Shown here: positions 1 to 64,000 of the stretch, piece by piece
How positions within the stretch are numbered: position 1 is the stretch's first letter
Layout of the letters: each line of letters begins with the position of its first letter
Assembly (NCBI RefSeq): GCF_012044895.1
Contig: NZ_CP050695.1
Span: forward strand, 1,456,501-1,520,500
Origin: Aquisalimonas sp. 2447
GTDB taxonomy: Bacteria; Pseudomonadota; Gammaproteobacteria; Nitrococcales; Aquisalimonadaceae
Reading direction: 5' to 3'
Length of the DNA: 64,000 nt
The notes under the pieces: generated by a model
The model's input: only the letters and a program-made list of their open reading frames with translations
Told to the model about the DNA's origin: nothing
Database searches by the model: none
Translations under genes and position numbers: made by a program

Positions 1-226
1 CTGTCGTTCGGCGCAACGGGACAACCCGGGGGCGTTTCCGGAAAACGTTGAAATAACGAAAAAAACTTGCCCACTTTCCGTGTCGCGCCCGCACAAGGGC
101 GCGTCGCACACAAGCGCCTGCGACCTCGCCAACGGGCATAGCATCCTCAGTCAGTGACGGACAGGTTCTGCGCCGTCACCACACGCGCAGCGGCGGACAA
201 AACGAGTCACGGCGAGGATTTCGGCA

Positions 227-1546
227 ATGGCGAACAGCAGCAACTTGAATTATCAGGCCACGGTGGATCAGAGCGACCGCAAAGTCCCCGTCAATCTCCG
301 CCAGACCGGGGATCCGGGCATCGAGCTACTGATCTCCAATCGCGTACGCAAGTCCGCTTACTGGCACCTGTCCTGTGAGGCCGGCTGCTGGCGGGCCACC
401 GTGTACAACCGGATGTACCATCCGCGCGGTTACGTGCGCCCCGAGGACGGCGGAGCCATGGTGGAGTACCGCGCCCTGGTGAACGACGTTACCTTGTGGA
501 ACGTGGCCGTGGAGCGGCCCATTCGGGTCAAGGGACCGGACGCCGAGGCGTTCTGCAACTTCGTCTGCACCCGCGATATCACCCGCGTGCCGCCCATGAA
601 AGGGCGGTACGTCATCCTCTGCAACGAGCAGGGCAAGGTGCTGAACGATCCGGTGATGCTGCGGCTGTCCGAGGATGAGTTCTGGTTCACCATCAGCGAT
701 TCCGACCTGATGCTCTGGTTCCAGGGCGTGAATGTCATGGCGAAGTACGATGTCACCATCGAGGAAATCGATGTGTGCCCACTGCAGATCCAGGGGCCCA
801 AGTCCGAGGCGCTGCTGGCCGATCTGGTGGGGGAGGAAGTAAAGGAGGTCCCTTACTACGGTCTCATGCACACGGAAATCGCCGGCGTGGAGTGTCTGAT
901 CTCCCAGACCGGTTTCACCGGCGAGAAAGGCTATGAGGTCTACGCCTACGACTCCACCCTGAACGCGGAGAAGGTCTGGAACCGGATCCGGGAAGTGGGC
1001 GAGGCGCACAATCTCATGGTCATCGCCCCGGCGCACCACCGCCGCATTGCCGCCGGCATTCTCTCCTACGGGCAGGATCTGGACCACGAGACCAATCCGT
1101 TCCAGTGCTATCTCGGGCACATGGTGCCCAAGTCCAAGGACGCGGACTACATCGGCAAGCAGGTGCTGGAGGAAACCCGGGAACTGGTGAACGCCGGCCG
1201 CGCCCCGTTCACCCATACCCTGGTGGGGCTGAAGGTCGGCGGCAAGCCCATTGAGGATTACGCCCCGGACTTCTGGCTGATCAGCGACGAGAGCAGCGAC
1301 GAGCCCATCGGCTGGATCACTTCGCCGTGGTACTCGCCGGAGCTGGAGACCAACATTGCCATGGCCTATGTGCCGGTAGAGAAATCGGCCCTGGGCACGC
1401 GCCTGCAGGCGTGGCTGCCGGAGGAGTACCTGAACTACCCCGGGCATCCGGAGCATGCCGAAGTCGTGCAGATGCCGTTCCGGCCGTCGGTGAACATGAG
1501 TTCACGGGAGCGGGCCCGGTCCGAAGGCCGGGATTACGCCTACTGA
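227..1546 (+). CDS. GcvT/DmdA-like tetrahydrofolate-dependent methyltransferase
   Basis: 439-residue cytosolic protein of the glycine-cleavage T / DMSP demethylase superfamily, which moves a one-carbon group from a small substrate to tetrahydrofolate. The stretch NDPVMLRLSEDEFWF and the SQTGFTGEKGYEVY block are typical of the aminomethyltransferase fold; the last ~110 residues fit the GcvT C-terminal barrel. At 439 residues it is longer than GcvT or DmdA (about 370), with extra N-terminal residues. An AGGA about 8 bases before the ATG supports the start. No gcvH or gcvP lies nearby, so a glycine cleavage role is unlikely. The natural substrate (DMSP, another methylated osmolyte, or a methoxy compound) cannot be told from sequence. 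The 226 bases before it show no gene. Confidence 0.8.
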   Translation: MANSSNLNYQATVDQSDRKVPVNLRQTGDPGIELLISNRVRKSAYWHLSCEAGCWRATVYNRMYHPRGYVRPEDGGAMVEYRALVNDVTLWNVAVERPIRVKGPDAEAFCNFVCTRDITRVPPMKGRYVILCNEQGKVLNDPVMLRLSEDEFWFTISDSDLMLWFQGVNVMAKYDVTIEEIDVCPLQIQGPKSEALLADLVGEEVKEVPYYGLMHTEIAGVECLISQTGFTGEKGYEVYAYDSTLNAEKVWNRIREVGEAHNLMVIAPAHHRRIAAGILSYGQDLDHETNPFQCYLGHMVPKSKDADYIGKQVLEETRELVNAGRAPFTHTLVGLKVGGKPIEDYAPDFWLISDESSDEPIGWITSPWYSPELETNIAMAYVPVEKSALGTRLQAWLPEEYLNYPGHPEHAEVVQMPFRPSVNMSSRERARSEGRDYAY

Positions 1547-1677
1547 CATCTGCTTTGCTCAGCGTTTCCCTTGGTTTCCCGGCGGTGCCCCTGGGTGTCG
1601 CCGGGATTTTTCGTTGTCCGGTAAAATATGTGCAATAATTGTACAAATATTGTCATTGCTGCTGGAGAACGAGCGCC

Positions 1678-2079
1678 ATGAAGGAAGGGCTGGAGCGACT
1701 CACCACGGCTGCCGGAGATCGGCTGACAGTGCTCTACGATGGGGGCTGTCCGGTCTGCCGGCGGGAGATCAATCACTACCGGCGGCTGGACAGTGCCGGA
1801 CGGCTGTACTGGCAGGATGTCGCCCATCAGCCCCAGGTGCTCAACGGCACGGGCATTACGCCGAAGCAGGCACTGGCGTATTTCCGCGTGGTGGAGCCCG
1901 ATGGCCAGGTAGTGGGCGGTGCCCACGCCTTCGTCCGGCTGTGGCAGCGGTTGCCCGGGTATCGCTGGCTGGGAGGCATCTGCCGGTATTCCGGGCTGGT
2001 CTGGCCCATGGAGGTTGTCTACCGACTGGTCGCGGCCTGGCGTTTTCGCCGTCGCGCCGGCTGCGCGACGTGTGCCTAA
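1678..2079 (+). CDS. DUF393 (DCC family) thiol-disulfide oxidoreductase-like protein
   Basis: 133-residue protein with the DCC family signature near the N-terminus, YDGGCPVCRREI, where the CPVC pair resembles a thioredoxin active site. The rest (VAWRFRR near the C-terminus) matches the small DUF393 fold. The ATG at 1678 is preferred over an upstream in-frame ATG at 1639 because GGAG lies about 11 bases before it and family members begin shortly before the CxxC motif. The family is inferred to be redox-active from the cysteine pair; its substrate is unknown. It converges with the minus-strand methyltransferase at 2102, leaving about 20 bases between the stops. Confidence 0.8.
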   Translation: MKEGLERLTTAAGDRLTVLYDGGCPVCRREINHYRRLDSAGRLYWQDVAHQPQVLNGTGITPKQALAYFRVVEPDGQVVGGAHAFVRLWQRLPGYRWLGGICRYSGLVWPMEVVYRLVAAWRFRRRAGCATCA

Positions 2080-2101
2080 GATACGGTTTGCGGGCAGGCG
2101 C

Positions 2102-2554
2102 TCAGATCCAGCGCCGGACCGAACGCCGGTATTCCCGGAAGGCATCACCGAAGTGCTGTTCCAGCGCGTGTTCCTCGGGACGGATCTGGAAGTGCTGAAT
2201 CAGCGCCATGAACACCGGAATCAGGAACACGCCGACCAGATTGCCGAGGTAGAGTGCCCAGGCGGCCAGCAACAAGGCGTCGGCCAGGTAGATGGGGTTG
2301 CGACTCCAGCGGAACACGCCGTTGTCCACCAGCGATGAACTCTGCTCCGGACGCATGGGGTTAATGGTGGTGCGGTGGCGTCGCAATGCCCAGGCGGCAA
2401 GGCCCATGATCGACAGTGCCGCCACGGTCACGGTCAGCGCCAGCCAGCCGGCGCCGGGCACGGTGAGGGTGGCCTGCGGTAGCAGCCGTGCCACCAGCCA
2501 CATGGCCAAGCCGACAAGCAGAAGAACCACGGGCGGGGGGAGAAAGCGGTGCAC
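2102..2554 (-). CDS. Isoprenylcysteine/phospholipid methyltransferase-family membrane protein
   Basis: 150-residue integral membrane protein of the ICMT/PEMT superfamily. Four hydrophobic stretches are visible, and the C-terminal half carries the family pattern of an RNPIYLAD-type motif followed by a charged EEHALEQHFGDAFREYRRSV tail, the region that binds S-adenosylmethionine in characterised relatives. The start ATG lies 19 bases after the stop of the upstream Mrp subunit gene, so it is probably the last gene of that operon. Its substrate (a lipid or small thiol) is not predictable. Family assignment is firm; physiological role is not. Confidence 0.82.
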   Translation of the reverse strand: MHRFLPPPVVLLLVGLAMWLVARLLPQATLTVPGAGWLALTVTVAALSIMGLAAWALRRHRTTINPMRPEQSSSLVDNGVFRWSRNPIYLADALLLAAWALYLGNLVGVFLIPVFMALIQHFQIRPEEHALEQHFGDAFREYRRSVRRWI

Positions 2555-2573
2555 TGGGAAACTTCCTGAACGG

Positions 2574-4232
2574 TTAATGGTGTAAGGATGCTGGCAATAT
2601 CGCGGCTGCCATGAGTGCGATCACGGCCAGGAGCACTCGTCCGATGGTGGTCCATTGCTGCAACTGGCGTTCCCGTGTTGTGATCCGTACAAGCTGACGG
2701 TTGGTCCGTTCCAGGACCGCCGGCCAGGGTATCTCCGGCATGTTCCAATGCCACCGTACCGGGGCATGGCGTCGATACCAATGATAACCCGTTATCGCCC
2801 CTGTGGCGGCAAGTAGAACCGGCCAGGTGGCCCCCCAGATACTGCCGCCGGTGAGCGCCGTCGCTGCGGCAGGGATATCGTGAAAAAGCAGCCATGGTAG
2901 CGTCGCCGCAAGGGCCGTGAGCGTTGCCGCGGGGAGCAACCGCGCCTGGGCCTCAAGGCGCGGGAGGCATAGCGCCGCGGGGCGTGCGCACCACAGCAGC
3001 CGGAGCATGAGCAACGTGGTCGCCATGGTGCTTAGATAGAGCAGTGCGCTAATCCAGGCGCCAAGCGGGAGTGCCACCAGGGCCTCACCAACTGCCGCCT
3101 TGGCCAGTGCTCCGCTGGTTACCGGGGCGCCCGCCAGGGCCAGCGCCGGCGGCCACAGAAGTAACCACCCCGCAGTTCCGCCGTGGTTGTCCGGCTCCTT
3201 GTTCAGATCTGCACCCAGGAACAGGGCACCCTTGTTCAGGCCGTGGTGCACCACGAACACTGCCAGCGCCGTCCACGCGGCCGGCGCCGCGTCTGCCGAT
3301 AGCTGCGTCGTTCCCGCCAGCATGGTCACCAGGCCCATCTGGCTGACACTGGACCAGGCCAGAATGGTCTTGGCGTCGTTGTGCCACACGCCCCGGAGTA
3401 CCCCATAGAACGCAGCGACAAGGCCAATGACCAGCAGCGCCAGCCCCAGGTCGGGATGGAGGTCCGCCATCGGTTCCGTCACCCGCCACCAGCCCAGCAG
3501 TCCGGCCTTGATCATGACCCCGCTGAGCACGGCGCTGGCTGCTGCCGGTGCCACCGGGTGAGCCCTGGGCAGCCAGGCATGCAGCCCGAGAACACCGAGT
3601 TTGGTGGCAAAGCCGATGCCGAGCAGCGCCAGCGCCGGCCATGGCGCGTCGCCGACGTCCGTGAATCGCGGCGTTGTCCCGGGCTCGATGGTGGTCATGA
3701 CCGTGGCCACGCCCGTGAACATGGCGGCTTCGCCCACCATCATCATTGCCAGATAGAGACGCCCCGCGCCGAGGGCGCTCGGCGATCGCCGGTGGATGAT
3801 CAATCCGTAGGAGGCAAAGGTCATCACCGCCATGGCCGTATAGAAGGCGAACAGGTCCTGCGCCAGGATCAGGGTCAGGCTGCCGGCCAGGGACAGGAAC
3901 CAGGGCACGGCGAACGACCCTTGACGCGCCGGCGCATGCCGGCCTGTTACTGCATACCAGCCGGCGATGGCCCAGACGACTGCGGCGGCCAGCAGGAAGA
4001 CCTCGCCGGTGGCATCGAGAGCGAAGGTCATGTGGTAGGTTCCTGCGGCCAGCCCGAGCCGGGCCCCGTCCGTTGGCAGCAGTATCAGTGCCAGGGCGGG
4101 CAGTGGCGCCAGGGGAAGTAGTACCGTCCCGGCACGACGGGGCAGCACCGTGAACAGGAGGAGTGCCAGCCAGGGTGCCAGCAAGGCAGTGAGCAGGGGC
4201 AACGACCCCTGAAATACCGTCAACCCGCTCAT
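2574..4232 (-). CDS. Mrp-type Na+/H+ antiporter subunit D-like (second copy)
   Basis: 552-residue polytopic protein of the proton-translocating NuoL/M/N-MrpA/D family. Conserved membrane-helix motifs include LHAWLPRAHPVAPAAASAVLSG and a helix with a lysine (FATKLG). The ATG at 4232 overlaps the stop of the preceding mrpD by four bases (ATGA), which decides the start; a longer in-frame extension upstream is unrelated sequence inside mrpD. Two consecutive D-like subunits with no full-length MrpA suggest this one takes the place of the MrpA N-terminal channel domain (inference). It ends the antiporter genes and is followed by the ICMT-like gene. Confidence 0.85.
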   Translation of the reverse strand: MSGLTVFQGSLPLLTALLAPWLALLLFTVLPRRAGTVLLPLAPLPALALILLPTDGARLGLAAGTYHMTFALDATGEVFLLAAAVVWAIAGWYAVTGRHAPARQGSFAVPWFLSLAGSLTLILAQDLFAFYTAMAVMTFASYGLIIHRRSPSALGAGRLYLAMMMVGEAAMFTGVATVMTTIEPGTTPRFTDVGDAPWPALALLGIGFATKLGVLGLHAWLPRAHPVAPAAASAVLSGVMIKAGLLGWWRVTEPMADLHPDLGLALLVIGLVAAFYGVLRGVWHNDAKTILAWSSVSQMGLVTMLAGTTQLSADAAPAAWTALAVFVVHHGLNKGALFLGADLNKEPDNHGGTAGWLLLWPPALALAGAPVTSGALAKAAVGEALVALPLGAWISALLYLSTMATTLLMLRLLWCARPAALCLPRLEAQARLLPAATLTALAATLPWLLFHDIPAAATALTGGSIWGATWPVLLAATGAITGYHWYRRHAPVRWHWNMPEIPWPAVLERTNRQLVRITTRERQLQQWTTIGRVLLAVIALMAAAILPASLHH

Positions 4233-5665
4233 GGCACGCTGACTCCGCCGACGTTCAGCAGCGCGGCAAGCTGCGGTGCCGCCAGCCCCAGAAGCACGGC
4301 GCTGACCGCCAGGGCAACGGCACTCCAGGGCAGCAGGCGTGGCAATGCTGGTCCACCCTTGTTTGGGTTCGCCGCGGGATCGGCGGCAACGTCGAAGATG
4401 CGGAACAGGTAGCCGGCGGTGAGCAGGGTGCCGCCAACCATGACGCCGGCCCACCACCAGGCGCCATCCTGCAGCGCCGCCTGCAGCAGCCACAGCTTGC
4501 CGCTGAAGCCGCTGCTGGGTGGTAGGCCGATGAGTGAGGCAGATGCCAGCGCCATGGCGAGCCAGACCAGCATCAGGCCGCGCTGACTCCCTCCAAGCGC
4601 CGGTATCCGATCATGCCCGTGGAACTGGATAATGCAGCCAGCCGCCAGGAACAGGGCCGCCTTGGCCAGGCTGTGGGCCACGATCAGCACCAGGGCACCC
4701 TGCCAGGCGAGCTCAGGCGCCGCGCCTGCCGCCAGCGGAAACAGCAGCAGGCCGAAGCCGAGTTGCGAGACCGTGGAATAGGCGATCAGCAGTTTCAGAT
4801 GGCGTTGTGCCAATGCCTGGAGACCGCCCCAGATGATGGCCAATGCCCCCAGCAGGCCCAGAGCCTGCCCGGGCCACGCGTGCAGGTAGACGGAGAACGG
4901 TCCGAACCACAGGCGCACCAGCAGGTAATAGCTGGCTGTAACCACCACGGCGGAGAGAATCGCACTCACCGCCGCCGGGGCACGCCCGTGGGCCTTGGGT
5001 AGCCAGAAGTGCAGCGGGAAGGCGCCGGCTTTCAGCAGCAGGCCCACCGTAGCGAGAGTGACGGCGACACCGGTGGCATGGTCGAGCACCAGCATGTCCG
5101 CCAGCAGGTGCAGATCCAGCACGCCGTAGCGGCCGTACAGGAGTGCCACCCCGAACAGGTACAGGGATGAGCCCAGCAGCATGGCCAGGAGATAGCGCCA
5201 GGCGGCACCCAGGGCCTGGCCGCCGGTCAGGGCGATCAGCGCTACGGCGGCAAGGGTGAGCAGTTCCAGGGCCACGTACAGGTTGAACAGGTCTGCTGAC
5301 AGGAACAGCACGTTCAACCCCGCCCAGAGGAATAGCCACAGAGACCAGAAGTGCCCGTCTCGCGGCATCTGCACGGCATGGTGGATGCTTCCGGCAGTGC
5401 CGACGATCGCTGTCAGCAGCAACATGGCTGCGGCAAGGCCGTCCACCGTCCAGGTGATGCCCACGGGCGCGCCCCAGCCGCCGAGGTCGTGGTGCACGAC
5501 GCCGTGGCTGGCAACAGCCACAGCCAGCGCCGCGCCGGCGCCGATCAGGGCAGCCCCGCTGGTGATGGCAAGTACAGGCCCCAGCGCCGTGCGGCAGAAT
5601 GCCCCTATGGCGGCGGCCACCGGCACACAGGCGAGGAGGACGGCTGCCCACTCAACCAGGGTCAT
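4229..5665 (-). CDS. mrpD: Mrp Na+/H+ antiporter subunit D
   Basis: 478-residue inner-membrane protein, the usual length of MrpD/MnhD. It has about 14 hydrophobic segments, the family block LHFWLPKAHGRAPAAVSAILS around residue 220, and membrane-embedded acidic and lysine residues (ALELLTLA, LLLKAGAF) expected of the proton channel. It is coupled by a four-base ATGA overlap to mrpC upstream and to the second D-like gene downstream. In Mrp complexes D subunits exchange protons against Na+, giving alkali and salt tolerance. Confidence 0.9.
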   Translation of the reverse strand: MTLVEWAAVLLACVPVAAAIGAFCRTALGPVLAITSGAALIGAGAALAVAVASHGVVHHDLGGWGAPVGITWTVDGLAAAMLLLTAIVGTAGSIHHAVQMPRDGHFWSLWLFLWAGLNVLFLSADLFNLYVALELLTLAAVALIALTGGQALGAAWRYLLAMLLGSSLYLFGVALLYGRYGVLDLHLLADMLVLDHATGVAVTLATVGLLLKAGAFPLHFWLPKAHGRAPAAVSAILSAVVVTASYYLLVRLWFGPFSVYLHAWPGQALGLLGALAIIWGGLQALAQRHLKLLIAYSTVSQLGFGLLLFPLAAGAAPELAWQGALVLIVAHSLAKAALFLAAGCIIQFHGHDRIPALGGSQRGLMLVWLAMALASASLIGLPPSSGFSGKLWLLQAALQDGAWWWAGVMVGGTLLTAGYLFRIFDVAADPAANPNKGGPALPRLLPWSAVALAVSAVLLGLAAPQLAALLNVGGVSVP

Positions 5666-5958
5666 TCGTCCTCCTCCCGTCGCCCTCTGGACACATCACT
5701 GCCGCCGGCGGCCAGGCGTATGACGATGGCCAGCGCCACCGCAGTGGTGCTGACCGTCACCACCAGGCCGGTGAGCACGATGGCGTGGGGCACCGGGTCC
5801 AGGGGATCACTCATGCGGGCGATGGTGACGAACAGCAGAAAGACGGCCGAGCTGAGGACGTTCAACGCCAGCAGCTTGCGCAGCATGCCCTCACTGGCGA
5901 AAAGCCCATGGCAGCCGATGAGGAACAGGCCGCTGGCAAGCAGCAGGTAGGGCATCAT
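5662..5958 (-). CDS. mrpC: Mrp Na+/H+ antiporter subunit C (NuoK-like)
   Basis: 98-residue protein with three hydrophobic helices, of the MrpC/MnhC family related to NuoK. Recognisable features are the short loop FASEGMLRKLLALNVLSSAVF and the DPVPHAIVLTGLVVTVSTTA helix. The ATG at 5958 overlaps the stop of the upstream mrpB-like gene as ATGATG/TGA, so the start is set by translational coupling. The C-terminal tail is short and acidic (RREEDE). It occupies its usual place just before mrpD. Confidence 0.9.
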   Translation of the reverse strand: MMPYLLLASGLFLIGCHGLFASEGMLRKLLALNVLSSAVFLLFVTIARMSDPLDPVPHAIVLTGLVVTVSTTAVALAIVIRLAAGGSDVSRGRREEDE

Positions 5959-6902
5959 GGGTGCGTGTACTCCTGCCAGCGCGCTGGCGGCTGCCCGTTG
6001 AGATAGGCGGCAAACAGCAGCATGGCAATGGACAGCGCCGCAGTGACCTCCAGCAGCAGGATGACACCGGCGGCCGCGGCCTCCGGATATTCGAAGAACC
6101 GCTGACCGATCAGGGCCATACCCACGGCCGCCAGCAGCATGGTAATGACGCCCAGGCTGAGCAGCCATCGCCACGCACCGTTGTCCTCGCCGGTGAGCCA
6201 CGGCCGCGCGCCGGCGAGGATCACCAGGATGCCCCCGGCACCCAGGACTGCTCCCGCCTGGAAGGCGCCTCCGGGGGCGTGGGTGCCGCGCCAGAGCAGA
6301 TAGGCCGTGGCGAGGACGAACATCGGCCAGAGCATTCGCCCCAGCGCCGGCAGGGCAGGTGAGGGCACAGCCGGCACCAGGGGTTCCGGGGTCGGCCCGA
6401 AGGACCAGATGGCGACCACCGCCAGCAGTAGCACGCCGATCTCCAGCAGGGTGTCGAAGGCGCGGAAATTGAGCAGTACGCCGGTGACCGGATTGTCCAC
6501 GCCGGCTCGGGGCATGTGTTCTGAAACCGCTTCACCGAGCCCGGGCGCGGGCAGTTGCCATGCGGCGGCGCCGAGCGCCACCAGGATCGTTCCGGCCAGG
6601 GTGAGCACCGCGATGCTTGACGGCCAGCGGTGTCTGGCCCCGGGCTTTTCCGGCGGTGCCGAGGCCAGGCGCCCCAGTGCAGAGAGCAGTAGGGCACCGG
6701 TGACCCCCGCGCCGATGGCGGCCTCGGCCAGGGCGATGTCGGGGGCGTCCAGCCGCACCCATGCCAGCGCCATCAGCAGCCCGAAAACGATGAAACTGAT
6801 CACCGCACGGAACAGGTCCGCCGCGTGGGTGGCCTGCCAGGCAAGCCACAACAGGGCGCCCGCCAGCAGTAGATCGTAGGCGTTACTCGCCATCTGCGCC
6901 AT
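5955..6902 (-). CDS. mrpB: Mrp antiporter subunit B with N-terminal DUF4040 (MrpA C-terminal) domain
   Basis: 315-residue membrane protein. Residues 1-85 match the DUF4040 helices usually found at the C-terminus of MrpA (VRLDAPDIALAEAAIGAGVTGALLL). A middle segment (NPVTGVLLNFRAFDTLLEIGVLLLA) matches the MbhE/MrpA-end region. The last ~140 residues are MnhB-like (LWRGTHAPGGAFQAGAVLGAGGILV). The ATG at 6902 overlaps the mrpG stop by four bases. The fusion explains why no separate MrpA is present; its N-terminal channel part may be supplied by the extra D-like subunit. Confidence 0.85.
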   Translation of the reverse strand: MAQMASNAYDLLLAGALLWLAWQATHAADLFRAVISFIVFGLLMALAWVRLDAPDIALAEAAIGAGVTGALLLSALGRLASAPPEKPGARHRWPSSIAVLTLAGTILVALGAAAWQLPAPGLGEAVSEHMPRAGVDNPVTGVLLNFRAFDTLLEIGVLLLAVVAIWSFGPTPEPLVPAVPSPALPALGRMLWPMFVLATAYLLWRGTHAPGGAFQAGAVLGAGGILVILAGARPWLTGEDNGAWRWLLSLGVITMLLAAVGMALIGQRFFEYPEAAAAGVILLLEVTAALSIAMLLFAAYLNGQPPARWQEYTHP

Positions 6903-7201
6903 CACAGCCCCCAGGGCCTGAGGCCGCGGGCCAGGGCGGTCCGGGCGATCAGGCCGGCACCGGTGGCCGAAGCAATCAGCATGAGCACCCAGATCAGCAG
7001 CAGTTTCAATGCCACCGTCATGCTGCCCGAGTGGATGCCCAGCCCGAGACAGATCAGACCGAGGCCCACGTTGTCGCCCTTGGCCAGGGCGTGCAGGCGG
7101 GTGTAGACATCCGGGAAACGCAGCAGTCCCAGGGTGCCGGAGAGCAGGAACGGCACACCGGCGATCACCAGCGCCGTGCCAAACCAGGCAGCGAGTGTCA
7201 T
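6902..7201 (-). CDS. mrpG: Mrp Na+/H+ antiporter subunit G
   Basis: 99-residue membrane protein with three helices. The family signature GLLRFPDVYTRLHALAKGD, a conserved basic cytoplasmic loop in MrpG/MnhG/PhaG, is intact. It overlaps mrpF upstream and the mrpB-like gene downstream by four bases each (ATGA), indicating strict co-translation. MrpG is an essential small subunit of the hetero-oligomeric Na+/H+ antiporter. Confidence 0.92.
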   Translation of the reverse strand: MTLAAWFGTALVIAGVPFLLSGTLGLLRFPDVYTRLHALAKGDNVGLGLICLGLGIHSGSMTVALKLLLIWVLMLIASATGAGLIARTALARGLRPWGL

Positions 7202-7503
7202 CTGTCGTCCTCCTCGCCATCGCTGTCGTCATTGGCGGGTGCTGCCAGAGCGGACCAGGCGCGGCTGACGAAGGTCACCACGGCCAGCGCGGAGAGCAGA
7301 GCGAACACCAGTGCCACGTCCAGCAGAGCGGGCGACGGCATGGTCACCGCCAGGATCAGGATGATCGCCACCGCGGAGGTGGCGAACATCTCTGCGGCAA
7401 GCATGCGGTCCGCCGATTCCGGTCCGCGCAGAATGCGTACAAGGCCGATGACGATGTTCAGCAGCAGGATGACGACGATGATGCCGTGGATGTCACTGAT
7501 CAT
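7198..7503 (-). CDS. mrpF: Mrp Na+/H+ antiporter subunit F
   Basis: 101-residue protein with three hydrophobic helices. It has the MrpF/MnhF hallmark RILRGPESADRMLAAEMFAT, containing the conserved PxxxDR loop, and an acidic C-terminal tail (NDDSDGEEDDR). The start overlaps the end of mrpE by 11 bases. Gene order E-F-G-B-C-D-D' is a rearranged version of the classical A-B-C-D-E-F-G layout, seen in group 2 type Mrp operons. Confidence 0.92.
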   Translation of the reverse strand: MISDIHGIIVVILLLNIVIGLVRILRGPESADRMLAAEMFATSAVAIILILAVTMPSPALLDVALVFALLSALAVVTFVSRAWSALAAPANDDSDGEEDDR

Positions 7504-8017
7504 GATGCAAGGGCTGTTTCAGGAGGGTGGCGGTCAGGGTTTCCAGACGTTCCAGCCCGGCCAGCGTGCGCGTGGTATCACCGATGGTGTGCACGGTCAT
7601 TGCCTGGTCGGTGATGCGCACGCACAGCGTCCCGGGCATGAGGTTGATGAGGTTCGCCAGGAAGACGCGACTGCCGTTGTCCGGCAGTCGCCACGGGTAA
7701 TCAAGCAGCGCCGGTGTAAGCGGTCGTCGCGGATGCAGCGCACGACGGGCGACATCCAGGGCGCTGCGCAGGGAGAAGAGCGCGAATACCGGCACGAAGG
7801 CAATGGCTCCAGCGACACTGATTCGCCATGGGTGATGACTCGGGAACGGGCTGATGACTGCGGCGGCCGCGACGGCCGCGATGCCCCAGGTCCAGGCATC
7901 GCCGTCTCCCCCGGTGATCAGCCACCAGAGCCCGGCGTAGAGGAGCAGTCGCCCCGGGAGATCCCGCGGGTGGGTGCGGCCGATGATGTCGTGGATGAAC
8001 GCGGGAATGCGGGTCAC
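7493..8017 (-). CDS. mrpE: Mrp Na+/H+ antiporter subunit E
   Basis: 174-residue MnhE-family protein. The N-terminal half holds hydrophobic helices. The C-terminal half has the conserved run ANLINLMPGTLCVRI and a following segment rich in basic and hydrophobic residues, as in MrpE/PhaE. It is the first Mrp subunit in the transcription direction and starts 22 bases after the stop of the unknown gene at 8040, so the operon may begin further upstream at the BCCT gene. Confidence 0.9.
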   Translation of the reverse strand: MTRIPAFIHDIIGRTHPRDLPGRLLLYAGLWWLITGGDGDAWTWGIAAVAAAAVISPFPSHHPWRISVAGAIAFVPVFALFSLRSALDVARRALHPRRPLTPALLDYPWRLPDNGSRVFLANLINLMPGTLCVRITDQAMTVHTIGDTTRTLAGLERLETLTATLLKQPLHHDQ

Positions 8018-8039
8018 GCTGGTCTGCTACTCCCCGGGC

Positions 8040-8522
8040 CTACCAGTTGAGCCATTTGCGGCATTCGTCCAGGGCATACTGATAGATGGCGTCGTAGCGG
8101 CAGTGGCGCAGCTGCCACACCCGCTCGTTGCCTTCACACCCCATGATCAGCCTGACGCTTTGCGGGCGGTCCACGGGGCCGTGCAGGGCCGGGAAGGCGA
8201 AGAACGGCTTGTGGTAGAGACGTCCCTCGGCACGGAAAACACAGAAGTGCTGATCGTCCCGCACCACCCGCAGACAATAGCCGCGCTCCAGCCGCTCCAG
8301 GGCGGCGGCGTAGCCCTCCTCATTGAGCGTGTCGCGCACGGCGGCCAGAGCCGGACCGACGCTGTCGCGCAGGCAGGCCTCCAACTGATCCAGCGCCCGT
8401 TGCCGGGAGCGGTGCGCCTTGCGCGCGTCACGCACGCGTTCGCGGCGGCGGAGCAGGCGTAGCAGCCAGCGCCGCAGGCCGCTGTTGGCGGGGCGGTTGC
8501 CGGAATGCTTAGAGGGTGTCAT
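8040..8522 (-). CDS. Conserved hypothetical basic protein between BCCT transporter and mrpE
   Basis: About 160 residues, not recognised. The N-terminal ~45 residues are very basic (RRWLLRLLRRRERVRDARKAHRSR), followed by a helical middle and a C-terminal part with several aromatic and cysteine residues (MGCEGNERVWQLRHC, ending RKWLNW). No signal peptide or membrane helix is evident. The ATG at 8522 is chosen over 8528 because GGGAG lies six bases before it. The start overlaps the end of the BCCT gene by 14 bases, implying translational coupling to the osmolyte transporter and then to the antiporter. Function unknown. Confidence 0.7.
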   Translation of the reverse strand: MTPSKHSGNRPANSGLRRWLLRLLRRRERVRDARKAHRSRQRALDQLEACLRDSVGPALAAVRDTLNEEGYAAALERLERGYCLRVVRDDQHFCVFRAEGRLYHKPFFAFPALHGPVDRPQSVRLIMGCEGNERVWQLRHCRYDAIYQYALDECRKWLNW

Positions 8523-10080
8523 CGGCATCTCCCGTGCGCTCGCGCTTATCCTTGGCGTACTGCATCAACCGCTCTAGGCCGGGCTCGGGCATGGGCGTGA
8601 TCTCCTCGCTTTGCCAGGAATCCGCCCGGAAGGCGTTCCACAGGCCCCAGGCCATGACCACCAGCACCAGCGACAGCGGCAACGCCGCCGTGAGCGTTGC
8701 CGTCTGCAGTGCCTGCAGACCGCCGGCCAACAGCAGAACCCCGGCCACGGTGCCGGTGAGCACGCTCCAGAACAGTTTCTGCAGCAGCGGCGGGTTGGGG
8801 TCGCCACCGGAGGCGAGAATGTTCATCACCAGGGCCCCCGAGTCCGCCGAGGTGACAAAGTAGCCGACGATCACTGCCGTTGCCAGGGGCACCGTGATCA
8901 TGGCGACGGGCAGGTCCTGCAGCATGGCGAACAGGGCCTGGGGCGCGCTGGCCTGCACGATGGCGCCCAGCTCGCCGCTGGTGATCTCCTGGTACAGACC
9001 CGTGGCCCCGAACACCGAGAGCCAGACGAAAGTGAAGCCGGTGGGCACCAGCAGCGTGCCCAGGATGAACTCGCCCACCGTGCGGCCGCGCGAGACCCGG
9101 GCGATGAACATGCCCACGAACGGGCACCAGGAGATCCACCAGGCCCAGTAGAACAGTGTCCAGTCGCGTTGCCAGTCGCCGCCGCGGAAGACGTCGGTGC
9201 GGAAGGAGAGCTCCAGCAGGCCCTGGGCGTAGTTGCCCAGGCTCTGGAGCAGCGTCATGAGCACGAACACCGTTGGCCCGGCTGCCAGCACGAACAGCAG
9301 CAGCGCGGCGCCGAGGAACAGATTGGCGCGGGAGATGATGCGGATACCGTTGTTCAGCCCGCTGAGCACCGAGATGGTGGCGATACCCATGATGGCGATG
9401 ATCAGTATGATCTGGTTCACGGTGGAGACCTCGATCAGTCCCACCTGCTCAAGCCCCGAGTTCACCTGCATGACCCCCAGGCCCAGAGAGGTGGCCACGC
9501 CGAGCACGGTGCCCACCACGGCCAGGACGTCAATGACGTCGCCGGCGAGGCCGTTGATGCGGTGACCGATCAGCGGATACAGGGCGGCGCGCAGCGACAG
9601 CGGCAGGCCGTGCCGGTAGGAGAAGAAGGCCAGTGACAGGGCCACGATGATGTAGATGGCCCAGGGATGCAGCCCCCAGTGGAAGAAGGTCAGCCGCATG
9701 GCCTCGTTGGCTGTCTCAGGTGTGGCAGCCTCGCCGCGGGGCGGCTGCAGGTAGTGCAGCACCGGCTCGGCGACGCTGTAGAACAGCAGGCCGATGCCCA
9801 TGCCGGCAGAGAACAGCATGGCGAACCACGAGAGGTAAGTGTACTCCGGCCGCGAGTCGGGTGGCCCCAGGCGCAGATTGCGGAAACGCGGGTGCAGTAG
9901 CAGCGCAAGCACGTACAGCAGCAGGAATGCGACCACCCCCGTATAGACCCAGCCGAAGTGCATGACCAGGAACGCCTGGGTGGCCTCCATGGCAGCGCCC
10001 AACGTGCTGGTCCAGACCGCGCCGGTAATCACCAGCGCCAGAACGATTGCCGCGGACGGCAGAAAAACCCGTGGATTCAT
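8509..10080 (-). CDS. BCCT-family betaine/carnitine/choline (osmolyte) transporter
   Basis: 523-residue, roughly 12-helix secondary transporter. Family motifs are clear: GMGIGLLFYSVAEPVLHY in the third to fourth helix region, and the BCCT signature WWISWCPFVGMFIARVSRGR. Members take up betaine, choline, carnitine, ectoine or DMSP using Na+ or H+ gradients. The ATG at 10080 is preferred because AAGGGA lies 12 bases before it and the protein then begins right before the first helix; an ATG at 10139 adds an unsupported 20-residue extension. It is divergent from ccoN and heads the minus-strand run leading into the Mrp operon. Substrate is not resolvable. Confidence 0.9.
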   Translation of the reverse strand: MNPRVFLPSAAIVLALVITGAVWTSTLGAAMEATQAFLVMHFGWVYTGVVAFLLLYVLALLLHPRFRNLRLGPPDSRPEYTYLSWFAMLFSAGMGIGLLFYSVAEPVLHYLQPPRGEAATPETANEAMRLTFFHWGLHPWAIYIIVALSLAFFSYRHGLPLSLRAALYPLIGHRINGLAGDVIDVLAVVGTVLGVATSLGLGVMQVNSGLEQVGLIEVSTVNQIILIIAIMGIATISVLSGLNNGIRIISRANLFLGAALLLFVLAAGPTVFVLMTLLQSLGNYAQGLLELSFRTDVFRGGDWQRDWTLFYWAWWISWCPFVGMFIARVSRGRTVGEFILGTLLVPTGFTFVWLSVFGATGLYQEITSGELGAIVQASAPQALFAMLQDLPVAMITVPLATAVIVGYFVTSADSGALVMNILASGGDPNPPLLQKLFWSVLTGTVAGVLLLAGGLQALQTATLTAALPLSLVLVVMAWGLWNAFRADSWQSEEITPMPEPGLERLMQYAKDKRERTGDADDTL

Positions 10081-10192
10081 TGAGCTGGCTGATCCCTTGA
10101 GCGCGGCTTCACGGCGTTGATGGATGCTAACACGCGCCATAGCGGCGTTGGGGCGTGTCTGCCTCCTCGGGGGTATATCTGCCGGGGCTCCC

Positions 10193-10206
10193 TTGATCCA
10201 TATCAA
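10193..10206 (+). promoter_or_regulatory. FNR/Anr binding box upstream of ccoN
   Basis: TTGATCCATATCAA is a perfect match to the FNR/Anr consensus TTGAT-N4-ATCAA. It lies 71 bases before the ccoN start codon in the divergent BCCT-ccoN intergenic region, a normal spacing for an activator site at a cbb3 oxidase operon. This predicts low-oxygen induction of the cco genes. No fnr gene is present in the window. Confidence 0.85.
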
Positions 10207-10276
10207 GAAAGGCCGGCACCGGGCCGCGGATAATAGCGCCGACCTGCCATGACTAGCGACCAGTGGATGGAATCCA

Positions 10277-11698
<1,422 letters not shown>

Positions 11699-11702
11699 AA
11701 CC

Positions 11703-12320
11703 ATGAGCAAGGGTCATGAGGTAGTCGAGAAGAACGTCGGCGTGATGGCGGTGCTGATCATCGCCGTGCTCAGCGTCGCCGGGCTGGTGCAGATCGTGCC
11801 GCTGTTCTTCGCCGCTGAGACCACGCAGCCCATCGAGGGGGTGGAGCCCTACGAGCCGCTGGAGTTCGCCGGCCGTGATATCTACGTCCGCGAGGGCTGC
11901 TACGGTTGCCACTCGCAGATGATCCGGCCCTTCCGGGCGGAGACGGAGCGCTACGGGCACTACTCCGTGGCCGGCGAGTTCGTCTATGACCGCCCCTTCC
12001 AGTGGGGTTCCAAGCGCACCGGACCGGATCTGGCGCGGGTCGGCGGGCTCTACAGCGACCTGTGGCACGAGATCCACCTGCTCAATCCGCGGGACGTGGT
12101 GCCGGAGTCCAACATGCCGGCCTATCCGTGGCTGGCAGAGCGCACGCTGGACGGCGAGCAGATTGCCCGGCGCATGCGTGCCCAGCAGCGCTGGCTCGGG
12201 GTGCCTTACACCGACGAGCAGATCGAGAATGCCGTCGACGAAGTCGACGGCAAGACCGAAATGGAAGCCATCATCGCCTACCTCCAGGGGTTGGGCACGG
12301 CCATCGAGCACAGGCGCTGA
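11703..12320 (+). CDS. ccoO: cbb3-type cytochrome c oxidase subunit II (monoheme)
   Basis: 205-residue membrane-anchored cytochrome c. One N-terminal helix (residues ~13-33) is followed by a periplasmic heme domain with [12 protein letters not shown], the CcoO c-type heme site, and a distal methionine in the NMPAYPW segment. Size and order directly after ccoN are standard. It passes electrons from CcoP to the catalytic subunit. Confidence 0.97.
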
Positions 12321-12331
12321 CGGGAGGCTGC

Positions 12332-12535
12332 ATGGATATCAATACCGTTCGTGGCCTGTTGACGCTGATCCTGCTGATCCTGTTCATCGGGATCGTGTTC
12401 TGGGCGTTTAGCAGCCGGCGCAAGAAGGATTTCGAAGAGGCCGCCCGGCTGCCGCTGGAGGACGAGGAACCGGCAGAGAACAGCGACGCCGCGGCAAGGC
12501 AAGAGCACAAGCGCGAGGGCAGGGACCATGAGTAG
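12332..12535 (+). CDS. ccoQ: cbb3-type oxidase small subunit CcoQ/FixQ
   Basis: 67-residue protein starting MDINTVRG, with a single helix (LLTLILLILFIGIVFWAF) followed by a basic SSRRKKDF anchor and a soluble acidic tail, the usual CcoQ architecture. GGGAGG about five bases upstream supports the ATG at 12332. It overlaps ccoP by eight bases. CcoQ stabilises the oxidase complex. Confidence 0.9.
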   Translation: MDINTVRGLLTLILLILFIGIVFWAFSSRRKKDFEEAARLPLEDEEPAENSDAAARQEHKREGRDHE

Positions 12536-13469
12536 TTTCTGGAACTGGTACATCGGCATCATTGCCGTCGCCAACATTCTGGCCTGTGTCTGGCTGATTC
12601 GCTGGACGGCGAAGAAGCGCCCGGACGAAAAGGCGGCGCACGAGACCACCGGTCACGAATGGGACGGGCTCACGGAGCTGAATAATCCCATGCCGCGCTG
12701 GTGGCTGTGGTTGTTCTACGCCACCATCGTTTTCGGCCTGATCTACCTGGTGCTGTATCCCAGTTTCGGTAGCTACCAGGGCCTGCTGGGCTGGTCACAG
12801 TACAGCGAGTGGGAACAGGAAGTGGCGGAAACCGAGGAACGGGTTGCACCCTTGTTCCAGGAATACGCCGAGATTCCCATACCGGAGCTGGCGGGGCATT
12901 CCGACGCCATGCAGACCGGCAGGCGCCTGTTCGACAACAACTGCGCCGTCTGCCACGGCGTGGACGGCGGCGGGCGTCCCGGTTTTCCGAATATCGCCAA
13001 CAATGTGTGGAACTGGGGCGGCGAGCCCGAGCAGATCTACAAGTCCATTCTCGATGGCCGCCGCGGAGTCATGCCGGGTCTGGGCGGCGCGCTTGGTGAT
13101 GAGGGCGTGGAGAAGGTGGCGGCATACACCTTCAGCCTCAGTGGCCGCGATGCCCCCGAGGAGCTGGTGAGCGCCGGCGAGGAGCTCTACCAGCAGCGTT
13201 GTGCCGCCTGCCATCAGGCGGATGGCAGCGGCAACCCGGCCATGGGCGCACCCAACCTCACCGATGACAACTGGATCTACGGCGGTAGTCTGGAGGCCAT
13301 CAAGACCTCCATTCGCGAAGGGCGCCAGGGCGTCATGCCGGCGCAGAAGGATCTGCTCGGAGAGGATCGCGTGCACGTGCTCGCGGCGTATGTCTACAGC
13401 CTGTCCATGGACGAGCGTGACGCCGAGGTCAACGGCGAGGAAACCGCCGATGCCGGTGGCGATGAATAA
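12528..13469 (+). CDS. ccoP: cbb3-type oxidase subunit III (diheme)
   Basis: 313-residue diheme cytochrome c. An N-terminal helix (residues 5-25), a second helix around residues 55-80 (WWLWLFYATIVFGLIYL) and two heme-binding sites, CAVCH and CAACH, are visible. Two helices rather than one place it in the longer CcoP type. The C-terminal tail is acidic. It donates electrons to CcoO and overlaps the next small membrane gene. Confidence 0.97.
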   Translation: MSSFWNWYIGIIAVANILACVWLIRWTAKKRPDEKAAHETTGHEWDGLTELNNPMPRWWLWLFYATIVFGLIYLVLYPSFGSYQGLLGWSQYSEWEQEVAETEERVAPLFQEYAEIPIPELAGHSDAMQTGRRLFDNNCAVCHGVDGGGRPGFPNIANNVWNWGGEPEQIYKSILDGRRGVMPGLGGALGDEGVEKVAAYTFSLSGRDAPEELVSAGEELYQQRCAACHQADGSGNPAMGAPNLTDDNWIYGGSLEAIKTSIREGRQGVMPAQKDLLGEDRVHVLAAYVYSLSMDERDAEVNGEETADAGGDE

Positions 13470-13713
13470 GGAGCGCTGGCTGCAGTGCCTGGGTAGCACG
13501 CTGTGGCCGTCGTTCCTGGCGGCGGCGGTGGCCTCGGTGGTGTTCTTTGCCAGTATTGATCCCGAGACCCTGCGTATGCAGACGCTCCCCGGCTGGGAGG
13601 TGAGCCGCATGGCCGGCTACACCATCGGGTTCTTCATGTTCTGGGCGGTGGCGCTGTTTTCCAGCAGCCTGACCTATCTGTTGAGCGGAGGCGGCAACCG
13701 ACGCCATGAGTAA
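13462..13713 (+). CDS. Small two-helix membrane protein of the cco cluster
   Basis: About 83 residues starting MNKERWLQCLG at 13462 (an ATG at 13450 is the alternative). It has two hydrophobic helices (PSFLAAAVASVVFFASI and AGYTIGFFMFWAVALFSSSLTYLL). It starts inside the ccoP end and overlaps the ccoG start by eight bases, so it is translated as part of the operon. Similar unnamed small membrane proteins occur at this place in other gammaproteobacterial cco clusters. A role in oxidase assembly is inferred only from position. Confidence 0.75.
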   Translation: MNKERWLQCLGSTLWPSFLAAAVASVVFFASIDPETLRMQTLPGWEVSRMAGYTIGFFMFWAVALFSSSLTYLLSGGGNRRHE

Positions 13714-15100
13714 GCGGGAGGACAAAGTGGAGTTCGACGTGGGCATGTATGCCGCCCGCGAGAAGATCCACCCGCGCGAGGTCGACGGCACTTTCCAGCG
13801 ATTGCGCCACCTGGCCGTGATTGTGCTGCTCGGCATCTACTACGGGCTGCCCTGGATCACCTGGGACGCTCGTCAGGCGGTGCTGTTCGACCTCCCGGCC
13901 CGGCAATTCCACATTTTCGCGCTGACATTCTGGCCCCAGGATTTTGTCTACCTGGCACTGCTGCTGATCCTTGCCGCATTGTCGCTGTTCTTCTTCACCG
14001 CCCTGGCAGGGCGCATGTGGTGCGGCTATGCCTGCCCCCAGACGGTGTGGACCGAGGCGTTCATGTGGATGGAACGCTGGACCGAGGGCAAGCGCCAGCA
14101 GCGTCTGAAGCTGGACAACTCCCCTTGGGCGGGCAGAAAGCTGCTGCGCCGGGGCAGCAAGCACGTCCTGTGGGTGGTGTTTGCGCTCTACACCGGGTTC
14201 ACCTTCGTGGGTTATTTCACGCCGATACGCGAGTTGTCCGTGAGCGTGGCGACCTTCGGTCTCGGCCCCTGGGAGACGTTCTGGCTTCTCTTCTACGCCT
14301 TCGCCACCTGGGGCAACGCCGGATTCCTGCGGGAGCAGGTGTGCATTTACATGTGCCCCTACGCGCGCTTCCAGAGTGCCATGTTCGACCCCAACTCGCT
14401 GATCATCTCCTACGACGCCCAGCGGGGAGAGCCCCGGGGTGGGCGCTCGCGCAATATCGATCACCGGGCCCAGGGGCTGGGTGACTGCATTGACTGCAAC
14501 CTCTGCGTGCAGGCCTGTCCCACGGGGATCGACATCCGCGACGGGCTGCAGTATGAGTGTATTGCCTGTGCCGCCTGTATCGATGCCTGCGACAGCGTCA
14601 TGGACAAGATGAACTACCCCCGCGGGCTGATACGCTACACCACCGATAACGCCATGGAGGGCAAGCCGTCGCATATCCTGCGGCCGCGCATTGTCATCTA
14701 TGCCGTGTTGCTGCTGGCGTTGATGGCCGGGACTGCGTACAGCCTCACCCAGCGCACACCGCTGTCCATGGAGGTGCTGGCGGACCGGAACGTGCTCTAC
14801 CGGGACGTGGACTTCGAGACAGTAGAGAATATCTACACGGTTCGCATTCTCAACAAGGACCAACAGGCGCGGGACTACGTGCTCAGTGTGGATGGCCTGC
14901 CCGGCGCCGAGGTGGTGACGCGGCCGGAACACATCCGCGTCGACGCCGGTTCCACCGGTCAGGTGACCGCCAGCGTCCGCGTGCCGCGGGATGAGGCCCG
15001 CGGTGCCGGGCATTCAATCGAACTGCGGCTCCAGGCCACCGACGACGAAACAATCCAGCAGACCAATACCGCCCGTTTCCACGGGCCGAGGGAGGAGTAG
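13706..15100 (+). CDS. ccoG: Cytochrome c oxidase accessory protein CcoG (polyferredoxin, RdxA/FixG)
   Basis: 464-residue membrane protein with five or so helices, a cytoplasmic bacterial ferredoxin segment and a C-terminal Ig-like FixG domain. Motifs are WCGYACPQTVWTEAFMWME in the membrane part and two CxxCxxC type clusters in CIDCNLCVQACP and CIACAACIDACD. CcoG is reported to act in copper reduction/delivery to the CuB site. It overlaps the preceding small gene and is followed two bases later by ccoH. Confidence 0.95.
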   Translation: MSKREDKVEFDVGMYAAREKIHPREVDGTFQRLRHLAVIVLLGIYYGLPWITWDARQAVLFDLPARQFHIFALTFWPQDFVYLALLLILAALSLFFFTALAGRMWCGYACPQTVWTEAFMWMERWTEGKRQQRLKLDNSPWAGRKLLRRGSKHVLWVVFALYTGFTFVGYFTPIRELSVSVATFGLGPWETFWLLFYAFATWGNAGFLREQVCIYMCPYARFQSAMFDPNSLIISYDAQRGEPRGGRSRNIDHRAQGLGDCIDCNLCVQACPTGIDIRDGLQYECIACAACIDACDSVMDKMNYPRGLIRYTTDNAMEGKPSHILRPRIVIYAVLLLALMAGTAYSLTQRTPLSMEVLADRNVLYRDVDFETVENIYTVRILNKDQQARDYVLSVDGLPGAEVVTRPEHIRVDAGSTGQVTASVRVPRDEARGAGHSIELRLQATDDETIQQTNTARFHGPREE

Positions 15101-15102
15101 AC

Positions 15103-15609
15103 ATGGCCAGGGATACCGATGTCGCGCCGTGGTATCGCCAGTTCTGGTTCTGGTTCGTGTTCGCCCCGCCCCTGGCGTCCATCGCGCTGGGTCTCAGCCT
15201 GCTGGCTACCGCCGTCATTCACGGTGACAGCCTGGTCGCAGACAACTACGAAGAAGTCGGTCGGGCGATTCACAAGAACCACGCCCGGGAAGACGAGGCC
15301 GCGGCACTGGAGATCGACGGCAGCCTGGTGCTGGATCGCGAGCAGGGGACGATTACCGTGCGGCTGGATGGCCGTTCGGAACTCCCCGAACGGCTGCTTC
15401 TTGAACTGTCACACCCCACCCATGCCGAGCGGGATGTGACAGTGGAGCTCCAGCGCGACGCCAGTGGGCTTTACCGCGCCGATGCCGAGCGCCGCGTGGA
15501 CGGGCGCCACTACGTTCGCCTGCAGCCGGAAGACCGCTCCTGGCTGCTGGCCACCGAGATCGACGCCGGGGAGCGTGAGCTTGCACTGACGCCCCGCCGT
15601 GGGGGCTGA
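15103..15609 (+). CDS. ccoH: cbb3 oxidase biogenesis protein CcoH/FixH
   Basis: 168-residue protein with one N-terminal helix (FWFVFAPPLASIALGLSLLATAVI) and a periplasmic beta-rich domain, matching FixH. The DNYEEVGRAIHKN stretch right after the helix is typical (DNYYKxGxxIN in relatives). CcoH works with the CcoI copper ATPase during oxidase assembly. It sits between ccoG and ccoI with two-base gaps. Confidence 0.92.
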   Translation: MARDTDVAPWYRQFWFWFVFAPPLASIALGLSLLATAVIHGDSLVADNYEEVGRAIHKNHAREDEAAALEIDGSLVLDREQGTITVRLDGRSELPERLLLELSHPTHAERDVTVELQRDASGLYRADAERRVDGRHYVRLQPEDRSWLLATEIDAGERELALTPRRGG

Positions 15610-15611
15610 CG

Positions 15612-18071
15612 GTGGTCGACGTTCGGCACTGCTTCCACTGCGGTGAGCCGGTACCGGAGGATGTGGATCTCTCCGTCACAGTGGACGGTGAGCTGCAGCC
15701 TGTTTGCTGCACTGGCTGCCACGCTGTCGCCTCCACCATTCTCGGCTCCGGGCTGGATGCCTTCTACCGCTTTCGCCCGTCGCCCACCGGGCAGCCGGAG
15801 GATCTGACCGCTGCCGATGCCGGTCGGTATGCCAGTTTCGACCAGGAACGGGTGCAACAGGATTTTGTTTACTGTGCGCCGGACGGCAGTCGTGAGGCGT
15901 CGCTGCTGGTGGAGGGGCTCTACTGTGCCGCCTGCGGTTGGCTCATCGAGCGCAGCATGGGCGATGCAGAAGGCGTCGAGGAGGTGCGGGTTAATCCCGC
16001 CACCGGGCGAGCGTTGCTGCGATGGCATCCCGACCGGGTGAGCCTCAGTGGTCTCATGGCGCACATGGGCCGGCTCGGCTATAGGCCCCATCCGGTGCTG
16101 GCGGACGCCACCGACACCCAGGCGGAGAAAGAGCGCAAGTCCGCGTTGCGGCGGTTGATCGTCGCCGGGCTGGGCATGATGCAGGCGATGATGTTTGCCG
16201 TTGCCCTTTACTCCGGCCAGTTCCACGGCATGGAGAGCGTTTACGAGGACTTCCTACGTACCGTGAGCATGCTGGTGGCCACGCCGGTGGTGCTCTATGC
16301 CGGGTTGCCCATCTTCATCGGCGCCATCCGCGATCTGCGCAACGGCCGGCCGGGCATGGACGTGCCCGTGGCGCTGGCCATCGGTGGCGCCTACTCCGCC
16401 AGCGTCTGGATCACCTTTGCCGGCGGCCCCGAGGTCTACTTCGACTCGGTTAGCATGTTCACGTTCTTCCTGCTCATCGCCCGCTACGTCGAGATGAACG
16501 CGCGCCATCGCGCCAATGCGACCACTGATGCGCTCGGTCGGCTTGTCCCGAGCACGGCACTGCGTATCGGGGGCGAGGGCGAAGAGGAAATCCCGGTTCG
16601 GGATGTGCTGGTCGGTGATGCCTTGTTGGTGCGCCCGGGCGCCAGCATCCCCGCCGACGGGCGCATCACCGAGGGCCATACCAGTGTCGACGAGTCCATG
16701 CTCACCGGCGAGTCGGACCCGCAGCCGCGGGGCCCCGGCGAGACGGTGGTGGGCGGCAGCGTCAACCTGGGCAGCAGTTTCCGGATGGCGGTGGAGCGGG
16801 TCGGGCAGGACACCACGGTGTCCCACATCGGCCGGCTACTGCGCCGCGCTCAGGCCCAGCGTCCGGGGCTGGCCCGCCTCGCGGATACCGCCGGTCGCTG
16901 GTTCGTGACCGTGGTGCTGATCGCTGCGGCCAGCGTGTTCGCCATCTGGTGGCAGGTGGATCCCACCCGGGCCTTCCCGGTCACCCTGGCCATGCTGGTG
17001 GCAACCTGCCCCTGTGCGCTTTCCCTGGCCACACCCACCGCCCTGGCTGCCGGCACCAACCGCATGGCCGCCCAGGGATTGCTGGTCACCAGGGCCGATG
17101 CCCTGGAGACGCTCTCCCGGGTGGATACGGTGGTTCTGGACAAGACCGGAACCCTCACCGAGGGCCGGCTGACCCTGGTTGAGACACGGGCAAACCAGCG
17201 GCTGTCGGCGGATGAGGCTGTGGAACTTGCAGCGGCGCTGGAGCGACACTCCGAGCACCCGATTGCCCGCGCCTTTCCCGTGCCGCGCCGATACCAGGCG
17301 GAGGCCACCAGTGTTACCCGCGGTGGGGGAGTCGAGGGTCACGTGGCCGGTCAGCCACTGCGCGTCGGGCGGCCTGGTTGGGTGGCCGAGCTGGCTGGAG
17401 AGCAGGCAAACGAGGCAGACGAGCAGGGGGCCTGGATTGCACTGGGTAACAAGCAGGGCATTCTTGCCCGGTTCCGCCTCGCCGACCGGCTGCGGGACGA
17501 CGCCGCCGAGGCGGTCGCGGCGCTGCAGGCCCGGGGTGTCCATGTCGAGATCGCCAGCGGCGATTCCCCGGGGGCGGTGGCGCAGGTTGCCGAAGCACTC
17601 GGCGTAGACCGCTGGCGTCCCCGCATGAGCCCGGAGGACAAGCTGGAGCGACTGCGTGAACTGCAACAGCAGGGCATGACTGTGTTAATGGTTGGTGACG
17701 GCATCAACGACGCCCCGGTACTGGCCGGCGCCAATGTCTCGGCGGCCATGAACGAGGGCAGCGCCCTGGCGCAGACCAGCGCCAGCATGATCCTGCTGGG
17801 CGGGCGCCTCGCGCGTTTAGTCGCGGGGCTTGGAACGGCCCGCGGCACACTGCGCACCATTCGCCAGAACATGATTCTGTCGGCGTCCTACAACGCATCC
17901 ATGCTGCCGCTGGCGGCCCTGGGATTCATCCCGCCCTGGCTGGCGGCCATGGGCATGACCGCCAGTTCCCTGGTCGTGGTTCTGAATTCCCGCCGTCTGG
18001 CAACAGTACGCTCGCGGCGTCGTGGTGAGGTGTCGGGGGGCCGTCAGTTGGCGGCAGCGCAGTCGGCGTGA
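15612..18071 (+). CDS. ccoI: Copper-translocating P1B-type ATPase CcoI/FixI
   Basis: 819-residue P-type ATPase. It has an N-terminal cysteine-rich module (CFHCGEPVP, CCTGCHAV), a heavy-metal-associated domain with CAACGW, the intramembrane CPC motif (ATCPCALSLATP), phosphorylation site DKTGTLTEG, the SEHPIA nucleotide-domain motif and GDGINDAPVLA. The start is GTG at 15612, two bases after ccoH. It exports or delivers Cu(I) for cbb3 maturation. It is the last gene of this plus-strand operon; ccoS lies at 22508. Confidence 0.95.
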   Translation: MVDVRHCFHCGEPVPEDVDLSVTVDGELQPVCCTGCHAVASTILGSGLDAFYRFRPSPTGQPEDLTAADAGRYASFDQERVQQDFVYCAPDGSREASLLVEGLYCAACGWLIERSMGDAEGVEEVRVNPATGRALLRWHPDRVSLSGLMAHMGRLGYRPHPVLADATDTQAEKERKSALRRLIVAGLGMMQAMMFAVALYSGQFHGMESVYEDFLRTVSMLVATPVVLYAGLPIFIGAIRDLRNGRPGMDVPVALAIGGAYSASVWITFAGGPEVYFDSVSMFTFFLLIARYVEMNARHRANATTDALGRLVPSTALRIGGEGEEEIPVRDVLVGDALLVRPGASIPADGRITEGHTSVDESMLTGESDPQPRGPGETVVGGSVNLGSSFRMAVERVGQDTTVSHIGRLLRRAQAQRPGLARLADTAGRWFVTVVLIAAASVFAIWWQVDPTRAFPVTLAMLVATCPCALSLATPTALAAGTNRMAAQGLLVTRADALETLSRVDTVVLDKTGTLTEGRLTLVETRANQRLSADEAVELAAALERHSEHPIARAFPVPRRYQAEATSVTRGGGVEGHVAGQPLRVGRPGWVAELAGEQANEADEQGAWIALGNKQGILARFRLADRLRDDAAEAVAALQARGVHVEIASGDSPGAVAQVAEALGVDRWRPRMSPEDKLERLRELQQQGMTVLMVGDGINDAPVLAGANVSAAMNEGSALAQTSASMILLGGRLARLVAGLGTARGTLRTIRQNMILSASYNASMLPLAALGFIPPWLAAMGMTASSLVVVLNSRRLATVRSRRRGEVSGGRQLAAAQSA

Positions 18072-18090
18072 GCCGCACGAAGGCTCGCCA

Positions 18091-18885
18091 TCAGCTGCCG
18101 TTCATGTAGCGGGCACGGATCTCCTCCAGGGTGCCGTCCTGTCGCATTTCATCCATTGCCGAACGCATGCGCTGGAGCAGTTCCGGATTCATGTCCTGAT
18201 GGCAGGCGAGTCCCATACCACCCTCGTCCAGCAGCAGGAGTTCGGCGTAGTCGTCGACGGAGATGCCGAGATCCCGCATGGTCCAGTTGACCACCAGCAC
18301 GTTGTAAGCGATCGCGTCGAAGCGGCCGCCGTCCAGCATGCGCAGCATGGTCTCGGGTTCGGCGAGGCGCACATAGCGCACGGGGGCACCGGCTTCCTGC
18401 AGGAGTTCCTCGGCGATGTCATTGCGGACCACCCCGATCTCCATGCCCGCGAGGTCGCCCACGTCGCCGAAGTCGTGGTCGGCCTGGTCGGCGGGGCCGA
18501 TGACGGCATTACGGGCTTGGACATAGGGGCCGATGAAGCTGAACTGATCCCGCCGCGAGTCGGTGATGGTGGTCGCACCGAGGCAGGCCGTCGGATCTTC
18601 CTGGGCGACGCGGTACCCGCGAGCCCAGGGTACGACGCGGATGTCGTTGACGTTGATGTCTGCATCCAGCCGGTCCCAGAGTGCGCCGAGGACATCGATG
18701 GTGATCCCCGACGGCGTCCCGTCGTCCTCCGTGAAGTTGTAGGGCGCGTACTCCTCGGTCAGCCACAGGATGTCTTCCGGTGCGGTGGCATCGCTCTGCG
18801 CCACGGACCAGGAGGCTGCCCACAGCAGGGCGCCAGCCAACGCCCGCGCCGCTCCCCGGCGCACCCTCGTTGTTGCTGTGACCAT
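18091..18885 (-). CDS. Periplasmic solute-binding protein, family 3
   Basis: 264-residue secreted protein: the N-terminal signal peptide (residues ~1-29, ending near SVAQS) is followed by a two-lobed binding fold with the family 3 hallmarks YAPYNFTEDDGTPSGITIDVL and a closing segment with DEMRQDGTLEEIRARYM. No ABC permease or ATPase gene is adjacent. It is instead the last gene of a signalling operon, 27 bases after the SpoIIE phosphatase gene, so a periplasmic sensor role is as likely as transport (inference). Ligand is unknown. Confidence 0.85.
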   Translation of the reverse strand: MVTATTRVRRGAARALAGALLWAASWSVAQSDATAPEDILWLTEEYAPYNFTEDDGTPSGITIDVLGALWDRLDADINVNDIRVVPWARGYRVAQEDPTACLGATTITDSRRDQFSFIGPYVQARNAVIGPADQADHDFGDVGDLAGMEIGVVRNDIAEELLQEAGAPVRYVRLAEPETMLRMLDGGRFDAIAYNVLVVNWTMRDLGISVDDYAELLLLDEGGMGLACHQDMNPELLQRMRSAMDEMRQDGTLEEIRARYMNGS

Positions 18886-18912
18886 GATGCACCTCCTTCC
18901 CGGACCGGATTC

Positions 18913-20439
18913 TCAGCCCTGCTTGAGTACCACCAGTGTCAGGTCATCGTACAACGTCTGGGTGTCGATGTGGCTGCGGACGTCGTCCACCACCGCCTGC
19001 TTGATGGCGTCCGCCGACTGGCGGTGATGGGTGCGGATGCAGTCCATCAGCCGCGCCTCGCCGTAAAGCCGGTGCCGTGGGTCTGCCGCCTCGGTGATGC
19101 CGTCGGTGTAGAGGACCACCACGTCGTCTGCCTGCAGCGTGAGCTCTGTCTCCGCCATGAACTCTGCCACGTCTTCCACAAGGCCAATGGGGAAGCCGAG
19201 CGTGTCGGTGTCGATGCGCTCCATCCCGCCGTCGGCGCGCACCACGATCACCGATTCGTGCTGACCCGTAATGCGCAGATGGCCGCGGGCGCCGCTTTCG
19301 CCGGCGTCGCGGATCGGCCGATAGTCGGCCAGGGCCAGGGTCAGGTTCTTGCCGGAGCCCATGCGTTCGACGTTGTTGTAGATGGTTTCATTGAGCACCG
19401 ACATCACCCGCTTCATGTCCTGTTCGCCGTGGGCCACCAGGGTACGGACGGCGCTCTGGATCATGAGCATGACCACGCCACTCTCGAGTCCGTGGCCGGT
19501 GACGTCGCCGATGGCGATACGCACGCCGTCGGCGTGGCGCAGGATGTCGTAGTAGTCGCCGCCGACCTCGTCCGCCGGTTCCATGAAGGCGGCGATCTGC
19601 AGGCCCTGGATGGCGGCGAGTTCGTCATTGGAGGGCAGCACGATGTGCTGTATCCGTCGGGACACATCCAGTTCCGCGCCCATGCGGGCGTTCTCGTGCT
19701 GGACCTGGTCACGCTGTTCCAGAACGCGCTGAAAGGCGCCCATGAGCCCCTGGAGACGGTGCGTGACTTGGCCGAGTTCATCGTTGTCGTGAAGCCGCAA
19801 GCGCGGCGCCTGCCATTGCCCGGGATTGGCAGGGTCGATGCGCCCGATGGCGCCGTGTAGCTTCAGCAGCGGCCGGGTGATCATGAAATAGAAGATAGTC
19901 ACTACCAGCACCGCGATACCAAGCGCCCGGGCGAGACCCACCAGTACCACCACGATGCCGCGATCGAGGAAACCGGCGGCGATCTCGGTTTCATCCAGTC
20001 GGACGATCAGCTCGCCCACCTGTTGATCGCGCTCCGGGACCACCCCCGCTCGGACCAGGTCGATCCGGTATTCGATGATATCGCTGAACAGGTAGTGTAC
20101 GAGCGGCCCGGGTTCCGGCGCCTGCGCGCGCTCGCGCTCGGCAATGGTGGTGCCGAAATTGTCCCGCAGGGTGATGGCGTGGAAGCGCCGGTCGGCGAAA
20201 AGGCCGTCGGCCACCTCGGCGCCGAGGGTTTCGTTGAGCTGGTAAGCAGCCGTGGTCGCAGGGCCGCGAACCAGTTCCAGTGTGCTGTGTGTCTGCTCGG
20301 GGACCTGCTGACGGATCGAGCGCCACTCGGTTGCCAGTTCGATCAACCCGCCGAGAAGCCCGAACAGGAGCACCACTACCAAGGTCACCGCCGCCTGGCG
20401 GAAGGTCAGGCTGCCGGTACGGGCGGCGGTGGTGCTCAC
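18913..20439 (-). CDS. Membrane-anchored SpoIIE/RsbU-type PP2C phosphatase with HAMP domain
   Basis: 508 residues. Two helices (about residues 13-34 and 175-197) bracket a ~140-residue periplasmic sensor region. A HAMP-like segment and coiled coil (RVLEQRDQVQHENARMG) follow, then a PP2C_SIG domain with EVGGDYYD, AIGDVTGHGLESG and a final LYDDLTLVVLK metal-binding aspartate. Such proteins dephosphorylate STAS-domain anti-anti-sigma factors; the STAS gene is 12 bases upstream, giving a natural partner. The signal sensed is unknown. Confidence 0.92.
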   Translation of the reverse strand: MSTTAARTGSLTFRQAAVTLVVVLLFGLLGGLIELATEWRSIRQQVPEQTHSTLELVRGPATTAAYQLNETLGAEVADGLFADRRFHAITLRDNFGTTIAERERAQAPEPGPLVHYLFSDIIEYRIDLVRAGVVPERDQQVGELIVRLDETEIAAGFLDRGIVVVLVGLARALGIAVLVVTIFYFMITRPLLKLHGAIGRIDPANPGQWQAPRLRLHDNDELGQVTHRLQGLMGAFQRVLEQRDQVQHENARMGAELDVSRRIQHIVLPSNDELAAIQGLQIAAFMEPADEVGGDYYDILRHADGVRIAIGDVTGHGLESGVVMLMIQSAVRTLVAHGEQDMKRVMSVLNETIYNNVERMGSGKNLTLALADYRPIRDAGESGARGHLRITGQHESVIVVRADGGMERIDTDTLGFPIGLVEDVAEFMAETELTLQADDVVVLYTDGITEAADPRHRLYGEARLMDCIRTHHRQSADAIKQAVVDDVRSHIDTQTLYDDLTLVVLKQG

Positions 20440-20451
20440 GGTGTCCGGCCT

Positions 20452-20796
20452 CTATTCAATATGCAGCTCCAGGGAGGGCATCAGCCGCTTGAGGTTGTTC
20501 AGGGATTTGCCCTGCCAGGGCACTGCGCTGGAACCGCGGATGACCAGATGGCAGCCTTCGTGATCCCGGGCCCTGATGACGAACTTGGACAAGGCAGCAA
20601 TGCCGGAACTGTTGAGGAATTCCAGTTGCCGCAGGTCCAGCGTCAGGGTTCGGCACTGCTGCATGGCCTGGATCAGCAAATCCATCACCGGTGCGTACTC
20701 GGAGAGCCCTCCCAGCCGAAGCGTGCCGCTGATGGCGACGCATTCATCGCTGTCATGGAATTCCACGGAGTAGCCTTCTCCGGACAACGTACTCAT
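20452..20796 (-). CDS. STAS-domain anti-anti-sigma-like protein
   Basis: 114-residue single STAS domain, with the core LDLRQLEFLNSSGIAALSKFV. The SSG serine pair is at the position phosphorylated in SpoIIAA/RsbV. The ATG at 20796 is chosen because GGAG lies about 11 bases upstream; an earlier in-frame ATG would extend it across the upstream gene's stop. It sits between the ATPase-like regulator and the SpoIIE phosphatase, the standard partner-switching set. Confidence 0.88.
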   Translation of the reverse strand: MSTLSGEGYSVEFHDSDECVAISGTLRLGGLSEYAPVMDLLIQAMQQCRTLTLDLRQLEFLNSSGIAALSKFVIRARDHEGCHLVIRGSSAVPWQGKSLNNLKRLMPSLELHIE

Positions 20797-20810
20797 CAAA
20801 AGGTGCTCCG

Positions 20811-21380
20811 TCAGATCTCTATGGTGACCTGGGTGGTTACACGGCAACCACCGCTGGGGAGGGTTTCGAAGCGCCAGGCCAATTCTGCGCCGTAATCGTT
20901 GATCATGGTCAGGTAGCCGAGCCCTGACGTGTTTTCGCTGGTGGCGCTTTTCTCCAGCGTCTCCATGTAAAGGGTGTCTGGATCGGATTCCGTGACGCGC
21001 TGGATAAAGACCTGGAATCGCTCTGCCGTGGCGTTATCGGTACCGTTGGTCTCCTGCAGAGTGATGCGTTCTTTGTCCAGGTTGAGATGCAGAGTAATGG
21101 GTTCCGGCAGCGACTGATCATGGAACTTCATGGCGTTTTCCAGGAGTTCGTTGGCGATGAATGCCACCGCGCCCTGGATTTCCGCACGCCGGTTCTGCGT
21201 TGCCGGAGTATTCTCGTCGAGAGGGAAGAACGTGGTGACGTAGTCGCCGAGAAAGTCCGCGGACAGGCCATTGTTGCGCCAGCGCTGCCGTAGCGGCACG
21301 GAGCTGGGCCAGAACGCCAGATTCAGCGACTCGGTGTCCTTGTCATGCCGCGGCTCGCGGATATCCCCGTACTCTTGCAT
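20811..21380 (-). CDS. GHKL ATPase-like partner-switching regulator (slr1658-type)
   Basis: 189-residue protein. An N-box-like ANELLENAMKFHD (residues ~77-89) and a later SGLGYLTMINDYGAELAW glycine-rich segment resemble a degenerate histidine-kinase-type ATPase as in anti-sigma serine kinases. It fits a family that occurs next to STAS and SpoIIE proteins. It could be the kinase that phosphorylates the neighbouring STAS protein, or an inactive binding partner. Fourteen bases separate it from the STAS gene. Confidence 0.7.
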   Translation of the reverse strand: MQEYGDIREPRHDKDTESLNLAFWPSSVPLRQRWRNNGLSADFLGDYVTTFFPLDENTPATQNRRAEIQGAVAFIANELLENAMKFHDQSLPEPITLHLNLDKERITLQETNGTDNATAERFQVFIQRVTESDPDTLYMETLEKSATSENTSGLGYLTMINDYGAELAWRFETLPSGGCRVTTQVTIEI

Positions 21381-21432
21381 TAGTCACCCCCGCGCGGGAT
21401 GAGCGCTTCGGAGGTCGCATGGCGGCTGAGGC

Positions 21433-22269
21433 TCAGCCGTCGTGTACGACCCGGTTACGCCCTTGTTGTTTGGCCAGGTAGAGGCGTCGATCGGCCTCGG
21501 CGAACAGCAGGCTTTCGTTGTCGTGATCCGGCACCACTGCCGCGATCCCCACGCTAAGCGTCACCACGCCGTAAGGTGATTCTTCGTGCGCCAGGCCGAG
21601 CCGGTGCACCGTTTTCTGGATGGACTGGCCCACCAGCGTCGCGCCGTCCATGCCGGTGGCCGGCAGCAACACGACAAATTCCTCGCCACCGTATCGGGCG
21701 GCCAGGTCCGAATCACGGCTGGCATGTTGCTTCAGCACCTGCGCGGCGCGTTTGAGGCAGCCGTCGCCCGCCTGATGCCCGTAGTGGTCGTTGTAGAACT
21801 TGAAGTAGTCGATGTCACACACCAGCATCGCCAGAGGCTCGCCGTGGCGTCGGGCGCGCGCCCACTCCCGTGCCAGGGTCTCGTCGAGCATGCGGCGATT
21901 GGCGAGATCCGTGAGGGCGTCGGTGCGCGCCGTGACTGCGGATTCCTCGTAGCGGCTGAGCCAGTGATCTTCCACGGTATCGGAGTGCTCGGTGATGGTC
22001 TTCACCAGCAGCTCCAGATCCTGGCTCTTGCGTGAGATGGCCTCCACCAGTTCGCGCAGTTTCTTTTCGGTACAGCGGCGCTCGCGCAGCTCAGTCTGTA
22101 GCTGGCGATTGGCCAGACCCAGCTGTTCCTCGATGGCGTCGCCGTGCTCGATGGCGGTGGAGAGGGCAATCTCCAGGTCGTCCCGTTCCTGGCGCAGCTC
22201 GGCGACCACGCGCCGGAGATCGTCCGGGGACAGGTCACCATCACCTTGTTGCAACTGGGTATGGCTCAT
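21433..22269 (-). CDS. GGDEF-domain diguanylate cyclase
   Basis: 278 residues: an N-terminal coiled-coil region (DDLRRVVAELRQERDDLEIA onward) and a C-terminal GGDEF domain with an intact GGEEF active site and an upstream RDSD I-site, five residues before the GG, for product inhibition. It makes cyclic di-GMP from GTP. The ATG at 22269 is preceded by GGAAGG at nine bases, so the longer in-frame extension is rejected. It is the first gene of the operon with the partner-switching regulators, suggesting that c-di-GMP output is gated by them. Confidence 0.92.
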   Translation of the reverse strand: MSHTQLQQGDGDLSPDDLRRVVAELRQERDDLEIALSTAIEHGDAIEEQLGLANRQLQTELRERRCTEKKLRELVEAISRKSQDLELLVKTITEHSDTVEDHWLSRYEESAVTARTDALTDLANRRMLDETLAREWARARRHGEPLAMLVCDIDYFKFYNDHYGHQAGDGCLKRAAQVLKQHASRDSDLAARYGGEEFVVLLPATGMDGATLVGQSIQKTVHRLGLAHEESPYGVVTLSVGIAAVVPDHDNESLLFAEADRRLYLAKQQGRNRVVHDG

Positions 22270-22507
22270 CGTCGGGTGCCTTCCGTGTGTGACCGGCAGG
22301 CGCTTCCGGGCGCCGAACGATCGCCGCCTGCCGAGCAGTGGCCTGGCCTGGCTGCGTACATGCAATCATTGTATGGCGCCAACGTACCGGAACCTGGTGG
22401 CGCTGACAACGATCGATCATCCGGGGTGGGCGTGTAAGCGGCTGCTTGTCTGGTAAACTGTAGGTCCTGGCGCGCGTGTAGCCCCATCCTTACGAAACGA
22501 GGGCGTC

Positions 22508-22720
22508 ATGAACATCATTTTCGTGTCCATCCCCATCAGCCTTCTTCTTCTGGGAATCGGCGTTGCCGTTTTCTTCTGGGCCGTGCGCAGCGGTCAGTTC
22601 GATGATCTCGACACGCCGGCGTATTCCATACTCATGGATGACCAAGACAAACCCCGCAAGCGTTCTGACAAGTCATCCGACGGCCCCGGTCAGGGCGCAG
22701 AGCGTGACGGCGATACCTGA
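22508..22720 (+). CDS. ccoS: cbb3-type oxidase assembly protein CcoS
   Basis: 70-residue protein with one N-terminal helix (IPISLLLLGIGVAVFFWAV) and the CcoS signature RSGQFDDLDTPAYSIL directly after it. The hydrophilic tail is slightly longer than usual. CcoS is needed for cofactor insertion into cbb3 oxidase and normally follows ccoI. Here five minus-strand signalling genes separate it from ccoI, so it must have its own promoter in 22270-22507. Confidence 0.93.
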   Translation: MNIIFVSIPISLLLLGIGVAVFFWAVRSGQFDDLDTPAYSILMDDQDKPRKRSDKSSDGPGQGAERDGDT

Positions 22721-22882
22721 ACCGGTCCACGGGTCACAGCGACGGCGATCTCGTTGAGGCGGAAAGGGGCCAACGTCGAAATTCTGCGGCGGCCTGCCAC
22801 TGATTGATCCTGATCAATAACGCTGCCCCTGCGGGTTGCCAGACTGGTCGGCCAGAATGGTGCTCATGGCGGAGGAGCAGTG

Positions 22883-23140
22883 ATGGATCAGGATTTGGAG
22901 GAACGCAGGCGGAGCCTCGAGCAGCGCAGGGACGAGCTGTCGGAGCGGCTGCAACGCATCAAGATGGACTACGGCCGGGGCCTGGAACGTGACTTGGAGG
23001 AGCAGGCCCTCCAGCTCGAGAACGCCGAAGTGCTGCACGAGATCTCCAGAGTCACTGCTGAGGAGCTGGCAACCATCGAGGCGGCGATCCGGCGGATCGA
23101 AGAGGCCATGGGCCGGCAGAAGCCGGTCCGGAGATCATAG
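22883..23140 (+). CDS. Small coiled-coil protein, unknown function
   Basis: 85 residues, almost wholly helical and charged (LEERRRSLEQRRDELSERLQRIK, later EEQALQLENAEVLHEISRVTAEE). The layout resembles the N-terminal hairpin of DksA/TraR-type proteins, but no zinc-binding cysteines are present. GGAGGAG lies a few bases before the ATG at 22883; a GTG at 22880 is also in frame. It is monocistronic after ccoS. Function not recognised. Confidence 0.65.
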   Translation: MDQDLEERRRSLEQRRDELSERLQRIKMDYGRGLERDLEEQALQLENAEVLHEISRVTAEELATIEAAIRRIEEAMGRQKPVRRS

Positions 23141-23145
23141 GGGTA

Positions 23146-23455
23146 TTATAGCTCCGGACGTGCCCGCGACGAGCCGCTGGCGTCGCGGCCACGTTCACCC
23201 GACGCAAGTCCGGCGGATTCCTCCACCTCGTCCGGGGAGAGCTGATCAACGTCACCCCAGGGCGGTGGGCCTTGCGGTCGCCATTCCATGACGTGCTCGG
23301 TCAGGTCGGCCCCGCCAAAGGCGATGGCGCCGGAACTGATGTCAGGGACTTTCGGTGGGTGTGTGACCAGCAATAGTGCGGTGGCCATGCTCAGCAGCAC
23401 GAGGCCGAATCGCGGATCTGTCCCGGCGGTTTCGTTCGCGTACACAGCACCACCT
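23146..23455 (-). CDS. Possible small membrane protein
   Basis: If started at the GTG at 23455, preceded by GGGAGAGG, this encodes about 102 residues with one helix (RFGLVLLSMATALLLVT) and a proline- and acid-rich tail (GPPPWGDVDQLSPDEVEES). No family is recognised. Its end abuts the end of the coiled-coil gene, so the two converge. Coding status is uncertain. Confidence 0.4.
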
Positions 23456-23650
23456 CTCCCGTTAACCAGTCCCCATAGCATACACCCGCAGTCCTTCGAT
23501 CGTGTACCCCGGTTGTGGCCCCCGGCGTTATGAGCAACACGCCCCTCTCCCTGGAGGTCAGGCAGATCGCAGGCAGTGATTGTACAAAAAAGTTTGCAAG
23601 AGTTGTTCATTGGCGCATGCTGGACCGATATAGGGGCGAGGGTCCAGCGT

Positions 23651-23917
23651 ATGAACGCTTATGAATGCCGATTGACAGAGGCCGGCATCGAACTGGTCCG
23701 CACGCTGACCGGCTTCAGCATCGAAGAGTCTTATATCGGCCGCGTTTTCGGTGCCAACGAGGCGATGGCGCGTCAGGATGCTGCTACCTCCATTGCCGTC
23801 ATGGTGCGCGAAGCGCTGACGGAACAGCGACTTCCGGATGTCCGTCTGCGTACGGCGCTCATGGACCCGGCTTACATATCGTGTCTGCTCCCGGGGAATC
23901 AGGCGGACGTCGGCTGA
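23651..23917 (+). CDS. Hypothetical protein
   Basis: 88 residues starting MNAYECRLTEAGIELV, predicted mostly helical and soluble. Not recognised. The start is the ATG at 23651; the reading frame is open further upstream but without a plausible ribosome site. It lies between two minus-strand genes. Confidence 0.5.
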   Translation: MNAYECRLTEAGIELVRTLTGFSIEESYIGRVFGANEAMARQDAATSIAVMVREALTEQRLPDVRLRTALMDPAYISCLLPGNQADVG

Positions 23918-24016
23918 CCTGCATCAAACCCGGTTGTCTTGAGTGGCCTGGCCGCGGCAGTTGCGGGCAAGGATCGCGATACCGTGCGGCCGGGTATTGC
24001 AGGCACGATTGTGCGT

Positions 24017-24598
24017 CTACGGCTGAGCGTCGGGCAGGATGGTATCGGGAGAGAAGGCGTAGCAGAGTTGCTGGGCTTCACCGCGCCTCAGTTGCTGGCC
24101 AGTTACCCGGCAGATCCCGGTGGCACCCTGGTAATCATCACGGTGGTTGCAGTCCTCGCATACACCGAATGTCGGTTCGCCGCACTGCGTGTCCACCTGG
24201 GCGGTGATCCGGCGCATGGCGTCCTCCAGAGCCTGGCGCTGGCCGGCGGGCAGGGTGTCGATGGCCCGTACCAATGCCTCGGCCGGGTCCTCGGCGAGTA
24301 CCCGTTCTCCCTCGGTGGTAATGCGGAGTTCCGCGCGCCGGCCATCCTCGGCGCTGCGCTGGCGCTGCAGATAGCCCCGTTGCACCAGGGACTTGACCGT
24401 CTGTGAGGCGGTGCCCCGCGTCGTTCCATGGAAGCTTGCAAACGCTGACGGTGTGCGCGACATGGTGTTGGCCCGGGCGAAGAAGCGCAGGGCCGCCCAT
24501 TGGGCAGCGGAGAGGGACGGCGCCCGGTGACTGCCGGCGGCGACGTTGGCCGCGTGCATGATCAGATCCGCTGCAAGTTCGGAAGTCGGCTTACTCAT
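24017..24598 (-). CDS. MarR-family transcriptional regulator with cysteine-rich C-terminus
   Basis: 193 residues. Residues ~30-125 form a winged helix of MarR type (LSAAQWAALRFF, TASQTVKSLVQRGYLQRQRSAEDGRRAEL). The last ~50 residues carry five cysteines (CGEPTFGVCEDC, then single Cys in ICRVTG and LCYAF), suggesting a metal or redox centre. The ATG at 24598 is used. The gene is divergent from selO with two palindromes between them, so it probably represses itself and perhaps selO. The cysteines may let it sense zinc or oxidants (inference). Confidence 0.85.
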   Translation of the reverse strand: MSKPTSELAADLIMHAANVAAGSHRAPSLSAAQWAALRFFARANTMSRTPSAFASFHGTTRGTASQTVKSLVQRGYLQRQRSAEDGRRAELRITTEGERVLAEDPAEALVRAIDTLPAGQRQALEDAMRRITAQVDTQCGEPTFGVCEDCNHRDDYQGATGICRVTGQQLRRGEAQQLCYAFSPDTILPDAQP

Positions 24599-24623
24599 GG
24601 TCCTATGATAGCGAAACACTACC

Positions 24624-24666
24624 GATTTGAAATCACCCGATCCCTCTGATAATTTCGATACGAAAT
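24624..24666. promoter_or_regulatory. Two palindromes, candidate operators between marR-like gene and selO
   Basis: GATTTGAAATC (24624-24634) is an 11-base palindrome and ATTTCGATACGAAAT (24652-24666) a perfect inverted repeat with a three-base spacer. Both lie in the 90-base divergent intergenic region and share the ATTT/AAAT half-site pattern. The position fits binding by the adjacent MarR-type regulator. Confidence 0.6.
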
Positions 24667-24688
24667 CAATACGCCGAGGTCCAGGTCA

Positions 24689-26197
24689 ATGAACGAACAC
24701 GGACTCTCCGCGGCAACCACCGACCACCAGGTCGTCCTGCCGTTCGATAACTCCTATGCGCGGCTGCCGGAGCGGTTCTTCGCACGCTGTAACCCGGCCG
24801 CCCCGGCGGCTCCGGCAACGGTGCAGTTCAATCGGGCCCTGGCGACGGAACTGGGCCTGCCGGAGCTGGGGCGCGGCCAGGTGGCAGAGGTTTTCAGCGG
24901 GCGGCAGGTGCCGCACGACGCCGAGCCCATCGCGCTGGCGTATGCCGGTCACCAGTTCGGTCATCTGGTTCCACAGCTAGGGGATGGTCGTGCTGTGCTG
25001 CTGGGGGAAGTGGTCGGCCGTGACGGGGTTCGGCGCGACGTGCAGTTGAAGGGCGCCGGGGCGACGCCGTTCTCCCGCGCTGGCGACGGTCGTTGCCCCC
25101 TGGGCCCCGCAATGCGCGAATACCTGGTCAGTGAGGCCATGTACGCCATGGGCGTGCCCACCAGCCGCTCCCTGGCGTTGGTCACCACCGGCGAGCGGGT
25201 GCTGCGTGAGACGCATCTGCCCGGTGCGGTGCTCACACGCGTCGCCCGGGGGCATGTGCGCGTGGGCACCTTCGAGTATTTCGCCGTGCGTGGTGATGTG
25301 GAAGCGCTGCGCGTTCTGGCGGATTACGTGATACAGCGGCACGGGCTGGCGCAGGGATACGACGAGAACCCCTACCTGGAGCTTCTGCGGGAGGTGGTTC
25401 GCCGCCAGGCGGACCTCATCGCCCGGTGGATGAACCTGGGGTTCGTCCACGGTGTGATGAATACCGACAACACCACCCTGGTCGGCGAAACTCTGGACTA
25501 CGGCCCCTGCGCGTTCCTGGACCACTACGATCCCGGTGCCCGCTTCAGTTTCGTCGACCAGGGCGGCCGGTACCGGTACGAGAACCAGCCGGCAGTGGCC
25601 CACTGGAACCTGATGCGCCTGGCGGAGACACTGCTCCCGCTCATCGATACCGACCAGGACGCGGCCATCGAGCAGGCACAGGACGCAGTGGGTTCATTCA
25701 AGGCGCTCTACGAACGCAATCGCCTGCAGGGCATGCGCCGCAAGCTGGGCCTGTTCCGGGAGGACCAGGAGGATGCCGCGCTGGTGGAGGAGCTGCTGGC
25801 ACTCCTGGAGCGTCAGCAGGTGGACTTTACCCGGTTCTTCCGGCGCCTGGGCGACATCGCCGGGGAGCCCAACGCGGATGCTTCGGTGCGCGCACTGTTT
25901 ACGGATCCGGGTGACTGGGAGCCGTGGTCGCAGCGATGGCGTGCCCGCCTGCAGCGCGACGACGGGCACAGCATGGAGCGCATGGGCGCCATGCACCGGG
26001 TCAATCCGGCCGTGATTCCGCGCAACCATAGCGTCAATGCGGCCATTCGGGCCGCGGAACAGCACGGCGATCTGCAGCCGTTCCAGCAGCTTCTGGCCCG
26101 AGTGACCCAGCCATTCGCCAACCATCCGGACGATGCGGACGGAGCGCGTCCGCCCGAGCCGAAAGAGCGGGTTCTGCGGACGTTCTGTGGGACTTGA
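24689..26197 (+). CDS. selO: Protein adenylyltransferase SelO (YdiU)
   Basis: 502-residue pseudokinase-fold enzyme that transfers AMP from ATP to protein hydroxyls and takes part in redox stress responses. The family signature YAGHQFGHLVPQLGDGRAVLLGE is at residues ~89-111; GFVHGVMNTDNTTLVGETLDYGPCAF (residues ~249-275) is the catalytic/metal-binding loop. Length is typical. The C-terminus ends FCGT, with Cys at the position of the selenocysteine/cysteine of relatives. It is divergent from the MarR-like gene. Confidence 0.95.
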   Translation: MNEHGLSAATTDHQVVLPFDNSYARLPERFFARCNPAAPAAPATVQFNRALATELGLPELGRGQVAEVFSGRQVPHDAEPIALAYAGHQFGHLVPQLGDGRAVLLGEVVGRDGVRRDVQLKGAGATPFSRAGDGRCPLGPAMREYLVSEAMYAMGVPTSRSLALVTTGERVLRETHLPGAVLTRVARGHVRVGTFEYFAVRGDVEALRVLADYVIQRHGLAQGYDENPYLELLREVVRRQADLIARWMNLGFVHGVMNTDNTTLVGETLDYGPCAFLDHYDPGARFSFVDQGGRYRYENQPAVAHWNLMRLAETLLPLIDTDQDAAIEQAQDAVGSFKALYERNRLQGMRRKLGLFREDQEDAALVEELLALLERQQVDFTRFFRRLGDIAGEPNADASVRALFTDPGDWEPWSQRWRARLQRDDGHSMERMGAMHRVNPAVIPRNHSVNAAIRAAEQHGDLQPFQQLLARVTQPFANHPDDADGARPPEPKERVLRTFCGT

Positions 26198-26233
26198 TCG
26201 CCGTTTACCTGCTTGAGACAGAGGCAATGGACC

Positions 26234-26650
26234 ATGACACACGCTAGTCAAGCGATGCCGGCCGCGTTGCCCGGGGCCCCGAACGAGGCGGATATGGCCG
26301 ATCTGATCGAAGACATGCGCGCGGAGCGGGACCGGATCATCCGGTTGCTCGACCTGCAGCTGGCCTCCCGCCCCGGGGCGTCGGAATGGCGGGACGGGCT
26401 GCATGAGCTCGAGCGTATCGTCGAGCTGCAGCTTGCCCGAGAGGATGATCTCCTGCTGGCCGAGCGGTGCGGGCGCGTCGACCAGCGGCCGGCCGCTGAT
26501 CCCTGCGTCCGGGTGGCCCGGCTCCGCGGCACCCTGCCCACGCTATTCAACGAGGCGCGGGCCGCGCATCCGGACACGGCGTTCATGGGGTACCTGCGTC
26601 TTTCGGCAACGCTGCGCCGGTGGGCCGGATGCCTGGAACGCGGGATTTAG
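26234..26650 (+). CDS. Hypothetical helical protein downstream of selO
   Basis: 138 residues, all-helical and charged, with two similar-looking helical halves (MRAERDRIIRLLDLQL; ERIVELQLAREDDLLLAERC). No family is recognised with confidence. GAGG lies nine bases before the ATG at 26234, and the gene starts 36 bases after selO, so it is probably co-transcribed. The stop codon TAG is part of the 4-bp target site of the IS5 insertion, so the protein is left intact. Confidence 0.6.
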   Translation: MTHASQAMPAALPGAPNEADMADLIEDMRAERDRIIRLLDLQLASRPGASEWRDGLHELERIVELQLAREDDLLLAERCGRVDQRPAADPCVRVARLRGTLPTLFNEARAAHPDTAFMGYLRLSATLRRWAGCLERGI

Positions 26651-27852
26651 GGAAGCGCTGATCTAATGCCTTCTCAGCGCCCAAAACTGGTTGCCGAAGA
26701 CGGATATCGGCCGGAACCGAGGCCATTTCGGCCTGATTTCACCTATCGAGGCGGTCTTCCCGCCTCGATTTCCGCCCTCAGGACGGAGTCCTCCCTTGGA
26801 GCGCCGGCATTCGTCGCTGCGCGAGCACCAGATTCGCAAGACCGAACAGCGCAAAGAGCTGCGCTTCGTTCTTGGCAATGCCGCGATAGCGCACCTTGCG
26901 ATGCCCGAAGAGGTTCTTGACCACATGGAAAGCATGCTCGCCACGCGCCCGTACTTTCGCCTTGGCCTGCTCAGTGGCGTCCCGCAGCCGGTCGAGACTG
27001 CTGGTGGTGAGTGCTCGGCGCTGACCGCGCTTCATGGCAATGTGCCAGTCAACCTCAGTGCCCACGGTCTCGGCGCGCTTGTCCGCGCCCTGGTAGCCCG
27101 AGTCGCCGAAGACATCGGCTTCATCACCGTGGAGCAGGTGATGCGTCTGGGTGACGTCGGCCACGTTGGCCGCCGTGCTCTTCAACGAGTGAACGAGACC
27201 AGTGTGGGCATCGCTGCCCACATGCGCCTTCATGCCAAAGTAGTACTGGTTGCCCTTCTTGGTCTGGTGCATCTCCGGATCCCGGGCGCTGTCCCGGTTC
27301 TTCGTCGATGGCGGCGCGGCAATCAGCGTGGCATCAACAATGGTGCCCTCGCGCAGCATCAGGCCCTGTTCGGCAAGGTGCGCGTTGATGGCTTCGAAGA
27401 TGGTGCGGGTGAGCCCGTGGCGCTCCAACAGACGCCGGAACTTGAGCAGCGTGGTCGCATCCGGGGCGTCCTCTCGGGCCAGGTCGATACCAACAAACTG
27501 CCGGATCGCCTGGCTGTCGTAGATGGCGTCCTCGATGCCTTCGTCCGAGAGCCCGAAGCACTGCTGCGCGATGTACATCCGCAGCATCCGCTCCAGGCCA
27601 ATCGGCGGTCGACCGCGCTTGCCGCCCTTCGGGTAGAAGGCTTCGAGCTCGGCAACCAGCGCCGCCCACGGTACGACGGCGTCGATGCCGTTGAGGAATC
27701 GCTCCCGGCGGGTGACCTTCTTCTTCCCGGCGTACTCAAGATCAGAGAAGCTTCGCTGCATCGGTCTCGGACTCGCTGCTGTGCACCAGGGCTTAGTATC
27801 TCAACTCAGGCCTGCACGCGGAACGGCAGCAGGCGAATAAATCAGCGTTTCC
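26651..27852. mobile_element. IS5-family insertion sequence, complete
   Basis: A 1202-bp element. Left end GGAAGCGCTGATCTA and right end (complement) GGAAACGCTGATTTA match at 13 of 15 positions. Both flanks carry the 4-bp target duplication TTAG (26647-26650 and 27853-27856). It encodes one transposase on the minus strand. Intact ends and matching duplications indicate recent insertion. Confidence 0.88.
26778..27761 (-). CDS. IS5-family DDE transposase
   Basis: 327 residues, full length for the IS5 subgroup. The N-terminal DUF772-like region includes AIRQFVGIDLA and PDATTLLKFRRLLE. DDE residues are seen in IVDATLIAAP and VFGDSGYQGADKR, with the glutamate in the last third. No frameshift is evident, so the element may be active. 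Confidence 0.93.
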   Translation of the reverse strand: MQRSFSDLEYAGKKKVTRRERFLNGIDAVVPWAALVAELEAFYPKGGKRGRPPIGLERMLRMYIAQQCFGLSDEGIEDAIYDSQAIRQFVGIDLAREDAPDATTLLKFRRLLERHGLTRTIFEAINAHLAEQGLMLREGTIVDATLIAAPPSTKNRDSARDPEMHQTKKGNQYYFGMKAHVGSDAHTGLVHSLKSTAANVADVTQTHHLLHGDEADVFGDSGYQGADKRAETVGTEVDWHIAMKRGQRRALTTSSLDRLRDATEQAKAKVRARGEHAFHVVKNLFGHRKVRYRGIAKNEAQLFALFGLANLVLAQRRMPALQGRTPS

Positions 27853-27859
27853 TTAGGTT

Positions 27860-28234
27860 TTATTCGCTGATGGCGTGTTCTTCCAGCACGGACCGCTCGA
27901 TGACGGCCAGCGTCTCCTCATGGGTGGCATCCAGGTCCACTGGCGGAGCGACCCCCGCCTTGTAGGCCTCCAGCCAGCGCGCAGCACACAGGCACCACCG
28001 GTCACCGGGTTGCAGCCCCGGGAACGCCGCCCCCGGGAAGGCCCGGGTGAGATCGTTGCCGCGGTTTTTCGAGAACTCCAGGAACTCTGCCGTGACCCGG
28101 GCGCAGACCGTGTGCATGCCGGCATCCTCATGGCCGGTGTTGCAACAGCCGTCGCGGAAAAACCCGGTCATGGGGGATGTCCCGCAAACTTGCAATGGTT
28201 TCCCCCGGATGTTGGTTGCGGCGAACTTCTTCAT
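27860..28234 (-). CDS. DUF2237 family protein
   Basis: 124-residue soluble protein of the DUF2237 family. Typical features are PMTGFFRDGCCNTGHEDAGMHTVCA near residue 20 and GDRWCLCAARW around residue 80, with four or five conserved cysteines. GGAG lies seven bases upstream of the ATG at 28234. It sits downstream of the photolyase gene on the same strand (47-base gap), a pairing that may reflect a light or stress-related role, which is speculative. Confidence 0.85.
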   Translation of the reverse strand: MKKFAATNIRGKPLQVCGTSPMTGFFRDGCCNTGHEDAGMHTVCARVTAEFLEFSKNRGNDLTRAFPGAAFPGLQPGDRWCLCAARWLEAYKAGVAPPVDLDATHEETLAVIERSVLEEHAISE

Positions 28235-28280
28235 CAGGATCTCCAAAGGGTTGCGACCGGGATCAGGTCGTCCCGGTGAA

Positions 28281-29825
28281 TCAGAACAGGGTGCCCTGAC
28301 GGTGGTCCCGGGGAGTCCGGCGCCGACCGCCGGAGGAGCGTCGACGGCTGCCGTGGGCCTGCTGGATGGCATCGGCCTCCCGGTTGGCCGCCGGGTCGCG
28401 CCGGATGGCCCGGAACCGCTCCCGGGCGTGGCGGGCGGCCTGCTTGTGGTCCACCACGCGGTCCGGGTAATCGTGGCCGATCCGGCAACCCGTCGCGCGT
28501 TGCAGCGGGGTGGGCATGCACCAGGGCTCGTGGATCCAGCGATCCGGCACCTGGGCCAGTTCCGGCAGCCAGTGCCGGATGAAGGCGCCGGCCGGATCCT
28601 GTTCCTGGCTCTGCTTGACAGGATTGTAGATGCGCAAGGTGTTGATGCCCGTGGTTCCCGACTGCATCTGCATCTGGCAGTAGTGGATGCCCGCCTCGTA
28701 GTCCGTGAACTGCCGGGCAAGAAAGGGTGCGGTGCGCTTCCAGTCCAGCCACAGATGGTAGCTGGCAAACGACACCACCATGGCACGCATGCGGAAATTC
28801 AGCCATCCCCGGGCATTCAGCTGCCGCATGCAGGCATCCACCAGGGGGAAGCCGGTTGCACCGCGACACCAGGCTGCGAACAGGGCTGCATCGAACTCGC
28901 TCTCGCGCAGTCCATCGCAGGCGCGCTGCATGTTCTGATGCTCGAAGCGTGGTTCCGATTCCAGTTTCTGCATGAAGTGGCAGTGCCAGTGCAGCCGTTC
29001 CTCGAACCGCTTCAGCGAGCGCAGCCACTGGCCGCGCGCCGGTGTGCGCGCCTGCTCCTTCAGCGCTGCGCGGCGTGTCCGGGTGGCATGGACCACCTCA
29101 CGGAGGCTGAGTGTTCCGTGCGCCAGGTGCGGGCTCAACCTGGAGCTGGCCAGCCACGCCGATCCCGGGCTGGAGATCCCGGCGGAATAGTCTTCCGCGC
29201 GGCGTCCCAGGAAGCCGTCGAGCACGGCCTGCGCCATGCGCCGCCCGCCCGGCTGTACCAGTACTCCGCAGGCCTCCGTGGCAAGCTCGGGAGTCGGCCA
29301 TTCGGGAATGGACCCTGCATCCAGGCGGGGTAGCGGTGTAATCGCCTGCGGGGCAGGGCAGCGCGCCGCGCCCATCAGAGTCTCCCACTGACGCACCCAT
29401 CCATCCCGGGACCGCAGTGCCCGAACGACGCCGTGCTGGCGGTATTCAACCCAGGGGATGCCGGCTGCGCGCAGGTAGGCACGAACCCGTTGGTCACGGG
29501 CGTACGTCCAGCCGTTCCCCGTTTCCTGGTGGGAGTGCACGGACGAGATCGTGTAGCGCTGCCGCAGGGCATCAAGGACTGCGCAGATGTCGCCATGGCG
29601 GACCACGAGTGGCTGCCCGAGGGAGGCCAGCGCAGCGCGCAGGTCGTCGAGGCCCATGCGCACGAACTGCCATTGCCGACCGGACGCGTCGGCTTGACGC
29701 CACAGGTCCGGTTCCACCACATACAGCGGCAGCACTGGCCCGCGCCGGGCTGCTTCGGTGAGCGGCGCATGATCCTGGATGCGCAGGTCACGCTTGAACC
29801 AGACCAGTTGAACCCGGGTGACCAC
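28281..29825 (-). CDS. Cryptochrome/photolyase family protein (FAD-dependent)
   Basis: 514 residues. The N-terminal alpha/beta antenna domain starts VQLVWFKRDLRIQDHAPL. The C-terminal FAD-binding helical domain includes SRLSPHLAHGTLS, RFEERLHWHCHFMQKLE, FPLVDACMRQLNARGWLNFRMRAMVVSF and YNPVKQSQEQDPAGAFIRHWLPEL, all conserved in photolyases. The start is assigned to GTG at 29825 with GGAG five bases upstream, because the fold begins six codons later. It likely repairs UV pyrimidine dimers with blue light. It is divergent from the second photolyase-like gene. Confidence 0.9.
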   Translation of the reverse strand: MVTRVQLVWFKRDLRIQDHAPLTEAARRGPVLPLYVVEPDLWRQADASGRQWQFVRMGLDDLRAALASLGQPLVVRHGDICAVLDALRQRYTISSVHSHQETGNGWTYARDQRVRAYLRAAGIPWVEYRQHGVVRALRSRDGWVRQWETLMGAARCPAPQAITPLPRLDAGSIPEWPTPELATEACGVLVQPGGRRMAQAVLDGFLGRRAEDYSAGISSPGSAWLASSRLSPHLAHGTLSLREVVHATRTRRAALKEQARTPARGQWLRSLKRFEERLHWHCHFMQKLESEPRFEHQNMQRACDGLRESEFDAALFAAWCRGATGFPLVDACMRQLNARGWLNFRMRAMVVSFASYHLWLDWKRTAPFLARQFTDYEAGIHYCQMQMQSGTTGINTLRIYNPVKQSQEQDPAGAFIRHWLPELAQVPDRWIHEPWCMPTPLQRATGCRIGHDYPDRVVDHKQAARHARERFRAIRRDPAANREADAIQQAHGSRRRSSGGRRRTPRDHRQGTLF

Positions 29826-29924
29826 GGCGTCTCCAATTGAATGGTAGTCATAAAAACGTAGATGTATTGTATCGCTACGGTAAAATAAACTGAGCCTCCA
29901 TGCACTGACCAACCCGGAGCCCCC

Positions 29925-31187
29925 ATGACTGAACTCACCCGAGAGCCCGGCCGGTCCGAGCAATGGGCCCCGTCACGCCGGGCCGCGCTGGCGCAGCTGG
30001 AAGCGTTCCTGCCCCGTGCGGGTCAGCATTACAAGCGAGAACGCAACGCCGATCCCGGGCCGAGGTGCCGGGATGGCGTCTCCCAGCTGTCCCCGTGGCT
30101 TCGCCATCGCCTGTTACTGGAGTCCGAGGTGGTGGAGGCGGTACTCGATCGACATGGGTTTCGTGCAGCCGAGAAGTTCCTTCAAGAGGTGTGCTGGCGT
30201 ACCTACTGGAAGGGCTGGCTTGAGCGCCGCCCGGATATCTGGGCGCGTTACCGGCACCAGGTGCACGAGGAGCGGGCGCGGCTCGACCGAGAGCCAGACC
30301 TGGCCGAGCGCTACACGCAGGCCGTGAGCGCCCGTACGGGAATCGACTGCATGGATGCGTGGGCGCGGGAACTGGTGACCCTGGGGTATCTGCATAATCA
30401 TGCCCGCATGTGGTTCGCAAGCATCTGGGTGTTCACTCTCCGGCTCCCGTGGGCTCTGGGGGCGGATTTCTTCCTTCGCCATCTGCTGGACGGTGACCCG
30501 GCGTCCAACACCCTGTCCTGGCGATGGGTTGCAGGGCTCCAGACCCCGGGGAAGACCTATCTTGCCCGGGCCGATAATATCCGGCGGCATACGTCCGGGC
30601 GATTCCATCCCGCAGAGGAGCAACTGGCTGCCCATGCCGAGCCCGTGGGGACAGCGGATCTGCCCGAGGACCGCGGCGTGCCGGCGTCGCACGAGATGCC
30701 TGCGGATCCGGCGGCGATCCTGTTGCACGACGACGACCTGAGGTTGCCCGAGCCGATCACTGGCCATCTGCAGACACAGGGGCTGGCTGCGCTTACTGTG
30801 GCAGATGCACGCTCGCCCGGGGCGGTGAATGAGCAGGTGCAGCGTTTCGCCGAAGTTGCGTGTCGGGATGGGCTGGAACGGGCTGCCGACCAGCTGCGCG
30901 AGCCGGATCCAATGCTCTTGCACGGAAGTTCGGGAGTTGATGCCGTCGTGCGATGGGCTCGCGGCACGGGAGCGGGCGCCGTCGTCACCCCCTGGCCGCC
31001 CTGCGGACCGGTGAGCGAGCTGCTCGACCAGGCGGACCCCGTGCTGGCCGCAGCGGGGATCCGGCTCCATCGCTTGCAGCGCCACTGGGATCGGGCTTGC
31101 TGGCCTCACGCGACCAGGGGGTTTTTCGCCTTCTGGAAACCGGTTTCTCACCGGCTGCGAGCGGGCGAGTTGTCTTCAGGGGAATAG
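29925..31187 (+). CDS. Photolyase-like FAD-binding protein with apparently permuted domain order
   Basis: 420 residues. Residues ~20-225 match the photolyase FAD-binding domain (SQLSPWLRHRLL, FLQEVCWRTYWKGWLE, CMDAWARELVTLGYLHNHARMWFAS, NTLSWRWVAGLQTPGKTY). Residues ~265-410 resemble the alpha/beta domain that normally comes first: LLHDDDLRLPEP parallels the WFRRDLRL start, and VVTPWPPCGP...GIRLHRLQRHWD...GFFAFW parallels its end. So the domains seem circularly permuted. It shares a 99-bp divergent promoter region with the canonical photolyase. Function could be photolyase or cryptochrome-like sensor. Confidence 0.75.
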   Translation: MTELTREPGRSEQWAPSRRAALAQLEAFLPRAGQHYKRERNADPGPRCRDGVSQLSPWLRHRLLLESEVVEAVLDRHGFRAAEKFLQEVCWRTYWKGWLERRPDIWARYRHQVHEERARLDREPDLAERYTQAVSARTGIDCMDAWARELVTLGYLHNHARMWFASIWVFTLRLPWALGADFFLRHLLDGDPASNTLSWRWVAGLQTPGKTYLARADNIRRHTSGRFHPAEEQLAAHAEPVGTADLPEDRGVPASHEMPADPAAILLHDDDLRLPEPITGHLQTQGLAALTVADARSPGAVNEQVQRFAEVACRDGLERAADQLREPDPMLLHGSSGVDAVVRWARGTGAGAVVTPWPPCGPVSELLDQADPVLAAAGIRLHRLQRHWDRACWPHATRGFFAFWKPVSHRLRAGELSSGE

Positions 31188-31209
31188 AGTCCATGTCGGC
31201 GGGTGTCGG

Positions 31210-31551
31210 TCAACTGTCGGCGAGGCCGTGGGACCGGTAGACCCGTACGCCGGCCAGCAGCCCTCCCGCGCCGACGATCAACATTACGGCGGGCGCCATG
31301 TACGAGCCGCGCGCCTCGTCCGCCATTGTCTCGATCTCGGCGAGTTCCTGGCGTCGTTCGGCGGTATCCTCGTCCTGACCGTTGGCCATCTCGGCCGAGT
31401 GCGTGACGGCCTCCCGCGCCTCTTCGACTTCGGCTGCAACCGCGGCGTTGTGCTGATATGTGGCGATCAGCAGCATGACCGCCAGCGCCAGCAGGAGCAC
31501 GCCACTGCCCATGAGCAGGTAGCTGAGTGTTGTCTTGAGTGTGGACGTCAT
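31210..31551 (-). CDS. Small membrane protein with two terminal helices
   Basis: 113 residues: helix at ~11-31 (YLLMGSGVLLLALAVMLLIATY), an acidic coiled-coil middle (VAAEVEEAREAVTHSAEMANGQDEDTAERRQELAEIE), and a second helix near the C-terminus (MAPAVMLIVGAGGLLAGV). AGGAAG precedes the ATG at 31551. No family is recognised. It converges with the permuted photolyase gene and diverges from pyruvate carboxylase. Confidence 0.65.
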   Translation of the reverse strand: MTSTLKTTLSYLLMGSGVLLLALAVMLLIATYQHNAAVAAEVEEAREAVTHSAEMANGQDEDTAERRQELAEIETMADEARGSYMAPAVMLIVGAGGLLAGVRVYRSHGLADS

Positions 31552-31756
31552 CGGCTTCCTCGGGTTGGTTGTCGCAAAACAAAGTGGGGAAGGTGGTTGC
31601 GCAGGTTGATCCGGCGGTCCGCCCGCTCCGCATCGTGGCGCTCCGGCAATCGTACTTGCAAGCCGATCGCTCCGCCCCTCCCGAGCCCGCGACGCTTCCC
31701 TGCCATTGCTTGCCCACGTATTCTGCGGACACGTACAACCGACACGCGGGGAGACC

Positions 31757-34700
31757 ATGGTCGCTTTCCAGAAGATCCTGATCGCCAACCGCGGCGAGAT
31801 CGCCATCCGGGTGATGCGCGCGGCCAACGAGCTGGGCAAGCGTACGGTGGCCATCTACGCCCAGGAGGACAAGCTCGGCCTGCACCGCTTCAAGGCGGAC
31901 GAGGCCTACCAGGTCGGTGAGGGCATGGGCCCGGTGGAGGCGTATCTCTCCATCGACGAGGTGATCCGTGTGGCGAAGATGGCCGGTGCCGATGCCGTCC
32001 ATCCCGGTTACGGGTTGCTGTCGGAGAACCCCGAGCTGGTGGATGCCTGTGAAGCGGCCGGCATCACCTTCATCGGGCCACGCGCGGACACCATGCGTGC
32101 CCTGGGGGACAAGGCCAGTGCCCGCCGGGTGGCCATTGAAGCCGGTGTGCCCGTGATTCCCGCCTCCGAGGTGCTGGGCGATGACGTCGCCGAAGCGCGC
32201 CGCTGGGCCGACGAGATCGGCTATCCCATGATGCTCAAGGCCTCCTGGGGCGGGGGCGGGCGTGGCATGCGCCCCATCCGCGAGTCCGATGAACTGGAGG
32301 CCAAGGTCCTGGAGGGGCGGCGGGAGGCCGAAGCCGCCTTCGGCAGTGGCGAGGGGTATCTCGAGAAGATGATCGAGCGCGCCCGCCACGTGGAGGTCCA
32401 GGTCCTTGGAGACAACCACGGCGGCCTCTACCACCTGTTCGAGCGGGACTGCACCGTGCAGCGCCGCAACCAGAAGGTGGTGGAGCGCGCCCCGGCGCCC
32501 TATCTCACCGAGGCCCAGCGCGTGGAGGTCTGCGATCTGGGGCTCAAGGTGGCGCGCCACGTGGGCTACCAGAACGCGGGCACCGTCGAGTTCCTCATGG
32601 ACATGGATACCGGCGCGTTCTACTTCATCGAGGTGAACCCGCGCATCCAGGTGGAACACACCGTGACCGAGGAGGTAACGGGCGTCGATCTGGTCAAGGC
32701 GCAGATCCGCATCGCCGAGGGCGAGCACCTGGCCGCGGCCACCGGCAAGGCGGACCAGGGGGCGATCCAGCTCCGTGGCCACGCCATGCAGTGCCGCGTG
32801 ACCACAGAGGATCCCCAGAACAACTTCATCCCCGACTACGGCCGTCTCACCGCCTACCGCTCCGCCACCGGCATGGGCATCCGGCTGGACGGCGGCACCG
32901 CCTACGCCGGGGGCATCATCACCCGCTATTACGATTCGCTGCTGGTGAAGGTCACCGCCTGGGCGCCGACGCCGGAAGAGGCCATCGCGCGCATGGACCG
33001 CGCCCTGCGGGAGTTCCGGATCCGCGGGGTGTCCACCAACATCCCGTTCGTGGAGAACCTGCTCAAACACCCCACGTTCCTGGACAATACCTACACCACG
33101 CGTTTCATCGACACCAAGCCGGAGCTGTTCAGCTTCCACAAGCGCCGGGACCGGGCCACGCGGCTGCTCACCTACCTGGCGGATATCACCGTGAACGGCC
33201 ACCCGGAGACCCTGGGGCGTCCGCACCCGGCGGCGGGCCTGCCCGTCCCGGTGCCTCCCGCGTCCACGGCGGAACCAGCCCCCGGCACCCGCAACCTGCT
33301 GGAGGAAAAAGGCCCCCAGGCGGTGGCGGACTGGCTGGCCGGCCGCAAGGAGCTGCTGCTCACCGACACCACCATGCGCGATGGCCACCAGTCACTGCTG
33401 GCCACCCGCATGCGCACCCTGGACATGGCGCGGGTCGCGCCGGCGTACGCGGCCAACCTGCCGCAGCTCTTCAGCGTGGAGTGCTGGGGCGGGGCCACCT
33501 TCGATGTCGCCTACCGGTTCCTTCAGGAGTGCCCCTGGCAACGCCTGCGGCTGATCCGCGAAGCCATGCCGAACATCATGACCCAGATGCTGCTGCGCGG
33601 CTCCAACGGCGTGGGCTACACCAACTACCCGGACAACGTCGTGCGCGCCTTTGTGCACCAGGCGGCCGACACTGGCGTGGACGTCTTCCGCGTGTTCGAC
33701 AGCCTCAACTGGGTGGAGAACATGCGCGTGTCCATGGATGCCGTGCTGGAGTCGGGCAAGGTGTGCGAGGGCACCCTGTGCTACACCGGTGACATCCTCG
33801 ACCCCGGCCGGCCCAAGTACGATCTCAAGTACTACGTGGAACTGGGCAAGGCGCTCCGTGATGCCGGCGCCCACATCCTCGGCGTCAAGGACATGGCCGG
33901 CCTGCTGAAACCCGCCGCCGCGCGGGTGCTGTTCCGGGCGCTCAAGGAGGAGGTGGGGCTGCCCATCCACTTCCACACCCACGACACCGGCGGCATCGCC
34001 GGCGCCACCATACTGGCGGCGGCCGATGCCGGGGTGGACGCGGCGGACGTGGCCATGGACGCTTTCTCCGGCAACACTTCCCAGCCCGCCTTCGGCTCCA
34101 TCGTCGAGGCCCTTCGCCACACGGAGCGGGACACCGGCCTGGACGTGGGCGCCGTGCGCGCCATCTCCAACTACTGGGAACGGGTGCGGGCCCATTACGC
34201 TGCCTTCGAGACCGGTCAGCAGGCGCCGTCTTCGGAGGTGTACCTGCACGAGATGCCCGGCGGGCAGTTCACCAATCTCAAGGCGCAGGCGCGTTCCCTG
34301 GGGCTCGAGGAGCGCTGGCACGAAGTGGCCCAGGCCTATGCCGACGCCAACCAGATGTTCGGCGACATCGTGAAGGTGACGCCGTCCTCGAAGGTGGTGG
34401 GCGACATGGCGCTGATGATGGTCAGCCAGGGGCTCACCCGCGAGCAGATCGAGGATCCGGCGGTGGAGGTGAGTTTCCCGGACTCGGTCATCGACATGCT
34501 GCGCGGCAACCTCGGGCACCCGCCCGACGGCTGGCCGGAAGGCATCCAGAAGAAGGTGCTCAAGGGCGAGCAGCCCCTGCAGGAGCGCCCCGGGAAGTAT
34601 CTGGAACCGGTGGACCTGGAAGCCGCCCGTCAGCAGGTCAGCAATGAACTGGACGGCGCCACCATCGACGACGAGGACCTCAACGGCTACCTCATGTACC

Positions 34701-35200
34701 CGAAGGTGTTCACCGAGTACATGCGCCGGCGCGAGCGCTACGGGCCCGTCCGCACTCTGCCCACGCGCAACTTCTTCTACGGCATGGAGCCGGGCGAGGA
34801 GATCAGCGTCGAGATCGACGCGGGCAAGACCCTGGAGATCCGGCTGATGACCGTGAGCGAGCCGGGCGACGACGGTGACGTGCGCGTGTTCTTCGAGCTC
34901 AACGGCCAGCCTCGTACGGTACGGGTTGCAGACAATCACGCCAAGGCGAACGTCGTCCAGGCCCCCAAGGCGGAGCAGGGCAATCGCGCCCACGTGGGCG
35001 CGCCCACACCCGGCGTGGTGGTGGCCGTTGCCGCGGTGCCGGGTCAGGCGGTCAAGGCCGGGGAGCTGCTGCTCACCATCGAGGCCATGAAGATGGAGAT
35101 GGGCGTGCACGCGGAACGCGAGGGGGTGGTCAAGGCCGTCCACGTCCAGCCCGGCAGCCAGATCGAGGCGAAGGACCTGCTGGTGGAGTTCGAGGCCTAG
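31757..35200 (+). CDS. pyc: Pyruvate carboxylase, single-chain
   Basis: 1147 residues. Order: biotin carboxylase domain (residues 1-~450; ILIANRGEIAIRV, GGGGRGMR, FIEVNPRIQVEHTVTEEVTG), carboxyltransferase domain from ~535 (TDTTMRDGHQSLLATRMRT; VKDMAGLL; FHTHDTGG), and biotinyl domain at the end with EAMKMEM, biotin on Lys ~1112. It carboxylates pyruvate to oxaloacetate for anaplerosis. GGGGAG before the ATG at 31757 supports the start. Full-length fusion excludes the split two-subunit type. Confidence 0.95.
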   Translation: MVAFQKILIANRGEIAIRVMRAANELGKRTVAIYAQEDKLGLHRFKADEAYQVGEGMGPVEAYLSIDEVIRVAKMAGADAVHPGYGLLSENPELVDACEAAGITFIGPRADTMRALGDKASARRVAIEAGVPVIPASEVLGDDVAEARRWADEIGYPMMLKASWGGGGRGMRPIRESDELEAKVLEGRREAEAAFGSGEGYLEKMIERARHVEVQVLGDNHGGLYHLFERDCTVQRRNQKVVERAPAPYLTEAQRVEVCDLGLKVARHVGYQNAGTVEFLMDMDTGAFYFIEVNPRIQVEHTVTEEVTGVDLVKAQIRIAEGEHLAAATGKADQGAIQLRGHAMQCRVTTEDPQNNFIPDYGRLTAYRSATGMGIRLDGGTAYAGGIITRYYDSLLVKVTAWAPTPEEAIARMDRALREFRIRGVSTNIPFVENLLKHPTFLDNTYTTRFIDTKPELFSFHKRRDRATRLLTYLADITVNGHPETLGRPHPAAGLPVPVPPASTAEPAPGTRNLLEEKGPQAVADWLAGRKELLLTDTTMRDGHQSLLATRMRTLDMARVAPAYAANLPQLFSVECWGGATFDVAYRFLQECPWQRLRLIREAMPNIMTQMLLRGSNGVGYTNYPDNVVRAFVHQAADTGVDVFRVFDSLNWVENMRVSMDAVLESGKVCEGTLCYTGDILDPGRPKYDLKYYVELGKALRDAGAHILGVKDMAGLLKPAAARVLFRALKEEVGLPIHFHTHDTGGIAGATILAAADAGVDAADVAMDAFSGNTSQPAFGSIVEALRHTERDTGLDVGAVRAISNYWERVRAHYAAFETGQQAPSSEVYLHEMPGGQFTNLKAQARSLGLEERWHEVAQAYADANQMFGDIVKVTPSSKVVGDMALMMVSQGLTREQIEDPAVEVSFPDSVIDMLRGNLGHPPDGWPEGIQKKVLKGEQPLQERPGKYLEPVDLEAARQQVSNELDGATIDDEDLNGYLMYPKVFTEYMRRRERYGPVRTLPTRNFFYGMEPGEEISVEIDAGKTLEIRLMTVSEPGDDGDVRVFFELNGQPRTVRVADNHAKANVVQAPKAEQGNRAHVGAPTPGVVVAVAAVPGQAVKAGELLLTIEAMKMEMGVHAEREGVVKAVHVQPGSQIEAKDLLVEFEA

Positions 35201-35265
35201 CAGGGCCGGCGTCAGACGAGCCACTGCCCCGACCGACGGCAACGCCGCTGCGACACCGTCAGCGG

Positions 35266-35802
35266 TCAGACGGGCTGGGTGGTCGCCGCTTTCAAGACCT
35301 GATTGGTCCGGTGAATCCGGTAGATGGTGATCATGTTCGTGATCAGCACCAGCGCTTCTGCCAGTGCACCACCCACCGCACCGATCAGGATATGACTGGC
35401 CATCCAGGCCATCGCCGCCAGGCCGAGGAACAGGCGCATGGGGATGCCTCGCAGCATGAACATCCCCACGGTCCCCAACACCATGGCAACCAAGGCGGGG
35501 AGATCCGCCCAGCCCTGCCAGGTCAGTGCGGCCGCCACCGCACTGGCGGCGAGCATGCCCATCATGATCCTAGTGTTGCGGGGATAGCGCCGCGCGAGCT
35601 CGATGCGAGCGATGACCAGAACCGTGAGCGCCGCCGCAGTCCAGCTCTGGAAGAACAGAAACTGCAGTGCGAAAGCCATGTTCGCCGAGATGAGCAGCAG
35701 CATCAGTCGCTCGTCGCCCTTGTTGGCGAAGGACACGATGCATAGCGCCAGTGCCACCAGCCCGAAGAGTTGTCCGGCAAGTGCGGCGGGGTCTCCCAGC
35801 AT
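35266..35802 (-). CDS. YgjV-like inner-membrane protein
   Basis: 178 residues with five or six hydrophobic helices (LAGQLFGLVALALCIVSFANKGDERLMLLLISANMAFALQFLFF), matching the YgjV family by its starting KGDERLM pattern and helix layout. The start is assigned to ATG 35802; the frame is open further but runs back into the tRNA region. Function unknown. It lies just downstream of the tRNA-Val terminator on the same strand and marks the end of core-like genome. Confidence 0.75.
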   Translation of the reverse strand: MLGDPAALAGQLFGLVALALCIVSFANKGDERLMLLLISANMAFALQFLFFQSWTAAALTVLVIARIELARRYPRNTRIMMGMLAASAVAAALTWQGWADLPALVAMVLGTVGMFMLRGIPMRLFLGLAAMAWMASHILIGAVGGALAEALVLITNMITIYRIHRTNQVLKAATTQPV

Positions 35803-35833
35803 CGACTGGCCCTGTTTGCTCGCTGCAAGTAAC

Positions 35834-35866
35834 AAAAAAGGGCCTACGGGAATCCCGTAAGCCCTT
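35834..35866 (-). terminator. Intrinsic terminator of the tRNA-Val locus
   Basis: On the minus strand a GC-rich hairpin (AAGGGCTTACGGG, loop ATT, CCCGTAGGCCCTT) is followed by a run of T. It starts nine bases after the CCA end of the tRNA fragment, so it is the native tRNA terminator. Confidence 0.85.
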
Positions 35867-35874
35867 GATTTTTC

Positions 35875-35919
35875 TGGTAGGCGCGAGTGGACTCGAACCA
35901 CCGACCCCCACCATGTCAA
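35875..35919 (-). tRNA. tRNA-Val(GAC) 3' fragment, truncated at the anticodon loop (att site)
   Basis: On the minus strand the segment begins TTGACATGGTGG (anticodon loop with GAC and 3' stem), continues through the variable and T arms (GGTTCGAGTCC) and ends CGCCTACCA. The 5' half of the tRNA is absent: sequence beyond 35919 does not pair with the anticodon stem. This 45-base remnant with its terminator is what remains when an integrase crosses over in the anticodon loop. It marks the left border of an integrated element that extends rightwards. Confidence 0.85.
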
Positions 35920-36149
35920 CGCATGTCTGGCCGTTGAACACTGTCACCCACACCGTGAGTAACTCTTTTCAATCAAGGGCTTTTCAGCGCCGGAATATTC
36001 GACATGCAGTCGCGTGATTCGGCGTGATGCAGGGCCAGTGTCCCGATATTCGCTGCTCCTCGCAAGGCCCTGACAATACGCGCCCCACGACATTGGTTGT
36101 TGCCGGGCCGTGCGGCATGCTTCGTGGAAATTCAGAGGAGTGGAACGCG

Positions 36150-36407
36150 ATGCACAAGCTACTTACACCAAGAGAGGTGGCCGACGAACTGCGGGTCAGC
36201 GAGCGCATGGTGCGCAGCATGATGTCGCGCCGAGAACTTGCCCACGTATGGATTGGCGGCAAGAGACATGTGCTCCGGGAAGACCTTGATGCCTATATCG
36301 AGAGTCAGCGCGTGGGGGTGATAGAGCGCGCGGGAAACGCGGACACCGAATTCGCTCCGAGCGCGAAAGAACGGCTTCGCGCGAGGCTTCACGGCGCGAA
36401 TGAATAA
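36150..36407 (+). CDS. Excisionase-family (HTH_17) DNA-binding protein
   Basis: 85 residues. A MerR-like winged helix-turn-helix of the excisionase family: LLTPREVADELRVSERMVRSMMSRRELAHVWIGGKRHVL, then DLDAYIES. AGGAG lies ten bases before the ATG at 36150. It is 230 bases from the truncated tRNA, the usual place for a recombination directionality factor. No integrase gene is found in the window, so the element may have lost it or carry it at the far end. Confidence 0.85.
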   Translation: MHKLLTPREVADELRVSERMVRSMMSRRELAHVWIGGKRHVLREDLDAYIESQRVGVIERAGNADTEFAPSAKERLRARLHGANE

Positions 36408-37038
36408 CCGGGGATTCCTCTTCACGACGCACTGGCTATCGTCTTGTGGCCTATGGTTTGAGGCGGAACGGATCCGGTTCCCACACTCGCTGCGCGCAAC
36501 GGTGGCAGACTGGGACGGCAATTGGCCAACTCTGAGGTCTGTCCCACCCCTGACTACCAGCAGATTTCCAGACCGAAGGGCTATTCATCCTTTCGGTCCA
36601 CGACTATGAATGGAGAGTCCCGCAAAGGACCCTGATCGGTCATTGCCCCGGTAACGATCAGGGCCCGCTCTTGGCCGCAGATTGCAATCGAGGCTCGCCA
36701 CCCAGCCGTGAGGACGCGGCATACGAGCGGCTGCCGCCGAGGGAGAAGCCGAGGAGTTCAGCCTCTGTCTGGTCCATCTCTAGCACGACGGGCTTGCGCT
36801 CTGGGTCTTACTGGACCATCGTTCAAGGACACCCCAAAAGAACCAAGGGGGTGCAAGAGGTGAGAATCTTGGTGGTCGTCTCATGATGGGTGCTGTTGGA
36901 GATGCGGGTGGCAGGTGAAGCAGGTGCGTGCCATCACCGATATCTACCACGTTGAAGTGGAAATGTGATGTGTAGCCGTTTTGTCAGGGTCTGAGCGTGG
37001 CGCGTTAAGACCGAAAAACAAATAACAAGAGGCAAGCC
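36408..37038. other. Intergenic region, no supported gene; one hairpin
   Basis: No reading frame here has family features or a ribosome site. A perfect inverted repeat, CCCTGATCG (36630-36638) and CGATCAGGG (36655-36663), could form a hairpin without a T-run. The stretch may be decayed mobile DNA. Confidence 0.5.
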
Positions 37039-37578
37039 ATGCGTTCTACTTTCCTCGGAATTCTGCTGCTTATATTTTCAATGCCGGCGACCACTGACAA
37101 CCTTGGTCGTCATGCCGGGGGGTACTTTGGGGGTGGTGGGCTTATATGGTCGTACGTTGACGAATCTGTTGAAGGAAGTGCGGAAGGTTTAGGCGGCCAA
37201 CTTCGTGGCGGATACCGCTTTAACCCCTTCTTCGGCTTTGAAACTCGGTTTAGCGCGGGAGGTTCCGGAACACTTGAAGGGATAGAGGTTCAGCTAAACC
37301 GGGCCCTACAGTTCCTGGCAACGTTGTCAATCCCCGCATCCGAGCGTCTTCGTTTCGGCGGATACGCTGGGCTTTCGGCGGGCGAACTAGAATTTAGCTC
37401 CTCTGGCTTCACTGGCAGAGAGGCAGACACAGGTGTGTCTTTCGGCTCATTTTTCGAATACGGCGACCCAGATGGCTGGGCGTTCTACGGAGATCTTGGG
37501 ATACTACAATGGGGCAGCGTTCAAGGGACAGGATACATGGTTGCTGGCCTATCTGTTGGAGCTCTATACCGCTTTTAA
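37039..37578 (+). CDS. Outer-membrane beta-barrel protein
   Basis: 179 residues. A signal peptide (residues 1-~19, FLGILLLIFS) is followed by alternating aromatic/glycine strands (GGYFGGGGLIWSY, GGQLRGGYRFNPFFGFETRF) and a C-terminal strand ending in ALYRF, with the terminal phenylalanine recognised by the BAM machinery. It resembles OmpA/porin-like small barrels. An AGAGG sequence precedes the ATG. Base composition is less GC-rich than the core genes, consistent with acquisition. Confidence 0.75.
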   Translation: MRSTFLGILLLIFSMPATTDNLGRHAGGYFGGGGLIWSYVDESVEGSAEGLGGQLRGGYRFNPFFGFETRFSAGGSGTLEGIEVQLNRALQFLATLSIPASERLRFGGYAGLSAGELEFSSSGFTGREADTGVSFGSFFEYGDPDGWAFYGDLGILQWGSVQGTGYMVAGLSVGALYRF

Positions 37579-38089
37579 CTGTTCAAGAGTTAAGAGGATG
37601 GCGTCGGATCACAATCAACAAAAAATGGCAGAAAGTCATGGGCGCGATTATTGCCTTAACCATGAGCGTGGCTACCCTACCTCGCGGACATATCGCGCTG
37701 CTGATATCGGGTTTTATGCGTGGGCGGCTGACGAGAGACCCATGCTCGATGCGCCCGAAGACTAGGGTCGGTCCACGTCGTCTTGAACCCGTGAGTCAGC
37801 CACGCATTGCTCAGTCGCTACACACCTGACGCGAAAGTACGCCACCACCTCGCTATCGCCTGGCAGGCGGGGAGCTCTTAGTCTGGTATCGACTCCAACT
37901 GGAAGACGCTTGCCAAAGAGACCTTGCCCTCGTGGTGAGGCTGTATGTCAGGCGCAGGCGCAATTGGAGAGACGGAGTCTCATGGCGACAAGGGAAACGT
38001 GTGCTCGTAACGTAGCGCCTGATTGGCCCCAAATAATGGAGTCCGACACAAAATGTCGCAGCTCAAGGTAACCTCTGAGCGTCACAGTG
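37579..38089. other. Intergenic region, nothing recognised
   Basis: Short open frames are present but none has a credible start, family motif or codon pattern. No repeats or hairpins of note were seen. Confidence 0.5.
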
Positions 38090-38314
38090 ATGAGCCAGTA
38101 TACGATGATCGTCTCTCGTGGAAACGCCGAGGGACTCGACGCACTCATCCAACCTCTTACGGCTGAAAATTGCAGTATTTTGAAAGACCGTGAAGTGGCT
38201 AACGAACATAATCTCGACCCTAACACGTGTCTGGCATCCGCGGAGCAACAGCCCCCTGAGGCCGCGGGCATCATGGAGTTCATGATAGACAAGATCGAGG
38301 AGTTCGAGACATAA
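38090..38314 (+). CDS. Possible small protein upstream of the nuclease/PP2C cassette
   Basis: 74 residues starting MSQYTMIVSRGNAEGL, with an acidic helical C-terminus (IMEFMIDKIEEFET). AAGGTAAC upstream is a weak ribosome site. Not recognised. It is on the same strand as, and 77 bases before, the nuclease-like gene and could be its first partner or a chance frame. Confidence 0.4.
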   Translation: MSQYTMIVSRGNAEGLDALIQPLTAENCSILKDREVANEHNLDPNTCLASAEQQPPEAAGIMEFMIDKIEEFET

Positions 38315-38391
38315 CCGGCAACATACCCTACAGAGTAAGAGAACTCACGCGTCGCAGACGCCCACAATCCCCAACGATCGAGAGCGGAACA

Positions 38392-39234
38392 ATGACTAAA
38401 GAAGACAAAGCAAACCGAGCGCTGAAGTTACTGGAGGACTTCAACCGCAAGGAACGCTATCACCTGCTTCGCGATGCGGTGTCAGGCGAAGCCTTCCGGC
38501 TCACGTCCAAGTTTCGGAAGAGGCTCAACACCGCACTCAGCAATCATTTTACCGACGGGCAGCAAGCGATCCAGATCCCAGACCGTGACGACGTCTTTGT
38601 TGCAATGGACTACCACCTGGACTGGATCGCCGCGGCGCTCATCCTGACGGAAAAAGGCGATGATCAGAAAGTGGGCGAGTTGAAGACACCGCAATCCAAG
38701 GAACAAACCGAACCTTTTAGGCACCGCCTTTCCGAGCAACGCGAAAGCGAGGACAAACGGCGCACGGCTGTCATTACGGGCAATCAAGAGGATACGGACC
38801 TGCTGATCGCATTCGTGGAGCGCGAAACCGGCGTCTTGTGCCTGATTCTCGTCGAGGCAAAAGTGGAGTCGGGCTGGGACGGCGCCCAGATACGGAGCAA
38901 GGGCCGCCGACTGTGGGACATTTTCGGTAACGCGGGAGACGCCTTCGACTTTGTCCGGCCCCAACTTGTGCTTGCCGGCCCCGGGGCGCAGAATCAGGAG
39001 CCTCGGTTTCAGCAGCTTGAGGACTGCCCGGCCTTTTTCTTTCAACCGGCAACCATCAAGCCGGGTGACACCAAGGTCGATCAGAAGTGCCCATCGCGTC
39101 TCTGTCGAATGAACCTTGTCGCTCATCATGCGCTCTACCAGCCTTCCCGCGTAGGTAAGAAAGACAAAGAGGGGAAATGGTACGTGAAAAGGTCGTTCAC
39201 CCCAGAGACTGACCCGCCGAGCGACGGGGAATAG
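38392..39234 (+). CDS. PD-(D/E)XK nuclease-like protein of unknown family
   Basis: 280 residues. A central segment, EDTDLLIAFV then LCLILVEAKVESGWDGAQI (residues ~130-165), has the spacing of a PD-(D/E)XK core: an aspartate on one strand and ExK on the next. A helical N-terminus and a basic C-terminus flank it. GAGAGCGG precedes the ATG. It starts a three-gene run with a DUF2779 protein (10-base gap) and a PP2C phosphatase. It could be a nuclease effector, but the family was not identified. Confidence 0.6.
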   Translation: MTKEDKANRALKLLEDFNRKERYHLLRDAVSGEAFRLTSKFRKRLNTALSNHFTDGQQAIQIPDRDDVFVAMDYHLDWIAAALILTEKGDDQKVGELKTPQSKEQTEPFRHRLSEQRESEDKRRTAVITGNQEDTDLLIAFVERETGVLCLILVEAKVESGWDGAQIRSKGRRLWDIFGNAGDAFDFVRPQLVLAGPGAQNQEPRFQQLEDCPAFFFQPATIKPGDTKVDQKCPSRLCRMNLVAHHALYQPSRVGKKDKEGKWYVKRSFTPETDPPSDGE

Positions 39235-39243
39235 GCAGTCTCG

Positions 39244-40740
39244 ATGGTCCAGGTACGCAACTACCGACTGTCCAAGTCCCGTTTCATCGCCGGCCTGCAA
39301 TGCACGCTCCGGCTTTGGAACAGCATCCATCGCCCAAAGCTGGCGTCAAAGCCCGATGAGCGACAGCAAGCGATCTTTGATACCGGCCATGCGATCGGGG
39401 AATTGGCGAGAGAGCGTTATCCAGGCGGTGCGCTGATCGAAGCCGATCATCGCCAGACAGATACCGCACTCGTGCAGACTGACTCGCTCATGCGCAAGCA
39501 CGAGCTGCCGGCGCTGTTTGAACCAGCGATCCAGCACAACAACGTCCTCACCCGGGTGGATGTGCTCGCCAGAGCGGGAGAGCAGTGGGACCTCGTTGAG
39601 GTGAAGGCATCCACGCGGGCCAAAGAGGTCTTTCAATTCGACGTTGCCGTGCAGTACTGGATCCTCAAGGGCGCGGGCATTCCGGTGCGTACCGCCGGCC
39701 TGCTCCTGCTCAACCGCGACTACGTTTACCCGGGCGGTGCCTACGATCTGGGTGAGTTGTTCCAATTTGAGGACCTGACTGAGTTCTGCCAGAACGAATT
39801 CGACGCCGTGGAGAGATGGATCGACCATTTCCACCACATCGCAAGCAGCTCCACTGCCCCAGACGTAGACATTGGACCCCACTGCCACACGCCCTACACC
39901 TGTCCTTTTTGGGCCCACTGCAGCCAAGGCAAGCGAACACCCGATAACCCGATTGATCTTCTGCCTAATCTTCGAGACGGATTGCGGGAGGCGCTGCTCG
40001 AGCGAGGCGTCGAATCCATTGAGGCGATACCGGACGATGTTCGGTTGTCGGAGATCCAGGAGCGTGTTCGACAAGCCACCGTCGAGGGTAAGCCCTGGCT
40101 CAGCCCCAAACTCCTTGCGGCACTGGAGAACGTGGAGTGGCCGCTGCATTTCCTCGACTTCGAAGCGGCCATGGTTGCGCTCCCCATGTACACAGGCATG
40201 CGGCCGTTTGATGCATTGCCGTTTCAGTTCTCATGCCACACCCAGAGAGCACCAGGCGAGGCGCCAATCCATCAGGAATTCCTAGCCACTGCCCCATCAG
40301 CGGACCCTCGCCAAGAACTCGCCGAGCACCTCATCCAAACGCTTGGACAGAACGGCTCGATCGTCGTCTATTCGGGTTACGAGGGCCGAACCATTCGGGA
40401 ACTGGCAAAGGCTCTCTCCCAACTCGCGCCGACGCTACTCTCACTACAACCGCGAATCGTTGATCTGTTAGCGATACTGCGACGGCACTACTACCACCCA
40501 GGGTTCCGAGGCTCGTACTCCATTAAGCAGGTGCTGCCAACGCTGGTTCCGGAGATGTCCTACGCCGGGATGGCGATCGCAGATGGCGAGGCTGCGGGCC
40601 GGGGCTGGTTACAAATGCTCGCAAGCAAGGATCCGACCGAGCGTGATCGCCTGGAATCCTCGCTGCGCGCCTACTGCCAACAGGACAGCCTCGCCATGTT
40701 CCACCTGCGAGAAGCACTCTTGCGCGAAGCGACCGCATGA
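39244..40740 (+). CDS. DUF2779 protein: Cas4/RecB-like nuclease plus C-terminal DEDD-like domain
   Basis: 498 residues. N-terminal half: SKSRFIAGLQC with one cysteine, a RecB/Cas4-type core (LTRVDVLARAGEQWDLVEVKAST) and a cysteine cluster CHTPYTCPFWAHC, together the four-cysteine Fe-S layout of Cas4/AddB nucleases. C-terminal half: LHFLDFEAAMVALP, the DxE start of the DUF2779 exonuclease-like fold, and SYSIKQVLPTLVPEMSY. It overlaps the PP2C gene by four bases (ATGA). DNA- or RNA-processing activity is predicted from family; biological role is not known. Confidence 0.82.
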   Translation: MVQVRNYRLSKSRFIAGLQCTLRLWNSIHRPKLASKPDERQQAIFDTGHAIGELARERYPGGALIEADHRQTDTALVQTDSLMRKHELPALFEPAIQHNNVLTRVDVLARAGEQWDLVEVKASTRAKEVFQFDVAVQYWILKGAGIPVRTAGLLLLNRDYVYPGGAYDLGELFQFEDLTEFCQNEFDAVERWIDHFHHIASSSTAPDVDIGPHCHTPYTCPFWAHCSQGKRTPDNPIDLLPNLRDGLREALLERGVESIEAIPDDVRLSEIQERVRQATVEGKPWLSPKLLAALENVEWPLHFLDFEAAMVALPMYTGMRPFDALPFQFSCHTQRAPGEAPIHQEFLATAPSADPRQELAEHLIQTLGQNGSIVVYSGYEGRTIRELAKALSQLAPTLLSLQPRIVDLLAILRRHYYHPGFRGSYSIKQVLPTLVPEMSYAGMAIADGEAAGRGWLQMLASKDPTERDRLESSLRAYCQQDSLAMFHLREALLREATA

Positions 40741-41537
40741 CGATCCAACGACCCGTAAAACCGTTCCTGAACTGTTCTGTTGCCAGCACGGCCAATCGAT
40801 GCGCCGGCAATCGCTGCAACCAGGATGCCTACCTCATCCAGGACGCCGTCTTTCAGGGAGAACATGAGCAACAGTTCGTTTTGGAGAATCCAACCGATGC
40901 GTTGTTCGCGGTGAGTGACGGAGTTCGCACGGCACCCTGTGCCGCTCGAGCAAGCCACAAACTGCTGACCTTACTCGCAAGCATCCATCGACTAGAGCCC
41001 TCGAAACACCCCGGCCGCAAGCTCCGGGCACTGCATGAGCAATTCATTGACGGAATCAACGCGCAGAAGCGTTGCTACGGCATGTCAGCGACGCTGATCG
41101 CCGCCGAGGTCACGTGCGGCGTCATGACCCTCTACCATGTAGGTGACTCGCGGGGGTGGCTCATCCGTGATGGGGAAATCCAACGGCTCACTACGGATCA
41201 TACGATTCTTGCTCGAATGATAGAGGAGCATGAGATTCTGCCGGAGGAGGCCGAGGGTTTGGCCACCCTATACGATGGTCTTGATCGCTGCTTCGTTGCC
41301 GACTCCAGTGAGGAAAAGCCCCAGCACGACCTGACCACGCTGGAATTGAGGGACGGCGATGAGGTGGTCCTCACGTCGGATGGGGTCGAGGCGATACCAG
41401 ATAGCTGGATATCAGCCGGCACAAGTTGTCAGTCGAGCCGCCGGGCGCAGCAACTGATCACAAAGGCCATCGAGACAGGGAGTGACGACAACATCACAGT
41501 GATCGCGATTCAATACCGTGAGTCACCTGTTCCGTGA
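40737..41537 (+). CDS. PP2C-family serine/threonine phosphatase-like protein
   Basis: 266 residues with all PP2C motifs in order: NQDAYL, DALFAVSDGV (usually ADGMGG), MSATLIAAEV, YHVGDSRGWLI, LRDGDEVVLTSDGV and DDNITVIAI. Metal-binding aspartates appear intact. It is a soluble cytosolic phosphatase. Translational overlap with the DUF2779 gene and the absence of any kinase gene nearby suggest it regulates or is part of the nuclease cassette rather than a kinase/phosphatase pair. Confidence 0.85.
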   Translation: MTIQRPVKPFLNCSVASTANRCAGNRCNQDAYLIQDAVFQGEHEQQFVLENPTDALFAVSDGVRTAPCAARASHKLLTLLASIHRLEPSKHPGRKLRALHEQFIDGINAQKRCYGMSATLIAAEVTCGVMTLYHVGDSRGWLIRDGEIQRLTTDHTILARMIEEHEILPEEAEGLATLYDGLDRCFVADSSEEKPQHDLTTLELRDGDEVVLTSDGVEAIPDSWISAGTSCQSSRRAQQLITKAIETGSDDNITVIAIQYRESPVP

Positions 41538-41730
41538 CCCAATAAAACTTGGCAGTGGGTCGCCTTCTGAGAATACCGGCGGCAGCCGACAAGACCTGTC
41601 CGCGTAATCCGTGAAGCAGTTGCCAAAAGGCCGAATCCGGGGAGGCGTATTCACCGCCACTGATGTGCGCGAGGTAAGGCCCTGCCGAAGCGGACGCCCC
41701 TTTATCGCAGGCGAGGGTCCGCTCTGGGGC

Positions 41731-42045
41731 GCGTCGAGACGTTGAGTCCGCGGGCTCCCATCAAGAGGAGTCTATATGGGCGAACATGAGCGGGAACGTC
41801 CAGTGTGGGATATGGCAATGGATGTGTCCGAGGACTGGCAACGGACCCAAAGGTTCTTGAGCAATCCTCATTAAATACGTGAAATACGTGGCCAGCGCAT
41901 GTCTCGGGACGGACACGGCGGCTCCGATCATCGGTTTTGAAAGCTCAAGCGGAAGGGCTTATTCGTTTACGGAGCGCGCGGTTCCCTGCGCGGAGCGATG
42001 CAGTCGCCGTTGTGGCCGGGAGAAATTCCATCAGGATTCATGGCT
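41731..42045 (+). repeat. Diverged direct repeat, copy 1
   Basis: This 315-base segment matches copy 2 (55667-56433) in two blocks: 41731-~41948 aligns to 55667-~55876, and 41949-42045 aligns to 56337-56433. About 460 bases present in copy 2 are missing here at the junction. Many substitutions separate the copies, so duplication is old. The identity of the element is unknown. Confidence 0.75.
41776..41874 (+). pseudogene. Remnant of a small gene shared by both repeat copies
   Basis: Encodes 32 residues, MGEHERERPVWDMAMDVSEDW then QRTQRFLSNPH, with AGGAG before the ATG. The second copy at 55712 has the same start and, if one frameshift is repaired, a longer C-terminus. Here a TAA truncates it. 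Family not recognised. Confidence 0.45.
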
Positions 42046-42174
42046 GATATTATGCCAGCCCGAAGTACGGCGTCTCAGCCGGCAGTCCGTAAGCGCCAGC
42101 GAATCGGCACCTATTCCCTGGTCTGAGTACTGGTCACACTGGTTCCATCCCGTTGACCACTGGAGGAAATCGGT

Positions 42175-42477
42175 ATGACCAGCGCCGAGCTGCATCATTA
42201 CTGGCGACAGACGCTGGATGCGTGGACGGCCTCCGGGTTGTCCGGCGCGGCGTTCTGCAAGCAACACTCACTCACCTACCACCAGTTTGTCTACTGGCGG
42301 CGAAAGCTCCGTGGCCCGGGCGAGTCGCCTTCGCGGGCCGGCTTTGCCAGGGTGGCGCCGGTGGCACACGATGACGCCGCGGATGGGCTGACCGTCTCGT
42401 TGCCCGGCGGTGTGTCGATCACCGGCCTGCACGCGGGCAACATCGAGTTGCTGGGCGCGGTGCTGAGGCAGTTGTGA
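42175..42477 (+). CDS. tnpA: IS66 accessory protein TnpA
   Basis: 100-residue IS66 orf1 product with a small helix-turn-helix-like fold: WTASGLSGAAFCKQHSLTYHQFVYWRRKL is the family hallmark. It overlaps tnpB by four bases. It is required with TnpB and TnpC for IS66 transposition. Confidence 0.93.
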   Translation: MTSAELHHYWRQTLDAWTASGLSGAAFCKQHSLTYHQFVYWRRKLRGPGESPSRAGFARVAPVAHDDAADGLTVSLPGGVSITGLHAGNIELLGAVLRQL

Positions 42478-42845
42478 TGCGCAACCGGTCTCTGCGCCCG
42501 TCCCGGCAGTTGCCGGAGATTTACCTGTACCGGGCCCCGGTGGATTTCCGCAAACAGGCCCATGGTCTCGCGCTGATCGTCGAGCAGGAGCTCGGGCACA
42601 GCCCCTTCACCGGGGCGCTGTACGCCTTCACCAACCGCCAGCGCAACAAGATCAAGTGTCTGATGTGGGAAGACAACGGCTTCGTGCTCTACTACAAGGC
42701 CCTGGCCGAGGAGCGGTTCAAGTGGCCGGCCCCGGGCGATGAGTTGATGAGCCTGAGCGGGGAGCAGATCAACTGGCTGCTCGACGGCTACGACATCACG
42801 CTGCTGCGGGGGCACAAAAAGCTGCATTACGAGGCGCTTGGGTAG
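42474..42845 (+). CDS. tnpB: IS66 accessory protein TnpB
   Basis: 123-residue IS66 orf2 protein (not the IS200/IS605 RNA-guided TnpB). Signature: YLYRAPVDFRKQAHGLALIVEQELG, then FTNRQRNKIKCLMWEDNGFVLYYKALAEERFKWP. Start overlaps tnpA. Confidence 0.94.
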   Translation: MMRNRSLRPSRQLPEIYLYRAPVDFRKQAHGLALIVEQELGHSPFTGALYAFTNRQRNKIKCLMWEDNGFVLYYKALAEERFKWPAPGDELMSLSGEQINWLLDGYDITLLRGHKKLHYEALG

Positions 42846-42890
42846 GCGTTTTTGCGTGCGCCAGGGCGCTGTTTTTGGTATGATTTCGTA

Positions 42891-44501
42891 ATGAAATCAA
42901 CGCCCGATAACGCCCCTCCGGCTCCCGATCTCAGCGGCCTCTCCGCCGCTGAGATGATGGCCGTTATCGGTGACCTTCAGCAACAACTGGCCTCGAAAGA
43001 GCAGGCCATCCGGCAACGCGATACGCGCATTGATCTGCTCGAAGAACTGCTGCGCCTGAAGACCCTCCAGAAGTTCGCCGCCAGTAGCGAGAAGCATCAA
43101 AACCAGATCACGCTGTTCGACGAGGCGGAGGTGGAAGCCGAGATCGATGCCTTGCGCGAGGCACTCCCGGACGACGCTGAACCCGACCCGGATGAGACGC
43201 CGCGCACCTCGGGCAAGCGGCGTGAGCGGGGCTTCTCGGACACGCTGGCGCGCAGGCGCGTTGAGCTCACGCTCAGCGACGAGGAGAAAGCCGGTGCCAG
43301 CAAGACCTTCTTCACCAAGGTCAAGGAGGAGCTTGAGTTCATCCCCGCTCAGTTGAGCGTGCTGGAGTACTGGCAGGAGAAGGCCGTGTTCGAGCACGAC
43401 GACGGGGAGGAGTCCCTAGTGGCGGCGCCCCGGCCGGTCCACCCGCTGGGCAAATGCATTGCCACCACCGCGCTGCTCGCCTACATCATCACCTCGAAGT
43501 ACGCCGACGGTCTGCCGCTGTACCGACTGGAGAACATGCTGGCGCGGCTCGGGCATTCGGTCAGTCGCACCAGCATGGCGCACTGGATCATCCGCCTGGA
43601 TGCGGTGTTCAGCCCGCTGATCAACCTCATGCGCGAGGCGCAGAACACCAGCGACTACCTCCAGGCCGATGAGACCCGCATGCAGGTCCTCAAGGAGGAC
43701 GGCAAGGTCGCCCAGTCCGACAAATGGATCTGGGTGACCCGGGGTGGGCCACCTGGCCGGCCAACGGTGCTGTTCGCGTACGACCCCTCACGTGCGGGGA
43801 GCGTGCCCGTGCGCCTGCTCGATGACTTCAGCGGCATCCTGCAGGCCGATGGCTACTCCGGCTACGGCCAGGTGTGTCGGGACAACGCCATCACCCGGAT
43901 CGGGTGCTGGGATCATGCCCGTCGCAAGTTTGTCGAGGCCTCCAAGGCGGCGCCGCCCAAGAAGAAGGGCAAAGGCAAACGCCAGAGCGCCAAGGCGGAT
44001 GTGGCGCTGGGGGCGATCCAAGAGCTCTACGCCATTGAGCGCCGAATCAAGGATCTCGGCGATGATGAGCGCTATCGCATCCGCCAGGCCGAGAGCCTGC
44101 CCCGGCTCCAGGCGTTGAAAACCTGGCTGGAAGACAACGCCGGCAAGGTCGTGAAGGGCTCACTGACCCGCAAGGCGATGGACTACACCCTGAACCAGTG
44201 GGACACCCTGGTGGGCTACTGCGAGCGTGGGGATCTACAGATCAGTAACGCCCTGGCCGAGAACGCCATCCGCCCGTTCGCGCTCGGTCGCAAGGCATGG
44301 CTGTTCGCCGATACCACCCAGGGCGCACGCGCCAGCGCGAGCTGCTACTCACTAATCGAGACCGCCAAGGCCAATGGCCTGGACCCCTCGGCCTACATCC
44401 ACCATGTGCTCACGCACATCGGCGAGGCGGACACCGTCGAGAAGCTCGAAGCGCTACTGCCCTGGAATACGGGCCTGGAGCCGGCTCCGAAAAAGAGCTG
44501 A
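42891..44501 (+). CDS. tnpC: IS66 transposase TnpC
   Basis: 536 residues from ATG 42891 (MKSTPDNAPP). An N-terminal coiled coil with LLRLKTLQKFAASSEKH, then a DDE catalytic domain with YLQADETRMQVL, GILQADGYSGYGQV and the glutamate in ALAENAIRPFALGRKAWLF. Full length and uninterrupted. Confidence 0.94.
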   Translation: MKSTPDNAPPAPDLSGLSAAEMMAVIGDLQQQLASKEQAIRQRDTRIDLLEELLRLKTLQKFAASSEKHQNQITLFDEAEVEAEIDALREALPDDAEPDPDETPRTSGKRRERGFSDTLARRRVELTLSDEEKAGASKTFFTKVKEELEFIPAQLSVLEYWQEKAVFEHDDGEESLVAAPRPVHPLGKCIATTALLAYIITSKYADGLPLYRLENMLARLGHSVSRTSMAHWIIRLDAVFSPLINLMREAQNTSDYLQADETRMQVLKEDGKVAQSDKWIWVTRGGPPGRPTVLFAYDPSRAGSVPVRLLDDFSGILQADGYSGYGQVCRDNAITRIGCWDHARRKFVEASKAAPPKKKGKGKRQSAKADVALGAIQELYAIERRIKDLGDDERYRIRQAESLPRLQALKTWLEDNAGKVVKGSLTRKAMDYTLNQWDTLVGYCERGDLQISNALAENAIRPFALGRKAWLFADTTQGARASASCYSLIETAKANGLDPSAYIHHVLTHIGEADTVEKLEALLPWNTGLEPAPKKS

Positions 44502-44584
44502 CGACCGCCTGCGGGGCAAGTGGGTCGATTTACGGGCGCTTACGGCAGTCCCGGACAACGTCCCAGAATCACTCGGAGGCCATA

Positions 44585-45766
44585 TTGAGCAAGTCCCTCG
44601 CGAACCGGGTTCAGCGCGTCAAACCCTCACCCACCCTCGCCGTGACGGCCAGGGCCGCGGAAATGCGCGCGGCCGGTCACGACATCATCGGCCTGGGCGC
44701 CGGGGAGCCTGATTTCGACACGCCGGAGCATATCAAAGAGGCTGCCATCGAGGCGATTCGCGCCGGCAAGACCAAGTATACGCCCGTGGACGGTACGCCC
44801 GAGCTCAAACAGGCGATCCAGCAGAAATTCGCCAACCAGAACGGGCTGGACTACGAACTGAACCAGATCCTGGTCTCTGCCGGCGCCAAGCACAGCATCT
44901 ACAACGTGATGCAGGCGGTGCTGAACCCGGACGACGAGGTGGTGATCCCGATCCCTTACTGGGTGTCGTACCCGGACATGGCTCTGCTGGCGGACGCCGT
45001 TCCGGAAAGAATTCAGGCTACCAAGGAACAGCGTTTCAAGATTACACCGGAGCAACTGGCAGCCACACTCACTAGTAAGACCCGGCTGGTGATCCTGAAC
45101 AGCCCCTCCAACCCCACCGGCGTGGCCTACACCCGGGTGGAACTGGAGGCGCTGGGTAAAGTTCTCGAGGACTACCCGCGTGTACTCGTGCTCACGGACG
45201 ACATTTACGAGCACATCCTCTGGGCGGACGAGCCGTTCACCAACATCGTCAACGCCTGTCCGTCGCTGAAGGACCGCACCATCGTCATCAACGGCGTCTC
45301 CAAGGGCTACTCCATGACCGGTTGGCGCATCGGCTACGCAGCCGGTCCGGCGGACGTCATCGGCGCCATGAAGAAGATCCAGTCCCAGAGCACGTCGAAC
45401 CCCTGCTCCATCGCCCAGGCCGCCTCGGTGGCCGCGCTCACGGGCGACCAGGGCTGCATCGCGCCCATGCTCAAGGCGTTCAAGGAACGCCACGATTTCG
45501 TGGTCAAGGCCCTGAACGACATCAAGGGCATCGAGGCCATCGAGGGCGACGGCACCTTCTACACCTTCCCCAGTGTGCAGGGCGCCATCAAGAACCTTGG
45601 CGTGAGGAACGACATGGAGCTGGCCGAGCACCTGATCAATGAGGCCAACGTGGCGTTGGTTCCCGGCTCCGCCTTCGGCCTGGACGGCTATGCCCGCATC
45701 TCCTTCGCCACCAGCATGGAGAACCTGGAGAAGGCGATGGAGCGGCTGGCGAAAGCGCTGGGATAG
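44585..45766 (+). CDS. aspC: Pyridoxal-phosphate aspartate-type aminotransferase
   Basis: 393-residue class I aminotransferase. Substrate loop GLGAGEPDFDTPEHI, NSPSNPTG, and Schiff-base lysine motif NGVSKGYSMTGWRIGYAAGP around residue 240 are intact. It likely converts aspartate and 2-oxoglutarate to oxaloacetate and glutamate, possibly with other substrates. The start is TTG at 44585 with GGAGG a few bases upstream. A housekeeping gene is unusual among the accessory genes here; IS66 sits directly upstream and may have removed or replaced its promoter. Confidence 0.9.
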   Translation: MSKSLANRVQRVKPSPTLAVTARAAEMRAAGHDIIGLGAGEPDFDTPEHIKEAAIEAIRAGKTKYTPVDGTPELKQAIQQKFANQNGLDYELNQILVSAGAKHSIYNVMQAVLNPDDEVVIPIPYWVSYPDMALLADAVPERIQATKEQRFKITPEQLAATLTSKTRLVILNSPSNPTGVAYTRVELEALGKVLEDYPRVLVLTDDIYEHILWADEPFTNIVNACPSLKDRTIVINGVSKGYSMTGWRIGYAAGPADVIGAMKKIQSQSTSNPCSIAQAASVAALTGDQGCIAPMLKAFKERHDFVVKALNDIKGIEAIEGDGTFYTFPSVQGAIKNLGVRNDMELAEHLINEANVALVPGSAFGLDGYARISFATSMENLEKAMERLAKALG

Positions 45767-45784
45767 GGTGCAAATTCCGCCGTG

Positions 45785-45812
45785 CCTCAGAGACGTGGAC
45801 GTGTCTCTGAGG
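45785..45812 (+). terminator. Hairpin after the aminotransferase gene
   Basis: CCTCAGAGAC and GTCTCTGAGG form a perfect 10-bp stem with an eight-base loop, 19 bases after the aspC stop. No T-run follows, so it is a terminator-like hairpin at best. Confidence 0.5.
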
Positions 45813-45829
45813 CCACTAGTTAATGACCT

Positions 45830-45860
45830 GGTCATGGGCACGAACTGTGTACCCATGACC
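45830..45860. repeat. Inverted repeat between aspC and the mobilisation genes
   Basis: GGTCATGGG (45830-45838) and CCCATGACC (45852-45860) are perfect 9-bp arms separated by 13 bases. It could be an operator, a hairpin ending the convergent mob transcript, or part of a transfer origin. Confidence 0.4.
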
Positions 45861-45916
45861 GGTATTGTGGACTGAACGAAAGTTCCCGCCGGAGATCAGG
45901 GAAACCGCGCTCGGAT

Positions 45917-46321
45917 CTACTGGCCGTCAGGCTTATTCGCATCCTGCCACGCGTTAACCGGGTACAGCCGTGTGCCCCCGCATACCGACTCGATGAGCTG
46001 TCGCCGAGCCCGAGAGATTTCCCGAGGGTTAGTCGGCTCCAGAATCGTGTTCTGAACGGTTGTGTACCCATTGAGGTTGGTCACGGGAAGGTCGAAGAGC
46101 TGACGGTCTTCTTCGCGCACAAGGTCCCGGTTCAGACCACGCAGGATTTTCTTCTCCTCTGACTTATCCCTCTCCATTATCTGCTCCATGAACTTACCGA
46201 GCACGAGTCTTCGCCTGTGAGTAACGCGATCTCGTTCCTTGCGCATCTCCTGTGACTTCTGCTGTTGCCGCTGCTTGAGTTGTTGCAGGTCCTTCTCCAG
46301 GTTTTCCAGCTTCTTGCTCAT
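45917..46321 (-). CDS. Mobilisation accessory-type coiled-coil protein
   Basis: 134 residues, with a charged coiled coil over residues ~1-75 (LENLEKDLQQLKQRQQQKSQEMRKERDRV) followed by a short C-terminal domain. No family is recognised firmly. It is divergent from the MobA/MobL relaxase gene with 247 bases between, where MobC-like accessory proteins often sit. Assigned role is inference from position and composition. Confidence 0.55.
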   Translation of the reverse strand: MSKKLENLEKDLQQLKQRQQQKSQEMRKERDRVTHRRRLVLGKFMEQIMERDKSEEKKILRGLNRDLVREEDRQLFDLPVTNLNGYTTVQNTILEPTNPREISRARRQLIESVCGGTRLYPVNAWQDANKPDGQ

Positions 46322-46386
46322 GGTATTGACCTCTTCTTGTGTCTGAACTGGCTACCTATGAGATCGCATTGGCGCTCCGTTCCAAA

Positions 46387-46524
46387 TGCCTTTTGTGCAC
46401 TTCAGACGTTTTCCGCCATGGCATGGGAGGTTCGCGCCTTCTCTCCAAATGCACATCGCAAAAGGCACTGGTTATCGGTCCGTCTCGTGCCAGCTTGAAG
46501 GCAATTGGCGTTGCAGCGCACTTA
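46387..46524. other. Candidate transfer origin (oriT) in the mob intergenic region
   Basis: The intergenic region holds an inverted repeat, TGCCTTTTG (46387-46395) and CAAAAGGCA (46459-46467), and on the minus strand TAAGTGCGC (46516-46524), which matches the start of the RSF1010/R1162-type nic core. The neighbouring relaxase is of the matching MobA/MobL (MOBQ) type. The 9-base match is short, so this is only a candidate. Confidence 0.35.
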
Positions 46525-46568
46525 GGAGTGGGCCGCCAAAAGGGTTGCGCATCACTAGGGGTCTTCGC

Positions 46569-47627
46569 ATGGCGATCTATCATTTTCACGTTCGGCCGAT
46601 ACAGAGATCTTCGGGACAGTCGGCTGTTGCCGCTGCTGCCTACCGTTCGGGCTCACGATTCCAGTGTCCGTTGACTGGTCGCGGCAACGACTATCGCGGC
46701 AGAACCGACGTGGATCACACCGAACTGATTGGCTGGAAGCGGAGTAGAGAGGCGCTCTGGGTGACGGCGGAAACCTCGGAGCGTCGGAGAGACTCCACGA
46801 CCGCCCGGGAGTATGAAATCGCTCTCCCCGTAGAGCTTGATCGGAGAGGCTCGATTCGGCTGGCGCGACGGTTTGCGGACTGGCTTCGGATGCGCTACGA
46901 GGTGGCTGTCGATCTGTGCATCCACGCGCTTGAATCGGGGAATCCTCATGCTCATCTCATGACAACCACAAGAGCGTCGAACGGATGGGATCTCGGTGAC
47001 AAGGCGGCGCGAGAGTGGAGCGGCTCGAAGCGCAAGAGACACGGTCTGCCGAACCGTCGACGTGAGTTCCGGCAAGCTCGCATGGTCTGGGGTCAGATGG
47101 TGAACGCTGCGCTCGAAAAAGCGAAAGTTTCTGCCAGAGTCGATTATCGAAGCTACGCCGAGGTGTACGACGGTTTGGCCGTAGCGCCTATACCCACGAT
47201 CCATCTCGGTTCAGCCACGGTCAGGAAAGAGCAGGGTGGCGTACGCACGGAGCGGGGTGACCTCAACCGAATCATCGACGAGATCCGGAGGTTGGATGAG
47301 CAGATCAGGCTCGTTCGTGCCGAGATACGGGCGGAGGTGGCGAATGACGAAGAAGAGTGCATTGACACGGGAATTGTCCATGAAGATCTGGAGGCCGGCA
47401 GACCCGACACGTCCGACGATACCGTGACACCGGATCAGTACCTTTCACCGGACCCGGATAGAGGGTTTGATGAGGGTCTCGAAGACTGGGATGACGACCT
47501 GCAAGACGCCTTGGATGCACACGACCCTAGCGAGTACGAGGGTCCGGAGTCATACCACGAAAGCTGGGGTGAGAATCACGAGGATCTGGATCACCAAGAT
47601 GGTGATGACTGGCCAGATCCCGAGTGA
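46569..47627 (+). CDS. mobA: MobA/MobL-family relaxase (MOBQ type)
   Basis: 352 residues. Motif I: YHFHVRPIQRSSGQSAVAAAAYRSG; motif III with the metal-binding histidines: CIHALESGNPHAHLM. The catalytic tyrosine is probably Tyr in the N-terminal YHF or AAYRSG segment. The C-terminal ~100 residues are strongly acidic and repetitive (DPDRGFDEGLEDWDDDLQDA), and no primase domain follows. It nicks oriT to start conjugative mobilisation. No type IV secretion genes are present, so the element would need a helper. Confidence 0.88.
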   Translation: MAIYHFHVRPIQRSSGQSAVAAAAYRSGSRFQCPLTGRGNDYRGRTDVDHTELIGWKRSREALWVTAETSERRRDSTTAREYEIALPVELDRRGSIRLARRFADWLRMRYEVAVDLCIHALESGNPHAHLMTTTRASNGWDLGDKAAREWSGSKRKRHGLPNRRREFRQARMVWGQMVNAALEKAKVSARVDYRSYAEVYDGLAVAPIPTIHLGSATVRKEQGGVRTERGDLNRIIDEIRRLDEQIRLVRAEIRAEVANDEEECIDTGIVHEDLEAGRPDTSDDTVTPDQYLSPDPDRGFDEGLEDWDDDLQDALDAHDPSEYEGPESYHESWGENHEDLDHQDGDDWPDPE

Positions 47628-47778
47628 GGTGAAGCTGTCGGTGCAGGGGGTTCGGGATGGCCGTAACCAGTCTACGAACCTGGCCTGTTGGGAAATTCCA
47701 ATTGCGTGCGGCGTTGACTCCCCGGGAGGCCGGCACCGAGACTCAGATCCAACCGATCCACTGGAAAAGCTAATAGTG

Positions 47779-48378
47779 ATGGGCGTGTTGAAAATCGGCG
47801 AAAAGGACCGGGACGGTCGCCAGAAGCGCATTGAGCACACGGGCAACTACCTGCGGGCAAGCCGCACTGGTGGCGTGTCTCTGCGGGCTCACACGAAGGT
47901 CTCGGGTGTGAACGTCACCGGTAACACCAGCCATGGCGTGCGTGTGTCGACGCGGCTGGCAAAGAACACCCAGGTGGCCTTCCAGAACGGGCGCTTCATC
48001 CTCCGCGGACGGTACGGGTCCGATGCCGCCAAGCTGAACCTGTCAAAGTCGGGTGCGCCGGTATCCACCAAGACGCCGGTCGGGGCCTTCAATTGGGTCC
48101 GACCCGGACGCTCTTCGTTCAAGATGGCCGGCGTGCAAGTGCGCGGCCATAAGGCCGCCTACATGCAGGCAGCCTATCTCCTCTTTGCCATGGTGGCAGC
48201 ACTCATCAGTGTTGTGGTCCAAGCCGTCGGGCTTGTCTTTCGCGGAGTGGGGTGTGGCGTCCAGGCGATTGTGGCCCGGAGGGAGCAGGCCCGGCAGGAC
48301 CGGGAACGACTGAGGCTTACGGCCTCCGATGTAGCCGGGGAGGGCGAGAGCATCCTCCAGGCCCACGGCGTCTCGTAG
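47779..48378 (+). CDS. Hypothetical protein with DUF4236-like repeats and C-terminal membrane helix
   Basis: About 199 residues from ATG 47779 (a GTG at 47776 is also possible). Basic and beta-rich N-terminal part with KLNLSKSGAPVSTKTPVGAF, similar to the LNLSKSG pattern of DUF4236, then a hydrophobic helix (AAYLLFAMVAALISVVVQAVGLVF) and a charged tail. It lies directly after the relaxase gene. Function unknown. Confidence 0.6.
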   Translation: MGVLKIGEKDRDGRQKRIEHTGNYLRASRTGGVSLRAHTKVSGVNVTGNTSHGVRVSTRLAKNTQVAFQNGRFILRGRYGSDAAKLNLSKSGAPVSTKTPVGAFNWVRPGRSSFKMAGVQVRGHKAAYMQAAYLLFAMVAALISVVVQAVGLVFRGVGCGVQAIVARREQARQDRERLRLTASDVAGEGESILQAHGVS

Positions 48379-48445
48379 CCTTCCCCCATGCGTAGACACC
48401 ACGTTCCTGGAGCCTTCTGGCAGACTGTAGAGCCAGGAGGTAGTG

Positions 48446-48611
48446 ATGAGAAAGTCCCGATTCAGCGAGTCCGAGATCGTCGCCATCCTGAAGGAAGCCG
48501 ACGCCGGCATGGCGGTGAAAGACGTGTGCCGCAAGCACGGCATCAGCCAGGCGACCTACTACAACTGGAAATCACGCTACGGTGGCAATGAGGCCTCGGA
48601 TCTCAAGGGCA
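48446..48611 (+). mobile_element. IS3-family OrfA 5' fragment fused in frame to the downstream gene
   Basis: Encodes MRKSRFSESEIVAILKEADAGM then KDVCRKHGISQATYYNWKSRYGG, the N-terminal helix-turn-helix of IS3-family (IS407-like) OrfA. Similarity ends at SDLK, after which the sequence is that of the GHKL ATPase gene. GGAGG at 48436 is the OrfA ribosome site. No OrfB or right end is present, so it is a truncated IS. Confidence 0.8.
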
Positions 48612-51600
48612 TGTACGACGCGGTCGAAGAACATCCGAGGGGTGTTCGTGCTGAGACCGGCTCCGATACGGCACCGGCCGATGAACTGGAGAGGCATGTT
48701 CGTTCTTTACTCGAGCATGCCGTGGATGCCCACAAGCGCAACTTGAAGGTTTATCAAAGCCTTCGGAACCTAGACGAGGTCATAGGCACCGAATACGGTG
48801 ATCGGGTTCTCTATGAGTTGATTCAGAACGCGCACGACGCGCACCGTTCCGGTAACGACGGCCGGATTGCGATCGAGCTCGCCATCCGTTCGGAAAGCGA
48901 AGGCGTACTTTACGTCGCAAATGGTGGGAAAGGCTTCCGCTGGGAAGACGTGGAGGCGATCCGCAACCTGGCCACCAGCGCCAAGGAGGTCGGTGAAGGC
49001 ATCGGCAATAAGGGTCTCGGCTTCAGGAGCATCGAAGCGCTAACCGACGACGTGCACATTTACTCGCGCAACGGCGCCTCTCGGAGCGGCGGGTTCGACG
49101 GCTACTGCTTCCGCTTCGCAGAGGTCAGCGAGATAGAGGACATCCTTCACTCCACCGGCGTCGATGCACCAACGAGCGCTGCCGTCGCGAAAACTATTCC
49201 GCGGTATCTCGTCCCTCGCCCGCTGGAGGACCACCCTAACGAAATCGCCGCATATGCTCGACGCGGCTACATGACGGTTATCGCCGCCCCGCTGCGGACG
49301 CCGGAGGCGGTTACGTTGGCAAGCAGGCAGGTGGAAGCGCTCGCCCACTTGGATGCGCCGCTCCTGCTGTTCCTCGACCGCATCGCAGAGATCCGGATCG
49401 ATATCGAAAGACCGGACCATAGACCGTATCGACGACGTCTGTCCCGGCGCCAGACGGAGGTTGGCGATGTTCCTTCGCTTCCCAGTACAACAATGTACGA
49501 AGTCGATGTTGGCGAGGGCTGCCGCTTCCTGGTTGTCCGGCGGGAGGTAGATAGACAGCGGATTCTGGAGGCCGTTGGGAGAAGCATCTCGACCGCGCCT
49601 CAACTCCAGCGGTGGCTAAACTGGAAGGGCGCGCCGGTTGTATCTGTAGCAGTCGGTATGTCCACTACAACGGTTACGAAAGGCCGCCTCTACAACTTCC
49701 TGCCCATGGGTGAAGAAGCTGATTCCCCGTTTCTCGGCTACCTCGATGCCCCATTCTTTGCAGATATCGACCGACGCGACGCGGATCTGGAGCTCCCCCT
49801 AAACGAAACTCTGATGGAAGCGGCAGCAGAGACATGCGCCGCAGCGGCACTCTCAATCGTCGAGCGGGATATGGCCATCCCTGCGCGAGCCGTATTCGAC
49901 CTATTCGCTTGGAGTGGAGAACAGGCGGGAAAGCTCAATACTGCGCTAAATGAGGCGGGCAGTTCCCTGCAGGAGGCCACCGTCATTCCGGCCATTGTGG
50001 AAAGAGGGCAAAGGGCCTGGTCCTGCCTGTCCGAGATCAGAATCTGGCCGGAAGGCACGTTCTCCGTCCTCAAGGACAGAACAGTCGCCAAGTACGTCGG
50101 CGCGCAATTGGTCTCGGAAGATTTGGATAGCAAGCGAATCGAACGCCTGAAGGCGGTCGCGAGCCGCGGTGTCTATCGGTTGACGCCTTCAGAAGCTCAG
50201 CTGGCTGAATGGTCCGAAGCGTTCGCCCGATCTTTGCTCGAACGCAAAGCGGCGCCGCGCACTTGGTCACGTTTCTACGACGACCTTCCGCGCGTGTTCG
50301 AAACCGCGAACGCGCCGCTGGAAGCGCTGGACGGGAAAGCCATCCTCTATGACCGATCGGGTAAGTTGCGACGCGCCGGAGGTATCGATGATGAGAAACG
50401 GACCGGCGTTTTTGTTCGAGGTGACGTCTCGAAGGGTAAGCGAAAGAAAGCAGGCGTCCCCCTGCCGCCCGCGACGCTGGCACGTCGCTACCGGTTTCTC
50501 TACGAGCGGATCAGCCTTCGACGGGAGACGCTGGAGGCATTCACCGCAGCCAATCTAGTGCGCGAGTACGACCCGGTAGAAGCGCTGGCAGGCTTAAAGT
50601 CGGCCTTGGGGCGAGAGGCAAACGACAAGCGTCGCCAAGAGGCGCTTGCGTGGGCATTCCAAGTGTGGCGTGCGGGATCAGGGGTGCGGCTGGAGGAAGA
50701 GCTGCAGAAGGCAGGCCTTTATGTGCCAACGCTTTCGGGTTGGCACCCGGCGGGTGAGTGCGCTTTCTCGTCCTCATGGACGTCGGTCGGAAGAGTCCTT
50801 GAGAACTACCTGATCGAGGCCGCAGACGACTCGCCGGACTGCCGGCGAGTACGCGATCGGCTGTTGGTCGGACAGCAAAATTGGCCGGTTTCGGTGCAAG
50901 ATGCGAAGCGGCATTGGACCAGATTCCTGGAGCTTATCGGTGTTGTCGACGGATTTAGGCCGGTGCCCGCGCGGCTTGTATGTAAGGGCTCGCCTTCGAA
51001 CTTGTGGGATTACGTCCTGCAAAGCGGCAAAGCCGCTGAAGGTCTGGACAAGGACTGGTGCGCAGAGGTAGCGCACGTCTCTTTCAAATATCCGTATACC
51101 GAATACCGGATGAAAGGCGAGGCTTGGCGATTACCGGGGCAGATTGAACACGATGCCCTGCCGGAAGGCGCCCGAGAGTCCATGTGCATGCTCATCTTTG
51201 AGCACCTGAAAGCGCACGGGACTGAATACTTCCAGTTCGAGGTCGGCCGCTTCGAGCGCAACGAGCGCGACTGGGATCGACGGAAACTGCCGACGCCTTT
51301 GGCATCCTTCCTGCGTTCGAAGCCATGGATTGCCGCAGTCTCCCAGGAAGGGCTTTTTTTCAGGAGCCCCAAGGAATGTTGGGGCTCGCGGGTCCGCCGC
51401 CGCGGCCCACCGCGGTTCATCGACCGTGTGCCCGAAGCGCTAGTCGATCTGTCGGAGGGGGAAGGCCTTTCGGAGTTGGCCTTCGGTGACGCGTTGTGCC
51501 TGCGGGATTGGCACAGTCAGGCAACGGCCGTTGAGCGGCTGCGGGACTTGGCGGATGTCGCCGTGGGACTCTCCTCCAATGATCGCCCGACCTTCCGAAA

Positions 51601-53944
51601 CGAATATCGGCGTGCGTGGCAGGAGGTGGTGGAGACAGGTAACTTACTGCCTGCGGACTTAAGCCTGATCGTGACGCGCTGGGGACAGCTTGAAGCGCTG
51701 ACCGGCGAGTCCGATACACCTGCAGCGGTCATCGTTACAGAGGACGCGCAAAGCTTCGAGGCACGCATTCTGTCCTCGGCTGGTCAGGCGGTCCTAGAGG
51801 TGGGACCGGCCGCGACCGAGCGGGTTGCTGAGTTGTTGGAGGTGACAGGTGCCTTTGTCCCGCGACGCCTCGACGGCATCGGCGTGAAACTGCTCGTCGA
51901 CGGCGCGCCCTTCGCCCCGCGTGCGAGCGACCCGTTACTGACTTCTCTGGGATTGGAATGGCTCCCCGAGGTCATCGTTATAGGGCATGAGCTCCGAGGT
52001 GAGCGCCTGGAGCGCGGCATCCAAAGCACGACTGTCGATAGACGGGCGCGGACAATACGGGTCCGGCATTGCGAGGCCATGAAGCTCGTTGTGGATGACG
52101 ACGAGGTATCGACGAATGAAGAGTTGCGCTGGTACGCGTTCGAGCACGAGGACTTCCCCACTCTCATCCTGAACGAGGATCTGGTCGTTAACTGGCGCTC
52201 GCTCGCCCGCACTCTGTCGGGCGGCATTTCCCGTCTGATCGACGGCAGGCTTCGCTCTCTCGAGCCGCTCCTGCTGCGGCTGGCGTTCGATCGGTCGTCC
52301 GATAGATTGGAGGCGCCGGACGATGAAGCACTGGCAAGCGCGCTTGAGTGCGATGTGCGGACGATCCTGGACCTTCGCGCCGCGCTGCGAACAGACCTGG
52401 AGCACATCCTGCACCTGCTGATACCGGTCGTCGGCTACTATGGCGACCCCCACCTCGCGCGCCAGTTTTTGAGTGACGTCGACCGCGCCGGCAACCGGTT
52501 CGACGCGCGCGAGTGGCTGGAGCTGCATCTGGCCGGGAAGGAATACGCGCCCGATGAGCTGATCGATGCCTGCGAACAGTCGGCGAACCGCACCGAACTG
52601 CGCGGCAGGCTGGACCTGGACTATGCGACGTTCAACCGTGTTCTGTTGGATCTGGGCGAAGCGCCTTTGTCCAACGAGGCGGAGTTGCGGCAACTGTACG
52701 ACGCTTATCTCGGACGTATGCGGCCGGCGATCATCGACCGGCTAAGACGCCATCACGCGGCCGACTTCCGCGCCGGCCGCGATCTTGCCGCGTACGTGGA
52801 GCGAAAGAATCTGGCCTTCCTTGCGTTCGACACGAACTGGATTTTGACGCGGGAGACGCTGGAGATGGAGGCCGTGGAGGCACACGTATCCGACCTTCTG
52901 GCGGAAGCGCTGGGGGAAGACGTTGCGGTTGAGTTGCCGGCATACAGGCGAGTGGTCGACGCGAACCGCAAAGCCGTACGCGAGTTTGCGATGGAAGCAG
53001 CGCCGGTTATCGGCGTTTGGTGCCAGAGAAACGACAGGCCGCTGCCGGAACCCTGGCAGCAGGGTGACGCACAGACCGTTGCCAGGCATCTCGAAAACAG
53101 CGGGCTTCTCGATTTCGAGTGGATTGGCTCCGAGGACATTCCGGGCCTTTGCAGGCGTGCCGGCTGCTGGCCAGATGGCATGCCCGAGACCCTCGACGGC
53201 GAGACTCTCGGGCTCACCAGGGACGACGTTAAGGTAGAAGAAAAGCGTCGAGAGCGTGAACGACAACAAAGGGAGATCGAGCGACGTAGCATCTTGTTCG
53301 CGGGGACTTCACTGGACACGGGCGATGCGAAGTTCGCCGAGAACCTCCAGGAATTGGCTGCCGGCTTCCTAGAGAACGACGAGACTTGGTTCGAGCGGAG
53401 CCGGCAGCGGACCCGCCTCGTGGCGTTCGACAACCCGGACCAGCCGAGCGGCGGTGCAGGCGCTGTGGGAGCGGGTGGTGGGGCGCGCAGGCGCGAACGA
53501 CAGCTGACGGATACACAACGGCAAGCGATGGGCCTGACCGGGGAGTGGCTCGCCTATCAGTTCCTGTGCCGACGCCACAGCGAATATGTCGATGAAAGTT
53601 GCTGGGTCTCGGAGAACCGCGCGTACTTCTTCGGTGGCGATGGGGGCAATGACGCGGCGGGCTACGATTTCCGGGTGATGACGCCCCAGGCCGAATGGCT
53701 CTATGAGGTCAAGTCATCCCTTGAGGACAGCGGGGAATTCGAGCTCACTGCAAATGAGTTACGGGTCGCCGGTGGCGCGTCGAAGGACGGACGTCGGCGC
53801 TACCGCATCCTTTACGTCCCGTACGTCTTCTCGCCGGACCGATGGTACGTCCTCCAACTTCCAAATCCGATGGGTGAAGCCACCCGCAATCGATTCACTA
53901 CGGTGGGGCGAGGCTCTGTCCGTCTGCGATTCGAACGTAGATAG
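48446..53944 (+). CDS. Large GHKL (HSP90/sacsin-like) ATPase with C-terminal DUF3883 nuclease-like domain, IS3 OrfA leader
   Basis: 1832 residues as one open frame. Residues 1-~55 are the IS3 OrfA piece. A GHKL ATPase domain follows at ~100-250 (ELIQNAHDAH N-box, YVANGGKGF, GIGNKGLGFRS). The middle ~1300 residues are unrecognised. The C-terminal DUF3883 domain (from LTGEWLAYQFLC) includes GYDFRVM and WLYEVKSSL, a PD-(D/E)XK-like pair. Such ATPase-DUF3883 proteins are common in defence islands. Alternative internal ATG at 48612 would give a protein without the OrfA head, but with a weaker ribosome site. Confidence 0.82.
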   Translation: MRKSRFSESEIVAILKEADAGMAVKDVCRKHGISQATYYNWKSRYGGNEASDLKGMYDAVEEHPRGVRAETGSDTAPADELERHVRSLLEHAVDAHKRNLKVYQSLRNLDEVIGTEYGDRVLYELIQNAHDAHRSGNDGRIAIELAIRSESEGVLYVANGGKGFRWEDVEAIRNLATSAKEVGEGIGNKGLGFRSIEALTDDVHIYSRNGASRSGGFDGYCFRFAEVSEIEDILHSTGVDAPTSAAVAKTIPRYLVPRPLEDHPNEIAAYARRGYMTVIAAPLRTPEAVTLASRQVEALAHLDAPLLLFLDRIAEIRIDIERPDHRPYRRRLSRRQTEVGDVPSLPSTTMYEVDVGEGCRFLVVRREVDRQRILEAVGRSISTAPQLQRWLNWKGAPVVSVAVGMSTTTVTKGRLYNFLPMGEEADSPFLGYLDAPFFADIDRRDADLELPLNETLMEAAAETCAAAALSIVERDMAIPARAVFDLFAWSGEQAGKLNTALNEAGSSLQEATVIPAIVERGQRAWSCLSEIRIWPEGTFSVLKDRTVAKYVGAQLVSEDLDSKRIERLKAVASRGVYRLTPSEAQLAEWSEAFARSLLERKAAPRTWSRFYDDLPRVFETANAPLEALDGKAILYDRSGKLRRAGGIDDEKRTGVFVRGDVSKGKRKKAGVPLPPATLARRYRFLYERISLRRETLEAFTAANLVREYDPVEALAGLKSALGREANDKRRQEALAWAFQVWRAGSGVRLEEELQKAGLYVPTLSGWHPAGECAFSSSWTSVGRVLENYLIEAADDSPDCRRVRDRLLVGQQNWPVSVQDAKRHWTRFLELIGVVDGFRPVPARLVCKGSPSNLWDYVLQSGKAAEGLDKDWCAEVAHVSFKYPYTEYRMKGEAWRLPGQIEHDALPEGARESMCMLIFEHLKAHGTEYFQFEVGRFERNERDWDRRKLPTPLASFLRSKPWIAAVSQEGLFFRSPKECWGSRVRRRGPPRFIDRVPEALVDLSEGEGLSELAFGDALCLRDWHSQATAVERLRDLADVAVGLSSNDRPTFRNEYRRAWQEVVETGNLLPADLSLIVTRWGQLEALTGESDTPAAVIVTEDAQSFEARILSSAGQAVLEVGPAATERVAELLEVTGAFVPRRLDGIGVKLLVDGAPFAPRASDPLLTSLGLEWLPEVIVIGHELRGERLERGIQSTTVDRRARTIRVRHCEAMKLVVDDDEVSTNEELRWYAFEHEDFPTLILNEDLVVNWRSLARTLSGGISRLIDGRLRSLEPLLLRLAFDRSSDRLEAPDDEALASALECDVRTILDLRAALRTDLEHILHLLIPVVGYYGDPHLARQFLSDVDRAGNRFDAREWLELHLAGKEYAPDELIDACEQSANRTELRGRLDLDYATFNRVLLDLGEAPLSNEAELRQLYDAYLGRMRPAIIDRLRRHHAADFRAGRDLAAYVERKNLAFLAFDTNWILTRETLEMEAVEAHVSDLLAEALGEDVAVELPAYRRVVDANRKAVREFAMEAAPVIGVWCQRNDRPLPEPWQQGDAQTVARHLENSGLLDFEWIGSEDIPGLCRRAGCWPDGMPETLDGETLGLTRDDVKVEEKRRERERQQREIERRSILFAGTSLDTGDAKFAENLQELAAGFLENDETWFERSRQRTRLVAFDNPDQPSGGAGAVGAGGGARRRERQLTDTQRQAMGLTGEWLAYQFLCRRHSEYVDESCWVSENRAYFFGGDGGNDAAGYDFRVMTPQAEWLYEVKSSLEDSGEFELTANELRVAGGASKDGRRRYRILYVPYVFSPDRWYVLQLPNPMGEATRNRFTTVGRGSVRLRFERR

Positions 53945-53965
53945 GGAAATCCAGTCTCGATCCGC

Positions 53966-54310
53966 CTACCAGATCATGACGATGATCTGCACTCCTGCCA
54001 ACGCAGCGAGACCGCCTCCTAACCAAAGGTTCGCTTTACCTAAACTATCCGAGCTAGCGGAGAGACGCTCCATAGCGGAGATATGTTGCTCATTTAGCCG
54101 CCGGTCTAGAGTCGCACGCACAACATCGCATGCGGCACGAACGGGCTCGGAGTCTTTAGGCATGTCGACACGAAACTCCCACAGCTTTGCAAGGATACGC
54201 TCAAGGTCCTGCGGGGAGGGATTATGCTCATCGAGGATGATGAGGGCCTTCTCGGGGCAGGCAAAGATTTCTCGAAAAGGCTTAATGATACGGGTTTCGT
54301 TCTCGTACAT
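53966..54310 (-). CDS. Small protein with C-terminal membrane helix, partner of the CHAT protease
   Basis: 114 residues. A soluble acidic N-terminal part (ACPEKALIILDEHNPSPQDLERILAKLWEF) is followed by a helix at the C-terminus (ANLWLGGGLAALAGVQIIVMIW), giving a tail-anchored topology. Not recognised. It lies 52 bases after the CHAT gene on the same strand, so the two probably form an operon. It may be the protease's substrate, sensor or membrane effector (inference). Confidence 0.65.
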   Translation of the reverse strand: MYENETRIIKPFREIFACPEKALIILDEHNPSPQDLERILAKLWEFRVDMPKDSEPVRAACDVVRATLDRRLNEQHISAMERLSASSDSLGKANLWLGGGLAALAGVQIIVMIW

Positions 54311-54362
54311 TGAATTACTCGCGCCTTAAGTGTAAGATCTAATACAGTTAAATTCATTTTCC

Positions 54363-55424
54363 CTACACTACCCCTTCCGGCCTAACTACCACAATATCAT
54401 CAGGCTCAATGCCGTCCTGAACGAACAATTCTGGCGTTTCCTCCTCACGAACCCCCTCCAACATCAGCGCGGCTTTCGCCTGCTCAAACGCCTTAGCCAC
54501 TGAGAGCCCAAAGCCAATCGTTGAGTAAAACTGAGAAGAGAAAATCCTGGCAGCTTGGTCAGAGATAGTATCAGCCATGCCTATGGCTGCTTCGACGTGC
54601 TGAACAACGAGCTCAGCCTGCTTTCTGGAGTAGCAGGTGTTAAAGAAGACCAATCTTATGTCGCCTGTAGACGCTACCATCGTCTGCACAATGGCTTCCT
54701 TAGTTACAAGTTTGGTCCCGCCAACGCTATCCTGAAATACTAGCTCGTCATCCTGAGAGCCATGCCCACTAAAATGAACGACTGCCGGATGGCTTTCATT
54801 CAGGGCTTGAAGAATATCCATTGGTTGAACTGCCCAGAAGGATTTTAGGGTGACAGAATCTCTGTGCTGCGCCTTCCTTAACATCTCCTGTATAGCGCGC
54901 GCTTCTTCATCTAGCCGTAGAGAACTCTGATCAAGCGGATTAGCGGCAAAAAACGCCACTGTTATCTTCTCTGGCAAGTTCTTCAATCTTTCCAATTCAG
55001 TCATGGTGTCCCGGTGCATCCGATCATGTCTCGACAAGGCCTTGCCGACCTGACGAAGCTGCCGCTCATGAGCCTCTCTCTGACTCTGAAGGTCCTTCTG
55101 CCTTCTCTGGTCGATCTTTTTTTCCACCTCGGCGACCTTTCGCTGAGCCGTTTCGATCTCTTTATGTTTGGTCGCCATCCTTGCCTCCAGCTTAGCCAGT
55201 TTGTCCGCTTCTTTGCTCGCACTCTTTTCGTGCCGTACGGCTTCGCGGAATTTGCTACTTGCTGTGGAACCATTCCTTGACTTGCTGGCGCCCTCAGACG
55301 CCTTCTGGGCTTTGACTGTATAATCCGCCAGCTTCTTCTGAATCTTCGCCCTGTCAGAAGCTAACTTAGCTAGCTCTGCGCGCTTCCTTTGGAGCGCGTT
55401 TTGATAGGTTTCAATTAAGGCCAT
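54363..55424 (-). CDS. CHAT-domain caspase-like protease with N-terminal coiled coil
   Basis: 353 residues. Residues ~1-145 are coiled coil, rich in Lys/Glu/Ala. The CHAT (caspase HetF-associated) domain starts near 150 (ITVAFFAANPLDQSSLRLDEEARAI) and has catalytic His in VVHFSGHGS (~221) and Cys in LVFFNTCYS (~264). GGAG lies six bases before the ATG. The gene's base composition is clearly AT-richer than the core genome. CHAT proteases act in abortive-infection and gasdermin-type systems; the partner here is the small membrane protein downstream. Confidence 0.85.
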   Translation of the reverse strand: MALIETYQNALQRKRAELAKLASDRAKIQKKLADYTVKAQKASEGASKSRNGSTASSKFREAVRHEKSASKEADKLAKLEARMATKHKEIETAQRKVAEVEKKIDQRRQKDLQSQREAHERQLRQVGKALSRHDRMHRDTMTELERLKNLPEKITVAFFAANPLDQSSLRLDEEARAIQEMLRKAQHRDSVTLKSFWAVQPMDILQALNESHPAVVHFSGHGSQDDELVFQDSVGGTKLVTKEAIVQTMVASTGDIRLVFFNTCYSRKQAELVVQHVEAAIGMADTISDQAARIFSSQFYSTIGFGLSVAKAFEQAKAALMLEGVREEETPELFVQDGIEPDDIVVVRPEGVV

Positions 55425-55666
55425 AGGAGACTCCAGACTCGCATTCGAGTGCCTAACAATGAATGAAAGGCGCTCACGCTGATTCGATCATTGTGCTGGC
55501 GTCATAGCAGCGGATCCGTCCCGACATGGCTAGCAAGAGCATCCGACACATCAGTAGGTTACCGCGTACGGGAAAGTGAGCGCGAACCAATCATCTGACG
55601 GCGCCGCGTATTACGCTGCTCCTCAGCGGACAAGAGTCGATCCAGCAGAAACGTCAGCAACGGGTC

Positions 55667-56433
55667 GCGTCGAGACGTTGAGTCCGTGGGTGCCCATCGA
55701 TAGGAGTCTAGATGGGCGAACTTGAACGAGGACGTCCAGTGTGGGATATGGCAATGGATGTGTTTGAGGATTGGCAGTGGGCCCCGAAAGGTTCTTGAGA
55801 AATCCTCACCAAATCCTTGCCCAGTGCATGCCTCGGGAGGGACAGCTCTGGTCCCCGGTTTGGAAAGCTCAAAGGGCCTTGGCCCAAGTGGCCTCGAGGC
55901 ATTTCGCCGGCATCCGGTATCGCTAGATCGTCTAGCATCGCGTGAGTCGACAGCCCTCAGCGAGCGAACTGGCATACTTGGGATACCAAGCCGCGCAGAA
56001 TGATCCGCTTAGTCCCTAAACGCAGCCACCGCGGCTTCCGGATCAGCGTCGAAGGTATGGAATGGACTCCGGGTCCATGTTATTCCGCGCGTCGGGGCGG
56101 TGGTGAACGATCATCGTGTCGGGTCTATCCATCTCGGCGCGACCACCCATTGGTCTCATCCTTCAGTTAAGTGTCGTTGTCATTCGGTTATCCAGCCCTG
56201 CCTGTCCCACCGGCTTTGCTAACGGTGAAGCGGGGCGGACATCAGCACTTCCTCCATACGGGACGTCGCCGATGCCGTCCACGAGTTCGCTGACGGCCTG
56301 CGGTCGGTGGCTGACGGACTCGTACTGGGTATGCATGCGGAAGGACTTATTCGTAGACGGAGCGCACGGTTCCCTGCGCGGAGCGATGCAGTCGCCGTCG
56401 TGGCCGAAAGAAACTCAACCAGGATTCGTGACG
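55667..56433 (+). repeat. Diverged direct repeat, copy 2
   Basis: Blocks 55667-~55876 and 56337-56433 match copy 1 at 41731-42045. The ~460 bases between them are unique to this copy. The second block continues an open frame (HAEGLIRRRSARFPARSDAV) that is also open in copy 1, hinting at a decayed coding segment. No known IS or transposase similarity was recognised. The region 55425-56626 otherwise holds no supported gene. Confidence 0.7.
55712..55926 (+). pseudogene. Frameshifted small gene in repeat copy 2
   Basis: Starts MGELERGRPVWDMAMDVFEDW with AGGAG before the ATG, then hits TGA at 55796. One frame change before that stop restores RFLRNPHQILAQCMPREGQL and onward to a TAG at 55924, about 70 residues in all. 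The same start is seen at 41776. Not a known family. Confidence 0.5.
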
Positions 56434-56626
56434 GGTTATTCAGGACGGACTGTTTAGTCGCCACCCAATCGAGGGCCTCGGCGAGGGCCCCGGCAATCGG
56501 CAGCAACGCAAAAACACGCCGGCGCCGTTGTGTTGACACAACGCCGGGGATGCCTCGACTTTGACCCTTCTGGAAAATGCACTAACATTGCACGACACAC
56601 AACGGCCTCGCGCGGAAGGTGAGCCC

Positions 56627-56911
56627 ATGCCGGACACAAACTATACGGTCAGAATCGATGAAGCCCTGAAAGAGCGTTTCAACGCAGCGGCCCGCAGTGA
56701 ACATCGCTCCGGCTCCCAGGTCTTGCGCCAACTGATGACTGACTATGCGACAGCCATGGAGCGTGAAGTCTCATACGATCGCTGGTTCCGAGACCAGGTG
56801 CACGAGGGCCTGGATGCGCTAAAACGCGGCGACACCGTGCCTCAAGACACTGTTGCCGATGACGCAGCCGAACGCCGTGCCCGACTCCTGGGCGGCGAGC
56901 CGTCCGAGTAG
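56627..56911 (+). CDS. Ribbon-helix-helix antitoxin, ParD/CopG type
   Basis: 94 residues. The N-terminal ribbon-helix-helix is clear: NYTVRIDEALKERFNAAARSEHRSGSQVLRQLMTDYA. The C-terminal part (WFRDQVHEGLDALKRGDTV) is the usual toxin-binding tail. GGAAGG precedes the ATG. The stop overlaps the toxin GTG start by one base, so the pair is coupled. It is expected to bind its own promoter. Confidence 0.88.
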   Translation: MPDTNYTVRIDEALKERFNAAARSEHRSGSQVLRQLMTDYATAMEREVSYDRWFRDQVHEGLDALKRGDTVPQDTVADDAAERRARLLGGEPSE

Positions 56912-57189
56912 TGCGCATTGACTGGACACTGCCGGCCCGCCGGAGCCTGGCCACGATCACTGAATACATCGCCCAGGATGACCCGGTTGCGGCCGTCGCC
57001 CTGGATGACGCCATCCTCGGGCATGTCGCCGCCCTTGGTGATCACCCAAGGCTTGGCAGGGTAGGGCGCGTCGAGGGCACGCGCGAGCTTGTCATTGCGA
57101 GCAACTACCTGGTTGTCTATTGCATCGATGAAGAGAGCGGCAGCGTGTGGATCTTGCAGGTCCTTCATGCAAAGCTTGAGTGGCCATAG
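56911..57189 (+). CDS. RelE/ParE-superfamily toxin
   Basis: 92 residues from GTG at 56911. The ParE pattern is complete: IDWTLPARRSLATITEYIAQDDPVAA, HPRLGRVGRVEGTRELVI, NYLVVYCID and ILQVLHAKLEWP. Relatives poison DNA gyrase (ParE) or act as mRNA interferases (RelE); the HPRLGR.G form is of ParE type. Together with the antitoxin it would stabilise the island. Confidence 0.88.
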   Translation: MRIDWTLPARRSLATITEYIAQDDPVAAVALDDAILGHVAALGDHPRLGRVGRVEGTRELVIASNYLVVYCIDEESGSVWILQVLHAKLEWP

Positions 57190-57310
57190 TTCCGGATTCC
57201 GAACTGCGCGACAATCACCGGGGAGATCGACGAGCCTGCGCTCGCCCCAGCAGTTAGACAATATTGGATAAACTGACGAGCAGGGCTCGAGGTGATGGCG
57301 AGGTAAGGCC

Positions 57311-57733
57311 GTGGACGAGTCGCGACCAGCGTGCAGATCCCAGTTCATGGAGGACTGGCTGCAGGACAGAGGTATACGGCGCGAGGCTACTCAGAAACTC
57401 ATGCGAATTTTCGACGTATGGGATATCGCGGGCGGCGAGAAACTGGAGTTACTTGGCGCTTGTGCTGACGACGCGGAATATCTAGGCCGCCTGCGTGAAG
57501 GCGTGGAGATTTTGCCACATGATGAGGAGAGCTGCCGCAGGGCGATGAATATTCTCTCGATCCAACGGTCATTGGAGGAATTCGCCCCGGATGCTCCGCA
57601 GTGGCGGGACGATTGGGTGCATCAGCCGATTAAAGGTCTGGGCTATGAGCGGCCGATTGACATCATGCGTCACGAAGGCCTGCCCGGGATCGAACGGGTC
57701 CGGCGTTACACCAAGACACTTGGACATTTGTGA
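57311..57733 (+). CDS. Xre/MbcA/ParS-type (DUF2384) antitoxin-like protein
   Basis: Up to 140 residues (GTG 57311; ATG 57347 is the alternative). The C-terminal half reads as the toxin-binding MbcA/ParS domain: RAMNILSIQRSLEEFAPDAP, WVHQPIKGLGYERPIDIM and GLPGIERVRRYTKTL. The usual partner, a RES-domain toxin, should follow but the next 200 bases encode nothing like it. It may be an orphan or have lost its toxin. Confidence 0.7.
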   Translation: MDESRPACRSQFMEDWLQDRGIRREATQKLMRIFDVWDIAGGEKLELLGACADDAEYLGRLREGVEILPHDEESCRRAMNILSIQRSLEEFAPDAPQWRDDWVHQPIKGLGYERPIDIMRHEGLPGIERVRRYTKTLGHL

Positions 57734-57932
57734 TCAGCATCACCTGGCCTATAACGCTTTCGGCACGCGCTGCAGACGAAGATTGAAAGTGATTCTCCGG
57801 GACAGGGCAAGCAGGCACAGAGTAAGCAGATGAGTCTCCCGTGCATGGCGGCTGTCCGCTTGGCCTCGCGCTGAATGAAATTCGGGAGCAAGGATAGCGC
57901 TCGGGTCAGTGGGATTTGCCGAATACGACTGA

Positions 57933-58373
57933 TCAAACCGCGAAACCATGCCTGCTGTTGATCAGCATACTACTGACTAGTTTCTGCCCGATTTCCGTTG
58001 TAGCGGCATCTAGTGGCGATACCCCTTGTAGAAACCGCGATTTCCGCCTCACCCACGAATCAGCCGAATTGAAATCGTCGAAGTAGGAATACACATCATC
58101 GAATGTACGAGCGAGCCGAAGTACTCTTTCAGACTCCTCTACCGAGAGAGCCCGTTGGTTCTTTTCTCGCCTTCTTAATGTTCTGCGGTTGACGATTAGT
58201 CGATCAACATCACGTATTTCTAGGGTGGTTTCTCGCATTAGGGCAGCTATGGCGAGTATGGGAAATCCCGATCTTACAATCCAATAGAGTTCGATTGTAT
58301 TATCTCGCAAGCCAACTTCCCGAGAGGGCGTCGCTTCTTCTAGAACGGCAGTCAAGACTCTGGATGAACACAT
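57933..58373 (-). CDS. Xre/MbcA/ParS-type antitoxin, second
   Basis: 146 residues. An Xre-like segment with RRTLRRREKNQRALSVEESERVLRLAR is followed by the ParS domain (WVRRKSRFLQGVSPLDAATTEIGQKLVSSML). This is the standard layout of antitoxins paired with RES toxins. No RES gene lies downstream (57933 and below): only short unrelated frames. It faces the other ParS-type gene tail to tail. The gene is noticeably AT-richer than its surroundings. Confidence 0.78.
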   Translation of the reverse strand: MCSSRVLTAVLEEATPSREVGLRDNTIELYWIVRSGFPILAIAALMRETTLEIRDVDRLIVNRRTLRRREKNQRALSVEESERVLRLARTFDDVYSYFDDFNSADSWVRRKSRFLQGVSPLDAATTEIGQKLVSSMLINSRHGFAV

Positions 58374-58762
58374 CGCTGGCCTCTGGATTAATCAGGCCTT
58401 GTGCCGACTAGCGGCATCATGGCTGCGGCCTTGTCCGGGAGGATCAAACTAACACACGGATGGTGGTAGGTACTTTCTGTAAGGCGATTTCCGCGTGGGG
58501 GTGCGGTGTTGTCGTCATGAAGACAATTGCAACAAGGTCATGTGGTTATGTGAGTGATGTGGGTTGCCAGACCTCGTCGCGCTTGCTACTGTAAACCCGA
58601 AGCATCACCCATCACGGATTACGAGATCATGACGACCCACGCGCAGCAAAAGATAGGAATCACCCGAATACCTCGGAGGTAGCGGGAGCTGCGCGTTTGT
58701 GTGCTGATTGTTCATGCGAAGCCGGGCCCCGCCCGGCTTCGCTGCGTTTGGGGGTGCTCTTT
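58374..58762. other. Intergenic region with a strong hairpin before the phosphoesterase cluster
   Basis: No supported gene. At 58717-58741 a perfect inverted repeat, CGAAGCCGGGC and GCCCGGCTTCG with a three-base loop, lies 22 bases before the next start codon. It could be a REP-type repeat or a structure in the leader of the cluster mRNA. Confidence 0.5.
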
Positions 58763-59557
58763 ATGTCCTGTCTCGATGCCCACTGGCTCTTCGGTGGTGA
58801 TCCGCACGGCGGATTCGATCCCATCAATTCCATTGCCTCATTGACGCAATCACCGGTCACCATCCTACTCGGTGACTACGGTCTGGAGGCGCAGTCGCTT
58901 GCGGAAGCACTCGAGCCGGCGCGGGGCGCGGGCGACGTCTACTGGATTCCGGGCAATCACGATTACGAATCTGACGCGGTCTACGATCTAACGTTTGGAC
59001 ACAAGCTCGCCCAGCACAACCTGCACGGCTGTGTGACAACGATCGGTGGCGTGCGGGTTGCCGGCCTCGGCGGGCATTTTCAGGGCCGGGTGTGGCACCC
59101 AAGAAGTGGGAAACCCCGCGAGCGCACGCGTGCGAAGTGCCTGGCAACAATCGGCAAGGGAAACGTGTGGCGCGAGGGACTCCCGCGCAAGCTGCGCGCG
59201 GCGATCTGGCCCGAGGACGTTGCGGCGCTCAAGGAGCAAGCAGCGGATGTGCTCGTCACTCACGAGGCCCCGAGTTGCCATCCGCTGGGATTCGCGGTGA
59301 TCGACGATCTCGCCCGAGCAATGGGGGTAGGGCTCATCGTCCACGGTCACACGCATCTCACCTATCGCTTTGACGCCGCAGAAGGCGATCTCACTGTACT
59401 CGGCGTTGGACTGCGGGGCGTGACGGATGGCGTGGGCGAGGCGCGGGTCTTTGGTGCCATCGACTACGGAAAGGCAAAACAACTCCGCCAGGCGTCAGCC
59501 GCTGGGCGACGTCCGGCGGGGCGCTTTCATGTGCCTGTCCGGGGGTGGGTATGGTAG
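58763..59557 (+). CDS. Calcineurin-like metallophosphoesterase (first of three)
   Basis: 264 residues from ATG 58763. Motifs of the metallophosphatase fold: GDPHGGF, ILLGDYG, WIPGNHDYE, VLVTHEAP and IVHGHTHL, so the two-metal site is complete. An upstream TTG start would include a hairpin sequence and is rejected. It overlaps the next phosphatase gene by seven bases. Substrate is unknown: RNA cyclic phosphates, nucleotides or proteins are possible. Confidence 0.85.
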   Translation: MSCLDAHWLFGGDPHGGFDPINSIASLTQSPVTILLGDYGLEAQSLAEALEPARGAGDVYWIPGNHDYESDAVYDLTFGHKLAQHNLHGCVTTIGGVRVAGLGGHFQGRVWHPRSGKPRERTRAKCLATIGKGNVWREGLPRKLRAAIWPEDVAALKEQAADVLVTHEAPSCHPLGFAVIDDLARAMGVGLIVHGHTHLTYRFDAAEGDLTVLGVGLRGVTDGVGEARVFGAIDYGKAKQLRQASAAGRRPAGRFHVPVRGWVW

Positions 59558-60369
59558 GTCGGACGATTGGCCGCGCGGTCGCGCAGCTCCCGCGCAACAC
59601 GCGGGGACGGGATCTTGTGGTCAGCGACCTCCACGGCATGGTCGACGACCTGCGCGAGGCGCTCACGCGTGTGGCGTTCGACCCGGTGGCTGACCGCGTG
59701 GTGTGTGTCGGCGACTTGGTCGACAAAGGTCCGGACTCGCTCGCCGCGCTGCGACTGCTAGAGGAGCCCTGGTTCACTAGCGTGATGGGCAATCATGACC
59801 TCGCCGCGGCCGTGCGACTCTTGGCGAACAGACCGGATGTCCATGCCGACGATGTGGCACGGTTCCGGCTGCCGATGGAGCCCTGGTTGGCAGCGCTGGA
59901 CGCCGAGGGACAGAGCGAAGTGGCTGCCCACATCGACGCCCTCCCGTGGTTGCTTGAAATCCCCGTCGGCGACGCGTTGATCGGCGTCGTCCACGCCGAG
60001 GTCCCGGAGGATATCGAGCGTTGGACGGACCTGCGGTGCCGCGTCGAGCAGGTCTTCGCAGACCGGGCGGACATGGCCGCGCTGGCCCCGCTGGTCAAGG
60101 GCCGGCGCTACCTCCGGGCGCTCAAGGCCGGTGAACTGCCCGAGGCCGACGACCCGCAGGCCGTGCTGCCGGACGTGCGCGCGGTGCTGCACGGTCACAC
60201 GATCCGCGCGGACACGGGATTCCGGCCGTGGCGTGTCGGCAATCGCATCCATCTGGACAGTGGGGCGTTTTTGAAACAACCCGCCTGGTACGACACGTGG
60301 GCGCACGTCACTGAGGGCCGCCCGGGGCTCACGCTCGTCGATGTCACGGACCCGATGACGCCACTGTAG
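59551..60369 (+). CDS. PrpA/ApaH-like serine/threonine-type phosphatase
   Basis: 272 residues starting MVGRTIGRA. Sequence motifs are those of the bacterial PPP phosphatases: LVVSDLHGMVDDL, VCVGDLVDKGPDS, SVMGNHDLA and AVLHGHTIRA. Related enzymes include PrpA/B, ApaH and polynucleotide-kinase-associated phosphatases. GGGGGTGGG precedes the ATG inside the end of the previous gene. Confidence 0.85.
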   Translation: MVGRTIGRAVAQLPRNTRGRDLVVSDLHGMVDDLREALTRVAFDPVADRVVCVGDLVDKGPDSLAALRLLEEPWFTSVMGNHDLAAAVRLLANRPDVHADDVARFRLPMEPWLAALDAEGQSEVAAHIDALPWLLEIPVGDALIGVVHAEVPEDIERWTDLRCRVEQVFADRADMAALAPLVKGRRYLRALKAGELPEADDPQAVLPDVRAVLHGHTIRADTGFRPWRVGNRIHLDSGAFLKQPAWYDTWAHVTEGRPGLTLVDVTDPMTPL

Positions 60370-60379
60370 GGGACGGACG

Positions 60380-61234
60380 ATGCTGCACAGCCTCACACCA
60401 CCGCGACCTACCGCCGATCATCCGGCGCTTCCCGGACTGCATCGGCAGTGCGCGCGGCTGATCGCAGCCGATTCCGCCCTGGCCGCCGCGATCCATCAGA
60501 ATCGCGGCCCGGTGCGGCAGCCGCGCGTGGCGACCGTCGAGTTGATCGCCTCCAACCGAATCGAGGGGCTGGTCGGCGCGCATTGTCGAAGGACCGTGGC
60601 AGTGGCGGCACTGCGCGAAGCACGCGAGATCCTCGCCGCGATAACCGACACCACCCCGGACGGGTGGATCGATGCGCTGTGCCGCGTGCATGCCCGATTG
60701 GCAGCGCACGGTGTGGTGGACGGCATGCCGGCGGGCGACTTTCGACAGCAGGAGGTGGTCGTCGCCCGGCACCAGGCCCCGCCCACGCAGCGGGTGGCCG
60801 GCTTGATGGCCGACTGGGCGCGTGCCTATCACTCCGACTCGGCACGGCAGGCTGACGCGGTGGTGGATGCGCTGTGCGCCCATCATCGCCTGCTCTATAT
60901 CCACCCGTACCGCGATGGAAACGGGCGTCTCGCGCGCCTGGACCTCGAAGCCCGCCTGCGCATCCCGGGTCTGCACTGTGGGGTCGCGTGGTCGGTCTCG
61001 GCCGCACTTGCCCGGGCTGAAGCGCAGTACCGCGCAGCGCTCGCGCAGGCGGACGCCCCGCGCCACGGTGACCTGGACGGCCGTGGGGCCTTGTCGCAGG
61101 CCGGGCTCGTGGCTTATTGCGGATCGATGCTCGATGCGCTGCAGCGTGAAGTCGACCGGTGTCTTAGCCGGACTCCCGTAGCCTGCGCGGGCCACAGCTT
61201 TACAGAGGAGGGCACCCCGTGGAGCTGCGCGTAA
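60380..61234 (+). CDS. Fic-domain protein (AMPylase-type) with class II inhibitory motif
   Basis: 284 residues. Fic core HPYRDGNGRLAR at ~175-186 carries the catalytic histidine and the phosphate-binding loop. The N-terminal SNRIEG (58-63) fits the (S/T)xxxE(G/N) inhibitory helix, so the enzyme should be autoinhibited. Fic enzymes usually transfer AMP from ATP to a hydroxyl of a target protein. It ends inside the next phosphoesterase gene (16-base overlap). Its place in an RNA-processing cluster is unusual. Confidence 0.88.
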   Translation: MLHSLTPPRPTADHPALPGLHRQCARLIAADSALAAAIHQNRGPVRQPRVATVELIASNRIEGLVGAHCRRTVAVAALREAREILAAITDTTPDGWIDALCRVHARLAAHGVVDGMPAGDFRQQEVVVARHQAPPTQRVAGLMADWARAYHSDSARQADAVVDALCAHHRLLYIHPYRDGNGRLARLDLEARLRIPGLHCGVAWSVSAALARAEAQYRAALAQADAPRHGDLDGRGALSQAGLVAYCGSMLDALQREVDRCLSRTPVACAGHSFTEEGTPWSCA

Positions 61235-62043
61235 TGAGCGACCTGCATCTGGAGATCGCCGGGCGCGGTGAATCCAGGAAGAATGTCCCATTCTTGCTGG
61301 ACGTCACCGATGCCGATCAGGAGCGTGTGCTGGTGCTCGCTGGGGATACCGATGTAGACCGCCAGGCCGCGTGCTTCGCCGCGAGGCAGGCGCCGCATTT
61401 CCGGGCCGTTATTCAGGTGCTCGGCAATCATGAGTACTACAAGGACGGCTCGACCACGCGATTGCCGACGAAACTCCGGGCGTACCTTGCGGGGTTGGAG
61501 GCAAGCAACGTGCACATCCTCGACAACGACGCCCAAGACCTCGATCGGGTGCGGTTCATCGGCGCGACGCTTTGGACGGACTTCAACGCCGGCGCCCCGG
61601 AGACGATGCGTGTCGCGGGTGAGTCGATGAACGACTTCAAGCGGATCCGCTGCGGCACCGAGGCGGCGCCCTATGGGCGCCCCTTTCGGCCGCACACGGC
61701 GTACCGGTTGCATCAGATCTCACGTGCCTTCATCGAGCAGGCGGTGCTGCAGGCACACGCCGACGGGCAGGTCCCGGTGGTGGTCACCCACCACGCGCCG
61801 TATCTGCCGGAAGGGCTGGACGGCCCGCCGTTGTCGTTCGCCTACGGCTCGGATCTGAGCGACCTCATCCGTCGCACGCGCCCGGCACTATGGATTCACG
61901 GTCACACCCATGCGTGTGTCGACACCACTATTGCCGGCTGCCGAGTGGTGGCCAATGCGCGCGGTTACGCCGGGATCGAGCCTGTGGCGGGCTTCGATCC
62001 CGAACGGGTGGTGGATCTCCAGGAGGGACGAGGTGATGGCTGA
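61219..62043 (+). CDS. Calcineurin-like metallophosphoesterase (third)
   Basis: 274 residues from GTG 61219, supported by GAGGAGGG about six bases upstream. Motifs: VMSDLHLEI, LVLAGDTD, QVLGNHEYY, VVVTHHAPY and WIHGHTHAC, with the metal ligands all present. It overlaps the exonuclease-like gene by eight bases. The family includes 2',3'-cyclic nucleotide phosphodiesterases, which fits RNA-end processing, but substrate is not determined. Confidence 0.87.
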   Translation: MELRVMSDLHLEIAGRGESRKNVPFLLDVTDADQERVLVLAGDTDVDRQAACFAARQAPHFRAVIQVLGNHEYYKDGSTTRLPTKLRAYLAGLEASNVHILDNDAQDLDRVRFIGATLWTDFNAGAPETMRVAGESMNDFKRIRCGTEAAPYGRPFRPHTAYRLHQISRAFIEQAVLQAHADGQVPVVVTHHAPYLPEGLDGPPLSFAYGSDLSDLIRRTRPALWIHGHTHACVDTTIAGCRVVANARGYAGIEPVAGFDPERVVDLQEGRGDG

Positions 62044-62557
62044 TCTTCCGGGCATGATTGACTTCGAGGCCTCCGGGCTGGGGCCGGAGAGCTATCCGAT
62101 CGAGGTCGCCTGGTCGGATCCGCACGGTCACGTGGAAGCGCATTACATTGACCCCGCGCCGGGCTGGGAGGACTGGGATCCGGAGGCGGAGGCGATTCAC
62201 TGGATCCCGCGGCACCTGCTGCGCGATTGCGGCAAGCCGGTGGCTTGGGTTGCCGAGCGGATGAATGCGGTGCTTGCCGGCAGGACCGTCTATTGTGACG
62301 CTCCGCGCATGGACGCTTTCTGGTGCCGACGGCTGTTTGAGGCCGCTGGCCGAGATCCCGCCTTCCAGGTCGGCTCGTTTTGGCACATCCACCCGGATCC
62401 CTCGGCTCGGCTGCCGTACCGCCTGGTGACACAGATTCTCGAGCGCGCCGAGGCCGCACGCGGTGGGCGCCAGCACGAGGCCGACAGCGATGTGCGGTTC
62501 CTGCTCGCGGTCTACTGGCTGACGCGCCAGGCGATGAAGGAGCAGGGTCATGCGTGA
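62036..62557 (+). CDS. DEDDh 3'-5' exonuclease-like protein (first)
   Basis: 173 residues. DxE at the N-terminus (MIDFEASGLG, D9 and E11) is the exo I motif; a second acidic segment (CDAPRMDAFW) and a late HEADSD (HxAxxD) complete a DEDDh active site. Small single-domain exonucleases of this type trim RNA or DNA 3' ends. Start ATG 62036 overlaps the phosphoesterase gene; the end overlaps the nucleotidyltransferase gene by eight bases. Confidence 0.78.
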   Translation: MADLPGMIDFEASGLGPESYPIEVAWSDPHGHVEAHYIDPAPGWEDWDPEAEAIHWIPRHLLRDCGKPVAWVAERMNAVLAGRTVYCDAPRMDAFWCRRLFEAAGRDPAFQVGSFWHIHPDPSARLPYRLVTQILERAEAARGGRQHEADSDVRFLLAVYWLTRQAMKEQGHA

Positions 62558-63332
62558 GCGCATCCTGGAGCGCCTGGAGCAACTCGAGACCGAGCACTGG
62601 GTCAGGGTCCTCTATGCTTGTGAGTCGGGTAGCCGTGCCTGGGGATTCGCCTCTCCGGATTCGGACTTTGATGTCCGGTTCATCTACGCCCGTCCGGTTG
62701 AGTGGTATCTCAGGATTGATGTCGAGCATCGCCGGGACGTGATTGAGTGCCCGATCATCGATGCCCTCGATATTGCGGGCTGGGACATCCGCAAGGCCTT
62801 GAAGCTCTTCAGCCGCACGAATGGCGCGTTGCTGGAGTGGCTGCACAGCCCCATCGTGTACCGGGATCAGGGGGCTTTCCGCGAACGGCTCCAGCAGTTG
62901 GCTGCAACAGCGGTCGATGCCCGCGGCCTGTGTTACCACTACGCGCATATGGCGCGCGGCAATGCGGGTGAGTTTCTTGATGGTGAGGCGGTGCGGCTGA
63001 AGAAGTACTTCTACGTCCTCCGCCCACTTCTTGCCATTCGCCATATTGAATCGACCGGCTGTCTCCCACCGGTGGAGTTTCAGAAGCTGGTGGAGTCGTT
63101 TGCTCCCGAGGCTTTGCGCCCGGAGATCGACGCGCTGCTCGAGCGCAAGCGGCGCACGGAGGAACTCGGTGTGGGGCCGCCGATGCCGTTGATCGATGCC
63201 TTTATCCGGGAGGAGCTCGCGCGGCACGAGGCGGGGTTCCACGGTGAGGGGCGCCCGGACATTGAGACGCGCCCGGCCGTGCTCGAGGAACTGAACCGGT
63301 TATTCCGGGATGTCCTCAGCGGTGAGGCGTAA
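62550..63332 (+). CDS. RlaP/YcgL-type nucleotidyltransferase
   Basis: 260 residues of the DNA polymerase beta superfamily. The nucleotide-binding signature is CESGSRAWGFASPDSDFDVRF, with GS at 27-28 and catalytic aspartates at 39 and 41. RLKKYFYVLRPLLAIRHIE in the middle fits the RlaP/YcgL family (PF10127), proposed in the literature to act in RNA repair. It overlaps the preceding exonuclease gene. In this context it may add nucleotides to RNA ends. Confidence 0.88.
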   Translation: MRERILERLEQLETEHWVRVLYACESGSRAWGFASPDSDFDVRFIYARPVEWYLRIDVEHRRDVIECPIIDALDIAGWDIRKALKLFSRTNGALLEWLHSPIVYRDQGAFRERLQQLAATAVDARGLCYHYAHMARGNAGEFLDGEAVRLKKYFYVLRPLLAIRHIESTGCLPPVEFQKLVESFAPEALRPEIDALLERKRRTEELGVGPPMPLIDAFIREELARHEAGFHGEGRPDIETRPAVLEELNRLFRDVLSGEA

Positions 63333-63341
63333 GGGGAGCGC

Positions 63342-63881
63342 ATGCACATCTTTCTGGATACCGAGTACACCGACGAAGAGGTGCCCTTCCTCATCAGCTT
63401 CGGCCTGGTTGCGGGTGCCGCGCCCGTCGATACGCTCTATGTGGAGCTCACGGACACTTGGCATCGCGCTGACTGTTCCCCCTTCGTGCGCGCCACCGTG
63501 CTGCCGGCGTTGATGGGCGGCAGTTATGCGTCGGACTCTACGGCTGCCCGGGTGCGGGTGCAGGCCTGGGTCGATGCGCTTCCCGGGGAGCACGAGGTCG
63601 TGACGGATTTCCCGGAAATCGATATGCGCCTGTTTCGGGATTGGCTGGGCACATCACACTGGCCCAAGAATCTCGCGGCTTCCGCGCGGCGGCTCGATAC
63701 TGCCGGTCTGCCTGCGGGCGAGGTGCGGGACGCCGCCCGTGATGCTATAGAGCAGCATCAGCAGCAGTGGGGTGCACACAATGCGCTCGCAGATGCGGAT
63801 CGGCTGCGTACCGTGTATGCGGCGGTCATCGCGGCAGGCTGCGACCCATTCGGCGGGGCAGGGCCAAATCGTGGGCGCTGA
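63342..63881 (+). CDS. DEDDh 3'-5' exoribonuclease-like protein (second)
   Basis: 179 residues. IFLDTEYTDEEV gives the DxE pair at residues 6 and 8; TDFPEIDMRLF supplies the middle aspartate; HNALADADRL is the HxAxxD motif. It resembles the short exoribonucleases of the Rv2179c type. AAGGGGAG precedes the ATG. It overlaps the next, partial, gene by 11 bases. Two different DEDDh enzymes around one nucleotidyltransferase suggest opposed addition and trimming. Confidence 0.8.
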   Translation: MHIFLDTEYTDEEVPFLISFGLVAGAAPVDTLYVELTDTWHRADCSPFVRATVLPALMGGSYASDSTAARVRVQAWVDALPGEHEVVTDFPEIDMRLFRDWLGTSHWPKNLAASARRLDTAGLPAGEVRDAARDAIEQHQQQWGAHNALADADRLRTVYAAVIAAGCDPFGGAGPNRGR

Positions 63882-64000
63882 AGCAGTCCGGCTGACCATC
63901 CAGATCCATTGGAACGACCAATGGCATGATGCAGCCGTGGTCTCTTTTCTTGACCAGTCAAAGGGGCTTCGGAGCCCCTTGCGTGCCACGTACAGGCCGG
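63871..64000 (+). CDS. Start of a gene cut by the window edge, possibly HipA-family kinase
   Basis: From GTG 63871 a frame is open to the last base (43 codons): VGAEAVRLTIQIHWNDQW then HDAAVVSFLDQSKGLRSPLR. GGCAGGG lies about eight bases upstream and the start overlaps the previous stop, as in the rest of the cluster. The LTIQI..N.QWHDAA pattern resembles the N-terminus of some HipA-family proteins, but the fragment is too short for certainty. Confidence 0.45.
   Translation, partial: MGAEAVRLTIQIHWNDQWHDAAVVSFLDQSKGLRSPLRATYRP

Follow-up and report, generated by a model that had tools for sequence, protein, structure and literature searches.

The half tRNA gene found in the analysed window, a 64,000-nucleotide stretch of the Aquisalimonas sp. 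2447 chromosome (G000:C1:1456501-1520500; the genome, G000, is a single contig of 3.97 Mb), is, at a probability of about 95%, the 3' end of a valine tRNA gene, displaced when a 75.3-kb integrative island with its own integrase split that gene. The left 28 kb of this island occupy window positions 35920..64000, and the rest extends as far as window-equivalent position 111199 (G000:C1:1567699). It is bounded by att repeats at both ends, its GC content of 59.8% stands against 65-66% in the flanks, and the corresponding site is empty in G004, a genome of the same genus. As both ends have been mapped to the base and the target, integrase and empty site are in hand, excision and cargo of the island are directly testable.

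No tRNA was called by ARAGORN in the 64-kb window. The first-pass annotation had described a 45-base 3' half of tRNA-Val(GAC) with its native terminator, and this description holds with its coordinates: positions 35875..35919 (minus strand), from the anticodon loop to CCA, are 100% identical to nucleotides 33-77 of the intact tRNA-Val(GAC) of the genome. The native intrinsic terminator lies at 35838..35866 (minus strand) and consists of a 13-bp stem and a T-run (-22.9 kcal/mol, z = -5.0). Together, the tRNA 3' half and the terminator region form the displaced att copy at 35834..35919 (minus strand), a direct repeat of G000:C1:1567614-1567699 over 86 bp at 95% identity. The identity to the tRNA takes in the whole 7-nt anticodon loop from its first base on (TTGACAT; 35913..35919, minus strand), and this loop is the presumed 7-bp crossover region and island border. 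The loss of stem pairing that had been noticed exactly at the anticodon loop is found at the 5' edge of the loop, where the match stops, with the expected 5' arm of the anticodon stem, CCACC, absent and ATGCG in its place.

Rightward extension beyond the window, proposed as a check in the first-pass annotation, leads to both a reconstituted tRNA-Val(GAC) gene at G000:C1:1567655-1567731 and an integrase gene at G000:C1:1566368-1567513, each on the minus strand. In a similarity search of the genome, this tRNA gene is the single full copy of tRNA-Val(GAC) and contains the only other occurrence of the 45-nt tRNA sequence of the left fragment; the lack of such a copy had been named as evidence against an integration border. 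An exact match of 45 nt is far beyond chance in a genome of 4 Mb. The intact gene is preceded by a promoter-like site (TTGACA-16-TAGAAT), and its terminator is as strong as that of the left copy. The att block is thus present in direct orientation at both ends, with the right copy 75,280 bp from the left one; the tRNA bases of the two are identical (45/45), and the terminator region differs at 4 of 41 bases.

The surroundings of the two copies tell them apart. The left copy runs on into genes for a YgjV-like protein, pyruvate carboxylase, a small membrane protein and photolyase, all of them ordinary chromosomal genes. The right copy runs on into repeats and the integrase gene; from its terminator onwards it matches the end beside tRNA-Val in G002 (98.5% over 133 nt), where the match continues into an IS66-type fragment. 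The right end of the island is common to G000 and G002, in the latter next to its tRNA-Val. Judged by these neighbouring sequences, the left fragment and its terminator are the displaced chromosomal originals. Between the right terminator and the integrase gene lie two GGGGACAGT repeats, 11 bp apart, and three GGGGACA repeats, likewise 11 bp apart, are found at the corresponding place in G002 and G006; these repeats may be arm sites of the integrase.

The integrase is a tyrosine recombinase of 381 aa (PF00589, E=2e-23) in which all six catalytic residues are present (R224, K249, H325, R328, H351 and Y360). Its score of 48.6 bits against the integron-integrase model is far under the cut-off of 265 bits. 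Its gene is the next one on the strand of the intact tRNA, inside the interval, and begins 142 bp beyond the tRNA, from which it reads away. It lies about 46 kb beyond the window end, in agreement with the earlier remark that the window holds no integrase, and none was found among the scanned island genes within the window. The closest relative, at 43% identity, is encoded in G006, a genome of the same family, where its gene starts 157 bp downstream of tRNA-Val(CAC), with the BrxL and PglZ genes of BREX behind it; a decayed 3' fragment of tRNA-Val(CAC), beginning two bases before the anticodon loop, is found on another contig of that genome. In named genomes, the genes of more distant relatives follow tRNA-Arg, -Pro and -Val genes at a distance of about 100-200 bp and are oriented like the tRNA. 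Searches of genome_contigs and viral_contigs returned no close integrase homologue with a single-sequence query and only distant ones with a two-sequence alignment, and in phage and plasmid records the best among the matches listed are only 27-30% identical.

An uninterrupted tRNA-Val locus in a relative, with which a comparison had been suggested, is provided by G004. Here the undivided tRNA-Val(GAC) lies between orthologues of the G000 flanking genes, namely SelO (80%) and its neighbour (55%) on the 5' side and the small membrane protein (68%) and photolyase (75%) on the 3' side, and represents the empty site. A relative with the same truncated tRNA and no inserted DNA was not found. The original reading of the split tRNA as an integration border is supported by the second att copy, the integrase, the GC step and the undivided tRNA in G004.

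That mobile DNA enters bacterial chromosomes by integration of islands into tRNA genes is well known, and the principle is long established. In the present case, the integrase would have recombined an attP carrying a copy of the tRNA 3' half and terminator with the chromosomal tRNA gene. The cuts would most likely have been staggered, one on each side of the 7-nt anticodon loop, at positions suggested by the point where identity ends and the stem is lost; the crossover could in principle lie anywhere within the 45-nt block of identity. The 5' half of the tRNA and its promoter would now be joined to the 3' half brought by the island, by which the tRNA gene remains whole, and the original 3' half and terminator would have been pushed to the far, left end of the island, in the window. 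Excision would reverse this process if the island is still mobile today, with the product of an HTH_17 gene at the left end as the best candidate for its directionality factor. The resulting circle would have attP between the integrase and HTH_17 genes, both of them pointing outwards from it.

The HTH_17 gene (36150..36407, plus strand; 85 aa; PF12728, E=5e-13) lies 230 bp inside, as reported in the first-pass annotation, with no other gene between it and the att border. Its excisionase-type character is supported by a score above the cut-off of the NCBI excisionase model (TIGR01764 'excise', 35.0 bits against 28.8) and by a match to phrog_66. A chance placement at the border is unlikely, as there are only 6 copies of the domain in 4 Mb. 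We consider it slightly better than an even bet that this protein acts as the directionality factor of excision, the estimate being held at this level because no homologue was found with which the conservation of its pairing with the integrase could be tested. The competing reading, to which we give somewhat less than even odds, is that the gene encodes a small regulator, or was left behind by another element, and lies near the border by chance, with excision depending on another factor or the island being immobile; the island itself would be unchanged by this. The domain is indeed common, with 5 of the 6 matches in G000 located elsewhere, and no close homologue other than the gene itself was found in 54 genomes of the order or 369 of the class. 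An HTH_17-type gene is also missing from the available 1.2 kb at the corresponding end of the G006 element, and the island is partly eroded, as its IS elements and a fused open reading frame show.

The island is best called a defence island, with a cargo that is largely anti-phage. The anti-phage genes include those for a TmtA-like protein and two type III methylase/restriction sets, and further recognised genes encode an SNF2 helicase, a RecB-like nuclease-helicase, several phosphoesterases, WYL regulators, a LAGLIDADG endonuclease-like protein and a protein with a weak CHAT match. Within the window, a DUF2779 protein and a PP2C-type phosphatase (39244..41537, plus strand; Pfam) are followed by three open reading frames (42175..44501, plus strand) which, from their layout and sequence, we take to be IS66-type transposase genes. 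Behind this element comes the second copy of an aspartate aminotransferase-like gene (44585..45766, plus strand), whose product shares 96% aa identity with that of the copy at G000:C1:1589812-1590987. As a core gene, it would have broken the reading as a single island, but this was ruled out by the copy outside the island; the two are 91% identical in DNA, and the outside copy (G000:C1:1589807-1591024) lies beside tRNA-Asn. A MobA/MobL-type relaxase gene (46710..47627, plus strand; 305 aa; PF03389, E=8e-34) matches positions 46-221 of the 224 of the domain, leaving the N-terminal part of the domain unmatched. The TmtA-like gene (48446..53944, plus strand; PADLOC TmtA, 1757 bits, residues 73-1832) is a full-length frame joined in frame to a preceding 70-residue N-terminus of an IS3-type transposase (PF01527 at 1-70), a fusion which perhaps arose by insertion of an IS at the start of TmtA. 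An RHH/ParE-type toxin-antitoxin pair is encoded at 56627..57189 (plus strand; PF01402, PF05016).

For some genes of the island no Pfam family was recognised. Two adjacent genes of 1431 and 812 aa (L006 11011-17741, G000:C1:1551011-1557741) match no Pfam, NCBIfam or PADLOC family and are candidates for unknown defence genes. At L006 2862-4952 and 8472-10559 lie genes for proteins of 695-696 aa without a Pfam family, part of whose DNA is 71% alike; one of them has only a weak TraD match, and smaller paralogous genes surround the pair.

If the interval were a composite, more than one element would have arrived in turn, for example the stretch with IS66, aminotransferase, relaxase and TmtA, and the outer att pair would mark only the most recent or the oldest. 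We regard this as unlikely. It would account for the related repeats (G000:C1:1498226-1498539 and 1512162-1512927) that flank a 14-kb stretch within the island, for the several IS-type genes and for a GC content varying between 55 and 66% in 5-kb steps, but a single integrase and a single att pair were recognised in the island, and the att block is present in two copies only in the self-comparison of the region. The two repeats, at window positions 41726-42039 and 55662-56427, are 86-88% identical and enclose the IS66, aminotransferase, relaxase and TmtA genes; one of them is also similar to sequence close to the aminotransferase copy outside the island.

The gene order around the island differs from that of G004 in a further respect. 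In G000, the 3'-side genes still follow the displaced tRNA fragment, while SelO and its neighbour are found further to the left, beside the photolyase side, and the pyruvate carboxylase and YgjV-like genes, which are absent there in G004, lie between the tRNA and the membrane-protein gene. A separate inversion is needed because the 5' flank of the tRNA in G000 is not that of G004. Two IS5-type copies, both outside the island, are its probable endpoints: one at window positions 26648..27857 (plus strand; G000:C1:1483148-1484357), at the end of the SelO neighbour, and the other at G000:C1:1567992-1569201, 260 bp upstream of the intact tRNA and encoding a DDE transposase. They are identical and inverted (1210 bp at 100%). 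Judging from this layout, an 84-kb inversion between them probably moved the 5' flank of the tRNA, with the far side of G004 unmatched. Such an inversion would flip the 84 kb that hold the tRNA, the island and the 3' genes, and undoing it would restore the order of G004. The target duplications of the IS5-type copies were considered as proof of the inversion and are not informative (TTAG/TTAG and CTAG/TTAG). That the two tRNA pieces arose by IS-mediated duplication or rearrangement, as the identical inverted IS copies and the altered gene order could suggest, is extremely improbable, since the break falls at the anticodon loop with no IS end there, the att copies are in direct orientation with the integrase between them beside the intact tRNA, and neither IS copy falls between the two att copies.

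Integration at the valine tRNA, by contrast, gives an arrangement like the site A class of the Islander catalogue, which contains 3,919 tRNA-targeted islands, 2,083 of them with anticodon-centred sites (PMC4383910). An intact tRNA and a matching end fragment are found on one replicon and in one orientation with the 3' fragment downstream, a tyrosine integrase of non-integron type lies inside the interval beside the intact tRNA, the length of 75,280 bp is within 2-200 kb, the crossover is assigned to the anticodon loop, and the island is absent at the G004 site. Nothing essential differs, except that the duplicated block here also takes in the tRNA terminator and that a later inversion probably moved the tRNA 5' flank. 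It is established that the tRNA anticodon stem-loop and the 7-bp overlap of tyrosine recombinases fit each other (PMC8371274). Anticodon-loop tRNA islands are a very common kind, and the present one is a well-mapped case. Like integrative and mobilizable elements, the island encodes an integrase, is bounded by att repeats and contains a gene for a putative relaxase of the MobA/MobL type, although this protein has only 305 aa and its gene adjoins IS genes.

The closest parallel in terms of the integrase is found in G006, where L047 2469-10838 (G006:C6) is a BREX island with BrxL and PglZ headed by this relative at tRNA-Val(CAC). It is similar to the G000 island in its integrase (43%), valine tRNA target, GGGGACA repeats between tRNA and integrase, and anti-phage cargo, and a metallophosphoesterase open reading frame at its far end resembles, by sequence, those in the G000 island. 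In contrast to G000, the tRNA has the anticodon CAC, the displaced fragment is decayed and on another contig, and the 1.2 kb at that end contain no HTH_17 gene. It is conceivable, with a rather small likelihood, that both represent a lineage of valine-tRNA-specific integrases whose anti-phage cargo is interchangeable (BREX in G006, type III restriction and TmtA in G000), with an excisionase gene opposite the integrase and the two meeting across attP only in the circle. Some alphaproteobacterial relatives of the integrase (L068, L071, L075 and L077, near 3730-3940) adjoin a tRNA on the opposite strand at its 5' rather than its 3' end; this points to use of the rarer 5'-half att.

Follow-up and report, generated by a model that had tools for sequence, protein, structure and literature searches.

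At the downstream end of the stretch of Aquisalimonas sp. 2447 DNA that was analysed (64,000 nucleotides, called the window), seven complete plus-strand genes overlap or abut one another in the order MPE-A, MPE-B, Fic, MPE-C, DEDDh-1, RlaP and DEDDh-2. This member of the genus Aquisalimonas is a salt-loving bacterium. The genes and their immediate surroundings are as follows.

57311..57733, plus strand: antitoxin-like protein with an Xre/MbcA/ParS C-terminal toxin-binding domain (PF09722, 33.7 bits)
57933..58373, minus strand: antitoxin-like regulator with Xre-HTH and MbcA/ParS domains (PF20432 and PF09722), divergent from the operon and just upstream of it
58509..58526, no strand: palindrome TTGTCGTCATGAAGACAA, a candidate operator from an inverted-repeat scan of the divergent region
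58763..59557, plus strand: MPE-A, calcineurin-like metallophosphoesterase (PF00149, 44.5 bits)
59551..60369, plus strand: MPE-B, PrpA/ApaH-like metallophosphoesterase (PF00149, 48.8 bits)
60380..61234, plus strand: Fic-domain protein (PF02661, 52.4 bits; PDB relative FICD), with active-site and inhibitory motifs found by reading
61219..62043, plus strand: MPE-C, metallophosphoesterase with a phosphodiesterase-like fold (PF12850/PF00149), GTG start
62036..62557, plus strand: DEDDh-1, 3'-5' exonuclease-like protein (PADLOC DEDDh model, E 5e-6; DEDDh fold by AlphaFold/Foldseek)
62550..63332, plus strand: RlaP, Pol-beta-type nucleotidyltransferase (PF10127, 296 bits, full length)
63342..63881, plus strand: DEDDh-2, predicted 3'-5' exoribonuclease (relatives so annotated; PHROG 2259; DEDDh motifs by reading)
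63871..64000, plus strand: start of a HipA-type kinase gene (HipA_C, 78 bits), the complete gene running to position 65196 in full coordinates

Gene coordinates and Pfam matches confirmed the seven complete genes and one partial gene described in an earlier, sequence-only reading, which was also right that most of them overlap by 7-16 bases: across the cluster, including the partial eighth gene, the junctions comprise overlaps of 7, 16, 8, 8 and 11 bases and gaps of 10 and 9. Active-site motifs were likewise found intact, as that reading had stated, in MPE-A (GDPHG/GDY/GNHD/THEAP/GHTH), MPE-B (DLHG/GDLVDKG/GNHD/VHAE/HGHT), MPE-C (SDLH/GDTD/GNHE/THH/GHTH), DEDDh-1 (DFE..D..HEADSD), RlaP (Pol-beta motif GSRAWG..DSDFD) and DEDDh-2 (DTE..D..HNALAD).

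The cluster of Aquisalimonas lutea (L015/L277) contains all seven genes in identical order, with the same 16-base overlap between Fic and MPE-C as in the window. The seven proteins share 51-79% identity with their orthologues there (65% for MPE-A, whose ATG start agrees between the species, and 79% for DEDDh-1), with dN/dS values of 0.12-0.29 that indicate purifying selection. The preserved gene order and the purifying selection on all seven genes in A. lutea show that the cluster is not a product of chance. The A. lutea cluster differs in having an extra MPE-A paralogue after MPE-C, an antitoxin-like gene inside it, other flanks and no HipA. A comparison of core genes with A. lutea mostly matched related paralogues and was set aside. 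The proposal of an eight-gene cluster held for a conserved block of seven, and the HipA gene lies outside that block, being absent downstream of the A. lutea cluster. The exact seven-gene set was found only in Aquisalimonas.

The cluster is set in a mobile defence island, with type III restriction genes and an SNF2-PLD helicase nearby. A second cluster in the same island, 20 kb downstream, contains diverged MPE paralogues and another DEDDh protein. A NIF-type HAD gene lies near this second cluster, and the genome gave no match to the HAD_SAK_2 phosphatase family (PF18143).

Smaller combinations of the cluster's families turn up again on plasmids and other unrelated mobile DNA, and in other genera. 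An operon on a Rhodoferax antarcticus plasmid (L310) consists of overlapping AAA, HAD_SAK_2, DEDDh-2 and MPE-A genes on mobile DNA; its DEDDh-2 and MPE-A homologues are 40-41% identical to those of the window, but it lacks RlaP, Fic, MPE-B, MPE-C and DEDDh-1, and has HAD_SAK_2 and an AAA ATPase. HAD_SAK_2 is Pfam's 'HAD domain in Swiss Army Knife RNA repair proteins', which is a database name and not a tested function. It is also found near MPE-A, MPE-C, DEDDh-1 or DEDDh-2 in genomes G287 and G173 and on a Comamonas plasmid, and with MPE-C and a NIF-type HAD in G217. A Pseudomonas megaplasmid carries MPE-A together with DEDDh-1 and MPE-B. In all, MPE-A or MPE-C lies near a DEDDh exonuclease in the cluster itself, in G287, in Rhodoferax and in P. 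silesiensis. Among 369 sampled Gammaproteobacteria, MPE-A and DEDDh-1 co-occurred in 4 genomes (0.73 expected, p 0.004) and lay within 10 kb of each other in 2 (0.055 expected), while MPE-A and HAD_SAK_2 co-occurred in 3 (0.22 expected, p 0.0008); these counts are small, G173 and G287 belong to one genus, and accessory genes cluster in islands anyway.

These data bear on whether the genes form a common pathway at all. They may be independent mobile accessory genes that have stacked up in an island, each with a small housekeeping or defence role of its own, as the differing gene composition between loci, the frequent occurrence of MPE-A, MPE-C and DEDDh-1 alone and the mixed defence genes among the island neighbours would suggest. 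We nevertheless regard such accretion as somewhat unlikely, given the conservation of gene content and order in A. lutea between other flanks, the overlapping reading frames and a linkage that exceeds random placement.

The nature of the phosphoesterases and of the Fic protein raises a different possibility. MPE-B matched PRK11439 below the cut-off (E 2e-23), and its relatives in the PDB are Ap4A hydrolases and a Ser/Thr phosphatase. The AlphaFold model of MPE-C (pLDDT 94) gave PptH as the top Foldseek match, followed by MPPED2, Dbr1 and Rv0805, so that its structural neighbours include an RNA enzyme (Dbr1) and the cyclic-nucleotide phosphodiesterases Rv0805 and MPPED2. PptH is a hydrolase that acts on carrier proteins, splitting a phosphodiester on a protein. 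Because MPE-B is nearer to PrpA/ApaH phosphatases and MPE-C is structurally best matched by PptH, RNA need not be the substrate of these enzymes. Searches of PDB sequences with MPE-A, MPE-C and RlaP gave no match, and no relatives of MPE-A were found in viral contigs. Relatives of MPE-C and DEDDh-1 are carried by phages.

The Fic protein was compared with the motifs of class II Fic AMPylases, an active site of the HxFx(D/E)GNGRxxR type and, ahead of it, an inhibitory (S/T)xxxE(G/N) motif. The active site is intact and reads HPYRDGNGRLAR, with Tyr in place of Phe, and the inhibitory motif SNRIEG is class-II-like; the A. lutea orthologue has HPFRDGNGRIAR and SNLIEG. Judged by these motifs, the protein is a predicted class II Fic AMPylase. 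In the divergent region upstream, a half-site of the candidate operator is present at 58627-58636, and the antitoxin-like protein inside the A. lutea cluster (146 aa) aligns with the 57933..58373 regulator and has the same domain make-up. A general linkage of the cluster families to ParS/MbcA antitoxins was rejected, such genes being found at only 2 of 20 DEDDh-1 loci, 1 of 79 genomic MPE-C loci and none of 22 RlaP controls.

Fic, through AMPylation, and here HipA, through phosphorylation, could halt growth, with MPE-B and MPE-C reversing the modifications, ParS/MbcA-type antitoxins as regulators and the nucleases and RlaP as accessories. The 16-base overlap of Fic and MPE-C in both species, the match of MPE-C to PptH, the Ser/Thr phosphatases among the best sequence relatives of MPE-B and the nearby antitoxin-like proteins are all consistent with a protein-modification switch. 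We consider it unlikely, as the A. lutea cluster lacks HipA, Fic is almost never beside relatives of MPE-A, MPE-C or DEDDh-1 elsewhere, and two DEDDh enzymes and RlaP are left unexplained. In addition, no RES-type toxin was recognised beside the Xre/MbcA/ParS antitoxins among the larger neighbouring frames scanned.

Neither DEDDh protein matched Pfam at the reporting cut-off. The DEDDh-1 model (pLDDT 83) matched QIP, DnaQ, ISG20L2, RNase AS and Cap18 in Foldseek and also resembles Cas2-DEDDh exonucleases; the substrates of its closest folds are both DNA and RNA. The A. lutea orthologue of DEDDh-2 weakly matched an Rv2179c-like exoribonuclease model, below the cut-off, and a mixed DEDDh profile (A4) gave marginal ERI1 matches only. 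DEDDh-2 was not found in 368 other Gammaproteobacteria genomes, nor were relatives of it found in phages. The likeness of DEDDh-1 to Cap18 and the Cas2-DEDDh enzymes, that of MPE-C to Rv0805 and MPPED2, the phage-borne relatives of both proteins and the defence-island setting may indicate that nucleases and phosphoesterases together destroy phage nucleic acid or clear cyclic-nucleotide or ADP-ribose signals. A direct role of this kind appears quite improbable: PADLOC recognised no described anti-phage system in the cluster, just generic or candidate matches (SoFic, DEDDh and PDC models), the block is without a sensor or cyclase, and RlaP belongs to repair loci.

RlaP matches PF10127 over positions 1-249 of 249, far above the cut-off of 23 bits, and is a member of that family. 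In a published survey (PMC7824862), RlaP is termed RNA ligase-associating, with a predicted role, prior to ligation, of replacing lost nucleotides. The RNA-end processing proposed in the sequence-only reading gains support from genomic context only, in that RlaP relatives lie beside RNA ligases at 12 of 22 sampled loci (10 with the RtcB family, whose identity was confirmed in two members, one with Pnkp/Hen1 and one with an Rnl-type ligase) and relatives of the MPE and DEDDh proteins occur with HAD_SAK_2. Against it, RlaP is linked to MPE, DEDDh or Fic genes in Aquisalimonas only, in 2 of 5 genomes. RlaP as the anchor of a conserved neighbourhood was rejected outside Aquisalimonas. Scattering of homologues, which would tell against the proposal, applies to RlaP outside the genus, where it is unlinked to free-standing MPE or DEDDh-1, but not to the block conserved in A. 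lutea or to the recurring MPE/DEDDh/HAD pairs.

No ligase, kinase, cyclase, 2H enzyme, RtcA or Hen1 was recognised among the conserved genes; as candidates for preparing RNA ends, the cluster has its three MPEs. The suggestion that an RNA ligase might lie past 64 kb was not borne out in the 44.5 kb read downstream, and RtcB is absent from the genome. The sole RNA_ligase-family gene found in the genome (PF09414, Pab1020-type) lies 760 kb from the cluster, and this ligase is present in 5 of 5 Aquisalimonas genomes checked, cluster-bearing or not. Having no ligase in the operon, the cluster is not a ligase-based RNA repair operon of the RtcB, Rnl or Pnkp type.

As the most likely reading, with a probability of about 0.4, we tentatively propose that the seven-gene block, carried by a mobile defence island, serves to heal or reset the 3' ends of RNA and that Fic acts in it as a regulator or an effector. 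Where ribonuclease toxins, or nucleases of phage or host origin, have cleaved RNAs, the phosphoesterases would first clear the ends of 2',3'-cyclic or 3' phosphates and perhaps of nucleotide adducts. Trimming of the 3' ends by the DEDDh enzymes would follow, and RlaP would then re-add nucleotides. Rejoining, if any, would rely on a ligase encoded elsewhere, such as the genus-wide Pab1020-type enzyme. Fic, with its auto-inhibitory motif, may AMPylate a protein of the cell or of the module and so serve as switch or effector, and a ParS/MbcA-type protein may control expression of the cluster. We infer RNA as the substrate, the order of steps, the role of Fic and any benefit against toxins or phage from gene content and context. 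It is doubtful, though conceivable, that ligase-free, Fic-controlled remodelling of RNA 3' ends in defence islands forms part of a wider, undescribed modular MPE/DEDDh/HAD family on plasmids and islands.

Bacterial RNA repair is known chiefly from ligase-centred operons. If RNA 3'-end resetting is indeed the function of the block, the defence functions traded between genomes would seem to include the resetting of RNA ends as well as their rejoining, perhaps under the control of AMPylation. The plasmid MPE-DEDDh-HAD_SAK_2 pairs could serve as compact test systems for the RNA-end idea, their operons having two or three genes and being easy to express.

Nothing relevant to the exact gene set or gene combination was found in the literature searched, coverage of which was partial and did not include the Burroughs and Aravind 2016 survey. 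Among known systems, RtcB-RtcA-RtcR operons with RlaP share the nucleotidyltransferase and the theme of RNA end chemistry; the Aquisalimonas cluster lacks RtcB, RtcA, RtcR and Band-7, and has instead three MPEs, two DEDDh proteins and Fic. The bacterial Pnkp-Hen1-RlaP locus (L272) also brings a calcineurin-like phosphoesterase together with RlaP, but as one domain of a kinase-phosphatase-ligase protein, whereas in the Aquisalimonas cluster it is free-standing, with neither kinase nor ligase. The cluster varies the RNA-repair theme by doing without a ligase, and it belongs to none of the operon types described so far.

Reading was continued for 44.5 kb beyond the window (bases 1456501-1520500 of the complete 3.97 Mb genome). 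The genes for MPE-A, MPE-B, Fic, MPE-C, DEDDh-1, RlaP and DEDDh-2 (MPE, metallophosphoesterase; DEDDh, exonuclease-like) lie complete on the plus strand at 58763-63881, followed by a partial HipA-type kinase gene, as the sequence-only reading had described. Five of the junctions are overlaps (7, 16, 8, 8 and 11 bases) and the other two are gaps (10 and 9 bases). The catalytic motifs claimed to be intact all appear so when the sequence is read by eye. Pfam matches were obtained for six of the eight genes (Metallophos for the three MPEs, Fic, RlaP and HipA_C), and MPE-B is a predicted PrpA/ApaH-like protein. Neither DEDDh protein was reached by Pfam. DEDDh-1 was matched by the PADLOC DEDDh profile, and the solved folds closest to its AlphaFold model were DEDDh exonucleases (QIP, DnaQ, ISG20L2, RNase AS and Cap18, among others), at low identity and a TM of about 0.5-0.6. 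DEDDh-2 was assigned from its motifs, from relatives annotated as 3'-5' exoribonucleases and from a sub-threshold Rv2179c-like match of its Aquisalimonas lutea orthologue. A DEDDh-1 homologue also occurs in PA5oct-like Pseudomonas jumbo phages (L349:6965-7495). An inverted repeat at window 58716-58742, with perfectly matching 12-base arms around a 3-base loop, ends 20 bases 5' of the MPE-A start and is a possible RNA hairpin or operator.

The order in A. lutea is MPE-A, MPE-B, an antitoxin-like gene (opposite strand), Fic, MPE-C, a second MPE-A, DEDDh-1, RlaP and DEDDh-2, and the flanking genes differ from those of the window on both sides. HipA was excluded because it is missing from this block, leaving seven genes of the eight-gene unit first proposed. 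Cluster genes of the two species share 51-79% identity, with dN/dS values of 0.12-0.29 that are only approximate since dS is 1.0-1.5. RlaP was not found in three other Aquisalimonas genomes checked. Fic and MPE-C overlap by the same 16 bases in both species; this conservation favours a protein-modification switch, as would the resemblance of MPE-C to PptH suggested by its model (confident, pLDDT 94; nearest fold PptH, then MPPED2, Dbr1, Rv0805, GpdQ and Mre11). Such a switch, one of two serious rivals, is unlikely.

The surrounding island contains the following features (full coordinates continue the window numbering past its end):

Window 54363-55424, minus strand: CHAT-domain protein, matched weakly by SAVED_CHAT and PDC-S66
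Full coordinates 65475-74888: SNF2-PLD helicase, DUF4391, type III methyltransferase and type III-like restriction helicase/nuclease, consecutive
Full coordinates 79947-86301 (L007:7447-13801): second set of diverged MPE paralogues, with an antitoxin-like protein, MPE-B', MPE-C', MPE-A', another MPE-B (minus strand), DEDDh and NIF-type HAD
Full coordinates 94613-101241 (L008:3113-9738): two adjacent large proteins, 1397 and 812 aa

Compared with the window MPE-A (48%), the second A. lutea MPE-A is the closer relative of MPE-A' (59%), which suggests an old duplication within this kind of cluster. The row at 65475-74888 is a candidate composite restriction system. Also present in the island are another type III pair, WYL regulators, a TrwB/mads8-like ATPase and a ParDE-like pair (recognised by reading the sequence). 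Neither large protein had a match in Pfam or PADLOC; the 1397-aa protein reads like a helicase, and the 812-aa protein might be PIWI-like. A role of the cluster itself in direct defence is improbable.

Related combinations recur elsewhere, often with HAD_SAK_2 (PF18143). A compact relative on a Rhodoferax plasmid (L310:3612-7265) is an operon of overlapping genes for an AAA ATPase, HAD_SAK_2, DEDDh-2 (3'-5' exoribonuclease) and MPE-A. Two DEDDh-1 genes, MPE-A, HAD_SAK_2 and an antitoxin-like gene lie together in genome G287; DEDDh-1 copies, MPE-C, HAD_SAK_2 and antitoxin-like genes in G173; HAD, MPE-C, NIF and HAD_SAK_2 in G217; MPE-A, DEDDh-1 and MPE-B within about 5 kb of a P. silesiensis megaplasmid; and HAD_SAK_2, a small gene and MPE-A on a Comamonas plasmid. 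One G173 contig (L274:154-17368) carries several DEDDh-1 copies, antitoxin-like proteins and a candidate small nucleotidyltransferase, all interspersed among mobile genes. Among 369 sampled Gammaproteobacteria, co-occurrence and linkage exceeded expectation for MPE-A with DEDDh-1 and with HAD_SAK_2. These observations are supportive rather than conclusive, because the numbers are small, a single genus contributes two entries, and the gathering of such genes in islands makes the true expected value higher. Chance accretion of the cluster genes, the other serious rival, is somewhat unlikely.

Among 22 sampled RlaP loci, free-standing MPE-A, MPE-C or DEDDh-1 was found in none; an RtcB-type family was present in 10 (confirmed as RtcB in two members), Pnkp with Hen1 in one, an Rnl-type ligase in one, and a Fic-like gene about 5 kb from RlaP in one (L224). 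RlaP membership of such a cluster is therefore so far an Aquisalimonas feature, and of the linkages expected across genomes, those among MPE, DEDDh and HAD_SAK_2 recur, whereas none of RlaP with free-standing MPE or DEDDh-1 was seen in the loci sampled outside this genus.

We favour RNA 3'-end healing with Fic as its switch, at a probability of about 0.4. Phosphate would be removed from RNA 3' ends, which would then be trimmed and extended by nucleotide addition, with Fic controlling the process. According to the predictions of published surveys, RlaP puts back nucleotides that have been lost, RNA ends are cleaned by phosphatases of the calcineurin-like and HAD 'Swiss army knife' kinds, and genes of this sort are mixed in phages (PMC7824862, PMC9503650). 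The cluster parts are known families. Their exact combination was not found in the accessible literature, in keeping with the earlier statement that no described system is known to have exactly this gene set; the main RNA repair survey lies outside that literature, so prior description is possible.

RtcB was absent from the window genome when searched. A single PF09414 ligase, whose C-terminal region is of the Pab1020 type, is encoded 760 kb from the cluster. Each of the five Aquisalimonas genomes checked has this ligase, whether or not the cluster is present; the enzyme might act in trans, but nothing links it to the cluster. A ligase is a defining part of described RlaP operons, whereas the window cluster, when tested, had none; we therefore call it a variant of the RNA-repair theme rather than a member of those operons.
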